A program made the translations under genes and the position numbers. From Lutjanus erythropterus (Eukaryota; Chordata; Actinopteri; Lutjaniformes; Lutjanidae), in the NCBI GenBank assembly GCA_020091685.1, contig CM034603.1, positions 31,047,696-31,111,695 on the forward strand: 64,000 nucleotides of DNA, given 5' to 3'. How positions within the stretch are numbered: the first letter of the stretch is position 1; each line of letters starts with the position of its first letter. This document shows positions 1 to 64,000 of the stretch, piece by piece. Below the pieces are notes generated by a model that saw nothing but the letters and a program-made list of their open reading frames with translations, had not been told where the DNA came from and ran no database searches.

Positions 1-2363
1 TAAGACAATGGCTGGAGGTTTATCCACACATGGATTATCTTTAGATTAAGGAGCACATTTGCGCAAAGCTAAAATTGTTATCCTGCCAAGTTTTGTTTTT
101 CAGGAAACTGTATTGTTGGGAAGATATGAGCACCACACGAAGTGTGTTTATCTTAAACTTTCCTCTTGTACCCACCCAACCGAGGTTTTGTATGAAAGCT
201 CTAAAACATGACCCAGAAAGTCACAGTCGAGTATGATGGATCGCTCATGTGAGGTAATAGCTTACACAGTCTGTGGTGTGCTATTAAAAGGACACAAAAC
301 ACCAACCAAAGTAGCTTATTTCATCATCCACCCAGGCTATAATTTGTGAACAATAGCAAACATGGTGTCCTGAATGGTCGATAAAGTTCTTGTAATCAGC
401 AGTCTTGGGCCTTAAATTAGAAAAGCCGACATTCTGTTTACTACCAAGTCAACAACACACTTTTCTAACACGGTAGCTGTGGCACACACCAGCCTACCTG
501 CTCGCTTTATGTGTCTTACAACAACAACAGCAGCACATGGAGCATCTGAGAGGCATCTACTGAGGTTTCCACTAGAAAAACTTCCAGGCTGCAGCTCCTT
601 CTCTTTGTCTGAAGCATGGAGAGAGCAACTCAACCCAGCTTAGTAGTTTAAACTAAAAAAAAAAGCAAAGTGATCGACAGTCTAAAAAAAAAAAAGTTAA
701 AAAATAGCAGCATTCCTTTCCTGTGATATCAGAACCACTGGTGATCTGACGTCACAGAGATATTTCAGCACCACGACGTATTGGAAAACTTTCAAGGAGA
801 CGCGTGTGATGTTGTCACAGCATTAACTTCCAATGCATGGCAGCAAGGAAACTGCTCATTCAGCATTTTCTGAGATAATCTGCTTTTCTTTCTTTCAAGC
901 TCTCTCTCTCCTGACCTGGTCACCTGAGATTATGCCTGTGGAGTGTGTGCACCCAACAGATTACAGATAACAGCACTGCTGAGCGCTAAGGAGCTTTATT
1001 AGACGTGTCAGACACAAGCGGACCTCTGCAGTGTAGTCTAATGGAATCAACTCATTGAGGATAAACATCCAGTCTGCGGCATTTGTTGGAAAAACAGACA
1101 TCCTAAAGCAGACATCTGCTCTTTTAAAATAAGTTGGACACACATGTGGTGAAAAACAAAGCGAGCAGTGATGAATTTTTCAGGGCTTGTTAAATATTGA
1201 AGCTAACTGGAGCAGGTCTGTGTGTGCTTTGCAAGTCACACCTGCTGTCAGTGCTCTTTACCTGCGAATGTAGAGACAGCTGGCTGATGCCTTTTTGGGA
1301 AGCTCACCTGCCTTTAGTCAACAAACTCATAGAGAACACTGTCAAAAGGACCCCTCGCTCGATTATTTAACTTTGGACTCAATTTTCACTGCTATTTTAC
1401 GCAAAATACATCACTTCTAGAGCCCAACTGATATATGGTCATTGGCCTAGCACAGCTTTATTGGTCTAGATTGTTATCAGCATATATGTTGTCCAATATG
1501 CATCTATATAAAAAGTTTTTTTTTTAAACAGAACATAATGTAGAATATTTTTATTGGTTAGTGTTATAGGCAGCATTCTGTGTATATCTGCAGCTTTTAC
1601 TTAATTAAGGTTTCATTTATACTCATGTTTTGCTACATTTGTGATTTTTTATTTCTAATTATAAAAAAAAAAATACTGGTGAAAGTTTTCTGTTTCAGTG
1701 ACCTGATATAATTTTGGACAGTAAAATTTATTGTTAAAAATATCCTGCCTACTTTACAAATCTTTGTCACAAGTGTTTGATAACTACTTTTATGGCTAAC
1801 TATTTTATTAATTGATTAATTGAGTTGAGTGATTTTTTAAGGAAAAAAAATCTCTGATTCCAGCCTCTTAAATGTGAATATTTTCTTGTTTCTTGATTGT
1901 TTATGACAATTTTTCACAACTTTCTTACATTTTAGAAACCAAACAACTGATTGAGCAATTGAGAAGATTATCAACAGATTAATCAACAATAATCATAATC
2001 TTTAGTTGCAGCCCTATATTTTATATTCTGTACATGATATTGTGTATAAAGAATAGTGGCGAATAGATCGATATCAAAAAAAATTTTCCTGCCTAAAATC
2101 GGTATCGGCCCCAGAAATCCAGTGTCAGCTGGCCCCTTATCACTTCCTCAACAAGGTAAATAATTACTTATCTGTTACCTGATGCTGACACATCTTATGT
2201 CACAAGCATTAAAATAATTACAAACAGAACAAGATATTTCTTCTCTCAACCAAAAGCCAGTAAGTTCATTTATAGCTCCCTCTAAAACTGACGAGGGAAA
2301 GTAAAATGTTAAAAAGAGTCGGGACATCTACTCTACAAACACTGAGAGAGGAGAGATGCCTAC
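1..2363 (-). other. gpsm2: gpsm2 intron (right-hand part), no coding exon seen
   Basis: This stretch lies downstream, in gpsm2 orientation, of the donor that ends the first coding exon at 2364, so it is read as intron. I looked on the minus strand for the next expected LGN exon, which should carry the first TPR helices, and did not find it; it must lie left of the window. The interval holds A/T-rich sequence, a repeat at about 1419-2145 and otherwise nothing I can support. Confidence 0.55.
1419..2145. repeat. Interspersed repeat, copy 1 (same core as 8836-9285)
   Basis: The core at 1440-1500 (GCACAGCTTTATTGGTCTA, then GCATATATGTTGTC) recurs in the same orientation at 9052-9118 with a few differences. 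The right end carries a GGTATCGGCCCCAGAAATCC-like tail. A segment ending in TTTAGTTGCAGCCCTA at about 1790-2020 looks like a second element family nested inside, the one also seen at 5495 and 6575. The superfamily cannot be assigned by eye; borders are approximate. Confidence 0.5.
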
Positions 2364-2428
2364 CTGTAGCGAACATGAAAGGACTGCTCCTCAGCTCGCG
2401 TGCTAACCACTGAGCCAGTGGCATCCAT
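2364..2428 (-). CDS. gpsm2: G-protein signalling modulator 2 (LGN), first coding exon, partial gene
   Basis: Read on the minus strand, the ATG complementary to 2426-2428 opens 21 codons plus two bases and ends at a good donor (CTACAG|gtaggc). The peptide ends EEQSFHVRYR, matching the N-terminus of LGN, where mammalian proteins read REDHSFHVRYR or REENSFHVRYR just before the first TPR. LGN links G-alpha-i/GDP at the cortex to NuMA through N-terminal TPRs and C-terminal GoLoco motifs, orienting the mitotic spindle; none of those domains is in this exon. A plausible 5'UTR acceptor (CACCCCAG) would place the exon's start at about 2532. The remaining exons must lie left of the window. Divergent arrangement with aknad1 fits mammalian synteny and supports the call. 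The short match is the main uncertainty. Confidence 0.72.
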
Positions 2429-5256
2429 TGATGTGCATAATATGAGGGAAAATCCCAGTCTCGTTCCCGAAAAAATGGTTGCGTTTAAATACAAGAGCCA
2501 ACAAGGAAGAAAAACAAAAATCTTAAAGGGAGCTGGGGTGTGAGGAGGTAAAACCAAGCAAAAAGTCAGCCAACGATGCGGTCAAGTCTGCGACTGTCCC
2601 TCTGCTGAATGTTGACGGGACAAGGTAACCCCCATGAGTGTCAGACAGAGCTGCAGAGTCCTGAGTGTCAGTCCACACGGCTGCTGCTTTCGTACATTGT
2701 GTGTTTTGCGTCACCGCACCTCAATCTCGTCAGCTGCCCTCTGTGAAGAGAACACAAGATGCTGTATGTGAAGCCTCATTCTGGCCACACGGTGCCATGG
2801 CAACACCAACCAAACAGCAGCAGCGTGCACAAGTGGGGCAGGCAGGAAGGGAGAGAGCAGAGTGGGAATGTGAATGGATGGGGTCAACACAGGCAAGCTG
2901 TCAATCTACTGTAAGACGGTGACTCAGTTCATCCAGGCTCGAAGACGTGCGCGTTTGTGAGCTCTAAAGTTGCTACAAGGTGAGCAAGCAATGAACGCCA
3001 CAGACTGTGACCTATGCAAGCAGAGATGGCAGGAAAAAAATATCATCTCCAGAATGCAAATCAGAGGAAGTCACTGAAGAGAAAGAGCAACCAGCAACCT
3101 GTTGCATGATTTGAAAAAAGGTCTCTAAATTAAAACCAAAGCTTTGGGAAAACAGAAAAACAGGTGAACCCGCTCTGTTCCCTGTGCAACTTCCACCAAA
3201 GGAAAGGACAGTGTGATAAGCAGGCTACATGGATAAGATAGACTGCACCGAGTACAGAAGACTAGATCCGACCATTACTTCATTTCTCCATGAGGTCATA
3301 CTAGTCACACCCATTTGTCCCCCAAGTTTAACCCATCAGCCCCTCCTCCCACACACACACACACACAAAATGGGAAATGGAGCAGACCAGTTATTTTCAA
3401 CAAAGACATGGCAAACAAACAGTGTTTGTATTTGGAAAAAAAATCAGTTGAAACACATGGCACTGGCACATACATTGTATTGTATTTTATAGATTGGACA
3501 TTGTAAAGGACCGTTACTGTGTTCTTTTTTTATCTAAACATGTCCAGCTGTACTTTTCATACAGGCATCCAGATGCAGACGCCAATATTTTTAAGCACTG
3601 GCCCCCACAGTGCATCTTTGGTGGCTCAAATGTCAACATATGTAAGAACAACACAGAAGAGGAACTTGGACACAACCTAACACAACCTTTCTTAAATGTG
3701 ACACGTGTGTTGTCCACTTTTCCTCTTCCTCTTTTTTCTTAGTACGCCTTTTCTTTCTGGTTCTTCTGTAAAATCGTGTTTGCAGTTTGATTATTCCATA
3801 TTAAACCCAGACTTCAGTAGCTCTGACATATCAGTAAATAGTCCGTAATGAGTACTGTTCACCACAGATTCGTCGTACAATGTTTGAACTAAGAGGCGTG
3901 AAATAATCAGCATGTTTGTGAAACTGTAATGCTGCGTTGGCGAAGGCCTGCAGTATGCGGATAAGACTTGGCGGCCACAGGAGGTCACCTAAATGGAATA
4001 TCTGGCTAAGCGAAATTGCCTTCGTCTTTTGTGTAACACATTCCTATTATTAACTATGTCTAAATGTGAAAGTGTAAGACACACTATGGATGTTGAAGTT
4101 GCGTTTGTGACTGTCAACCTCCACAATTTTGCCATTTTATTTACTCGAATAATTCTTAAAAGACAAAATATTGTCAGATATGTACTGTATTCATTAATCC
4201 AGGCCCACTTCTACATACTGCACATACATAAAAAGGAGGGCAGTGACCATTAAAAACCTTGGACTAGGACCTTTGATCTACAACCAGCTTGCTGAGCAGC
4301 TCCTTTTTTATTTTTGACAAGTATTAGATCAGCACTGAGCTCATACTGCAAGGAGAGCACAAATCTTAAAAACAGATGACAACTAACATGGCAACAGCTC
4401 AGTCGTGCCTTGTTGATGTCAGAATCTTCTATTTAACTAAGACTAAGGCTTGTAAAGTTCTCTTAATGAAAAGACTTAAGAACACTTAACTTAGAATGGA
4501 GGAGGTGTTTCATACAGTAGTCTAAGGCCTGATAAAAACATACAGGGGCTTGTGAATATAAGCATAACTTTGTTGCTGATGTGGCACATTTCTAAATATG
4601 AGGCATGTATCTTACCATAACTCATGCAACTAAACAAAAACAGCTTCTGACAATTTATAGTCCATATATGTTGAGCACTTGTGTGTTTGAAAAGAATAAA
4701 AATGTTACAAGAATGAAATCATCTTTGTTCGGCCTGTTCTTCCCACTTCTGTCAGCAGTTGTAATACAAACTAAAGCCCAGGGCTTTGGAAGTCTATGCA
4801 GTACATGTTCCTGCACATAATTATAATCACCAACTGATGTGTGCCAACATTCGTGCAGCCTTTTCCACCATTGTATGCCAACTGGGTGTGTTTGAGAGAG
4901 ACCTTCTTTGCTCACAAAGCTACAGTGAGCAAGAACAAGTGTGTAAGAGGAAGAAGTGATCCATGACTAAAGGCACTTCAAAGGAAACAAGAGGTTGTTT
5001 TTTAATAACAGCTTCACGGCAGGCAATCACTGACTGTTTTGGGTCACAAACAGGACATGATTTCATCCTAAACACACAGGACAGGTGATCTATTTTCTTT
5101 GTGCTTACAGCTCATTGATGCACTAAAATGACTACTGCCACTGAGGGCTAAATCTAAATATGGAAACAGCGCTCATCATTACACCATGAGCCAGCAAAAA
5201 CCTGCACCAAAACAAAAGAAAGAAGGAAACAACTGCATAAGCACTGGGATACTGAC

Positions 5257-5295
5257 CGGTAATTCTTCCTCACAGGGACAGGATATCTGGAAAGC
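5257..5295 (-). other. gpsm2: Candidate 5'UTR exon of gpsm2
   Basis: On the minus strand a pyrimidine-rich acceptor (CTTTTCCTTGCAG) is followed after 39 bases by a donor-like GTCAGT. It lies between the proposed first exon near 7427 and the coding exon at 2364. Nothing about its content identifies it, so this rests on splice-site quality alone and may be chance. Confidence 0.2.
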
Positions 5296-5494
5296 CTGCA
5301 AGGAAAAGTGATGTGACCATGAATAACTTGACATCCCAAAAATCTGGTGTTGCAGTACTTGGTTATTAAAGTTTGTGTACGAACATTAGTGTATTTTGCC
5401 AGCATGACTATGGATACTATAATACAGACATAACATTAACACACATAATTTACACTAAATTAATACTTGGTGATTTAATACTCCATTTGATTAG

Positions 5495-5836
5495 TGCTGC
5501 AGCTAACAATTAATTTCATTACAGCTTAATCTGACAATTACTTTCTGGATTATCTCATTTCTTTTGTCTCTAAAATCTCAGAAAATAGTGAAAAATGTCT
5601 ACCCCAGTTTCTCCAAGTGCAAGATGATGCTTTTGAATGTCTTGTTTTGTTAGTCCAAAACCAAAAGATATTGAAATTAATATGATATAAAACAAAGAAA
5701 AGCAGGATATCTCAATATTTGAGAGACTAAAAACAGCTTTTTCTGACATTGTTGCATGAAAATTACTTTAACAATTAATCAATTATAAATGGTCGGCGAT
5801 TATTTGTTGTCGACTGACTATTCGCTACAGCTCTAC
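5495..5836. repeat. Non-autonomous DNA-element-like repeat, copy A
   Basis: It begins GTGCTGCAGCTAACAATTAA and ends CTATTCGCTACAGCTCTAC, ends that read as imperfect inverted repeats. The interior (ATGTCTTGTTTTGT, then AAAAGATATT) is shared with the copy at about 6575-6915 (ATGTCTTGTTTTGT, then CAAAGATATT). Related CAGCCCTA/CAGCTCTA ends recur near 2010 and 20970. This end signature is common in fish genomes; superfamily not assigned. Confidence 0.55.
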
Positions 5837-6574
5837 ATTTGACATACGCACTCTATTGTCAGTTTATTGGGTACACTTACCGAAAACTACTTGTACATAA
5901 TGGACCAGATACACTTAATAACAATGAGGGAAGAAATATTATTAAATATTATAAATACTTCCCAGTATAGTTCAATACATGTCAACAGCACATCAAACTA
6001 CAGCCTCAGAAATTACCATAAATTTAAATTGACACATTCTCTGCAATGGTTTTAACGAATACTAAATATTTTAGTATTTCTCACAGGGTGTTGCAGTAGT
6101 TTTAGCTAACTCTAGCTTATAAACTGGCAGTGTTTACTAGGGCTGGGATGATATGCTTATCTCCCGATTCAATATTATCACGACAACATTTGGATGCCAA
6201 TTCAACATGTATTGCGATTCTACAAGCACTGTAATTCAATATTATAGTTTATTGCAATTTCTATTTGCTTTTTCAACACTTGACTATAGAGAAAAGTTGA
6301 ATCATACACTTCTAGAGTCTGTGTACCATGAGTCATGCTTCCTAAAATAATGCACATCACATGTCAGTCAGTCTTTGTTGCAACACTGCATATAAAAGTT
6401 TTGACTTTTTTGAGACACCCACCCCCCCAAAACAATTGATTCATTTATAAAAAAAAAAAAAAAAATCAAATTACATTTATTTTGAAAACAGATTAATGAT
6501 ACTAAGGTGAATCAGTTTTCCCCCATCCCTAATGTATACTGTATAGGCCATAAAGTCTTGGGTGATGTGAAATT

Positions 6575-6915
6575 AATATTTTCGCAGCCAATTTATCTTT
6601 TTATTATTTTCTCAAATAATCGATTTGTTGTTTGGTCTATAAAATGGTGGCAAATTGTGGGAAAAAGTCAATCAATGTTTCATAAAGCCCAAGATCAGAT
6701 CCTCATATGTCTTGTTTTGTCCACCAAACAAAGATATTCAGCTTACTGTCGTAGAGGAGTAAAGACACCAGAAAATATTCACATTTAAGCAGCTGAAATG
6801 AGAGAATTTTGACTTATTCCCCCAAAAGATATTTAAAGTGATTAATGGATTAACAAAATAGATGAGGATTACTTTAATAGTTGACAACTAACTGATTACT
6901 CGTTGCAGCTCTATA
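6575..6915. repeat. Non-autonomous DNA-element-like repeat, copy B
   Basis: This diverged second copy of the element at 5495-5836 is in the same orientation. It shares the internal ATGTCTTGTTTTGT block and ends ACTCGTTGCAGCTCTA. The left border is uncertain because it merges into A/T-rich sequence. Confidence 0.5.
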
Positions 6916-7426
6916 CTAAACAGGCATGTACAGTATATTATCTAATGTTAATGCAGGTATATTAAATATATGATGTGGCCATAATCACGTAAAACAAATA
7001 CAGTCAAACAATTACTCTTCTTGTTTAATGTTTAATACTTCAACTGTATTCATTTAATAAGCTTTATGATACAATAACATGCTATAACATGTGTTTGTAA
7101 CTCTTACGAGATTATGGACGTAAACAAGCAGTAACACTATTGATTAATTGGTATTACGACTGATCAGTCACATTAATTAATACTGGACACATCGCTATCA
7201 GCATGAGCTCCATTCAGAAAGGTTTCTTCCAAGAGAAAACCTGAAAGTTTAAAGAGAGGATTGTACACACCATATTTTCATCATGGGTCCTAATGTTACT
7301 GTCAGAAGTTTTACACCGGCTCGAAGCTACAACCTCGGGCAGTAAATTCACCCCTCTCTGGTTACACAGTACTGTATCACATCCAGTTACAGATTAGCGA
7401 GTTAGCATGATAGCTTCTAAACTTAC

Positions 7427-7620
7427 GTTAGACGATCCAGTTCGAACAATGACTTGTCCTCTTCTTTCTTTTAACTTTCTCACAAGAATAAAAACATAGG
7501 TCCGTTTTCAAAAACATAAAACGGACGCTTTTAAAGTCGGGATAACTGTACTATATCCAGCCTAACACTACATTATAATTTAACTTTCAGAAAACTTGGA
7601 TTTAACTTCGAGTACAAAGA
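7427..7620 (-). other. gpsm2: Probable non-coding first exon of gpsm2
   Basis: On the minus strand this segment ends at a perfect donor (TCTAAC|gtaagt, intron starting at 7426) and lies just downstream of a CCAAT-rich promoter-like segment at 7669-7727. No open frame of note is present. The transcription start is not visible as a motif, so the upstream border is a guess. Confidence 0.4.
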
Positions 7621-7805
7621 AGAAAAACCTTGAGTCTGTCCACTAGCCTATGTGTTTTTGCCAAGTAGCCAATCAGAGGACGACATTCAAAGATAGCCAC
7701 GCCCATAATAACAGTCATTGGACCAATGGATTTGAATAGAAGAGAGATGACGTATTGTCATCGTTTAGTGGTCCTGTCTAAACGGGAACTTTTGATTTGT
7801 AAAAT

Positions 7806-7815
7806 TCTCGCGAGA
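7806..7815. promoter_or_regulatory. TCTCGCGAGA palindrome 1 (CGCG promoter element)
   Basis: This is an exact match to the 10-bp palindromic vertebrate promoter element reported to be bound by BANP and previously linked with ZBTB33/Kaiso. It sits in the divergent promoter 163 bp from a second exact copy. Confidence 0.65.
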
Positions 7816-7968
7816 TTTGTACAGGTTGCCTCTTCATTGTACACATTGAACAAAATAATTAAGCCGTACAATGTGACAACGCTGTGGTTAAAATCCTGGT
7901 TTGTTTAAGGACAGAAAATACTTGGTTGGGCTTAGCAAAAGATCATGATTTGGGTTAAAGTGTTCGAC

Positions 7969-7978
7969 TCTCGCGAGA
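7969..7978. promoter_or_regulatory. TCTCGCGAGA palindrome 2 (CGCG promoter element)
   Basis: This is the second exact copy of the palindrome, inside CTCTCGCGAGAAC, closer to the aknad1 side. The pairing of two exact copies in such a short region makes chance less likely. Confidence 0.65.
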
Positions 7979-8255
7979 ACTTTCGCTTGTCTGGAGTGCC
8001 CTTCTAGACACGACAGACTTTGGGAATCAGAAGCTGTCAGACTGTAACTAAAATTTGGACACCCTTGTGCTTGCAAAGTAAGCACAAAAAACATCTGGCC
8101 GCTGTGTACCATATACTCAGGCGTCTTAAAAGATAACAATGACTTAAACTATTTTACTCTAAGCACGTTACGTGCTAATGTTGTCCAAAATGGTCTTTAC
8201 TTGCCAAGGTTCACGCTAACTTCTTCAGGGGTCTTCTAGTGGAGGTTTCACCACC

Positions 8256-8268
8256 GTTACCTAGCAAC
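8256..8268 (+). promoter_or_regulatory. RFX X-box (GTTACC-T-AGCAAC)
   Basis: The 13-mer fits the X-box consensus GTNRCC-N(0-3)-RGYAAC with no mismatch and a one-base spacer. RFX factors drive ciliary and centrosomal genes in animals. Its place at the 5' end of aknad1 suggests that gene as the target, though gpsm2 is also near. Confidence 0.6.
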
Positions 8269-8269
8269 C

Positions 8270-8509
8270 AGACTCCGCTTGTACAGCTGCCAGTCCGGCT
8301 CCAGACGTCCAGCGCTGCCGTGTGGTGGGCTACATTATTGATGATGCCACCGAAACTAAACCTGTCCGAGAAACCATATGTCAAGAAAGAAAGAGACAGA
8401 AATACTGTAGTTTGTTTCAAGATGATGTCAGGAGCAAGAGCATGGCTGTGGATTGGATCGACTTAAAACTAATGTCGCACCCCTGCTGAAGGACCGGTTC
8501 ATAACCTGA
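8270..8509 (+). other. aknad1: Probable non-coding first exon of aknad1
   Basis: The segment ends at a strong donor (AACCTGA|gtgagt, intron starting at 8510), lies just 3' of the X-box and is followed by the coding exon whose acceptor is at 9668. It is CpG-richer than its flanks. Two overlapping open frames (about 8239-8466 and 8265-8489) both stop before the donor, so they cannot extend the AKNAD1 protein and would be upstream frames. The transcription start is not located. Confidence 0.4.
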
Positions 8510-8644
8510 GTGAGTAACCAACAAAACACACACTAGCTAAAATGTTAAAGTGCTTTTTTGACAGTCTGACTGCTCTGTAGTAGCCAGGTTGCTTACAATA
8601 CAAAATGCTTTACAATACACTTACCAGTAGAAAATAGCTTACCA

Positions 8645-8815
8645 AGTACATTTACTTTACTCAAGTGTAGTTTTGAGATACTTCTACTTCAGTTTTCACT
8701 TATTTTAATTTTCTGCCACTTTATATTTATACCCCACTATAAATCAAAAGCAAATGCTGTACATTTTACTTCATTACATTTATTTTTTGACGGATATAGT
8801 TACTTACAGATGACT
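8645..8815. repeat. Fish-type interspersed repeat (AGTACATTTACT family)
   Basis: Wording such as AAGTACATTTACTTTACTCA and ATTTTACTTCATTACATTTA is a familiar dispersed fish sequence. A related fragment in the opposite sense (ACTTAAGTAAAAGTAC, then AATACTCCACTACAAGTAAA) is at about 24843-24945. It sits inside aknad1 intron 1. Confidence 0.45.
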
Positions 8816-8835
8816 GATACTACAGCACTTCACAG

Positions 8836-9285
8836 ATACAGCCCAGCTGATACTAGATTTTTGGGCTAATGGCAATACTGATATTAGTGAGTAAAAAAAA
8901 AATCTGATATTGACTCATCAGCCGATATTGTTCATTCATATATGAAAAATGCAAAAATTACACCAGGATCAAAGGATCAAATAAACATAAAATGCTGCCT
9001 GTAAAACAAAAAAATATATGAATAAATAAAAACAACCAGCATTAGCCAATATTATTGGCCTGATATTGGCCCAGCACAGCTATATTGGTCTATGTCAGTA
9101 TCGGTGTATATGTTGTCTCATTTTTGTTTACAGATCATAATGCAGATAATTTTTTAAAATTAGTTAGCATCGGTTGGGTTCTGCTGTTCTGTTAAAAATA
9201 TCAGACATACACACCGATATCGATACAGCTCACTATGTGCCTGCCCAATATCAGCAGCCAACTGATATATCTGTCTGGCTCAACT
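8836..9285. repeat. Interspersed repeat, copy 2 (pair of 1419-2145)
   Basis: It shares the GCACAGCTATATTGGTCTA and GTATATGTTGTC core with 1440-1500 and carries scattered GATATTGGCC/CCGATAT words, including CAACTGATATAT near its right end. It lies in aknad1 intron 1. Borders are approximate. Confidence 0.5.
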
Positions 9286-9705
9286 ATGCACACATTGTCA
9301 TTTTACATGCAAAACCCAACACAATATTTAGATTAATCGTGCAGCCCTAGCTCCAATTATATAATGTTTATAATAATATAATACTGACAGATAGACATTG
9401 TGGTGCAGAATGAGTACTCGCACATTTGATAAACCTACTAACAAACACTTTTTACTGCGCTAAGATTTCAAATGCAGGACTTTTCTTGTAATCATCCTTT
9501 GCACAAACACCACTTTTGTCACGCAAACCTCTGCCCACACAATGCATTGATTGTTAAATAATTGACAGCTTAACATATTTTGATCCAATGTTGTCAGCTC
9601 ACGAGTTGTGTTGCTAAGTGACGAACAGGTGCTGAATCCTCCTTTCTTACCCCCTTGTCTTAACACAGGTAAAGAGTGGTTGACATTTCCTGTCACAAAG
9701 TGTCC

Positions 9706-12700
9706 ATGGAGGGAGAATCAGACGAATCAGATGAGGATTTTCGGAGAGAGGACGGGTCCACTGTGCTCTGGGAGAAGCACATTCAGCAGAGCTTCATTGT
9801 TGACCTGAGTGAGGATGAAAGTCTCCACCTGAGTGATTTGGAGAGTTCTTTAGCCTTACATCTGTCTCAGGCAGAGTCTGCTGCCTCTGAGGCCAGCATC
9901 CATCTCAGCGGTAAGTCCTAGAGTCACTGTCGTTTATTTTTGCTAATTGAGTTTTTGCCATGTGTTAATTTGGCTTGTTGCATCTGCCCTGATCCATTCA
10001 ACATGATGTCTGAATTATATGTTGTGTCATAACACATATCAGAATCAGAATGAGCTTTATGAGCCAATACTGTTCATATTAAGGCGACCGTGTGCCACAT
10101 TCCCAAATATTCATACTTCTTCAACATTCTTCTTCATACAAATTGAAGCCAGCTATGCAGTTTACCTCAAAGTATATTTTGCATCCTTCATCTCTTTCTC
10201 ATTTTTCCAACTATTCATACCTTTTCACTTGCATTTTCATACAAACAAAAAATAGTAAACAGTGATACATGTAATGACATATGCTGGCAGTGTCACAGAG
10301 TAAGTTGTAACTGTCATTGTTCATGGAGGGCAGTCTTAAAAAAAAGTGAATGCAAAGCCTGAGGCTTAAATCTGTGAAACCCTCTAATTTGGTATTTATG
10401 TCGTTGTGTAATCAGCAGGGAGCGCAGAGCTGTCAGGGTTGGATGTCACCTCCTCAGAGTCTGGTAGTGTCAGCAGTCAGAGTGAGAGGGTGGTTAAAAG
10501 CAAAAGCAGCATATTGCGTGTGTCTGCACAAAGACCAAACACCATGCCTGATGAGCCGCCCGTAAACCGGCGGTATGAGGATTCAGGGCAGAACACTAGT
10601 GATGAGGATCAGGACGACCTCCCTTATGACGGTGACCTCGGAAGCCCCTACTTCAACCAGACAGTTAACTCTGAGGGCAAGGTGAGCTCTGATGGAAGAG
10701 AAACTGTTCATGCAAGTCCCGACGTTCCTGATTTTCTTGAATGTATTACAAAAGAACACTTGGTTTCTGAGCATAATGCTGAGAAATCAGCAACTTTGTC
10801 GCGTGAGAATGCTGACACAAAGCAAAACAACTTCATTCATACTTCCGAGCCAAATGCCCCATCATGCTTCTGTCCTGCAGACATTAACCAGCTGCTGCTT
10901 CGACACTTCTCCCAGGAGGAGTTGCTGCAGTCAGGTAGGCTGATTGAGGCAGAGACCCTGCCGGAGGTGTCTCTGCTGGAGAGCGTGGATGACACCATTT
11001 ACAGCTGGGCTCCAACACACAACAGCACAAAAATTAACCACTCAGAGAGCCCTGTGTGTAATTCTGAGATCAATCAGAGTGATGAAAAGAGTAATACTGC
11101 ATCAAAAAATTTAAGTTTAGAGGAAGAAGCAGAAAGGAAAATTGCTACTGACAGCATTACATCCAGCTCTGCCAGTGCAGAATCAGAAGAAGACTGTGGA
11201 GATGCAAGTGTAGCAAAGCAGGGAAAAGCCAAAGAGGATGATCAGGTTCAGAGAGTCCCACTTGTGCGCACCAGGTCCTTCAGCGAGATGAAGTATGGCC
11301 AAGGCCAAGTCCATTACCCGCTCCCTGATTTCTCCAAGGTTGCCCCCAAAGTAAAAATCCCCAAAGCTCCAAGCGGACCAGCCAGACCTGTTCCCCAGAG
11401 CCCCAGCACCATGCACAGAGCCCAGTCCTCTCCCGGGATGTTAGAGGTGATCAGCAGAGTCCTGGAGGATTCAGTCCAGCCACCAGAGAAGCCCTATGTC
11501 TTCAAAGATGAGGACAAGACTCCTCCAGCACTGGTGCATCACCTGCAGGTAGAAAATATTCAAAATTTACTATGAATATAACAATACCAAAAAGTCAAAG
11601 TACAATAATAACACGATAAAAGGTATTTTAAAAAATGACAACTTGAAAAACAGTCCTTCGTTAAATGATAAATCTGATATGTGCAGCATTTTGCAAATAA
11701 AAGTAGCCAGCTATGACCTAAACATGGGCAAAAAATTGGCATGAACTGTATTTGGCAATGAATGTTTAAATTAGTTTGTACAATTGCAAAACAAAAACAA
11801 TGCAGCAGTCAGTAGCAGCCCTCTGAAAAAATAGAATAAAAATAATAAAATAATTAATGATGTATCATGGTAGATATTGTCATAGTCTGGTTCGGCATTG
11901 AAACTTTTTTTATGAGACATTGATTCATGATATTCCAGTATTTGAGATATTGTTGCACTCCCAGAGTTTACTCTTCATAGTGCATGTGTACCTACATGTT
12001 TTGGTTTCTTTAATTTGTATTTCTTCAAACAGTAACAAATATGAATGCATTCATAGGACATCGGACTAATGTTTGTCTCATTCCATATTTCTTTAGGCTG
12101 AATATGATAAATTACTAACCAAATATGCTGAGGCTGAGAACCTTATAGATCAAATGAGACTCGGAACCAACGTAAGTGAAAAGTTGTTGCTTCAATCAAT
12201 TATAATTTTAGAATCGTTATTTTCAATGCGAGCTACAGTGTTGTGGATCTCTTTTCACAGGCTCCGCCCTCCTCAGAGCTGATGCTTTATTTAGAGGGGG
12301 ATGATGATCATCAGGGAAACTTACCTGCAGCAGAGGGAAGCCATCTTGGATCCTTGGCTCTTCAAATTTCCCCATCAGGTACATCTGACATCTGATATTA
12401 TGACAGGTCAGCGCTGTGCTTCGCTACCTGCAAATTACGCAGTGAAGTGCAACTGGTTTCCATAGAGACAAGCAGGGTCAGATGACACTGTTCTACAGCA
12501 GCTACACAAACATCTTTTCTTTGCTTTTGGAGCACTTTAATTAAGTGGGAAACAATGGCTGTGAACTGGAGAACCTTACCACATGAAAATTGTTCACTTT
12601 TAATTTCTATATCATATTTTTGAATCATAAGATCATCAGAGACTTTAAAATTTTAATTAGTCACAAATTAACAAATTCTTTGCATGTAGTCAAAGTCAAC

Positions 12701-14995
12701 TTTATTGTCAATTCTGCCATATGTGCAGGATATATAGAGTCACATGTTGAGAGCCTACAGTGTCTGTACAAAGTGGCCAGTGCTGAGTTGAGGCGTGTAC
12801 GGACGTGTTCTGTATAAAAATGTTCTGTTAACACTGAAAGTACAAATTATAAGGTACTTTCTTCATCAAGTGCACTGATGAAGTAAAGAAGAAGTAATGA
12901 AGTTTAGTTTAAGACTCCGTATCAAGAACATGTTGCTGGCGTCTGTTCAGTCTTTTTCAGGAGTAAGTCTGTATTTTTCAGACAACCTTGGTGCACAAGA
13001 GGATATAACCCCCAAGAGCAACATTAAAGAGGTGAGCACAGCCTCCTCCATGCAGACTGAAGACGCTCCCAGTGACGGAGAAAGAATGACGGCTGAGCTG
13101 AGGGACATCATCGGCCAGTTCATGCAGAAGGTGAGTTTAAAGATGTGCGAGAACATTACTAAGTTACCAGGAAACAGTCAGACATCTAAAACCATTTATG
13201 ATCCTTCTTCTATTCAGGTGGTAGAATTCAAATTGAGTGTAAGGAACATGTCAGTGAACACATCAGACCAGCAAATGGTAAGTATTGTTTACCTCCTGTA
13301 TGTAGCTCTTTATTTAACACACAGAATATTGGAATTAAGAACATCTTGACTGTGTGTCTCTGAGATGTCAGTCTTTTTTATTCTGCATGCACATAAATGT
13401 AAAATTTGTCCATTGTCAGATGCTGAGGAGCATGATGGAGGCTCAGGACCAGCTGGAGAGAAAATACATCAGTAAGAAGGAAGAGCACAGAGCTCTGGAG
13501 ATGCAGAACTACATGGGCCTGTCCAGGAACACTGGCACCTTTGACCCAAACAGGTTAAAGAGCCCCTGCTTTTGCACCTGTGTGAATGTGTCAGTATCAC
13601 GTCAATGCATCCCATCATGCATGTGTGTATATATATGTGTGTGTGTGTTAAAACGTGTGCAGGCTGGTGGAGGGAGACATATTCAGGATAGGGATGCACC
13701 TTGAGGACATAAAGGAGATGATAGACAAAAACGTGTGTGAGCAGATTTCTCCACCGCACTCGTCCTCTACTCCCACAACCGTGAACGAGGTGCTGCATGT
13801 GAAGCCCAGTCCTCTCTGCATGCTCACACCATCACCTCCACCATCCCTGCATGAGGTAATTAACTCACTGACACACCCTTATAATACGACACTGATATCA
13901 ATTAAGAAAAATATTGCTGTTGAGTCGCTCCAACAAAGCATTTATGAATTAGTATCTGAAGTGATAAATTAAAACTTAGGGACAGGACACAAAATGGGTT
14001 GCAAACTAGTTTTTATTGGCTGCCAATTGGCAGAATAATATGTATACATTTAATACAGGGGACAAAACAAAAGCCTCATTGATAAAAAAAAAAAACAGTT
14101 GAGGTCAAGAAATGAAACAGCCACCTCACTAATGATTAAAACTATAAACCAGCACAAAAAAGACAATTATGCAACCAACAGAAACCTCTGTTCAGAACAG
14201 ATTCAGATTTGTGTTTTTATTATTGTATCATCACCTGAAAATAAGAATAATTGTGTTTTTGTTACCTTTGAATGAGCCCTTTCTATCTAAAGAGGGGGCA
14301 GGTCTGCTTCTATGGAGGCTGCAATGTTTCACCACCATGTTTCTACAGTAGCCCAGAACAGACAAACCAAACATTGGCTCTAGATAAGGCATGTAGGAAA
14401 GAGTTTTTTGGGTTTCGAGCTGAAAAAGTTTGGGAACCTCTGGTTTATTGTGTTCAGTTACATACTTTATACTTTACTTCATTTCAGTTCTTCTTTCCAT
14501 AGCTTACACAGTTTTTCATGGTTTATACTTTTCTGGTAGATTAACTTAATTTTAGTCTATTAGGTCTTTTATGTCACCCTTTACAAACAAATATAATTCC
14601 CAGAAGTTGGATTGAAGCTGATGATGCTTTGACTTTTTCTATAGAGCCACCAACAAGTTAAAATTTCCAGTAATCCAGTTAAATATCTCCACATCTACCT
14701 CATGGACTGGACATTCAAGCTTTTCGCTCCATGAATCCTGAAGACATGGTTTAGAGCTTTTCTAGCGTTTTTCATTTTGGTTTAAGATCAAATGCCTGTC
14801 AAATTCATAACATTCCCATTAGCTTCAGCTGTACATTGTTTAGTGAACAAGCTTAGCTTTAGCATGTCAACATGCTAAACTAAGAGCAGGAACATGGCAA
14901 ACATTATACCTGCTACACCACTGAGAAAATGTCTGGATACAATATTTCTTTTGTTCATTTTATATACTGCAGCTGTTGATGCAGCCTAGAAATGC

Positions 14996-15026
<31 letters not shown>

Positions 15027-18000
15027 TTATACTAACTGGAAATTATCTGACTGGGTCTCATGTTTCAGGGACCAAGTGCAGGTTTTTCCAACGTGGGTCA
15101 TAAGATTGAGACACAAAAAGAGGAAGAAAAAGAGGAGGAAGTGGAGGAGGCCAGTGCCATCAGTGGAGTTGATGGATTACAACATTCAAGGTACTTGTTA
15201 AAGTATTTTAAAAGCTCCATTAATATTTCTCTTTTTATTCTATTATGAATAATGTAGTCAAACAGGTACGTGTGTTAATTCTATGCAAGAAACAGAAAGT
15301 TATATTGGCTAGGACAAATGAGTATAATACACCACTTCTGTGCATATTTGATTGTCACTGTTGTGTCCATCTATTGATATTTTGAGTGGTGTTTGTGTGT
15401 GTTGTTTGTGCTCAAACAATAGGCACGTTCTGAACCTTCCCATGGAACAGATAGTGTTTCAGGTGCAGTGTTGGTGTTGGGTTCCAGCGTGTGTGCAGGT
15501 TTTCTTCTCTGTCCTGTTTCAGGAGCTCACAGGGTTCTGTGGAGGGACTGGACGTCCAGACAGCTGAGGCTGAAGAGGAGAGGAGCTCCATCCTGTCAGA
15601 GGTGTTGGATCACAGTAACATCTTGGCATACTTGGGTGAAACAAGGACATCCTCAAGACAGAGGCAGCGCACACCCGACAGGTCAGTGTTGTGATATTAA
15701 AGCTAACTGTTAGTCGACCGACTCCATGTTGTGGTTTCTCTGTACTGGTTTGTTCTTAAATAATGCATGGCTCATACCAGTAATCTGTCTTGTAATCCTG
15801 TCACAGTGTAAGTGAGCTACTTTTGCAGAGTGCATGTGTTGTCAATACAGAAATAGTTATCAGAAGTATCTATTGTACCAAAAGCAGTTAGCTTTATCAT
15901 GCAATGCTTTTAACCCCTCCCAGCTGCACTCCATAGACACAAGGTTAACTAACACTAAACTAAAAACTAAAACTAGGTGTGAAAAAAAAATTTTAGTTAA
16001 CAAAAATAAAAATAGAAGCTAAACTTTGGGGAACAAACTAACTGATCCAATATTGCATACTCAAAAAATGTGGAAATAAAATGAACATATACAGGAAATA
16101 CCTTAATTTTTAGTCTTTGTTCGTTTTGTCAAATTTGTCAACACGACAAGCATGAGGAGGCATTGGTCCATATGTTTGTAATGACTCTGCAGATATTCTA
16201 AATATCTAAATACGTCACTCACTGTTGTTGCTGCAGTCGTAGCACTCCGGATGGTGTCCTGAACCCAGTGGGTGAATGTGATCTGGGTGATTGCGTGAGT
16301 CTGGCTGTGGAGGTCCCCTCTTCCTCTGATGCACCCAGACACTCAGACACCCACAGCCTCTCAGAGCCTCCTCTCAACACCTCGTCTGTATCACAGGTCA
16401 GTCACAGATAATAGCTGCTTTGTTTGCTGCAGTGGCAGTGCAGGCCTTCTTTATTTGAACTGATGTGTGTTTTTTTCTGGGGTTCAGAGGATTGTGAGCC
16501 CAGAAACAGACAGTGGATTTGGGAGCTCTTACTTGAATCAATCAGCTTCTGGATCATTTCAACCACATCTGCTCACAGAAAGGTATACATCTACATAAAC
16601 AGCAACAATAAAATACTTTCAGTAGACAGGGACTGATTAAAGGCCCTACTCCTCCTGTCTACAGCGTGCAGTCCCAGAATGATGCTCTAAGTAGCTCAGA
16701 CAGTGAAGGATCCTGCTCCAACCTGCAGACAGCCATCCATTCAGCCAGCCTCAGCAGCCAGCGGTGGGCCAGTCCCCATCCATCTGTCCAAACACAGCCC
16801 AGTTGTGTAACAGCAGCAGTAGAGCGGTGGGTGGAGAGCACCACGAAGGGGCCTTCAGTCAGGCTGCAAAGTGAGCAAATCCCTCTTCATAAAGAAGTTG
16901 TCTTTTTATTTCATTTTATCTGGTCAACACGGAAATGATGAACACTTCTCCACCACAGACCGAACACGATCTGAACGCACCCCGCCTACCCGGCTCCATC
17001 ACCACGTATCTGAACCCATACTCAGCACCAGCATGGAGGCAGAAGAGAGAGGCAGCCCGCTGTACTCCTGCTCTTGTAATAGGTCTGCTCTGCTGCTGAA
17101 AACTAGCACTTTGAACAACTGTTTTATCAGTGAAGATAAAGATTTAATCACCTTCTGTGTGTGTTCAGTGAGGCTATCCTGGCCTTGCAGTCAGAGGTGT
17201 CCAGGCTCAAGAAGGACCTGGAGGAGGGTTTGGTCCAGCTGCCTCACCTTGCACAGAAGATGGACTATCTCACCTCCAAATACAGACAGGATCGTCAGGA
17301 GCGCAGGTCGAAAACCAGACCCCGGAGCCACCACAGGTCAGCATGCAACAGGTGAGGAGCTGATCCTGCGAGGCTGCTATTAGTGGGAGAATAGAAGGAT
17401 AATAGACAATGTTGGGGTTTACTGATGTGACATTCAGTTAATAGTTACCTTTTTACCTAAAAATAATATCTTAAATTTCTAGATGCAAAGCCTGGATTAG
17501 AAATACAAATACTTTCATGTAAAAGTCCTGTCATGTTTTTAACATTTATTCATTTCACATTAGGTCATTAAGTGGCAGACAGAATGTGAGCAATCTCAGC
17601 TCCAGTCAGGTGAAGATAGAAGACTGGATCTCCTCAGACATGGACCCCAGCAAGAGCAAAGGTACTTCAACGCCACCATCACCACAATAACACACTAATA
17701 AAAAGAAAAATGCAGCAAAATAAGACATTTCTGAAAGTGTGTCTCCACATCTGTGTCTGTATGTGTTTGTATGTATTTCCTTCATCATCCACTACGGTTT
17801 TGATCATTTGCTCCTCAGGTACAGACAGCGGTGACACAGCCGGCTCTGAGATCATGTTGCTTTCCCATGATTCACCTGCAGGGAGCAGGAGAACACCTGA
17901 GTTTAAGTATAAACGTAATGGGGCACTGCAGTCCAACAGAGGTTAGAGCCACACACACTAATTGTTCCTGGATTTATTTTTATGTATATCATTTACATGT

Positions 18001-19543
18001 GGATATTGTATACAAAATGGGACAACATGTGTGTCTGTTGTCCATCAGGGTCAGAGGGGAACGTCTCAGTGAAAACCTCTGTCCCTCCTTTTAAAATGGA
18101 GCTGGTCAGACCAGAGGAGGCTTCTGACAGCCAAACCAAGCAGAGGCCACAAAGTAAGTGATTTACTCATCTAATGCTTAGAATATCAACATTTTGGGGT
18201 TATTGATGTGATGTCACAATGCCTGTTGTCAAGTTTACACATGGCAGATGTCAACTTTATTTGCCTCAATAGACAATAGACCTTTTTCACAGCAGCCAAA
18301 GATATTACCAAAGATAGTAATTCAGGTCTCATTCCATTCAGTGTAGCAGAGCCTTTTCAGTGAGCCAACATGCACAGGAGTGACACCCTGACTCTGTTTG
18401 AGCTGAATGGAACAAAACATTAATTTAGCATAATTGGTAACACCTGTGTTTATGTCACTATTTCATGTCAAAATGGCTACTGTGAAAAAGATCAACTGGT
18501 TTCAGACCAAAAAACTAGAAAAGCATAAGAGTTAGAGCCTCAACACAAACAGCAGGCAGCCAGTCATCAAAAAGTGCTTAGTTGTAGATTAAGGACTCTA
18601 AGGTGGTAAATATGTGCAGTGTTGTGTTTTATTATTGTACATACTGTCATGCTTCTCATGTTTCTGTGTTCTGCAGCCATCATGAAGAGTTTATACTCGA
18701 AGGAGAGATGGTCTCTTTTCTCCTCTCCATCTCTTCAGAAGCCCCTGCTTCAGGTCAGCTACACCTCCTCCAGCAGCCTGCCTGCAAGGTAAACACACAC
18801 AAACACATCACTCACTGAAAGCAGGAGGGTGTTTATCAGCATTATCCCAAATAAAGATTTTAACATATACAGGTCTTTTAAACTGCAATCAGTCTTCATC
18901 TTTCTTGCTGTCTGTCCACAAATCCAGTTATAAAGTGAGGGAGCCGCAACTGCAGTCCACGTCCCATCACAGAAAACGCTCCACCCAGTCAGACTCTGCG
19001 CTCCTGCCCAGCAATGTGTACTTCCAGCGGACGCTGTCCCCAGTATCAGTGCCCTCGAAGACTGGCGGCAGGACAGGCAGACGCAGAGGGAGCAAGGTGA
19101 AATGTCTCATCTGTCCACATCTGTGTCTGCTGATAAGAACATCTGCTGTTTATCTAAAAAAAAGAGTGAACAATAGACCTTTTTCACAGCAGCCATATTG
19201 ATATGAAACAGCAGGGTAAACATAGGTGTTACCAATGACAGTAATTATGGTCCATTCCATTTAGTGTAGCAGCATGCACAAAGCAGCGCCTCACTGTGTT
19301 TGATCTAAATGGAACCTTAATTAGTATCATTAGGAAAACAGCCCTTTGTTATTTTTTGCATCTGTTTTCTAGGAGGAAGAGATGAACAGGACTCTGGACC
19401 AGGCCATCGAAGTGGCCCGCAGCATGAAGAGGACCACAGACCGGATGGCCAAGAGACTGTCAGCTGACCTGGCCACGGCTCAACTCTACAGGAAACTGCA
19501 CGGCGTTCAGCCACCAGGGGGCAGGAAACACCACGCCTTATAA
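9706..19543 (+). CDS. aknad1: AKNA domain-containing protein 1 (AKNAD1-like), 21 coding exons, complete
   Basis: Coding exons: 9706-9910, 10419-11548, 12097-12171, 12261-12378, 12982-13130, 13218-13277, 13420-13553, 13663-13855, 15069-15190, 15523-15681, 16237-16396, 16488-16582, 16665-16870, 16959-17082, 17169-17351, 17564-17661, 17819-17941, 18049-18153, 18677-18788, 18928-19096, 19373-19543. Phases agree at every junction; total 3891 nt, about 1296 aa, ending TAA. The first exon starts at 9669 after TTAACACAG, and the ATG at 9706 is the first in frame. Family marks: an acidic Ser-rich N-terminus, DLPYDGDL (aa ~135), KYGQGQVHYPLPDFSKVAP (~360), KYAEAENLIDQMRL (~454), FDPNR (~620), SPETDSGF (~839) and a C-terminal helical region (~1241 on). 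DLPYDGDL and the LLLRHFSQEE/ETLPEVS region favour AKNAD1 over AKNA. AKNA organises microtubules at centrosomes; AKNAD1's own role is poorly known. Human AKNAD1 is about 836 aa, so this copy is long. Symbol by synteny and motifs. Confidence 0.88.
10419..11548 (+). CDS. aknad1: aknad1 large exon with the AKNA signature
   Basis: This 1130-nt exon encodes aa 69-445, far longer than its neighbours (60-206 nt). It is Ser/Glu/Asp-rich and mostly looks disordered. It holds DLPYDGDL, then DINQLLLRHFSQEELLQSG followed by ETLPEVS, and near the end RSFSEMKYGQGQVHYPL and DFSKVAPKVKIPK, the most conserved block of the AKNA/AKNAD1 family. The donor follows HHLQ and the next exon starts AEYDKLLTKYAEAEN, a helical continuation. 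Confidence 0.88.
11738..11850. repeat. Interspersed repeat in aknad1 intron, pair of 43571-43680
   Basis: It shares TTGGCAATGA, AACAAAAACAA and GCAGCAGTCAGTAGCAG in the same order and orientation with a copy in the fndc7-like gene's second intron. Both copies are followed by an A/T-rich AATAAAA stretch. The element class is unknown. Confidence 0.5.
12097..12171 (+). CDS. aknad1: aknad1 exon encoding the AKNA helical core
   Basis: These 25 codons form a single helix-like segment, AEYDKLLTKYAEAENLIDQM and five more residues. Human AKNA has a very similar stretch (LLTKYAEAENTIDQLRL), which makes it one of the clearest family marks here. It is a phase 0-0 exon, so skipping would keep frame. Confidence 0.88.
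12680..12810. repeat. Fish interspersed repeat (GTCAACTTTATTGTCAATTC type)
   Basis: AAAGTCAACTTTATTGTCAA followed by ATATGTGCAGGATATA is a common dispersed fish sequence, probably the tail of a retroelement. It lies in the aknad1 intron before the exon at 12982. Borders and class are uncertain. Confidence 0.4.
14320..14410. repeat. Dispersed repeat (CCATGTTTCTACAGTAGC family), copy 1
   Basis: CCATGTTTCTACAGTAGCCC, then AGACAAACCAAACATTGGCT, recurs with small changes at 21810-21865 and 49518-49565, all on the plus strand. Three copies in three different introns or spacers mark a repeat family; ends not determined. Confidence 0.5.
14996..15022. repeat. (TG)n microsatellite
   Basis: A pure TG dinucleotide run just before the polypyrimidine tract of the aknad1 exon at 15069. 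A shorter TG/TA run lies at about 13620-13650 before the exon at 13663. Confidence 0.9.
17169..17351 (+). CDS. aknad1: aknad1 coiled-coil exon with two alternative donors
   Basis: It encodes EAILALQSEVSRLKKDLEEG and a following basic stretch (RQERRSKTRPRSHHRS). Human AKNA carries the matching AICELQEEVSRLRLRLEDSL. Two usable donors follow: CCACAG|gtcagc after 17336 and AACAG|gtgagg after 17351. Both leave phase 2, so the two forms would differ by five residues (SACNR region) without a frame change. The downstream site has the better consensus and is used in the model. Confidence 0.8.
18279..18493. mobile_element. MITE-like element with 20-bp terminal inverted repeats, copy 1
   Basis: The left end GACCTTTTTCACAGCAGCCA (18279-18298) and the right end TGGCTACTGTGAAAAAGATC (18474-18493) are inverted repeats matching at 18 of 20 positions. 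About 215 bp, no coding content, inside an aknad1 intron. A second copy with an identical left end lies at 19176. Confidence 0.75.
19176..19345. mobile_element. MITE-like element copy 2, right end missing
   Basis: The left 20 bp are identical to those of the 18279 copy, and internal words (CATTCCATTTAGTGTAGCAG, ATGGAAC, TTAATTAG) follow in the same order. The right inverted repeat is absent; similarity stops about 30 bp before the acceptor of the last aknad1 exon (19373). Confidence 0.65.
19373..19543 (+). CDS. aknad1: aknad1 last coding exon
   Basis: These 56 codons and TAA encode LDQAIEVARSMKRTTDRMAK, then RLSADLATAQLYRKL. Both human family members end the same way: AKNA in SLSADLRQAHSL, AKNAD1 in TIAEDLAKAQRW. 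The match fixes the reading frame of the C-terminus and shows that the gene is complete at its 3' end. Confidence 0.9.
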   Translation, partial: EEEMNRTLDQAIEVARSMKRTTDRMAKRLSADLATAQLYRKLHGVQPPGGRKHHAL

Positions 19544-20079
19544 CAAGCAATGAACACAGATCAGTTTCCTCTGAACTCATCAATCAGCCTGTCAGGTGAT
19601 ACCTGATGCCTTTGTACAATATGTTATTTAGGACCTGTTTGTGTTAAGTTATTGCTTTTGTACATGGTTGTATATTTATAATGCATAGAAAAGCCTTAAA
19701 TCAAACTGTAAAAATAACATTTTGGATATTATAACCTTACCTCTATATTGTAAGGTTTGGGAATTTTTTTAAGCAGATTTAAAATTTTTATTAACGGACA
19801 GCATTTCACTCATTTTGAGTGTCTCAATAATTTAATTTTATGTATTTAGGCCACGTCATACTTTAAAAAAATCATCCAGCATCTCAGTTTGATTCTTCAT
19901 ACTTTATATCAGGCAAAATGACTTTCTGACATAATATTTTTGATATAAGACAAATATTATATGTATTCATGTATTTTATCTGTTATGGATGCAACACATG
20001 TGCATGGAGGTACAATATGATCCAGCTGTGACCTTTAGTTAGAGGGCATCATCATTCACACAGTACAGTGTCACTCAGC

Positions 20080-20093
20080 AATAAATCAATAAA
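20080..20093 (+). terminator. aknad1: aknad1 polyadenylation signals
   Basis: Two AATAAA hexamers (20080-20085 and 20088-20093) follow an A/T-rich 3'UTR of about 540 bp that begins after the TAA at 19541-19543. Cleavage would fall near 20105-20120. Confidence 0.7.
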
Positions 20094-20200
20094 TATAAAC
20101 TTTATCTTTTCACAGTGATCCATGTCAGTACACTTGTGTCACTTAATCCTTTTGTTTCCTTTTTTTTACTTTATCTGCCTCCCAACCATCAGCTACCCAA

Positions 20201-20210
20201 TACACACACA

Positions 20211-20265
<55 letters not shown>
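20201..20265. repeat. Compound (CA)n(GA)n microsatellite
   Basis: An uninterrupted CA run passes directly into a GA run just downstream of the aknad1 polyadenylation signals. Confidence 0.95.
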
Positions 20266-20267
<2 letters not shown>

Positions 20268-20399
20268 ACAGGGTGAGGAGATAAAGTTAAATCAAATTAA
20301 ATCTAGGTCAGATTGGGAATATTGCATTTCAGGAAAATCCCTCTCCACCTTTAGTTTGAATGAGTATCAACTGTGGTGCTTTTAGCCAATAAGCTCATT

Positions 20400-20550
20400 T
20401 GACGCCTCTAATGCCCGTCCTGCCTGCCTGTGGCTGATGGTGACACAGTGTCTTCTTACCGAGTTTCTGTTGCACGGCTTTGTCGCCGTCAGAGCCTGCT
20501 GGTGCCGGGCCGTGTTCACTTTTTGTTGTGGGTTATCGACTTTCACTGCG
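20400..20550 (+). other. Candidate non-coding exon or promoter-proximal segment
   Basis: This stretch is richer in CpG and GC than its surroundings (TTGTCGCCGTCAGAGCC, GTGCCGGGCC) and ends at a strong donor, CACTGCG|gtgagt. It could be an upstream first exon of fndc7 or of an unrelated non-coding transcript. No recognisable protein is encoded. Confidence 0.25.
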
Positions 20551-21809
20551 GTGAGTATCAGGAAAGACGATGTGTTCAAACAACATTCCTGTACTGTCTC
20601 CTCTGATTGTTCAAAGAACAGATGAGGTGTTCTCGGTGTTTGCTCGCCTGCAGGCCATCAGCAGGACAGACGGGTTACAAACATGACTTCTCAACCACGT
20701 TTAATAACAAATACAGAATAACATCCACGTTCTCCTTTAACACACACAGAATACAACAGTTCCTTTGCCCCCCCATTTCTCGTTTTGCTCCTTCCAGTCC
20801 ACTCCAACCCAACCCAAATGAACCAGAGCAGTTTAATTGCTTAGACAATTAACTCCCAACCATTTTTATCACCTCAATCAATCTGTTTAGTTGTTTTTTG
20901 AGCAAAAATAATAATAATAAATAATAATCTGCAGATTGTTCAGTAAGGAATATAATCATTAGTTGCGGTCCTTAGTCAGACAAAAACAGAAAAAAAAACC
21001 TTAAGAAAAACTATATCACAACCTGCAGATTCATCCCCACCTCATCCTGAAAATAGTATTTTTTTCATGTCTTCCTTAACCGTACTGTGCTCCCCATATC
21101 AGTTTGCGAATGACTGTGCAAGTGGATCATAGCCTGAAAAACAGAAGCCATGACTTGTCATTAGACAGGTGTGAAACAGAAGCCTTGATGACTCCTCAGA
21201 GGCACATTCAGTACAACACTGGGGGAAGTGGAGGAACTTCTGGTCTGTGGCTTCAGCCTGTATGAGACGACACTGTGGTCAGAGGAGGTGCAAATTAATT
21301 CAGTATATAACAGGTGCACAAAGCAAGATACATAGAAAACTGTTGCTGTTTCACCTCTTTGTGATGATCAGATGTCAAACTTTTTTTTTAGAGATTTCTT
21401 TTGATAATCATGGCTGTAGGATCTAAGGACTTGACTTGATTACAAAGTCCTTTACATGGAGAAAAAATGAATAAGGAACTTGTCTTTGGCACTGCTGTAT
21501 ATTAGACCAGGGGGGGTGTTCATTGTTGTTGTCCCTCCCAAGGTTTCTTCAATTTCTCTTTTGAAAGGAGCTTTTTCCTTGAATGCTTTAGGGGGACGTC
21601 ACCATTTTATTCATAGCAGCCCTTGGGACTGCTGCCTTTTTAATATCTTTTGAGGATAAGAAACACGTTGCAGACAATCAAACTGAAATCCAGTGCAGGA
21701 TCAACATGTTTGCTGGTATCATCTTATTATGGGCTTTAAGTAAACTTGAAATGAAACTTGACATCAGCACTATGATATAGTGTAAAAGCAAATTTGCCTT
21801 GCTGCACTG

Positions 21810-21865
21810 CCATGTTTCTACAGTAGCCCAGAATGGACAAATCAAACACTGGCTCCAGATACAGC
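21810..21865. repeat. Dispersed repeat (CCATGTTTCTACAGTAGC family), copy 2
   Basis: CCATGTTTCTACAGTAGCCC, then GACAAATCAAACACTGGCTC, closely matches the copies at 14328 and 49518. Confidence 0.5.
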
Positions 21866-22366
21866 CTTTCACATTGGAGTTAAATATCATTCTTGAAACA
21901 GTTTCGTGTATCTCTTACAACAGAAGCCTATTGAAGTGAGCTGGAGCATTATACGAAACAATCAGACTGGTGCTTTGGGAAATCTGACTCTTCTTTGTTC
22001 TCTAAACATTTTGAAAGCGGTGATTATCTCGTGTGTGAAGTTGAAAACAGCTTGTTCATCGCCGGTCCTCTGGGATCCTTCCAGCCCACCTTTTATAATA
22101 CACACCTGACGCAGATCCTCAGCCACTGGGGAAAAGAAACGCTATCATTATACCATTACCTCTCCTTTGTCACGTTAACTGGAACCATTTGCAAATGCAG
22201 TACTGTACATACAGCAGTGTTCCCTGTAGTACAACACAATGTATGACATTACAGTCATTCAACTGTGTGTTGTACGTGATTACATAAGCCAGCATGTTTC
22301 TGCTGTTTGTTTCTCAGCGTTGTGGTTAAAGTGAAAACTGAGCTCAGTTGAGTCTGAAGCAGAAGA

Positions 22367-22434
22367 TATATCATACTGTATACTGTATATATATGTACTG
22401 TATATCATACTGTATACTGTATATATATGTACTG
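22367..22434. repeat. Two exact tandem copies of a 34-bp A/T-rich unit
   Basis: The unit TATATCATACTGTATACTGT plus 14 further bases occupies 22367-22400 and is repeated without change at 22401-22434. The perfect identity points to a recent replication-slippage event. Confidence 0.9.
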
Positions 22435-23723
22435 TATATCAGAGGAAATACTGTAAACATCCCAGCAAAGCAACCCAAGCAGCTTTCTTGCAGATGCTAT
22501 ACTTTATAGAAACCCAACCAACACGCTTTAAAGTGATGATAAATAGGATACGTTTCATTGTGACAGGTCACCAAAAAACGGTTTAGCACCTGTTTAGCTA
22601 GTTACACTTTGTTGTTTGTTTTATTAATTCTGATTGTCTTTTTAAAAAATAACCTTTTATGGTAATTTCAAAGTTATGAAAGTGTTTTTGTTTTTTTTTT
22701 ACTTTTTATGACTTCTGAAGGCCCAGCTGCAGAGCCTTCATGGCCCACCAGTGGGCCGCACCCCAGACTTTGGGAATCACTGGTGTATTCTAGCTAGCTA
22801 ACAAACAATGCAACACTTTGTCAACTTTTATGTCAGCTAGCCAACAATGTCATGTTCTTTTTAATAACTTTTTTGATAACTAGCGAACTGTTTTGTTAAG
22901 TTATTAGCTAGCTAGTAAACAGCATTTTGTTCAGATTTTATTAATTTTAATTGGCGTTAGCAAGCATCTCATTATTTAAAAAATTTATTTCAGTTTACAT
23001 CACTCGGATGTACTGAACTCTGGTCTGCTAAATCTAGTTTTGCTCTCTGATTAGAACTAATTTTAGATTAAAACATCTTTGTTGGTGCAAGTGTCATTGA
23101 TGGATTAGTCAGTTGTTTCTCCAGGCTTTAACAAATTGAGGACAGAATGACTAAATGCTTAACAAAAGAGGTGTCAGCTTTCATGAGATATCACAGACAC
23201 GGAAACCAGGAGAAATCAAATATTATTAACCAGGCCATAAAATGTCCTTCCAGACACAACGTAAGAGAAATGGGTCATCAATTGTGTCAAGATATCTTTT
23301 TATATAAGGTGTGAAGAAAAGTATCAACTGGGATGTTACCATTGTTTCTCTGGAGGGAAAAAAATTCTTTCTCACTCCAAGGAGACAGGAAACAATTAGT
23401 GTATTTTAAAGACATGAAAAACAAAAAAATACAAAAGTTTGCAACACAATTGCTTTTATCTGCATCCTCATCTAACAAAGGTGAGCTGCCTCCTCTCGCT
23501 GTGATAGGCCACCCAAACACCCCCGAGGGGAGGAGTCACAGCCCGTGGGCCCTTTGGTATTTGCTGAAACAATACAGCACCTGTCGTTTCATCTGGGAGG
23601 GAGGGAGAGAAAGAGAGAGGGAAAAAAAAAGTCAAATTTAAGCCTGAGCTGCTTCCCTGAAGTCATTTTTTGAGAAACAGCATCACACATCTCGCCTCCA
23701 GGCAGCAGAAAAACGCTGAGGGC

Positions 23724-24300
23724 ATGGGAAGAAAAACACAGTTAAAGATGCTGAAACTTTTGCTTTTAGTGGCCTTCACAGAGGTAAGATAAGCATTTTA
23801 TCATCGTACACTGATTTTCTTTTAAACATTTCCACAATAATACACAACAAAGAGCTTCTGCTTACAATAGCTGGCATGTTTCCCTGTCTTTGATATAATG
23901 CATATCTTATATATTCAGATAAATTATAGCAGTGCATAGAAGGAGGACTTTTGAAATACATGAACACAGGCTCTTTTGAGTGTCACTGCTTTCAACAAGT
24001 GCGTGTGGCATGCCCAACCTTAGCTCAATAGACAAATTCATTCCGACCTGAAAGAAATACCTGCACTGACCACTCCTGAAATCTGTGTTGAGTGAAGGTA
24101 ATGTGCAGCCTGCTGCCTCTCATGCTCCGAGAATATGATACAGGGCGTAATTTGCCCCAGGATATAATGTGAAATACCACCGGCTTGCTTCTCCTGGAAT
24201 GATGCCCTTGTCTGGAAAATACTGCATCGAGTTATTTCTTTGTTTCATTCATTAACACTGTCATTATTTTGTCTTTTTCAGATTTGTGCTGCACAAAATG
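23724..24300 (+). CDS. fndc7: fndc7 signal-peptide exons
   Basis: The ATG at 23724 begins a 60-nt phase-0 exon with a short basic start and the hydrophobic core LKLLLLVAF; a 19-nt micro-exon at 24282-24300 adds ICAAQN. The same two-exon plan (54 + 22 nt) opens the neighbouring fndc7-like gene, which supports both starts. An in-frame downstream Met (KMLKLL) is an alternative start that would also give a signal peptide. Confidence 0.82.
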
Positions 24301-27300
24301 GTAAATGATCTTTTTCTACATTTGCTTTAAGATACTTTATGATGATCCCAAACTAAAAAATGCACAGTACCCTTAAATTTAAATTCAAATTACCTTAAAA
24401 AGTCCCCAAAAAGATTCATATTCAATAAAGTTAAACTGTTGCTCTGAAACAAAACTGATGTGCATTTGTATTGTGCATCAGACAACAGGAAAAATGTAAG
24501 GTATCCCTTTTTTCTTTATCTCCTCCAGACATCACTCTGTCAGTGTTTACGGTCACGTCCAAGAGTATGACGGTGCAGTGGAGCGGCCATACTGGTGCCA
24601 GCTCCTACAAGATCACAGCAATACCCAAGAACTCTCCGGAACGATCCGTCTTCGCTCAGTTCGGTGGCAACACCAAGATGGGCTCAGTCAACTCCCTGTC
24701 ACCAAACACGGTGTACACCATGCAGCTAGAAGCCATGGACAATGCTTTCAATGTCCTCAGCAGTGCAGAGACAGAGGAGACAACAGGTAAATCACAACAG
24801 CGAGGAGGAATTGACTCCTGGTGGTGATTATGATTCAGATATTTACTTAAGTAAAAGTACGTAGCACTACAGTAGGACTTTAATGTAAAAATACTCCACT
24901 ACAAGTAAAAGTGAGACATTAACATGTGGAAGTGGAATTTTAGTGCTTCAGTTGGTTGCAATCAGGGGTGGGGGACATAACCATGATTCACTCTTGAAAG
25001 ATTATGAATCGGTGCAGAAAGGCAATAATCAAAAATTTAAAACACAATTCTCAAAATTATGATAATCTGTTCCAGTTCTATAAGACCGGGCTGGATGTTC
25101 CTTATGGCTGAACCAAATGGATGGACATTAATGTGTTGACTTTACGTTCTACGCGAGGCTACTTCTTGATTTTGGGTGAGGATGGCTGACTGTGAGCAAC
25201 CACAGATGACCTGATCACCCCTGGCCTAAAAGCTTAAAATTTTGATGCATCGACAATCATTTTAAACTCGCATCACAGGCCTTTGAATCAGAATCAGATG
25301 AAATCAAATCGTGAGGTATCAAGAAATTCCTATCCCTAGTTGCTTTTCTCTGTTTTATATACTGTTATAAACTGTTATCAGAGGTTGTACTAAGTATGCA
25401 GGCCATATATATGTTGTAAGTCTTTGCACTCAGACCCCAAGTGAAGACTGACAAGTCAAGTCCAAAACTTTTTGACTTTCAACAAGACATAAGTTTTGTT
25501 CTTCACCAAATGTAATGTCATTTTAACAGAGCCACAACTTATCATTCTTTGTGCAACTTCAAATGTCAAACAAAGTTGGATGTTGTTTTCATCCTACATG
25601 TTTTCCATTATGCAATTAATTTTTTGTTGGCTTCTGCAGAGCTTTTGCACACAAATTAACTTTTAACAAATTAACTTTTTTTTTCCCAAATTGAGGTCAG
25701 TATTGTAACGTCAGTTGTTCATGGTTCTCTCCTGCAGCTTGGTTGGTTCAAACAAAGCGGATCTGAGGAATTTAGAGCAACTTGTTGAGAATGAATAGCG
25801 CTAATGTGAACTGATTCAGGAAATCAGGAAACTGATTCATGGCAAACTTTTTAAAATAACTTTTAACTTTCAAGTCACAAGTCACTGGTGTAATAGTCCA
25901 AGTTGAGCTGCAAGTCTTTCTTGATTTTGTCAAGTCTAAAATCAACAAATTTGTGACCTGAGTTTGACAAAAGTCCAAGTCATGTGACTTGAGTCCACAC
26001 CTCTGACTCTAAGGACATTTTTCATAATTCTTAGACGTTTAACAGCCCAAACAATTGACTGACAAGGAAAAAAATGGTAGTTGCATCATATTTTTCATAG
26101 AAAATTTGAATTTGTGAAAAGACTACTTGCTATAGCTTTAAAATAAATGTAGCCATGTGAAAATATTTTTCTTATTAAATGTAATTGAGGAGAAGCATAC
26201 GTCTCATGGAAAGAAACTACTTAAGAAAAGTATAAATTCTTCTAAATTGTACAAAAAAGTTGAGTAGTAGTATATGTGCTGCATTTATGAGACAAACAGT
26301 TATTAAATATTTGTGGTCTTAAATTGACTTGTGTCATTTCTTCTCCAGCTCCTGAGGTCCCCAGCATTGATAAGGCCTACTCCAAAAACAGCGACAGCAT
26401 CACTGTGGAGTTCACAGAGGTTTCCGGGGCAACCAGCTACATCCTGAGGGCAGAGTCAGAGAACTTTGATTTCTTCTCCGAGAGCGTGGTGAGCGGCTCG
26501 CCGGGCACCGTGGTGCAGCTGCAGCCCTACAAAAACTACAGGCTGAGCGTCATGTCCGTCAACTCTGGAGGGAGGAGCCAGCCCTCGTACCCCATTCAGG
26601 CCAGGACAGGTATGGACAAAAAGTCTCCTCCCAGAGTCCTAAAAACATTCAACCCTGGCTTCATCATTTCAGTACTGATAACAGACTCGTTTAAGATGAT
26701 TTTCAACATGAAGACTGATAATATTATCACTAATAAGCAATAAAATGGAAGAACAATGACACTGTCTACCAACTTTCACTTGTCCAGACATTAGAAGCAG
26801 TTTATTCAAGATGGTAACTAGTGTATGAAGAGTGAAAGGCAGCTCTGCTGTTGTCCCTGTAGGACAATAGCTTGTTATCTCACTCCGCCGGCCATTGCGG
26901 CGTGTCATTTCACCGCCCATTGTCACAGATTCTGTACTCTTTGCAGTTGACGCAGGAGGGTGGAAACTGTATCCATGCCTCTTCACTATATCACTGTCAT
27001 AATATGAAAAGCTAAACCATGAGAACTGGGTTGTCTCTCTTCCCGAAGGAAAACCGAATGTAACATAATCACATGGAAATTGTTTCACACCTTTCACAAA
27101 AGAAATTGGCAAGGAGAAAGTAGAAGTTAGGAATCTGTGTGTCTGTCCATTTTAATTATTTTCTCATTATTGCTGTCTGTCTGCACCTGTTTGTAGTGGT
27201 GATGGCGCCCAAGTTGAACACGAGTTCCCCTGACAACTCCACCATCCTCGTGACTTGGACGCCGGTGGAGCATGCCGCCCTCTACACGCTCTGCATCATC

Positions 27301-30300
27301 CGGGAGGGCTCCAGCACCCGCCACAAACTGAACACCACTGACACCATGGTGACCTTTGATGACCTCGAAGCAGGGACGACCTACTGTATCAAGGGCACGG
27401 CCTGGGACTCTGAGGGTCGACCTGGAGACGATCTCACAATCTGCCAGATAACACGTAAGAATGATGTGAAAGAAAACCTACAAATGACACTTCCTAAGTC
27501 CCACCTCTTTTCATTCTGTGCTCCAGTGACAGTTGAGCAAGCTAGACATCCGACAGTCAACTTTCTCCTTTCCTGTTTCCTGTACTTAGATATGCTAAAT
27601 CCTAGGCTTGACTATGTTTAAAAGAAAACTCACATTTTGGAGATGTTGACCTGTCAAAGCCACATATACAGTATGTATAGTCACGTCTTAAGTCAGCTAA
27701 TGTTGGCAAAAAGCTAGCTAATTTACATCAATTTCTGGTTATACCTAATAGCTAATGTTAGCAAAGCTTTAGCTAATTAGATAGCTAGTAGACTGCTGCA
27801 GGAATGAGTCCTAAGGCCCAAAAATGAGCATCTCAGCACTTTATGTTTACTTGTCAGGAAATTGTTTTGTTCTACATCATATGACCCGTGAATTTTGATG
27901 CTTTTTACGTTTTTAAAAAGGCGATTCCTAACAAGTGGCTAAATGAGACAACAGAGGTTGTTGGGGAAATTAAACATCTTCAGGCCGAACACTAACTGAT
28001 TCAAACAACCATGGACCATATCTTGCCGATCAAAATGTTTAAGTATGATCAGCTTTTGTTTGCCACAGAGCTTATTTTCTACACTAATCCAAGTGTGAGT
28101 CTGACACCCCGTGTCTATGGATTTCTGTGTAGTTGACTATATAGTGAGATCACTACAAAGTGAAGAAAAAATACTTTCAGACACTATGTAGAACACAATT
28201 TTCTCTGTTATTAATTACATCATTGCTGTTGTTTTTATTTCAGTGCAATGCATGATGGTATTTAGGGCTTGGTTAGTGACCATCAGTTGTATAATGCATG
28301 GTGGGTCCACTGTATAGAGAGTGATTATAGACACAGCCATTAGCTAACTTGAGAAAAAGAGGAAAGAAAAAAGTTCACAGAAGTTCTTCCCGGCACTGAG
28401 CTTGCTCAACTGTTATTGGAGCTCAGAGCAAAAATGGGCGGGACTTAGAGAGATCAATTACAACCTATAATGCACTGCCCCAGTAGGTAAGTTGGTGGTA
28501 ACATGAAGCTAATCTTTTCATTTATTTCCTTCTGGTTTCATTTTCAGGTCCTCCAAGTCCAGATGTGACCAATGTCCTGATGTCTCAGGGTCGGTCTCTT
28601 GAGATCATTGTGTACTGGGGAGCAGTGCAGGGAGCTGATGGCTACATGGCCCGGACCAGCAATGGCCAAAACTGTTCTTCAACAGGGCCTACGTACTGCT
28701 TTATCAGACCTGTGGAGTGCGGCCAGAACCACTCCGTGTCTGTCACAGCCTACAACAGAGCTGGTCCCAGCACCCCCTCGCAACCAGAGGACTATATTAC
28801 ATGTGGGTATATGACACACAAATCCTACATGTTTTAAAAAATATTTTGACATTTTATTTGCTTTCACGCTTAGAGGTAGGTGAGAAGATTGTGTATTTTG
28901 TTGCTTTTGCTCCAACTGATCAAATATGGCAGCTAGGTCGGCTTCAAACTGTGACGCTGCGGGTATCCCTCTAGCATCAGTTTTGCACATGTAGGGCTTT
29001 GTGGTCATGTAATAATAAACATGCAACGTCCAGGTAGACTTTCAAAATAAAGACAACAAAACTACTTGGTTAGATTCAGGAAAAGATTGTTGTTTGGGTT
29101 CATGGGTCAGTGTTGACTTTTGGTTTCAATCAAATGTGTTTAAACTGGTCTTTCTCCGACAGATCCGTGTCCCCCAGAGAACATCTGGGTGGAGGAGCCC
29201 AAAGCAGGCAACTGCTCAGTGGTGTGGGACGAGGTGCCGCTGGTGGAGTACTACATGGCTTTCATCAAGAGGGACGACGGGACGGAGAGCTCCTGTAACA
29301 CCACTGAAACCACATGTCCATTTTTCTGCATGTGCGGCTACACCTACCTCACCACCGTCTTCCCCTACAACCAGGCCGGCTCCAGCCCTCAGGCCCACGT
29401 CCGCAACTACACCACCAGTAGGGCCAGAAGCACCCACGTGCAGTCCCATCACCAATACATGTCTTTATAAGTTGCAGACATGAAACTTAAGCTTAAGATA
29501 TGGTCATGATTCATCACAATGAACATTAAAGGGAAAATTCACAACTTTTTATGTGGATGTCCAGTCAGAGTCAAATGTGTAACTGAAGCAGTAGTTCTTG
29601 TGCTGCAAATCCTGTTGTCTTAAGGTTATAAGGATACTACAAGTTGTGTCAGCTTGGCTTTCAAGTTTCCTCCTTTGGGTAGCCAGGGTGCGTGTTAGAT
29701 GAGTAATTTTGTCACCTAATGCTATGTTTTTGCCAACAAAGAAATAGCTGTAGGCTAGGGCAGCATCGGTGATACAGGGCAACATGGGCGTGGGCATCAG
29801 AAACTCACATCCTGGTACATGTAGGCACTGCTGGCACAGATCTGTGAATACAAGAACTCAGCTTTCTTGGTGAATATAGCACACACTGAGGAAATTATTG
29901 CTTCACTGTATCATAAACATGGACTGGACATCCACATGAAAAACGATGAATTTTCCCTTTCAGTCGATTTGACAAAGATATTTTATTGTTGTGCGAACAG
30001 AAACTGTTTTTACACTTCCTCCCTGTTGATGCATTCAAGGAAACTTTCACTTGTGGCTGCTCAACAGCACCCTTTTGATGTAAGAAACACCCAAAATAAC
30101 CCTTTTCATAACTTGCTTGATTTGGTTTGTCTTTTGGATGAGATCTTCTGACTGCAAGGCTTTTGGCAGCTGACTATAAGATGTCAGACAATGGTGCCTC
30201 ATTGTTGTTGTGCCTTTTCCACAGCGGCTGTTTTGACATGCCATACCTGTATTCCATTTAGTTGTGCCGCTCCTTTCATGATAGCACTTGCCTGGTGTTA

Positions 30301-33300
30301 TAACCACACTGGCATGGCTTTCAGGGCACATGGAACGGAGAAAATGTTTCTTAATTACACCAGTGCCTTTTCTGCAAAAGAGTATTAGGGCCAGGCATAA
30401 GGGAGGAAGAAAGTTTTTTGGGGGGATTTTGCATTTTTAAAAATAAAATCAAACTTTCAATGTTAGTGCCAGGCATAAGGAAGAATAAATTAGAGATTTT
30501 TTTCATTGTGCATATTGAGAATAAAATCAAAATGTTGAGAATAAAGTTAAAATAGCATTTTGACTTAATTTTCAACAAAGTATATCAACTTCACTCTTGA
30601 CATGTCAAGTTTATTGTCAACTTTTTGACTTTATTTTCAAAATGTGATAAAACTTTAAAAAATGTTTTGAAACATTTTATGAAAATTTGACTTTATTCTC
30701 AATATTTCTAATGATTCTCGACATTTAACTCCAGTTTGACCTTCGTAATGCATGATTTAAATTTATCTTCCACTCGTCTTTATTCCCCCAAGTGTAGCAT
30801 CATACTCTTACTTTTCTGAGATGACAAGTCAGACTGTTTTCTGTAAAAAGGAGAAGCTGCTCACAGCTGTACACAACTGAAACATACATGTAAAACAAGT
30901 ATGGTCATTTGATTATTATTATTATTCTCACCGTTTTCCATTTCTCCTCCCCTCCCCCAGTTCCTTGTTGCCCAGAGGATGTTACCATAAACCTGGTGTC
31001 TACAGAGACCCTGGAGATCATGTGGACACCGGTCAAAGGGGCCGAGCTGTACGAGACGACAGCAGCGCAGACTAATGATGTCATCCACTGTAACGACACA
31101 GCACCGGTGTGTGCGCTGTCAGATTTGCAGTGCAACACAGCTTACTCTGTGACCGTCACACCTTGCAGCGACTTACGGGGATGCAACCGCACCTGCACGC
31201 CACACACACACGAGACAGGTACTGATGGGACTGTTTTAAAACACATGAGGTTTGATGAAGAGCAACATCTCACATTACAAATACACATGAACCACATACA
31301 GTACACACAGAAAGAGAACGCAGGGAATTCTTTGATAAAGGCTACTGAACCTAAAATATCAAACAGATAAGATGCAACACTATACTGCTAGTTTGACATT
31401 TTGGAAATTCACTATTTTACATTCTTGTTCATATTTAGATGAAAAAGAAAGTTTCACCTCATGATTGACAGCTGGCCCCAGCTCACAATTGGGCTGTATG
31501 GACTGGAACTTGAAAGCAAAATTCCAACCCTGATCACTACGGCGCAGACTCTACCTCCAAATGACATCACCAGCAAGATGGCTGCGCTTGAATGCAATAT
31601 TTTGTATTCATTTTTGTTCTCCTCTCCCTCCCATTTTTTCAGTGGGAGGAAGTGCATAACTTTAGGCTAACTGGCTGCAGGCTTTAGCTTCATATTTACC
31701 ATAAAGACATGAGGCCGGTTTCAATCTTGTGAAAGTGAATCATCATATTTCCCAAGATGTGTGTTTTTGGTGTGAAAACCGCACTTCCTGTCTGTCCTGC
31801 CGCAGCTCCGTGTGCTCCAGAGATCCAGAAAATGATGCAGATCAACAACTCCACATACAGAGTCCTCTTCACTACCCCCAACAGCCCCAACACAAATTAC
31901 ACCATCACTGCCATCGGGCGCTACAACACACACACCTGCCAGACAAGAAATGACTCCTCGTGTGAGCTCACACAGCTGCCCTGCGGTTCAACATACGAGG
32001 TCACGGCAGTGGCCACCACGACCGTGGGAAGAAGTCTACCCGGATTCAGCCAAACTTTGGAAACAGGTTTGACTGAACTGAATGAGAAATTACATTATAT
32101 TTATTTATATCCCAAAACAAAAAATTCGTCTGTGCTAAAGTCATATTGGATTCAACTTGGCATGTGAATGTGTTTTTATCTTTTTTTTTCTACCTCAGCT
32201 GTCACAAATCAACCATTTAACACATTTTCTGTCCATTTAGTTATTCTAAAAATACTCTGTTTATGACAGCTGTTTATAATAATGTTTTACCGCTTTTCCC
32301 TTTTCATGTCACAACGTCAGTGTGAAAGTAAGGGCTTCTTGCAATAAGAATCTGAGCTTCAAGATATTATTTTAAAAAGTTTTATCACTTGTGCCTAAAA
32401 TGAATGGATGAGAAAGCAGCATTCGTCAAAATATTCTCATTATACGAACATAAATAAACTCCAGTGCTGATCTTTGTTCTGTGTTTCACTCCTCGAGGTC
32501 CGTGCTGCCCCATGTCTGTGAACGTGACCCAGGTCACGCAGGCTATGACCAACGTGACCTGGTCACCTGGCAGCAGTGCTCGCTCCTACATCACCACCCT
32601 GACGTCCTCGCGCGGGCATGCGAAGTGCCACACCCTGGACACCCACTGCCTGATGGGATGCATCACCTGTGGCACCAACTACAGCGTCACCCTGGAGGCC
32701 ATCAGCAGCACGGGACACAAGTCGGAGTGCGAATATCGAGGATTCTCGTCCAGTGAGGACACACACAAATATATTTACAAAGTGAAGTGACCCATGAAAA
32801 ATAAGGCTGGACAGTTGAGGAGGAAAAAAAAAATCTGTAACCTTGAATATTTGAGCCCATGACTCCAAATCACACATATTTTACTATTATATATTGTCCA
32901 GAGAATGTAGAGCTGAATCAAGTTTTCAATTAATCATGGTTGTTTGACAGAAAAACTATTTGCAAGAATGCTAACAATCAATGTATTCTTTCAGTCAGCA
33001 AAAATGTCAAATATATACAAAGAAAAGTGAAGGGCCAAGAACAGGCCCCTGGGGAACGCCGCAATTGATAGATGATTCACTTTCCAACAGTGTTACAACT
33101 TCTCAAAAACTCTTTCTTGCAGGTGCCTGTTGTCCAACAAGCCTGAAGGTCTACCGCAGGGCCAACAACTCCCTCAGGGTGCACTGGCGCTCTATGGGCC
33201 CTCAGATCCACACCCACATAGTAGAGCTGTACGGGACAGGAGCCAACTACACCTGTACTGCAGCCGCTGGCAGCAGATACTGTGATATCCACGAGGAGAT

Positions 33301-34492
33301 GTGCGGGGACGTCTACAAAGTAGTGGCAGCACCAGTGGGACAGGATGGGATCAAAGTCAGCTTCTGTCAGACCAGGACGTACTCGGGTGAGTCATAAAGT
33401 TTTAAATTGGTCTTGTAATTTGTGTCTTATAACAGCTGCATTAATGTGTTCATTTTTGTCGTCTTCTCAGTTCTCTGCCCTGGAAGTCATGGTGGTATGG
33501 GTAAGTATCCTCTAAACTGTAAACTTCACATTTTGTTTTGCAGTAGTTAAAGGAATTGTTTGACATTTTTAATTAAAGGGTTAGGGTTAGCAGCTCAGAG
33601 TTCAACTCCCGCCTGTGGCCCTTTGCTGTATGTCATTCCCCTACGTCCTGTCCTCACTTCAACTGTCAAAAAAAGCCAAAAAAAAAGGCATATAGGAGAA
33701 GTCATCCCATTCTCATCCTAACTACAGATGCCAACATTTTGCCACGACCCCTCTGCATCTCATGAAGGCACCCTTCGGTGGTGGATGAGATGCTGCAAGA
33801 AAAACTTTTTTTTAACACGTGCTCGATGTTGTGAAACAGATTTAGGCAACAAAACTACTTGGGTAGGTTTAAAATAATAATAAGTATGTTATGTTACGTG
33901 ACGTCACTGAAGTGATTCACACCATGAAAGTCACATAATACTCATAAAGTTATGTACCGTACAATTTTATATAATGTTTTGGTTGTCACCTCCACAAACT
34001 CTGTTTGTCTGAGCCATTCATCCACCCACCCCACCTCCTCCATACGTGGACACTCTCCCTCTTTATACTACTTCTAAAGCCAGTGTGTCTCATACAGACG
34101 TGAATGGATTCACACTGAAGTCACTTAAAAGCCTGTTGCGCCTCTCTAAGCTGCTTACAGGTACCATGTGCATTTGTATGACTCACCAAGGGGCGATGAC
34201 AAAATGTTGGGTTCTGAAGAGGTTGGAGGGGTAGTGGCATCCTGCGTCAGGGCTAATAAATTACATTGTACTGGATCATGCATAGACTTGTGTACTCGCT
34301 GATTCCCAATCCAGCATTTTAGACTGTATCTGAGGCATTTTCCTGATACTGTTATTCATATCAGAACAACCTAATGTCAAACAATTCCTTCAAAATCTAA
34401 TTAAGCTGTTAAGCTGTTTGAAAACTGCAAACTGAAATCTCATCTCTCTCCTCCTCTCAGTGATCTCTCGTGGAAGACGAAGCGTGCGTTAG
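23724..34492 (+). CDS. fndc7: Fibronectin type III domain-containing protein 7, 13 coding exons, complete
   Basis: Coding exons: 23724-23783, 24282-24300, 24529-24786, 26349-26609, 27197-27454, 28548-28802, 29163-29417, 30961-31218, 31806-32066, 32498-32752, 33123-33386, 33471-33500, 34461-34492. The total is 2466 nt, 821 aa. Exons 1-2 give a signal peptide (MGRKTQLKMLKLLLLVAFTE then ICAAQN, likely cleaved after CAA). Exons 3-11 each encode one FN3 domain of 85-88 aa in phase 1-1, with the strand-B Trp in most (VQWSG, VTWTP, VVWDE) and the tyrosine corner (L.P.T.Y, later L.CG..Y). Domains 1-2 have no cysteine, domain 3 has three, and from domain 5 a CPP/CCP start plus paired cysteines appear. 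The end is VISRGRRSVR, with no membrane span or GPI-like tail, so secretion is inferred. FNDC7's molecular function is not established. Human FNDC7 is somewhat shorter. A tandem paralogue starts at 42396. Confidence 0.88.
25400..26015. repeat. Fish-type dispersed repeat in fndc7 intron (CAAGTCATGTGACTTGAGTC)
   Basis: The A/T-rich tract ends CAAGTCATGTGACTTGAGTC CACACCTCTGA, a familiar dispersed fish repeat end, and carries further AAGTCAAGTCC-type words near 25455. It fills much of the intron between FN3 domains 1 and 2; the left border is unclear. Confidence 0.45.
27620..28540. other. fndc7: fndc7 intron with GCTAATGTTAGC-type repeat words
   Basis: This is the long intron between FN3 domains 3 and 4. 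AGCTAATGTTGGCAAAAAGC and TAGCTAATGTTAGCAAAGC words recur within 100 bp, and similar ones lie at 36355-36450. Nothing coding is seen. Confidence 0.5.
30208..30335. repeat. Diverged reverse-orientation relative of the 18279 MITE
   Basis: CTTTTCCACAGCGGCTGTTT and the following TGACATG resemble the reverse complement of the right end of the 18279 element (TTTTTCACAGTAGCCATTTT). Interior similarity is weak, so this is a tentative third family member in a fndc7 intron. Confidence 0.35.
33585..33700 (+). mobile_element. tRNA-SINE-like fragment
   Basis: GAGTTCAACTCCCGCCTGTG followed by GCCCTTTGCTGTATGTCATT and an A-rich tail is the usual order of a fish tRNA-derived SINE: a B-box-like GTTCAACTC, a conserved body, then poly-A. 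The 5' tRNA half is truncated. It lies in the fndc7 intron after the mini-exon at 33471-33500. Confidence 0.5.
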
Positions 34493-35790
34493 CTGCGGTA
34501 AGTTTATTGTTATTCATCTCCCTCCTCCATAAGACCACGCTGTCTTCAGACCACACAGAAACTGAGTTATGTAACAGGCTGAGACAAAACAACGTGCTCT
34601 CCTTCACTGTGCGGTGTTTTGGGATTGTGAACTGACAAAACTGCTTTCACAGCTTGAAGGGTATCTTGTGACAGCATCACGAGCGTGCATAAATTGTCTC
34701 TGGCTGTAGTGCAACAATAGATGAGAATATCTGAGCAGAATGAGAGGGAGAATATAGATCTCTATCTGTCTTTACCTCTGGGACTTCTCATGTCTGTCTA
34801 TAAAACATGGACAGAGGAATGAGGGGAACGTGACTCAGGTAAATGAAGATGGAGAGCTGCTGCAGAAACGTGACACAAACCTGTTAGCGTGTCTGTAAGA
34901 CGATAGATACTTAATATCCTCTGACTCAGTATGACAAAGCTGTATTTTGCTTTTTGCATATAAAGTTTCACAAAGAATGAGGTTTTTTTTGCACTAAACG
35001 ACCACTTATTGAGTTTGATGAATCATTGCTGAAGCTATGATGAGATGTAACCAGTTTTTCCACCACATCCAGGTTAATGATTTCTCTCTTTCTCGTGTTT
35101 CTTGCCCTACAGTAAATTCCCCCCATCGCCCCCAACGGCCCAACATGGACAGAAGACTGTGTTTACACCAACAGCAACTGTGAAGATCCAATATACCCAG
35201 ATGAAATATCACTCTTGTTTTTAAGAATATCGCTGTTTTGTTGTTAGTGCTGCCTGCACTAAAAGATGACAAACTGTCTCCACCGAATCTGTGCTCACTT
35301 CCATCCAATATGCATGAAAAGTATTCACATAATATATCAAGCAAAGTGTCCTGCGCTTTGTCCAAGGTGTAATTTGAAGATACAACACGTAAAACTTTAA
35401 AAAAATTGGATTTTAGCCCATTCCCACTCTTTAACAGCACACTTTACAATGAAATATAATAATTAGAATCCTTCAGAAATATTTTTTGCATTGTTGTGTG
35501 ACTCTATTTCCAATTTAGACATTTAAATACATTTTCTCATCAGAAATTCATAATATGTTAGGTTTCACAAGAAACAGCACCATTTGAGTCTCCTGAAGGT
35601 CACAGGGAAACCAAAAGTAAATTCTCTAATCTCTGCATTTTTGATCATATTGTAAGTGTTAAGATAGTTTTGGTAAACCACTTGAGAGTGTTCTCATGCT
35701 GTTGGTATTGATGCCGACTACATTTCATGTATTTGCTAATCGCTAATTGTTCTGAAAAAAGATAAAGAATAAAGTTTAATTTTGAAAAAA
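34493..35790 (+). other. fndc7: fndc7 3'UTR, split by an intron
   Basis: After the TAG at 34490-34492 a strong donor (GCTGCG|gtaagt) follows at 34497/34498, and an acceptor (CTTGCCCTACAG) opens a terminal exon at 35113. AATAAA at 35768-35773 would end the transcript near 35790. The junction is only 5 nt after the stop, so it should not trigger nonsense-mediated decay. Confidence 0.6.
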
Positions 35791-38731
35791 AAAGTCACAA
35801 CATGCAAGTGGCACCGATTCGGTGGAAAACAAAAGCTAAAAAACTAAATTGAAATATATAAAAGACAGCTTTTAAATAAATAACTGTGGATATTTATCCA
35901 ATGTATTTGGAAAATAGTCTTGTATTCCCTATAAAATATTACTTTTTATAGTTGACTGCATGTTATTTTACTTTCTGCTCTTTAATCAATCCAGGTTATG
36001 ATGAGCCCTTGTGACATTTAATCAGTTGGGCTGACTAGTCGTAATTTATTTTTCACTATTGGAAATTTCACATTTCAACAGGTCAAAGTGTTATTTTCAG
36101 TTCATTAACAACTGCATTTCCAATATGTCTGACATATCAGTGAAACATTTGGAAAGCCTGACTGTTCTGTGCTCTAATGACTTTTGTACAAACTTGGAAG
36201 GCCTTCCTCGGTCAGCTTTCTCCTTTTCTGTTTTTTTGCACACGGATATGCTAATGCGCTAAGCTTGTCTATGTTGAAAAGAGACAAATTTTAAGATGGT
36301 AAGAAGACGTTGCCAGGAGACTTGTAAAAGCCATATATTCTCATCTTTAATTAGTTAATGTTAGCGAAACACAAGCTAATTTGCTAGCTAATCTACATCA
36401 ATCATTAGCAAGCTAGTTAGCTAGCATTTTGCTAACATTAGCTAACTTGACTGAGGTACCAAGTTTGCTCAACTGTCATTGGAGGGCATAGTGAAAGGGG
36501 GTGGGGCTTAGGAACGGTCAATTAGCATATTAATTTAGTATATCTTCAACAACGTTTTGCCGAGTGGAAATTTATTTTTAGTATCTAAAATTCTGGTACT
36601 GACTAAGTAACTATAAGAGGAATTGTGGATATATAAAATATAATTGTTATAGTACATAACTAACTAATTAATTAATTATTAACTAATTACAGTTGCACTT
36701 CAGATGTTCAGTTACAGATCCAAGCAAACATATCAATACTTTAATTCTGATGAAGAACTGAATTGTTTATTTCAATAATTAAAATTTTGACCAGTGAGAA
36801 ATGGATTGCAGGTATCTTAAATTTGAATTGCGTCTAGTCAGACTACATTACGGATATGTCAACTGTCAAAACTGAGTTATAGATATCTGAAATTGAGGTT
36901 TAACTGAATTCAATTATAAAAGTTAACCAGCTGTAATTAAGTAACAGATATCTATTAATTAACATTTTGACTAGTGAGAAATTAATTGTAGAAATCTTAA
37001 GCTTCTGGTCAAAATACATTAAAAAAATGTTGTCTTGGAATTTAAAAAGCAGTTGTCGACATCTACAAATGTTATTACTGCTGAAGGTTAAATGTTAAAA
37101 GGGCTTGCCATACACAGCTGCTATTTCATAATGAGATTTGATGTAACCTCAACATGTAATTATATCTAGTAAAGATGAAAAAGAAGCAGAAATGTTACAG
37201 TGAAGCTCCCATACAAATGTACCATGGCAACAAAATAAATTTAAAACATGTTCTTAGGACCTCCCCAAGTATACGACCTCCATATGGCGGCTGTATGTCG
37301 TGTCTCCGGGTCGTAAAGCAGGTTGCTGGTGACCCAGAAAAGGGTTATATTGAAAAGTGGGGCAGCAGGTATCCATCTCGTTAGCCTGGAGTCATGCATG
37401 GCGAGTCCTGTGGATGATACGTCTGATCAGATTGCTGGAAATAGATTCAGTGTTACCTCTGCTGTCATTGGATTTTGTTTTCTCTCTGCTGACAGACAAC
37501 AACAATAAAGCACATCGTTTACGCATTACGATACCGTGTGCTGTCAATCATCCTGCGTGGGTTTCCTTTATGAGGTGGTTGAGAGGTTTTGTTCAGGTGT
37601 GAGGTGTTGGATACATGAGATATTCGGTCCTCCAAAAATCCAGAAACAAATCCATCGGAGAAACTCACTAATGTAGGTCTGTTATCAAATATCTAATGGG
37701 CTGACTTTCGCTGACCTTAAGAGTTGTATAACTGCTGGAGCTGTCTGCATTACACTGTATTACCCTTTTCACAGGTGGATGATCAGGGCCGCGTTTACCA
37801 GTTTCGATGAAGCTTAGCGTTCTACAAAGGTTTCTAAGGTATACTTTAGCTAAGGAACTTCGTTTCCTGCAAGTGTTTCTCAGATTATCCCTCAGCAGGT
37901 GCCCTTAAGGAAGAGTTGCTAAGGTATATCATAAGCTGTAAGCCGTTTTTGCCGCAGCGCATAAAAAAAAAGATCACTTCTAAAGGCTCATAAGTGGCAT
38001 TTTAACATAACAAGTGTTGCCATAATCATTTTACCTCAATCTAATACTACAACAAAAGAAGCTGTGCCTGCTAAAGATCACCTGCTAATCTATTAAAGAG
38101 TCCAGACAAAAGTTTGTGATAGTTCCAATAAATTTGTAGCCTATAGCCAGACAAAATATAAAACAGAGGATGAATCTGAGCACAAAAGGCACAGGCTGAG
38201 ACTCCTTTAAAGGCTATCTAGATGGTTTATTTAACTGATTGCCTATTGACGACCACTCTGAATCAAACATTCATTCATAATCTCAGGTTTAGAAGTGCAG
38301 TTTCACACTATACTACATGCACATAGAAAGGGACTGGATATTTATCTGTTTTCTTCATCAGATGTGCTTTCATGTGAGGTTTACTCTCAGAGGAACAAGG
38401 CACAGTAAAGCTGTATTATCCTCTTTGTATTCGAGTAGAAAAGCTTGTTTATCAGGGCAGAACCTCATGACACTGCAGCAGCCTGTCGACCTCAAACCTC
38501 GAACATTTGTTAAGTAAAGTTACAGTATGTTCACCATATGACCAAATGTAAACTGGTGAGTGATGTAATCACCAAATTGCTATGAAATAAAATAAAGAAT
38601 GTAAATCAGTGTGCTAGAACTGAGTGTTGTTCCCAACAAATTAGGGTCATGAGCATGACCATATTCAGATGCAGTACTGACATAACATGATATGACTATA
38701 TGGAAAATGGCATAAACTTAAGTAGTAATAA

Positions 38732-38802
38732 TAATAATAATAATAATAAGAAGAAGAAGAAGAAGAAGAAGAATAAGAATAAGAATAAGAATAATAAAAA
38801 TA
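38732..38802. repeat. TAA/GAA/GAATAA microsatellite
   Basis: Runs of AAT, then AAG, then a GAATAA-type hexamer, with no interruption longer than a few bases. It adjoins the short dispersed element at 38809-38865. Confidence 0.9.
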
Positions 38803-38808
38803 AGAAGA

Positions 38809-38865
38809 AACTTTATTTGTATAGCACTTTTTATTCATGAAATGCAGCCCAAAGTGCTTTACAAC
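38809..38865. repeat. Fish dispersed element (CTTTATTTGTATAGCAC type)
   Basis: CTTTATTTGTATAGCACTTT, then AAAGTGCTTTAC, is a very common fish repeat tail with an internal inverted AGCACTTT/AAAGTGCT pair. It abuts the microsatellite on its left and the Tc1 remnant on its right. Confidence 0.5.
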
Positions 38866-38910
38866 AAAGACAGTGAGTGGTTCAGAGAGCATGAGACATA
38901 ATATCCACTC

Positions 38911-39154
38911 ATGGATTGTCCGCCACAGAGTCCAGACCTTAACCCCATTGAGAATCTTTAGGATGTGCTGGAGAAGACTTTACGCCACGGTCCAACTCTC
39001 CCATCATCAATACAAGATCTTGGGGAAAAATTAATGCAATTCTGGACAGAAATAAATGTTGTAATGTTGCATAAATTTATTGAAAAGATGCCATCAAAGC
39101 TAAAAAATAAGAAAGAAATATTAGTGCGTGACTTGTTTTTGGCCAGGCAGTGTA
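38911..39154 (+). pseudogene. Tc1/mariner transposase remnant, 3' end with terminal repeat
   Basis: The plus-strand frame reads MDCPPQSPDLNPIENL, then a stop where the family has Trp, then DVLEKTLRHGP, DLGEKLMQFWTEIN and FIEKMPSKL. SPDLNPIEN is the hallmark of Tc1-like DD34E transposases around the last catalytic acid. The fragment ends TTTTTGGCCAGGCAGTGTA (39136-39154), the usual Tc1 3' terminal repeat. Only the last third is present and the TAG breaks it, so it is a dead copy. Confidence 0.8.
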
Positions 39155-42100
39155 TTTCCAGTCCAAACAAGCATGGTCACCCAAACTCTCAGAGGGGGAC
39201 TTTCAGAAGCAATGGCTGGGCTGAATTCACAAAATCGTGCGTGCATTCGAGAACATTTCGTTCACACACGCGGCAGACACAAGCTGCTGGACGCTCGGGC
39301 CAACACGTTTTCACGGTGATGATCTGCACGCTCACAATGGGACGCACAAACGCGAGCAGCCGGGAAGAGGACAGAGAAAAGATACAGGCGTGGACCTTTT
39401 GTCAACAGCGCCCTTTGTCACGCATACACTGCAACACGCAACGAGCTATCATATTCATTTACGTAACACCCTCAGCAGAATTCACCAAGCTGAGAATTGG
39501 GATACTGTACATTATGAGCAGGAATTCCCTGTAGCCATACAGTTTGGCTTTTAATAAAAGTCCTTTATGATTTGTAGTTTCAATATCCTGGCTGACAAAA
39601 ATCTTTGTAAAGTATCTTTGACATATTCCTCATTTAACGTAATCAAACTCCATTTATTACATAATAAAATACACCAGCTTTTAAAGTGTTTGTTTCAGAT
39701 ATCGCATACATCAAATCCATCAAATGCATCATCATGAGAGAGTCAGCGAACACGTCTTAAAGAGAGATTTAGATAAGAACAGGAAATTAAACACCAAATA
39801 AAGCTGAACAGTAAACATTTTTGTCTGTTTTTTCAGTGAATACTTTATAGATTTTAACACAACACATACATTAATATTCATATACCAGTATGTATATATT
39901 CAGACACCTGAATAAAATCTCCAGGACTCCAAAGATTAATGAAAAACAACAAACAAACAAATAAAAACATAAATTATTGAATAAAATTTGAAAGAAAATA
40001 AATTAGTTGGTTGAGGAGTATATCAGGGTAATACATTTAAGTTTAAATATCTCTTATATTTACGCTCAGATGATGAAAAAAGATCTTTATTCTCGGCCTA
40101 CTGACATTTTTTCTATAAAAAGGAAATAACTCTTTTGGCCAATAACAAGCTTATTTCTAAATAAAAAAATTTAAAAAAAGTTTTTTCCTTCTAATGTTCT
40201 GATTAATTTTTTATTGGATGGAAATATTTCCTATGTACACTCTCTCACTGCTTCACAGAACTCTTTATTATTATAAGAGTGTGAATACTTGAAGCACTGA
40301 GGACAATGCATCCTTAATCCTATTATATAATAACAGGATAGCTGGAAAAAGCAAAAGTATCAGACACTAAATATGCTTCCTTACTGTCATTTAACACTGG
40401 CTGTACACTGTCAGATCCTGACCAGGATCAGCTTTACTGACCAATAATGTGCATAAACTATGTTTTTACACACGGATAATGAACTATATAACAGTCAATG
40501 TCTTCTTCTTCTGGAGTGAGATGTTCTCTTCATAAAAGTTTTGAAGTTTTGTAGTGGAGGAAGTGAAGTTGAGGAAGTGAAGTGAGGCTGTCACAGGAAT
40601 TTTCACAGATAATGGGTGAAACTGTAGCTTCTTTTGTTGACCTGCCCAAAGCTTCTGACGTGATATGAGACGTCTTTGAGGATTATCAAGAACAGCACAG
40701 AGTGGACAAGTTGATGATATCACTTCCACCTTCATCACAGCATGTGATGATCCTCAAGAATCGATCACATAGCTTTTATTAGTCTACATCTAGTGATAAA
40801 ATATTATATGCTGATGATACTTTTATCTACTTATCTGTTAGTTTACTTTTCACTGCAAAGTTGAGTTAAAAATTATCTGAAATAGTTGAAATTGAGATGA
40901 AATAATTGAATAGTTGCTGTCTCACTGCAGTTCATAAAAGAGTCACAAAATGTCATATATAGATTTGTGTACATGAATGAGAAATTGTCGTTTTTTTAGT
41001 TTCTGAAATTATTATTATTCAAAGCAATAAGGATGAACATGGGTGGTTCAAATACAGGACTTTAACAGAGAAGACTGTGGTTTGATTTCCGTGTGAGACA
41101 AACAGTCAATCAATAGTTTTGTCCAAGCTTCATGAACGCACCAGAAAGAAAGCTGATTGTTGAGTCTCATTTCCAAGACATCAAATACAGATGTTTTGGA
41201 TTGGTGAGGCGTTCCAAGAATTACAAAATAATGTGCAAGTGAGAGTGATATTTAAGTAGAACGAGGCTAAACATTGTTTTTTGAGGAAAATGTTGCACAT
41301 TATGCCTTTAAGGAAGTCGTCATGCTGAAAGTCCTAATTTGTGATATTTCAGTGATAATTTAACAAACGTCTGTGAGACTGTGTTGTCAGATCATCTTCC
41401 ACAGCCTGACATGCTCTTATTTTGAAGTCATTTTTGGTTTTTGAACACCTTATTTAAGTGGATACAGTTGCATCAATGCAAAAGTATGAAAATCTCCTCT
41501 CTGTCTACTTTATTTTTATCATTCCCTTTTCTTAATTCTATAAATATGTTTGTAACTTTTATTTTAAAAGTGCTTAAGAAATAATGAAGTTTACTTGCTT
41601 GCTTATTATTAATTTGAATGTATTGATGTCTTTCTTTTACATGATTCTTATTTTACCTGGGATTTTACTGATCATTTTATATGAATTTTGTCCTGTTACT
41701 GCAAAAGATTAATCTCACAGAGGCAAACATGTTTATAAAAAGTTTAATTAATGTAAAGAAAGATGTGCAAATTGATACAAAAACAAAATACTGACAATCA
41801 CAACATCATAATGACTGCAGAAAATATTTATGAGCTCAATCATGATACAATAATACATAATGACAGATGATTTCCCAGACAATTACATCAATCCAGGAAG
41901 GATAAGACTGGAGACGTTAGTTTTCGCGGCGCTCAGTGTGTCATACAAAGGAGATCGTGTTACCGTGCAGCGGGACAATCCTGTTTCTTTACAAGGAGGC
42001 CGACGTTATCAAAGAAATTATTGACATTTAGGGAAAAATCAGTGTTGCAACTTATTTGTTTCCCATCAAAGCTCTAAGTTACTCCAGTATAACAAACTCC

Positions 42101-42186
42101 AGAGTCTCCAGAGTCTCAGGAGGACTGAGGTATTCTGGGAACATGGAGGAAGAGCAGCTTGACCGTAGCAGAGTGGGGGGGGATTG

Positions 42187-42206
42187 AATGCACCCCCCCC
42201 CCCCAT
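42187..42206. repeat. Poly-C run upstream of the fndc7-like gene
   Basis: About 13 consecutive C residues follow a G-rich run (GTGGGGGGGG) at about 42173-42183. The pair could form an unusual secondary structure in the promoter region. Confidence 0.85.
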
Positions 42207-42284
42207 CTCCACCTAACAAGCCACATACTTCCTTCTCATGATGACAGGGAGCCCACAGGCATCCACCTGTCCTCATTTTTTTAA

Positions 42285-42298
42285 GACGTCCTGATTGG
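42285..42298. promoter_or_regulatory. Putative promoter elements of the fndc7-like gene
   Basis: GACGTC (a CRE/ATF-like half-palindrome, 42285-42290) is followed by ATTGG (an inverted CCAAT, 42294-42298) about 100 bp upstream of the ATG at 42396. No TATA box is convincing. Function is inferred from motif and position only. Confidence 0.3.
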
Positions 42299-42395
42299 CT
42301 CCCAGAGAGTTGATCTACAGCGCTCAGCCCGTGAAGATTTCAGATGAGTTCAGACCCTCGTATGGATGTAACTTACTGAAACTCTGCTCTTAACT

Positions 42396-45300
42396 ATGGA
42401 TCAGATGAGGACTCTTTATTTATCAGTCATAATATTGTCTGTCATACAGGTAATTATACTTTTTTTAAATTTAGTTTCTTTTTTCTTTAATTTCATAATG
42501 TAATTATGTTCTAACAGTTTCTAATTAATTAAGTTATTTTGTCTTTTTTTTTTTAGATACAGCATGTTTTGGCGACAGGTGAGTGTTTGTGTTCTTCATG
42601 TGACAGAAAACATTTTTTAGCAACTTCTAGATGCTTAAATTTGACTTTTTTTTTTCTTTTTTGTCCATCACAGATGTGGTAAGATATATTAGACTGTTAT
42701 GTTTTTCAGCCAAATACTGGCACTTTAACATAACATATTGCTTAACTGTGGACATAAAACTGCAGCTATGAACCAAATTGACAAGTTAAATAAAAAAAAG
42801 CGAATAAAGACAATCAAAAGCAGCCGCTTGTAGTTAATTGTTTTGGCAATTAATGACTTCCAATTAAAAGTGAAGTAAATGATTCTGGATAAGATAGTTG
42901 ATTGCTGAGTCTCATGGTTTTGTTGAGTGGTTTGGTCCGAGCTACTTACTCAAAGAATTTGATGACCTGACCGTGATCGTCAGCAATCAACTATCTGTCT
43001 ATCTATTATAGATTGACTGATTAGATTAATTGAAAATGATAATAGCTGCTGAGGAGGTCTCAACCACCAGAGGGCCACCGCCTCACGAATAAAAGACATC
43101 CTTCATCAGTCACTGCAGTTTCTTTCTTTCTCTCTCTCTTTCTTTCTTTCTTAAACATAACAACACACAATTCTCGAAGTTACTGAAATTAGTCTTTGGA
43201 GTTATGTTTGTGGGCAATGGGACATTTTGAGCCCAGAAAAAGATCTTTTCCAGTGCGTAAATTATATTCATGCATATAAAGTGCAATTTGAGCCAATAAA
43301 ACAAAACAAAGAACAACAATTTTCAAATATAATCATGTTTGTGTTATAAAACAGAATTTAACTCAAAATGTTAAATGGTGTGCTCATAATATTATCCTGG
43401 CATTTTAATGAATTTTAATGAAAAGTACACGATTCAATATTTATCACAATATTACAAAAACAAAGACAAATGATGGCTTCAAATCATGTCCTTTAGTAAA
43501 TAATATATCAGCACTTTTTTAAAAATTGTTTTGCTTCTGCTTTTCTTCTTTAATGAGATAAAATTACGGCCGTGACTTTTTGGCAATGACTGTTTGAATT
43601 ATGTTGGTACAATTATGGAACAAAAACAAAGCAGCAGTCAGTAGCAGTTCTTTTATGAAATAATAAATAATAAAATAAAAAAATAAAAATAAAAATAAAA
43701 AAATAATAAAATAAACCTTGCCTAAAAATGTAAACATAAGCTTGTTTCATCTGATTTCAAAGAGACTCTAGCTGTTTCCGACTGTTTCCAACTGTTTTTT
43801 AACCGCTTAAAAATTTGCTTTAACCTTATTTAACCTTTTAAAGCTCAAAAAGTATGAAAATAATAATCCTGAATGGATCTTTTTCCTTTTCAGTGGCATT
43901 AAGTTGTAAATTTATATTGAAGTTATGATACTGCCTGGCACTTCTGCATTATTTTTAATCTTCTGTGGTCTTACTTTCATGATCTGAGAGAATTTTATAC
44001 AGTTCTTTTGCTTTAAAACTTGGATTATTTTTAATATTCCATACAGAAACCATCAAGCTGTGTTGTAAATACTTGTTTCTCATGTCTTGTCTTCAAATGC
44101 CTTGTTTTATCTCTTTGCAGGATGTAATATTGTGTCAGTGACGTCTCCTACAGCATCAACACTGAAAGTGGTCTGGAGCAGCCACAGTGGAGCTTCAGCT
44201 TATTTACTGGACTTGAGGGTTGTGAACTCGACCAGTATCGCCCCTGTGGTGGTGATGCAGTCAGCACCCAGCACACAGAGGCTGATTCAGGGCTTAAGAC
44301 CTGGACACGTCTATCAAGTCACACTGAAGGTCTTTCACTTCTTCAATGTCTTGTGCACAGATGTTGAAATAGCGATGACAGGTAAAGACACTACTGATAA
44401 AAGTAACCAGTTAAATAAATCAGGAGAATCTCTGAATGCTGAATGCTTTATCTTGCATCCCCACAGTGCCTGCCACATCTCAGATCACTTTTTCCAAAGC
44501 TATATCGAGTACATCGATAAGGTTTGAGTGGTCCAGCGTGATAGGGGCGGACAGCTACATCTTGTTTGTGGAGAAGCTGTTTGGTTCTCCCGCCGAAAGA
44601 TACAACCAGACCTTCACAACCCTGAGTGGACAAGTGGACGGCCTGACTCCCGCCACAACCTACAACTGTTTCGTTTACTCCTCCAACAGTGCAGGAAGAG
44701 GCACCAAAAGTAGCACAAAGACAATCATGACATGTAAGTGCACATAAGATGCTGATTTAGTTGGGGGTTTTTTATGCAGAGGGTGTCATTTCTGTAATGC
44801 AGGATATATGAAATGAATGCATTAGATTAACACCTGTATTTTCTCTTGGAAGTGGTGCAGCCACCAACTGGCGTGGCGCTTGTAAAGACAGGAAAGAGCA
44901 CAGCCCGCGTGACGTGGAACTCTGTGAATAAAGTCCTGCTTTATCAAGTGGCTGTGTGGGACAACGACACCAGCAATCCTCCGGTCATCAGAAACACTTC
45001 ATCCACATCCATGGATATCAGTAATCTGGAGCCCTGCTCCACCTACATAGTCGGAGTATCATCAGTCAACGTCTTCTTGGTTCCTGGGGAGGCGTCTAAT
45101 GTCTCACACACCACATCCAGTGAGTATGCATTGCCTTATCCATTACTTTGTCCTGATTGAGTCGCATCAGATTTAATCGGCAGTGGTGGTTGTTTAACTC
45201 CCATGATGCCATGCTAACAAATATGTAGAAAAGTGTTAAAGTTGGTTATTGTTCTCGAAAAAGAGAGATGCCTGGCAGGATAAACTGGAAGATAATCCAG

Positions 45301-48300
45301 GCTAAATCATTTTAAATTCTTTGGCAGGCCTTTGGAAATTTTTCCTGCTTATTTTTTGGGGTGCCTTCCTGTTGATTCTGGTAATTTGTCCTCTTTGTCA
45401 CAATCTGAGCGTTATGAACGTGATCAAATGTGACAATGATGAGTGTTTTATGACATGTGGGCTGTGTATGAACAAATATAAAGCTGGTCCATTTGTTTAA
45501 AAGTCATCTACAGACAAAGAAATGTACAGTATGTAATCTTAGTGACATTAGGTATGTGGGTTGATGTTACTGTGGCTAGCTAGCAAAGGTCAGCTCACGG
45601 CTAACAAACGAAAAGACTGGTTATGATTATAAAAGTGTTTTATTGCAGCTATTGAATGGTAGAAGTAAAGAAATGTCCAACATATCCTTTGTTTGAACTA
45701 CTTACTGGAGGTCAGCCACCAAGTTGACTGTCAATTTCCCGCATCAAACTATTGTGAAGCAAACTTTTGAAACTAATAGCTACAATATGTAACATTTCTG
45801 CTTTAAAATGTCTAAAAATGCTAATTTTGTTGAGTTGTCTACTTACATTATCCTAATATTTCCAGTTCAAACGCAGAGAAATCTGTAATTTATGCAAAGT
45901 AATGTTGGATTTTTTGCTAGCTGTTGCTAGCTAGTTGCAATAACTTGTGAAGAGGGAAGTCAGCACACATGACTAAGAATAATGTGAATAAAACTTGAAT
46001 ATATTCTCATGGATGAACAGGATTTCTACCTGCGTCATGTCAGATTTATAATATTTTCATCAGCTATGGTGTTTTAAAAGTGAAAACAACTTCCATGATC
46101 CTGTGCGGCTTCATGATGTCATCAACTATGACTTTTGTTATTTTTTTAATGTCAGAGACCCCAAGGAGCAGGTTTTAGTTTCTATAATCAGTGCAAGTGC
46201 TTTCATTGCTTATTAGCAATATTATTGAAATTTCATAGTTGTGTTTCCAGTGATATTTATTTTCTAACCCTTTTCCCTCAGCGATAAACCCTGTGACGAC
46301 CATTTCCGTGGACTACAGCTGCTCCAGCAGCATGGTGACAGTAACTTGGGATTTGGTTTTCGGCGCCAACATGTACAGGGCCACGGCAGTCGATGGCACC
46401 GGCGAGTCCCGTAACTGCACATCAGCTTCCACCAGCTGCCAGATCACCATGCTCAAATGTGGCGAGAAGTACCTGGTTCACGTCACAGCCATCTCTGACG
46501 ACTGTGAGAGCACCTCCAACGCCTCCACCTTGTTCGAGACAGGTGAGTGCAGCACCTGCACCTGTGGAAACGTGGCCTGTGTTTGTCTGCTATTACCTTT
46601 TTTAATTCTTGTATCGTCTCCATCTTCCCCTGTGCCTCATCACCTGTCTGGACATGTTTCCCATATGTGTGCACACACCTTCTCATTTTACTACTATACG
46701 TTCCCTGAGCTCTTTATCTCAAACTGTCCCCATAAGTCTGTCCTGTGGGACGCTGATGAGGTTCCTCCCATGGTGTCCTATACACTTTTCTCATGCCGAG
46801 CGGCGCAACACACCCTCTCATTAGCCACCGAGACCTGCCATCCAACACCAGTCAATCTAAAGCTCTTTACAGTCTATTGAAGTCAGGGAGTTATCTCAAA
46901 GGTCAGCTATGGTATCAGTCTGGAAAGTGAAAAGGAGACACACACACACACAAATGCAACCCGCCCAGGGAAATAATCTAATGTCTAGCACACACACCTG
47001 TTTACTCCAAAGAAGTTGTGAATGCAACAAAGAGTTAAATTACAAAAGGAGTCAAATCTCAGGTTCCTTAGATGATATTTGTGAACTTTCAAACAATAGA
47101 AGGTGAATTTCTAGCCTGAGAATTTGCTGCAAATACTTTTTAAGGAGTGATGGTGTAAAATGCAGAAAGAATTTACAATTAAAATGTTAAAAAAAAATGA
47201 ACCATCATTATCAACAAGAGGAACAGGAGCTTTGTTTTGTCACAGATGTACACCTATTATAAGAATATGCAGTGTAAAAGGGGCTTTACGCTGGTCAGAG
47301 AACGCCCACTTACATCTGGCATTTGTTTTCAATGGGAAAGGGTACAATCAGCACTCACTCCCAGGTCACATGACTCTGCAGTAGTCACAGGTATCTTTCA
47401 GCTCCAATAGAGACGTAGAGACGTGAGTTGTTTTTGACAATGGCACCTCCGTCAGTAACTACTGCTGTTTCTTTTGCTTTTTTTGACTCGGTGCTCGTCT
47501 TTGGTCTAGCAGCTGTAAAATGGTGGGTAAAATGTTATTTCCCATGAAATCTTCACAGTAAAAGTCTCCTGTTGTTTTGTTATCTAAAAGCTTTTATTAT
47601 GAAACAGCAAAATCAGGAAATGTTGGGTTTTCATCAGCAGTAACATAACTCTTACCCAGCTGAAACTAAACTTTGAACCACAGAGATTCAGTTAGAAGCT
47701 ACAAAAGTACTGAGAGCTGAACACAGAGACACTTTTAAAAACTTCTTTCTCACTGCTCTGCAGCATGACATGAGTCTCAGCTTCTTTTCTCCACATTGAG
47801 TCAGACTGGGGACATATTCCTTGCCATCCTTTGCTTTCATTCCCTCACCATTATCTGTGCTTTAATGTCTAATCCTCTGCCTCATTCCCGCAGTCCCCTG
47901 TGCTCCAGCTAATCCTCAAACCCTCCACCAGTGCTCCAGCAACGTGATCGTCTTCAGCTGGGAGCCCACCAACAACACCTTCTACTATGTGGCAACGGCT
48001 GTGGACAACACCGGCAAAAAGACTGAGTGCAGGACGCCAGACAACACGTGTTACTTCACCAACACGGGCTGCGGGCAGTTCTACACGTACAACGTGTACG
48101 CCGTCAGCTCTGGATGTAACAGCGAAGTCAGCCGATCTGAGTTTGTCCGGACTTGTGAGTAGGACTTGATTTGTTAAGAAATTAGGATTTTAATACATAT
48201 TTTGGTGATATTCTACAGTTTTCAAAACCAACAATGAACTGATCCTCCTACCCAATATAATAAGTAATGCCATTAAAAATTCAATAATGATCCACACCGT

Positions 48301-51300
48301 CACAGAAATACTGTGAAACTTTCTCAATATATTGACTTACTATTTCAAAGTAATGAGAAACTTTCTTGAAATAATGGCTTACAATTTCAAAATAATGAGA
48401 ATATTTCTCAAAATAATGACAGTATCTCAAAATAATAGCTTAGTATATCAAAATAATGACTTATTATTAGAAAGGTTCACTTTATTTTGAGATCCTTTTT
48501 CATTATGATGACTTAAAGGATCTTTTTTACCAATCTCATTGGCAGAAATGTGCTTCCATTAATAGTAGTGCGATGCACAAAATGTTTTATCTCTGACTGA
48601 CTGACTTGAATTAATAACTGATGACAGCCATAAAATGATAAAACCTGATGTGCATTATCACTGATATATTAAATATGACTAATTTGATGTGGCGTATTTC
48701 CAGTATCTACTTGAGGAAAAGAGAAAAGACGAGAGAAAAAGTTTATTTTCTTTTGCGTCCTCCAGCTCCTTGTCTACCTACAAATGTGAAGACAGCAGCT
48801 CAGTGTCACTCTGACATGTTGATCACCACCTGGGACTCCGCTGCTGGAGCGCTCTCCTACACTGTGGAAGCACAGGGGAACACCGGAGAAACCTACAACT
48901 GCACCTCCTCCTCCAACAGCTGTGCGGTGACAGGGGTCCCCTGTGGCGAGCACCTCAGCGTGTGGATCGTCGCCTCCAATGACAACTGCAGCACTAACAA
49001 GGTGCTGGGAGAAGCTGCTCAAACTGGTAAGTACTGGGATCTCTGGAAGACACATGATGAAAGATATGATACCAGTGATGCTCTGTTATTCTGACTTTTT
49101 AATATTAATTGATCTTATTTGCAAACTTTCCATCCCTCCCTCCAGTTCCCTGCACCCCCACCAATGTCTCGGCGTCAGTCGACTGCAGCCAGGATTCTGC
49201 GAGAGTAAACTGGACATCGAGCATCGGTGCCATATTCTACGTTGCCATTGCACAGGACACAAACGGAAACACACACAGCTGCAATTCAATGGGCACCAAC
49301 TGCTTGCTTGAAGGCCTGAGATGTGGACAGAATTACACTGCCAGCGTTATTGGCAGCAATCTGAAATGCAACAGCAGCAACAGCCATGAGGTCTCCTTCA
49401 GGACGGGTAGGCCAGAGGGTTGGATTACAACAAGATTTTCTTCTGGCAGAATATATTTTCATTAGTGTAAAATCACCTGGAGATAAGAATCATAAGTCCT
49501 CTTCCACAGAGTCTGCCGCCATGTTTCTAAAGTAGCAAAGAAACAGACAAACTGGCTCTAGATTGGACCTTTCATGGTTTTTGCGCATCTCACACTTTGA
49601 AAGCGAGGATGAGGCGAGCTGGTTGCAGTCTGCAAACTCACAGCTGCTGTAATTGACCAATAATAATAGAAATATCAGCTGTAATAATATCCGATTTGAC
49701 AGATCATGTCAAAGCATTTGATTTGAATTCTTAGGCAAAATGCTCTATAAGCGCCAAAGTATATTTGCAAAGTTTTTTTATGTACTTTACTAGAAAAAAT
49801 ATATGACCATTTGAAGAGTCAGAGCTGTTCTTTTTTTGTTGTTTAGGTCAAAGCTGTGGAATATTAAATCTATTATACATAACATTTCTGCATTTACATG
49901 TCCAAAAACGCTAGACATCTTATATATTTTGTTGAGTTGTGTTCTTACATTATCCCAAACGTTTCCAACAATCTTCAAATGCAAAGAAATAAGTAATTTA
50001 ATTAAGGTAATATTATGTTTCCTGCCAGCAGTTGCTAGCTAGTTGCTATAACTTCTGGGAAAACATGAGATACCCTGGATACATCAGAAAAGTCAAGAAG
50101 GAAGTCTGCAAATGTGACTAAATGTAGCGTGAATAAAACTTTAATATTAGCTCATCATGTCATGTCCGATACATTTTCATCAGCTACTGTGTAAAAGTGA
50201 AGATGACAGCTCCCATAATCCCTAGCAACTTCCTGATATCATCAAACTACAGCTTTTGTTAATGTGATAGAGACCCCTAGTGGGTTTAAAGAGTTTAAAT
50301 CATCAATCTTTGCTCACTATATCTTAACCTTTCTTATCCTCAGGTGTCCATAAATTACAGGGTATATGAACTTCTTTTTTTAAATACAAAAATATGAAAT
50401 TATCAGTTATCTTATCAGCTGCTGCCATAAGAAATGGTTATTGGTACCAGCAGGAAAAAATCTGATTTGTGCGAACTTCAAATTCTGGCTATTAATCTAC
50501 TGTACCTCCTTTGAAAATGTCAGATCCACTGCACATCTAATCAACTGAATCCTCTGTCTTTCCATCAGCTCCTTGTCCTCCAACCAACATTGAGGCCTAC
50601 AGAGACTGTGACGCCAACCATGCTCTGATAGTCTGGCAGAACCATCAGCCCACAGGCCTCTACACAGCAACCATAAAGGATCAGACCGGGGCTCAGCTCA
50701 CCTGCACCAGCAACACCTTAAATAACTGTAAAATCACCTCTCTGCCCTGTGGCAGAAGATACAACGTCACTGTCAGCTACAACGATGGAAACTGTGCGTC
50801 CACCTCAGCACCTGCCAGCATGGACTCAGGTAGTGAAAGAAAAATGCAGAACAGTTTGTCATTGGAAACATCCTCAATATTACAAATGACTCATGATGCC
50901 TCCTGTTATAGTGCCGTGCGGTCCTGAAAATGTGTCAGCCAGTGTGGCGTGTGCCACCGGTGAGCTGACGGTGAGCTGGAACATCTCGGTTCCTGCAGAG
51001 AACTACACCACCATCGTCTCCAGAGGAATGGGTCAGCCTCTGCACTGTAACTCCACAGAGACGCAATGCACCACGGGGGGCTTGCTGTGTGGAAACTCCT
51101 ACGTGGTGGTCGTCTTCTCCGTCACTGGGACGTGCTTCAGTCTGCCGAGCTCAGAGGTCACAGTGCAAGCATGTAAGAAACGCAGGCTGATTGTCATTCA
51201 CCATGTTCCCATTGTCACACAGAGAGTGACGTCAGAGGAAAATGGCTGCTGTGTGAATTTGTTGAATTAAGGATGCAGCCACAGCACTGGGACTTCCTCG

Positions 51301-54300
51301 AATGCAGTCTCAAACTTCCTAATTTTTATCTCCCTGTAGTACCATGTCCTCCCACAAACGTCACAGCTGCACGCACATGTCCTCCGGCTCCCGTTCCTGT
51401 GTCATGGATCGCTAGTGACAGCGCCAAATACTACACTGCTGTGGCCGTGAGCGGCAGAGGTCACAGGTCAGAGTGCACGACCAATGCAACGTCCTGCAGC
51501 CTCCCTGGACTCCGGTGTGGGGAGGTTTACACCATCGGTGTTTCAGGAGCTGATGACAACTGTACAGGTCAACTGAGTGACACTGTCTCTTTGAACACAG
51601 GTAACACAACACAATAACATGGAGCTTAGTTGGGAGATTTTTCATAAAAAATACTTAAAGGGATAGTTTGGATTTTTTAAAGCAGGGTTTGATGGTCAGT
51701 GTATTACCTGCATTAGATGGCGATTGGCATCTACTGCAGGAGGATAAGTAATTTACTACTATGGACAGGGTCAACACCTTAAAAAGGCCAACCTAGAAGA
51801 AAACATCATCAGCTTAATTTTGCACTATATTTAGAATATTTTCACCACCTTCCTTTGCTGTCAGACATCATTTTCCAACAGGAAACAGCTGTTATATAAG
51901 CCAAATATCACTCTCTCCAAACCAACCAAACTCCATAGGAAAAATCTGTAATTTTACCTCACTGAACACGGAAATTGCTGGTCTACCGCTGCCTCAATCT
52001 GTTAGCTTTTTTGTGCTATATTATGTGACTTTGGTGAAACCGAACTAACCCCTCAAAACACTGAAGCCACACATGAGCACAAACAAACTAACCAACCAAG
52101 GCCACGATAAACCAGCACCTCCTGTGTTCTGTGAGGTAAAATCACCGTTTTTGTGACAGGAGTCTGGTGCCTCTGGAGAGAACAATATTTGGCTTATATT
52201 ATGCTAGTTTCTTGTCAGAAAAAGCTGTCTAATGACAAGGTAAAGTTGTGACAATATTAATTATATGCCCATAATGAACTGACTTGGTACTTTGCCGGTA
52301 CAACAGCTGCATTGCCAATGAATAATAGGTTAGAAAATAAAACATTTGTCCAATTTAACATGACTTCTTCTCTACATATACAGAAACACAGACAGATATA
52401 GTACATATACCGAGACAGTTTTGTTGGCTAAGCAGATACAGATACAAAAAAGACATCTCTTTACACCTGCAGTAGGTAATACACTGACTATGGATAAGTA
52501 CTTTATACAATCTCACTGAAAAAATCCTAACAATCCCTTTAAATTGAAGTGTTTTAACTCTTATTTAACAATCATTCATAGAGACTTCATTAACAGTGGT
52601 TGATGTTTAACTTGTGTCCCTCTCCAGCACCATGTCCCCCCATTAATGTGTCCAGTCAGCTGATGTGTAGCACTGGCTCTGCTCATGTGTCCTGGGCGCC
52701 CAGCGTGAACGCAGTCAGCTATACTATGACAGCTACCAGCCTGAACCAGACCACCACCTGCACCAGCAGCAACACCACCTGCACGCTGACTGACCTGGTC
52801 TGCGGCCAGGCGTACGACATCCTGGTGTCTGCCGGTGATGGCACCTGTATCAGCAACCACAGCGCCCCCTACAGACAAGACGAAGGTACTGAGAGAGAGG
52901 TCGGACATCTTCTGCGACTGACAATCACTCTAATGAGAAGCAGATTGATATTTTAATCCAAGCTGGTTCAAATAAATACTTAAAAAGCTGCAAACTGATT
53001 TTCAAAACAGTGGTTTGCACAGCTGCGTATCAACAGGAATAAAGAAAAAGAACAAAAGTAAAAACAAGCTATATCCCATTTGACTCCAGGAAGTCACCCC
53101 CTGTGCCCCAGTGCATATCACCAAGATATCACGCTATTACTGTAATAAATACCATGACAGAGAAATACCTTCTTGACTGTCTCCCATAATGCTCTTTCTC
53201 TGTTAGTACCGTGTGCTCCACTGAACGTCACCACCAGCCTGTTATGTGGCACCAACGACTTGACGGTCAGCTGGATCCCCTCTGCTGTGCCTCTCAACTA
53301 CAGTGTCACCGCCGCGCCGCTGGCTGCAAACATTAGTTCAGTCACCTGCGACACTCGCCATGCCAACTGCACCCTGAGTGGTCTCCAGTGTGGACAGACG
53401 TATAATGTCTCTGTCAAAGCTTCCTCTGGCAGCTGCAGTGGACCATACAGCCACCCACAGACCGTTCAGACGGGTAATAAAGATGTTGATGATGATTTTA
53501 GTTTGCAGTACATTTCAGTAGTAATATGTCCTTATTTACCTCTAAGAAACTGTAATAAGGGTGTCATAGAGGGTCTAATACTGTCTAATAAAGAACCAAT
53601 TTCTTAGTGCACTGAAAAATAAAGTGAAACCTTTCCATGAGCTGTATTTTGTTACTCAGATTTATCTCATGCACTGTGTTGTCTTCTTGCAGCGCCCTGC
53701 TCCCCTCAGAGTCTAACAGCAGTCACAGACTGTGGGTCAGACTCTCTCCAGGCCTCCTGGAACGCCGCTCCTGGTGCTACTTCCTACACAGCGATGGTGA
53801 CGGGCCCCAACGGCTTCTCTGAAACCTGCTCCTCACCGGGCCTCACATGCTCTGTCTCCGGCCTGCAGTGTGCCAGTCAGTACACCGTCACAGTGACGTC
53901 AGAGGACGGCCGCTGCACCAGCTCACCCAGTCAAACTGTTAAGACCACAGGTAGTGTACATTTTATGTAAATCAAAAGCATTTTATTTTTTTGAACGCAT
54001 CATGTGACATGATTCTCTCTACCTCTTCCACCAGGACCATGTGACCCTGTCAACGTGACCAGCGTCCTTCAGTGTGGTTCAGATAGAGCCACAGTGTCCT
54101 GGCAGGCTGCTGCCGGGGCCGTGGCCTACACCGTGCTCGCCGAAGAGGAAAACTCTCAGCATCGTACGTCCTGTAGGAGCACTACAACGTCCTGTCAGCT
54201 GAACCAGCTGCAGTGTGGAAAAGTTTACAACCTGACCGTGACGGCTGAGGATGCCACCTGCAACAGCACTGGAAACATCAGCACAACCCTGATGACAGGT

Positions 54301-57300
54301 AGGAGAGAGGGAAACCGGACAGACTTAAGCTTAAAGGGATGGTTTGGATTATTTGAAGTGGGGCTCTATGAGGCTTTTATCCAAAGTCAGTGAATTAATT
54401 GGCTGTCCTTCTCTCCAAATCCAGCAGACTCCATCACAAAAAAACAGTAATTTTGCCATGCAGAACATGGAAGTTGCTGTTCTACATTCAGTGTTTTAAA
54501 GGGCTAGTTCGGATTCACCAAAGTCCCACATTAACACCAACAAGTTTACTAATGGAGGCAGTGGTAGTCCAACAACTCCCATGTTCTCTGAGGTAAAATA
54601 ACTGATTTTACCAGTTGGGGGAGAGAGAGCAATATTTGGCTTCGATAACAGCAGTTTTCCATCAGAAAAGGCTGTCTGATGGCAAGGTAAAGCGTCGAAA
54701 GAAATTCTAAAGACAGTGTGCACTGATCTATACAACCCCACTTCAAAAACTTCAAACTACCCCTTTAACTTAAAAGTGCAAAGAGAAAATAGATTTTCAT
54801 GTCTTTAAAAACACATTTACCTGTAACACCTCTGACTTTTCTCCCTGTCATTTCTCCCTCTCAGCTCCTTGCTCTCCCTCAATCCAGAACAGCACCCTGA
54901 TCTGTGGCACCAATTCTTCGTCTCTGTCGTGGACGCCGATGGCCGACGCCACAGGTTACATAGTTAATGCAACAGCTACAAATGGGCACACGGTTTCCTG
55001 CAGCTCGGCCGCTGCCACGTGCACCCTGACAGACCTCATGTGTAGTGAAACCTACATGGCCACCGTCACTGCACGGGGGAACCAGTGTGACAGTGCACCG
55101 AGCTCCAGAACCAACATTACCACAGGTGAGTGTCAGCATGTAAGCATGTGTGATATGAGAGCCATAAAAAGAAATTTTTGTTGGTTCCATGTGATAAACC
55201 TATGTCTATGTTCTGCTCCTTCTGTGTTCTCTTTCAGCCCCGTGTTCTCCAACTATCTCATCTAAGCAATTTACATGTGGCACCAACACAGCAGTGTTCA
55301 GTTGGACGGACCCTGCGGGAAGCCTCGGGTTCACGGCTCAGGTGGCAGGAGAAGGCTATCTGGTTAAGTGCCAGACTGTAAATACCAGCTGTCCGTTCCA
55401 AAGTCTTCCTTGTGGCTTGGATTTAAATGTAACAGTCGTGGCTGAAGGGGCGCAGTGCAACAGCCTCCCAAGTGTCAGTGAATCTCTTGAAACAGGTAAT
55501 CCTTTCTGCAATGTACTGTCATAAAAATGCCCCAAAAAAGACCAAATGATCTAACAGATTGTTACAGAGATACTGGAAAAAGATGGTTTTAATATTAGCC
55601 TTGATTTACTGTTCTTTGTGCAACTTCAAATGTCCGAATTTGGAGGTTGTTCTGTCTCTGTCTGCACATTTTGAATTGATTCATGGCATATTTAAAAAAA
55701 AAACCAACAACTATTACTCCGTTAGCTTAGCTTTGCATAAAAACTGGAAATGGGGGGAAAACAGTTGGCCTGGCTCTGTCCAAAGGTGACAAAATCCACC
55801 TACCAGCACCCCAAAACTCACCGATTAGCATTAGCGCTAGTTATGTCGTCCAGCATGAACCACCTCATAAAACCACAAATTTCATCTTTGGTTTTTGTAT
55901 GTACAAACAATCAAGATATAACGTTTTAATTAGTGAGCTCGGTGGTTTTGTTATCTTTGTACAGAGCCAGGTTAGCTGTTCTCCACTGCTTCCAGTCTTT
56001 GCGCTAAGCTTTTCCAACTTCATATTTAGTGTACAGACACGAGAATCATATCAATCAATGTCATCTAACTCTGGCAAGAAAGCAAATTACTGTGTTTCTT
56101 AAAATGCAAATGCAATGCAAAAACAGTATAATTTCCACATTAAAATCCTTAGAAATGAAACTACTTCTACTACCTCATCAAGAAATGTCAAAATCTATGA
56201 ACATGCAAGTTTTGTTTATGTCTAAAGTTTTCCTGCTGGACACAAGAAGTCGCCTACTTCACTATACAGTCAGTTCTCTGTGTACATGCACTGGAAACCC
56301 CAAGTTTCTACATCAGACCTGTCACACCTGTCAAATCATGCTCATATTAAAGTCAGATTTTCAGTGAGCACAGAGAAACCAGACTTTCAGGAGATGAATG
56401 TGAAAACAGCCTTCAAGTGTCAAACTCTTCTGCACAGCGAAGCTCAAACATTCAACTTTCAGAGCGAGAGGAAAAACATTTTTGAAGCGAGGGGGACTTT
56501 AAATGTTGAAGCTCACTAAATATCAATTGATGCTGTATGTTAATAACTTATTCATGACCCTGTCTTTTTTTTTCCTTTTTCTGTTCTGCAGTCCCGTGTG
56601 CCCCGCAGAATGTTAGTGCCACTCTGGTCTGTCTCAATGATTCAGCCCTGGTCTCATGGGTGGGAAGCCCCAGTGCTACAGGGTACAATGTGACAGCCAC
56701 AGGCCTGGACGGACACACGCACCACTGCCAAACCAACACTACCAGCTGTCAGCTATCTGACATCCACTGCGGTGAAACCTACAGCATCACAGTCACACCG
56801 TACTCTGAGACATGTCCAGGACACCAGAGTGCAGTTTACAACTTTAGAGCAGGTGCAGAAAGACTTGAAGATGGACAAATGTTAGGACATTTCAGGGCAC
56901 AGAGACAACATTCAAACCTATTCTCCTCTTATTTTCAGGTCTTTGTGCTCCAAGAAATGTCACAGTGTCTCCAGCATGTGAGGACAGCATTGTCTCCTGG
57001 TCTAATGTAACAGGGGCTGAGATGTTCATAGCAACAGCAACTGCAGCTGATGGCCACACTCACACTTGCAGCTCAAATTATTCGAACTCATGCAATTTCA
57101 CTGACCTCCACTGCGGGGAAACGTATGCTGTTACTGTTGTGACGGTGGACAGGGGCTGCAGGAGCGAGCCGAGCTCCGCCGTGCAGCTGAGGACAGGTGA
57201 GAGGAAACTGGAATGAGGAGATTTTCAGTCTTTAAGACTGAGTTGCACCAACAAGGATTATGTTTAAGTATGTTGCATCCATCAGATTAAATTGAATTCT

Positions 57301-60300
57301 GTTGCACCAAAATTTTAAACTGTGATCCAGTATTAAGTTTAACCTTAAACTTGCCATCAGCCAGCAAATCCAAACATTTTGTTAAGGAATATAAAACATT
57401 TTTGGATACTTACAAGCTCCCAACAGCAGTTTTTTAATTGGTCTCCATATTGATAAAACTCTTGGTAATTTCAGTTTTCATCGCTAAACTTGGATTTACT
57501 AAACAGATTCATTTTGAATTGTGCAACAGAGCTGTCTAAACTCTAAACTCTGATTAGAACTAATCCCAGTCTAAGGGGATTTAATCAAAAGAATATTGAA
57601 ACATAGATGTAAAAATTATACAGAGAGTCACTTTTCTTTTCCATTTCTCTAGCTTTGTGTCCAGCTACTAACTTGACGGGCCAAGTCAGCTGTGGTACCA
57701 ACACACTGACCCTCACGTGGGACCAGAGTCCGGTGTCCGGGGCCACCTACACTTTACAAACTGAGATGATGGGCGGCTCACTCCCTCCTTCAGTGCTCAC
57801 CACCTCTAACACCTCACACACGCTGACCAACCTGCTGTGTGGACAGAGATATGCTTTCCGCATCGCAGCGCAGGATGGACACTGCCGCAGCAGCTACAGC
57901 CCGGCCATAGAAATAAGCACAGGTTGTGTTTCCATGGCAACAGGTTAACAGTTTTACCTGCTGCAGTAGAAAAAAAAAATCATAATCTAAAATCAGTTTT
58001 CCTCCTCTTCCTTCAGCCCCTTGTCAGCCAACCAACCTCACCGCCCGTGTGGACTGTGGGACGAACAGAGGGAATTTCTCCTGGGCCGAGGCGGGTGGCG
58101 CAGCTTTCTACACTGTCGAGGTGACAGGAGAGCACGGCCACGTAGCATCCTGCTCCTCCAATGACACCTCCTGCGCTGTAAAACTACACTGCGGCCGGTC
58201 ATACTCTGCTTCACTGGTGGCTTCCACTGAAAGCTGCAACAGCAGCAAACATGCCGACATTCATTTTGACTCTGGTAAGATTTAAGGACAGGCTGAACAT
58301 ACAGCTACAGAACAATCATCACAGACAACCTTCTTTTACTTGTTACATATTTTTATTGCTTCCAAACCCAAAGTAGATAACCACATTATATTAAACAAAC
58401 AAGATCCCCTGCACATAAAAATAATTACTTTAATTAAGTTTAGTTTAGATGCACAATAAAGATATAAAATATACAACCAATAAAAAAGGGCAGTAGCTGC
58501 AGTGCAAGAGAGGAAAGAAGCCTTAAAAGATTATTCTTATCCAGCCCCTATAAAAATAACATTGCTCAGTAAAATGAACACAACAAAGCAAACAACAAAC
58601 AAATAATAAAGAATAATTAACACAAACTTCCTGTGTACTCAAGACACGCGAACAAAAGAAAAGAAAGAAAACAATGAAACAAACCCAGAATAAACAGATG
58701 TGTGTAACCAACAGAGGTGTCTTACCTTAAGGCTCAAGGTGAAATGAGGAATTTCTTTAACTTCTAAGTTAGATTTTTTAAAAACTGGTGCCTTGATGTA
58801 CGACAAATGCAGTTACGGTAAAAACGTTTTTTATGCCTAGTTGTATAAGAGTGAAACATTTCTAATGATAATGATAATAATGAAATACACATGTAACTAA
58901 AGTAAAAATGAGGAAAAATAAAATAGGATTTATGATGAACACACTGATCACCAGACATTCGTATCATATCATATCGTGTCGTGTCGTGTCGTATCGTATC
59001 GTATAGTATCATATCGTATCGTATCGTATCGTATCGTGTCGTATTGTATCGTATAGTATCGTATCGTATCGTACCTTATACCGCTTGACTGTTGAGTCTT
59101 TTGAGGGATCTCAGTCCATGGAGAGCACTTTGCAAAAATATAATTCCATCTGTAACCTGTGATCAAACTCCGTCCCGCAGCTCCCTGTCTCCCAGAAGAT
59201 GTCGTAGCCGAGCTCCAGTGCAACACCAATTTGATGAATGTAAACTGGACACAGACCCCCGGCTCAGACAGCTACACCGCCTGGGCCATCAGCACCGACG
59301 GACACAGAGCCTCCTGCAACTCAACGTCCAGCTCCTGCTACATTCATGATCTGCTGTGTGGAAAGGTCTACGAGGTGGCCGTCACCTCCTCCTCTGTTCA
59401 CTGCAAAATCATAGCTGGCTCTGACTACAAGGTTCAGTCTGGTCAGTGCAGCTCTTTTGTGTACAAAACATAAACATAAACATAAAATCACTGAAACGAA
59501 AAATTATGTCTGCTGAAGGGTACATTATTTGATTGTAATTGAAAGTTCGCTCCTCTTTCACCTTCCTCTAGCTCCCTGTAAACCTGAGAACACCTCCGTC
59601 GAGCAGAACTGTAGCAGCAACGTCATGACAGTGAAGTGGAGCCAGAGCAGCACAACACAGAACTACACCGTCAAAGCCACGTCTGCTTCAGGTGTTAACT
59701 CCACCTGCGACTCCACTGAGAGCAGCTGCTCCTTCCTGGACCTGAGCTGTGGTCAACTCTACACTTTCACTGTGACGGGACACACGAATGTGTGCAGGAG
59801 TGAGATGAGCACCCCTGTAGAGAAGCTCACCGGTACACTGAATAACTTTTTACTTTGGCAACCATTTCTCAAAGGAGAAGTTCAACATTTTTGGAAATTC
59901 TTGGCAGGTGTTAACTGACAGGATTGATACCGCTTTCATATGTCTGTGCCTTAAATATGAAGCTACCGCTAGCATGATGGCTGAAAACTAGCAACCAGCA
60001 GAGATGTTAGGAAGTTACTGCACCCAGCTAATTCATATAAGTTTAATAGTTCAGTTTTTGTATGGATTAACTAAACAAGATAGGTGAATTTGTGAACCAT
60101 TTTCCCATCTTTGTTTTAAGCTAAGCTAACCATATCATGGCTGTAGCTTGATAGTAATTGAAAATGGCATCAATCCTCTCTTATCGAACTCTCTATTTGC
60201 TTTCTTTGAGAGTTAGCTGAGAAGACTGTTTCCATTTACATGTCTGTGTGATAAATATGAAGCTGCCATTAGCTTAGCTTAGCATAATGACTGGAAACAG

Positions 60301-63300
60301 GGGGGAGTAATAGCAACTAGCAGAGATGTTAGAGGTTACTGCATACAGCCAAGTCATATCATTTTCACACTTAATTTTTATCAATTAAACAAACAATATA
60401 TAACATGTTAATTTGTGAGCTTTAGAGGAACAAGGCTAGCTGTTTCCCCTGTCTCCAGTCTTTGTGCTAAGCTGAGCTAACCTCATGTAGGATTCATATT
60501 TTAAATGAGAGTGGTATCAGTCGTTTCATCTAACTCTCAAAGAAAGCAAATAAGTGCATTTCCCAAAAAGTTTAACTATCCCTTTAACTCTAAACTATTT
60601 CCCATTTTCACTGATCTCCTCTTCTCATCTGCACCTCTCTCCTTTTCCAGCTCCATGTCCTCCCACCAATGTCTCAGCTAAAGTGAACTGCACTGCGCGT
60701 AATGCTCTGGTCAGCTGGAGTAGCGCAGCTGCTGCCACAGGCTACAGCGTCCTGGCAACCTCCACAAACGGACACAACTCCTCCTGCAGTGACATGGGCA
60801 CGTCCTGTAACCTCAACAACCTGCTCTGTGGACAGGAATACTCTGTTGTTGTGGAGGCGATGCATACTGGCTGTCCTGGTCCTGCAAGTGCTCCTGTTAC
60901 GTTCATTACAGGTATGACTATACCTCAGATCTCGTGGTATTGATGCTTTTTAACACAGCATCAAATCTCTGGTAGTCATATTAACCTGGTCAACACAGAG
61001 TGACGGTAATCATCCCTATTACTGGCAGAAAATCCAAAGTCTAATATATCAGTCCATTAATGAAACTGAAGTGCAAAACACTTGGATAATACTAAGGCCA
61101 GGACATATGAGGCAGAGACGAAGATGAGCTGACAAAGAAAGGAGGGAAAAACAGACTAAATACACAAAGAGGCTAATTAACTGATGAAACACAGGTGACA
61201 CAGAAAACAGGCGGGAGAGAAAAGGTGAAAAGGTCAAGCAGGGTTGCAGATCGAAAGAGTCCAAAGGCAAACAAAATCCAGAGGACCAGGCAGGAAATCC
61301 AAAGACCAAAAAACGAAATGAAGTCCCAAACACTCCAAAACACTGGGACGAGGCCATGAAGCTTGACGCAGAGACGAAGACAAACTGGCAAAGACATGAG
61401 GAAAACAAATACACTAAATGCACAGGCTAGTTATCAAATGAAACACAGATGACTGACAGCAAGCTGGAAAAAGGACAAAGACAGGAATTGAAGTAAGCAA
61501 AGATAAATGAGGAAAGACTCTTACAAAATAGAACAGGAAATAACTGAACTGAAACCTAACACCATAACAAAATTATGCCCCAGATCTTAGCCATAGTCTC
61601 ATCACAGCATTTTGGTTAAACAAAGCTGAACCTACAGTACTTTCCTCCCTCCAGAGCCCTGCACCCCCATGAATCTCTCGGTCCACTACAACGTGAGCGT
61701 TACCCAGGTGATGTGGGAGGCAGCAAGAGGTGCCAGAATTTACTCTGTCCAGGCTGTGACTGACCAGGGCTTGCCGATCACCTGCAACACCAACGACACC
61801 AGCTGCTACCTGGACGGCCTGCAGTGTAGTCAGATCTACAACATCACCGTGACGGCACGCAACCAGGCCTGTGACAGTGAGACCTCTGAGATCTATCGCC
61901 TCATGACAGGTTAGTGATAATTGAAGTGAAAATATTATGTATTGGTTTGACTTTTTTCAGTTTTTAAATGTGTTTTTTTTTCTTTTTATTCAGTACCCTG
62001 CCCACCTACCAACGTTCAAGCCAGTGTGGTGTGTGAAGAACTTAAAGCGACAGTCTCCTGGCAGCAGAGCGCCCTCGCCGTGGGTTATGTTGCCTACTTT
62101 GACAACCAGAATGGACACAGCACTTCCTGTGTTGGCGCAGACACAGATACCCAGTGTGTTGTCTCAGGACTGACATGTGGCACGGCGTACAACGTCTGGG
62201 TGAAGGCGCTGGGGCAGCAGTACAACAGCTCTGACAGCGCAGTGGTCTCTATTACATCAGGTAAAGACAAACAGCACTTAATACGTGTCACATACATCAA
62301 CAAAGTTTATTGTGAGGGAAATATGAGCAACTTTTGGGGGACTTTTGAAGTTTGTAGGTCTGAATGAGTCATATTCTTCTTAACCCCCACAGGTCCTTGC
62401 CCGGTGAGCAGCATCGAAGCCATGATGGACTGCGAGGCCGACTCCGCTACCGTATCCTGGCAGCCCAGCGTTGGAGCCGTGTCCTATGTTGCTGAGCTCA
62501 GAGCTTCGTCAGGCCACACGACCAGGTGCAACACCAGCCACACCAACTGTGAGCTGAGCCCCCTGCAGTGCGGAGAGGCATACAAAGTCGCCGTGACGGC
62601 TCTGGGAGATACTTGCAACAACACTGCTGAACTGGCAGAATACCTCATGACAGGTACAGTATGTTCACCTGTGTGTGTTTTTGTAGCTTGTCAGCCTTCG
62701 ACCAACCATTTTACAGCCTGTAGACAGCGAGAAGTAGAGCCAAGTCCAGATGAAATTTCAAGAGCACCTAGCTTCAGTAGAAAACATGATTGGATTTTGA
62801 TTTCAGACCACAAAAAAGTATTGTTAAATAAGTGCACAGTATAAAAGGCAATGTGATCTAAATGGTTTAAAAAGACATTTTTCATTTCATCTCAACTTTA
62901 TCGTAACTGCTTTGTCCCTCCAGAGCCGTGTGTCCCCACAAGTCTCGCCGTCAACTACAACGTGAGCACTGCTCAGGTGACGTGGGGAGCAGCAAGAGGT
63001 GCCATGTCTTACTCTGTCCAGGCTGTGACTGACCAGGGCCTGACGGTCATCTGTAACGCCACCAACAGCACCAACCCCAACTGCTTCCTGAACGGCCTGC
63101 AGTGCAGTCAGATCTACAACGTCACAGTGATGGCACACAACCAGGCCTGCAACAACACTGTGAATTCTGACCCCTACCGCCTCATGACAGGTTCGTCACC
63201 TGATCGGGAAGAAATGCATCAGTATTTCACTACACAGAGGTCTGACTATGTGTGCAGTATTGTTCTTCCCCGTTACTTAAATGTGTGTGTTTTCTTTCAT

Positions 63301-64000
63301 ACAGTACCCTGCCCACCCACCAACGTTCAAGCCAGTATGGTGTGTGAACAACTTACTTCAACAGTTTCCTGGCAGCAGAGCGACCTCGCTGTGGGTTACG
63401 TCGCCTACTTCAACAGCCAGAATGGCCACCATGCTTCTTGTGTCGGCACAGACGCAGACACCTTCTGTGTCGTCCCCGGACTGATGTGTGGCACAGTGTA
63501 CAGCGTCTGGGTCAAGGCCTTGGGACAGCAGTACAACAGCTCTGCCAGCACAGTGGTCTCCCTTACATCAGGTAAACACATACCGAGTAAAAATGTCAGG
63601 TTTTTTTATTTGGTTTTACTTTGATTTCAACATCTTTTTATTTGCAAAGAGTGAACAATAGCCAGCACCAATAAGTAAGCATACAACCAAAACCCAAAAC
63701 ACTGAGTTTCATCCCATTCCCATTTGTTTTTTGTGCTCATTCATAAATGTACTCATGTTCCGTCCTCAGCGCCTTGTCTGCCCAGAGAGCTTGAGGTGGA
63801 GGTTGACTGTAACTCTGACGGTGCTGCCGTCGTGTCCTGGAATTCCACTTATGGCACAGCTAACTTCTCCCTGACAGCCATCGTCAGTGGGTCTCTTCAG
63901 ACTCTGTGTGAAACGCAGCAGAACAGCTGTAATGTGACAGGTTTGAGCTGCGGGGAAACCTACAACCTCAGCCTCACCGCCAGCAACCAGCAATGCAGCC
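42396..64000 (+). CDS. Giant FNDC7-like protein, signal peptide plus 29 FN3 exons, 3' end beyond window
   Basis: Exons: 42396-42449, 42557-42578, 44121-44381, 44467-44733, 44853-45119, 46282-46542, 47894-48154, 48766-49026, 49146-49406, 50569-50829, 50912-51172, 51340-51600, 52628-52885, 53207-53473, 53693-53950, 54035-54298, 54865-55125, 55238-55495, 56592-56852, 56939-57196, 57653-57922, 58017-58274, 59181-59441, 59572-59832, 60651-60911, 61655-61909, 61994-62260, 62393-62653, 62924-63190, 63305-63571, 63770 to the edge. All FN3 exons are phase 1-1 and 255-270 nt (14 of 28 exactly 261), one domain each; all junctions keep frame. About 2547 aa lie in the window. The signal peptide is MDQMRTLYLSVIILSVI plus QIQHVLATG. 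Domains 1-3 are cysteine-poor like fndc7; from domain 5 each has six cysteines (PC.P, .C, C, C, L.CG..Y, C) and many N-glycosylation sequons. A secreted or surface mucosal/adhesion role is a guess. Zebrafish has fndc7-related genes of this kind. Confidence 0.88.
43571..43735. repeat. Interspersed repeat pair of 11738-11850 plus A/T-rich tail
   Basis: TTTTTGGCAATGACTGTTTG, then GTACAATT and GCAGCAGTCAGTAGCAG, match the aknad1 intron copy in order and strand. The following AATAAAATAAAAAAATAAAA tract is low complexity. Confidence 0.5.
44121..45119 (+). CDS. fndc7-like FN3 domains 1-3 (cysteine-poor block)
   Basis: Three exons (261, 267, 267 nt) encode ordinary FN3 folds: VVWSSHSGASAYLLDL, FEWSSVIGADSYILFV and VTWNSVNKVLLYQVAV are the B-C strands, and LRPGHVYQV, LTPATTYNC and LEPCSTYIV the tyrosine corners. 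At most two cysteines occur per domain. The equivalent position in fndc7 is also cysteine-poor, so this block appears ancestral to both genes. Confidence 0.85.
45775..46180. repeat. Intron block homologous to 49855-50290
   Basis: Shared words in order: TAACATTTCTGC, TTTTGTTGAGTTGT, TTACATTATCC, GCTAGCTAGTTGC, GTGAATAAAACTT, ATTTTCATCAGCTA and ACTTTTGTTA/GCTTTTGTTA. It lies between FN3 exons 3 and 4. This is either a dispersed repeat or a trace of duplication within the gene. Confidence 0.55.
46282..60911 (+). CDS. fndc7-like FN3 domains 4-23 (cysteine-rich array)
   Basis: Twenty consecutive one-exon domains follow the pattern PC.P.N, about ten residues, C, V.W, A..Y.A.A....G, C.....(S/T)C.L..L.CG..Y.V.V.A....C, and end in a Thr/Ser-Gly split by the exon junction. 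Domain 4 (46282) keeps the inner cysteines but lacks the opening PC, so it looks transitional. Strand-B Trp is present in nearly all; domain 16 (55238) has VFSW and domain 5 (47894) has VFSW. No stop or frameshift is seen in any of the twenty. Introns between neighbours range from 82 to 1163 bp. Confidence 0.87.
49518..49575. repeat. Dispersed repeat (CCATGTTTCTACAGTAGC family), copy 3
   Basis: CCATGTTTCTAAAGTAGC, then AACAGACAAACTGGCTCTAG, resembles the copies at 14328 and 21810. It lies in the intron after FN3 domain 7. Confidence 0.45.
49855..50290. repeat. Intron block homologous to 45775-46180
   Basis: This is the second member of the intron pair, between FN3 exons 7 and 8, in the same orientation. 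It is somewhat longer because of an insertion after GCTATAACTTCTGG. Confidence 0.55.
51656..52541. mobile_element. Inverted-repeat element in intron (TTAAAGGGATAGTTTGGATT ends), copy 1
   Basis: It begins TTAAAGGGATAGTTTGGATT and ends AACAATCCCTTTAA, inverted with respect to each other; near-terminal words (GTGTATTACCTGCA, then TGCAGTAGGTAATACAC) are also inverted. About 886 bp without a long open frame, in the intron after FN3 domain 10. It is related to the element at 54332-54767. Confidence 0.6.
54332..54767. mobile_element. Inverted-repeat element in intron, copy 2
   Basis: The left arm (TAAAGGGATGGTTTGGATTA, then TTTGAAGTGGGG) and right arm (CCCCACTTCAAAAACTTC, then AAACTACCCCTTTA) form terminal inverted repeats of about 30 bp. 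The shorter copy of the same type as 51656-52541 has an internal AAAGGGCTAGTTCGGATT that could mark a nested end. It sits after FN3 domain 14. Confidence 0.65.
55719..56101. repeat. Fish dispersed repeat (GTTAGCTTAGCTT.GCATAAA.ACTGG)
   Basis: The order TTAGCTTAGCTTTGCATAAA, AACTGGAAATGGGGG, GCCTGGCTCTGTCCAAAGGT and GCGCTAAGCTTTTCC to AAAGCAAATTACTGTG is a familiar dispersed fish sequence. Related copies lie at 59871-60590. It is in the intron after FN3 domain 16. Confidence 0.6.
58962..59073. repeat. Pentanucleotide (ATCGT)n minisatellite
   Basis: The run of about 110 bp is built of GTATC/GTGTC/ATATC pentamers in the intron before the FN3 exon at 59181. Single-base variants of the unit are clustered, not scattered. 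Confidence 0.92.
59871..60590. repeat. Two tandem copies of the GCTTAGCATAA dispersed repeat
   Basis: The block from CATATGTCTGTGCCTTAAAT through CAGAGATGTTAGGAAGTTAC is repeated about 300 bp later as CATGTCTGTGTGATAAATAT through CAGAGATGTTAGAGGTTACT. The right end (CATCTAACTCTCAAAGAAAGC) matches the end of the 55719-56101 copy. It fills most of the intron between FN3 domains 22 and 23. Confidence 0.6.
61100..61460. repeat. Direct repeat with about 260-bp period in intron
   Basis: GCAGAGACGAAGATGAGCTG (about 61112) and GCAGAGACGAAGACAAACTG (about 61368) open similar about 90-bp blocks that both contain ACACTAAAT/GACTAAAT and ATGAAACACAG. The strand is strongly A/G-biased, which explains the long antisense open frame at 61049-61423. 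Confidence 0.55.
61655..63571 (+). CDS. fndc7-like FN3 domains 24-28 with a duplicated exon pair
   Basis: Domains 24 (61655-61909) and 25 (61994-62260) are closely repeated as domains 27 (62924-63190) and 28 (63305-63571), with a different domain 26 (62393-62653) between. Domains 25 and 28 match at about 71 of 90 residues by hand count (both hold VSWQQS.LAVGYVAYF and VWVKALGQQYNSS). Domains 24 and 27 share AARGA, YSVQAVTDQGL, GLQCSQIYN and YRLMTG; 27 has four extra residues in the C-C loop. The short introns within both pairs (84 and 114 bp) share TTAAATGTGT. Confidence 0.88.
63770..64000 (+). CDS. fndc7-like FN3 domain 29, truncated by window edge
   Basis: The acceptor TTCCGTCCTCAG opens APCLPRELEVEVDCNSDG, then VVSWNSTYGTANFSL and LSCGETYNLSLTASNQQC before the window ends. 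Five of the six array cysteines and the start of the sixth region are visible, so the domain is canonical and the gene clearly continues to the right. Confidence 0.88.

Follow-up and report, generated by a model that had tools for sequence, protein, structure and literature searches.

A 64,000-nucleotide stretch of Lutjanus erythropterus DNA (the window; C13:31047696-31111695, where C13 is contig CM034603.1) ends within a long run of exons that each encode one FN3 domain. The run raises the question of whether these exons belong to a single gene, where that gene ends, and what a protein of such length might do. Proteins of the FNDC7 family have about nine domains. To complete the gene we extended the contig 70 kb rightward and 10 kb leftward, and we searched the genome (937.6 Mb) for relatives.

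A giant FN3 gene beside an FNDC7-like gene

Read exon by exon for acceptors and donors, the giant gene lies on the + strand and comprises 46 exons, from an ATG at 42396 to a TAG at 70928-70930. Exon 1 (42396..42449, 54 nt, ending in phase 0) holds the start codon and the signal peptide (MDQMRTLYLSVIILSVIQ), which a hydrophobicity scan identified as the most hydrophobic 19 residues of the protein. Exon 2 (42557..42578) is a 22-nt micro-exon running from phase 0 to phase 1, and it matches in place and kind the 19-nt micro-exons of the neighbouring gene and of the second giant copy, both described below. Three cysteine-poor N-terminal FN3 domains follow in exons 3-5 (44121..45119), and then 26 cysteine-type FN3 domains, one per phase 1-1 exon, in exons 6-31 (46282..64000, exon 31 ending at 64033, past the window edge). 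An earlier note on this DNA had placed the start codon at 42396 and counted 29 successive FN3 exons, all phase 1-1 and 255-270 nt with no broken frame, for about 2.5 thousand residues. Splice sites and phases read across the full model agree with all of this: the window contains 28 complete FN3 exons plus one cut by its edge, all on the + strand, and 2,547 codons.

The note had also held that the gene leaves the window, and extension rightward to the stop codon brings the count to 43 FN3 domains. Beyond the edge lie 14 more FN3 exons including the terminal one, and two of them measure 291 and 237 nt. Exons 32-44 (13 exons, to 70008, + strand) continue the array, exon 45 (70110-70160, + strand) is a 51-nt linker with the motif RRRR-D that codes VTQGRRRRDVSEQKQEN, and exon 46 (70659-70930, 272 nt, + strand) holds the 43rd and last FN3 domain and the TAG. 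All introns are GT-AG, exons 3-44 (42 FN3 exons) are all phase 1-1, the terminal TAG is the sole stop in the frame, and poly-A-type signals lie 3' of it at 71317 and 71418. The product has 3,801 residues and a mass of 399.6 kDa (~400 kDa) before glycosylation.

A profile built from the region's own FN3 domains gave 29 matches in 42396-64000, all on the + strand. Twenty dinucleotide shuffles gave 0 matches in 19 cases and 1 in the remaining one, so we reject chance FN3 matches as an explanation. The independent Pfam fn3 profile, in a scan that took in 28 of the 43 domains, identified 21 of 25 cysteine-type window domains at E <= 0.001 and also the three N-terminal domains, one of them below the cut-off. 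Other Pfam names in the scanned domains were Ig_RIMBP2 and Pur_ac_phosph_N (one member each), and in the N-terminal domains below-cut-off models of FN3-like domains. A genome-wide Pfam fn3 search, in which 150 of 1,201 candidates were scored, none from this locus, has no bearing on it.

Upstream of the giant gene and separate from it lies an FNDC7-like gene of ordinary size (23724..34492, + strand), with 13 coding exons, nine of them FN3 exons, its own signal exon and 19-nt micro-exon, and the end VISRGRRSVR-stop. Its nine FN3 domains were called by our own profile and by exon shape; Pfam, run on seven of the nine, listed fn3 for five, three of these above the cut-off. The giant gene and this ordinary FNDC7 type (the neighbour and its counterpart on contig C7) have several features in common: they share a locus, begin with a signal exon and a micro-exon, devote one phase 1-1 exon to each FN3 domain, and carry a basic R-G-[RK]-R motif close to the C-terminus. 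The giant also agrees with FNDC7 membership in that its FN3 domains stand in tandem in an apparently secreted chain, as seen from the Pfam fn3 matches and the signal-peptide exon. The two types differ in domain number, with nine FN3 domains in the ordinary genes against 43 and 54 in the giant copies, and in cysteine pattern. Further, the neighbour stops three residues past the basic motif, whereas the giant gene adds a linker and a further FN3 domain.

FN3 domains 1-4 of the giant gene have their best matches in FN3 1-4 of the neighbour, in order (phmmer 4e-6, 1e-4, 3e-3 and 3e-6); exons 3-5 account for the first three of these pairs, and the best match of the fourth domain is nearly tied with other domains. 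For the last domain of the giant gene, the closest domain in the neighbour is FN3 3 and not the final one. The in-order matches of the first four domains indicate that the giant is an FNDC7-type gene, which on this evidence arose by multiplication of the cysteine-bearing middle part. As judged from its sequence, it encodes an apparently secreted FN3 array of the FNDC7 kind that is far longer than the adjoining nine-domain gene. In both ordinary FNDC7-like genes the stop falls a few bases before a good donor (window 34461-34510 on C13), which suggests that an intron in the 3' UTR directly follows the basic RG[RK]RS motif. In the ordinary gene on C7, a later stretch could code for a hydrophobic tail in another frame.

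The flanking genes were examined for the identity of the locus. Human FNDC7 sits among PRPF38B, STXBP3, AKNAD1 and GPSM2 on 1p13.3. Downstream of the giant gene are PRP38 exons on the minus strand (window coordinates 76334-77717). There is a second PRP38 gene on C7, about 5 Mb from the copy there, and we therefore call the C13 gene PRP38 without assigning it to A or B. TPR-repeat exons to the left of the neighbour gene, with a GoLoco match under the cut-off, resemble GPSM2. Beside the C7 copy stand Sec1 exons of the kind seen in STXBP3, and none of 22 Sec1 matches falls on C13. ORFs of 387 and 155 residues at window 10412-13969, left of the neighbour gene, have no Pfam match. Synteny would presumably place AKNAD1 at this position, and its identification as the left neighbour is unsupported; the AKNA model matched nowhere, controls included, and is hence uninformative. 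FNDC7 and STXBP3 have been named as candidates in the human 1p13.3 region (PMC9582330).

A second copy of the locus on C7

Used as genome queries, a domain of the neighbour gene gave at least 61 matches and a domain of the giant gene at least 96, all those listed being at the C13 locus or at C7:35.63-35.69 Mb (E <= 1). Among these listed matches there were no dispersed family members elsewhere in this genome. C7 repeats the same gene pair, a nine-FN3 gene (a count that leaves out one weak partial FN3 match, E 0.03) and then a giant gene. The C7 giant has 59 exons and encodes 4,763 residues (507 kDa) with 54 FN3 domains, 109 sequons and 293 cysteines; it has one stop, at its end. Its signal exon is of a like kind, its micro-exon is 19 nt long, its last FN3 domain matches that of the C13 giant, and it has a linker exon with RRRR-D (GPGGARRRRDLRASQ...), again the only R-x-[KR]-R of the protein.

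Comparison of the two giants domain by domain identified reciprocal best matches for 36 of the 43 C13 domains, the other 7 best matches being non-reciprocal. Of the reciprocal pairs, 35 are in order, and the one out-of-order pair falls in a duplicated block. This conserved order indicates that the array already had about as many domains when the locus was duplicated, that is, that it was already giant by then. We infer that the event was the teleost genome duplication, from the shared neighbours and high dS and not from dating. End-to-end domain order, together with a sole signal exon and a sole terminal exon in each model, also supports the presence of a single intact gene.

Constraint and duplication within the array

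Across 41 of the 43 domain pairs (3,543 codons) we found pN 0.363, pS 0.665, dN 0.50 and dS 1.63, giving a dN/dS of ~0.30 that is approximate because dS is near saturation. Six of the 41 pairs (C13 exons 11, 13, 18, 29, 31 and 41) were placed by order and not as reciprocal best matches, and C13 exons 26 and 27 were left out because the domain alignment places them arbitrarily. Conservation in these pairs is higher for cysteines (210 of 214) and tryptophans (90% of 49) than for residues at large (mean identity 47%). When the two loci were compared by blastn, exons held 2,450 of the 2,934 aligned bases, although they make up 39% of the C13 stretch, and 8 of the 32 aligned pieces touch no exon. 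These data suggest that purifying selection has acted on both giant copies since the old locus duplication.

In-frame stops, which the earlier note had named as a sign of decay, are absent before the terminal TAG. Intact splice sites, a dN/dS of this order and the kept cysteines and domain order likewise lead us to reject a decayed array. Recent tandem amplification is also rejected as the origin of the array, with the exception of one two-exon block. Exons 26-27 (61655..62260, + strand) form a domain pair in which C2 is missing from the first and C6 from the second, so that a disulfide may join the two domains, and exons 29-30 (62924..63571, + strand) are the other copy of this block, with the same cysteine pattern. 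The two copies are identical at 68% and 79% of residues, with dS of 0.31 and 0.46 and dN/dS of 0.63 and 0.26.

Cysteine pattern and protein features

The giant C13 protein has 224 cysteines. We placed the standard cysteines C1-C6 by alignment to fibronectin FN3 domains and by the known FN3 topology, in which C1 lies before strand A, C2 in the A-B turn, C3 and C4 around strands C' and E, C5 in the E-F turn and C6 in the F-G loop. Across the 97 domains of both copies, C3 and C4 occur together in 79 and are both missing in 18, and neither was found singly. In exon 3 of either copy, C1 and C6 are the only standard cysteines left. Domains that have C5 but lack C2 are encoded, on a strict column reading, by C13 exons 26, 29 and 43 and C7 exons 36 and 56, to which exon 5 of both copies is added if a cysteine one column off is counted. 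The next domain has only one of C1 and C6 in 5 of 5 cases on the strict reading and in 7 of 7 with exon 5. Under random placement on C13 this arises at a frequency of 3e-5 with exon 5 (2.9e-4 without the recent duplicate) and of 6.8e-4 on the strict column without exon 5 (6.6e-3 without the duplicate); the pattern as a whole spans two related copies that are not independent.

The simplest reading, drawn from cysteine co-loss only, is that a typical domain carries the bonds C1-C6, C2-C5 and C3-C4, with a cross-joint bond where partners are missing. There are exceptions to this pairing. C13 exon 43 and C7 exon 56 have a lone C1 with no lone C5 before it, the preceding domain having an extra cysteine, and five C7 domains have a seventh, unpaired cysteine absent from C13. 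Under this scheme an unpaired cysteine would remain in exon 4 and another among the 13 in exons 42-44, as also in the C7 copy.

The C13 protein has 121 sequons, compared with 56 +/- 6.5 in 500 shuffles, and its Ser, Thr and sequon content is high. Between the two copies, 38 of 116 sequons are conserved against 33 of 111 other asparagines, which is no better, so glycan density rather than position may be what counts. R-x-[KR]-R occurs once only, as the furin-type RRRR-D in the linker exon before the last FN3 domain. No hydrophobic tail was found after that domain; next to the signal peptide, hydrophobicity is greatest (mean 1.61) in a stretch within one of the FN3 domains. The secreted, disulfide-rich, N-glycosylated array that the earlier note had proposed is supported to this extent, as a single, intact, apparently secreted, cysteine-rich and sequon-rich FN3 chain.

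A proposed function in apical gels

What might such a protein do? Our leading reading, held tentatively at somewhat less than an even chance, is that the one gene gives rise to a secreted, very long structural glycoprotein, a rod from epithelial support cells that helps to build an apical gel. The cysteines would form three bonds per typical domain, and a few joints would be locked by bonds between neighbouring domains. Since an FN3 domain is ~3.5 nm long, the whole array (43 x ~3.5 nm) would give a rod of about 0.15 micrometre, which could be both tough and heavily glycosylated. The last FN3 domain may be released by furin-type cleavage, and perhaps serves as a propeptide to delay assembly. 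The gel could be the cupula of the lateral line or ear, the otolithic membrane, or a related epithelial coat, and in it length and glycans would probably count more than any single binding motif. Two intact rods of 400-507 kDa would be some of the longest FN3 arrays known from the extracellular space.

What favours an apical gel, for instance the cupula, is that genes named fndc7 are expressed in support cells of mechanosensory organs. In a list of P1 cochlear supporting-cell genes, mouse Fndc7 takes 8th place, at 138-fold (PMC5137903). In the zebrafish lateral line both fndc7a and fndc7rs4 are found in support cells, the former as a label of these cells and the latter in a ring that takes in mantle, anterior-posterior and polar cells (PMC6363392). 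These papers concern fndc7, fndc7a and fndc7rs4, any one of which may be the counterpart of the giant gene. There is also a functional analogy with cupulin (ZPLD1), the main cupula protein, which is an N-glycoprotein with a C-terminal furin site secreted by supporting cells (PMC4219815, PMC13098472). It is not a family relation; the giant model has no ZP domain and consists of signal, micro, FN3 and linker exons only. Counting against our reading are the dominant cupula band of 45 kDa, the main text of both cupula papers, which has no mention of fibronectin (PMC4219815, PMC13098472), and the sequon positions, which are not specially kept. Cupula bands near 60 kDa were left unidentified in this work. 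On balance we favour sensory gels as the best single guess for an apical matrix rod, with a general epithelial coat as the main rival. If secretion by lateral-line or ear support cells holds, the giant proteins would be candidate fibre components of these poorly defined gels. The cysteine co-loss pattern offers a concrete prediction of how long FN3 arrays can be stiffened.

The rival coat would be a protein of the mucus or of the general epithelial barrier in skin, gill and gut, with no tie to sensory organs, a reading which we consider possible but clearly less probable. The high sequon, Ser and Thr content would suit it. A vibriosis study of tongue sole lists fndc7 as one of seven genes that combine a selective sweep with differential expression in gill or skin (PMC9592550), and fndc7 is raised in the swordtail ventral fin (PMC4338968). 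However, both papers leave the fndc7 gene unspecified, the gene model lacks a mucin-type repeat among its signal, micro, FN3 and single linker exons, and the strongest cell-type data indicate support cells (PMC6363392, PMC5137903). The earlier note's suggestion of a skin surface protein finds slight encouragement in that one tongue sole paper, with its unspecified fndc7 gene, while nothing in the literature searched favoured an egg surface protein. Its description of the protein as undescribed and of no known function holds for function in the literature searched, where the accessible text also yielded no description of a giant fish FNDC7-like protein; the family itself already has names (fndc7, fndc7a, fndc7rs4). 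Elsewhere, fndc7 is noted in pupfish at 48 hpf (PMC5450241), in tilapia embryos (PMC4176596) and in bream larvae under oil (PMC10864312).

A third reading, which we regard as improbable, is a soluble or matrix-bound signalling or adhesion scaffold of connective tissue, like tenascin-X or fibronectin, in which FN3 domains bind growth factors or receptors. FN3-bearing matrix proteins of such size do exist, as in tenascin-X at ~450 kDa (PMC10050494), and the PDB profile matches are led by fibronectin, titin, Dscam and tenascin-R. Yet in the 3 alignments examined out of 81 matches, the fibronectin and titin domains do not have the six-cysteine pattern. The C13 protein contains no RGD, KGD or LDV, and we reject RGD-based integrin adhesion for it; the C7 copy has a single RGD. 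The gene model, too, holds only signal, micro, FN3 and linker exons.

Tenascin-X and tenascin-W are likewise secreted FN3 arrays, and tenascin-W also grew by duplication of single-exon FN3 domains (PMC1578592). The tenascin family is described as having EGF repeats, heptads and a C-terminal fibrinogen domain (PMC10050494), whereas the giant model has no EGF, heptad or fibrinogen exon and its FN3 domains are of the six-cysteine type. Usherin (USH2A) is also a very long extracellular FN3 array, and one linked to sensory cells; it has a transmembrane tail. Laminin-type domains are described for it as well, whereas the giant model has no laminin-type exon, no hydrophobic tail was found, and the last exon ends shortly after its FN3 domain.

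Returning to the apical matrix rod, we can envisage a more specific and far more speculative form of it, to which we give little weight. Giant FNDC7-like proteins may form an apical matrix fibre class of their own, as rods whose 43-54 FN3 domains are closed by disulfides and in which a few joints are locked by conserved bonds between C5 of one domain and C1 or C6 of the next. Conserved unpaired cysteines near both ends would link the rods head to tail, and the furin-released last domain would trigger assembly in a cupula or otolithic gel.

Gene boundaries and minor features

That the exons belong to two or more genes, or that several shorter isoforms are real products, seems very unlikely: the uniform phase 1-1 of the internal FN3 exons means that any subset could be skipped in frame, and a signal-peptide-like ORF whose donor lies at 47440 was seen in one intron, but this candidate has no counterpart in the matching C7 intron, and each model has one signal-peptide exon and one terminal exon, with domain order kept from end to end between the copies. 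The ORF at 47440 was the single candidate inside the C13 array in a scan for other signal-peptide-like first exons; the scan gave three candidates inside the C7 array, with no counterparts in C13. It is a weak scan in that it found both C13 first exons but missed that of the C7 giant, and we consider the colinearity of the copies the stronger argument for one gene. No internal gene end common to both giant copies was seen.

Some smaller features of the two loci were also observed. The donors of both giant models are all GT except for one GC donor (CAG/GCAAGG) at C7:35649505, in exon 30 of the C7 copy. Two FN3 domains of the C7 giant are split by extra phase-0 introns at AAG/G (C7:35664829-35665899 and C7:35639908-35640590), which look like intron gains since they are absent from the matching C13 exons and from the other FN3 exons. 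Two rhodopsin-type GPCR ORFs lie just past the C7 giant gene. On C13, the intron after exon 22 contains a 5-bp tandem repeat of TCGTA (23 copies, 58959-59073) that yields long open 'RYDTI' readings on the minus strand.
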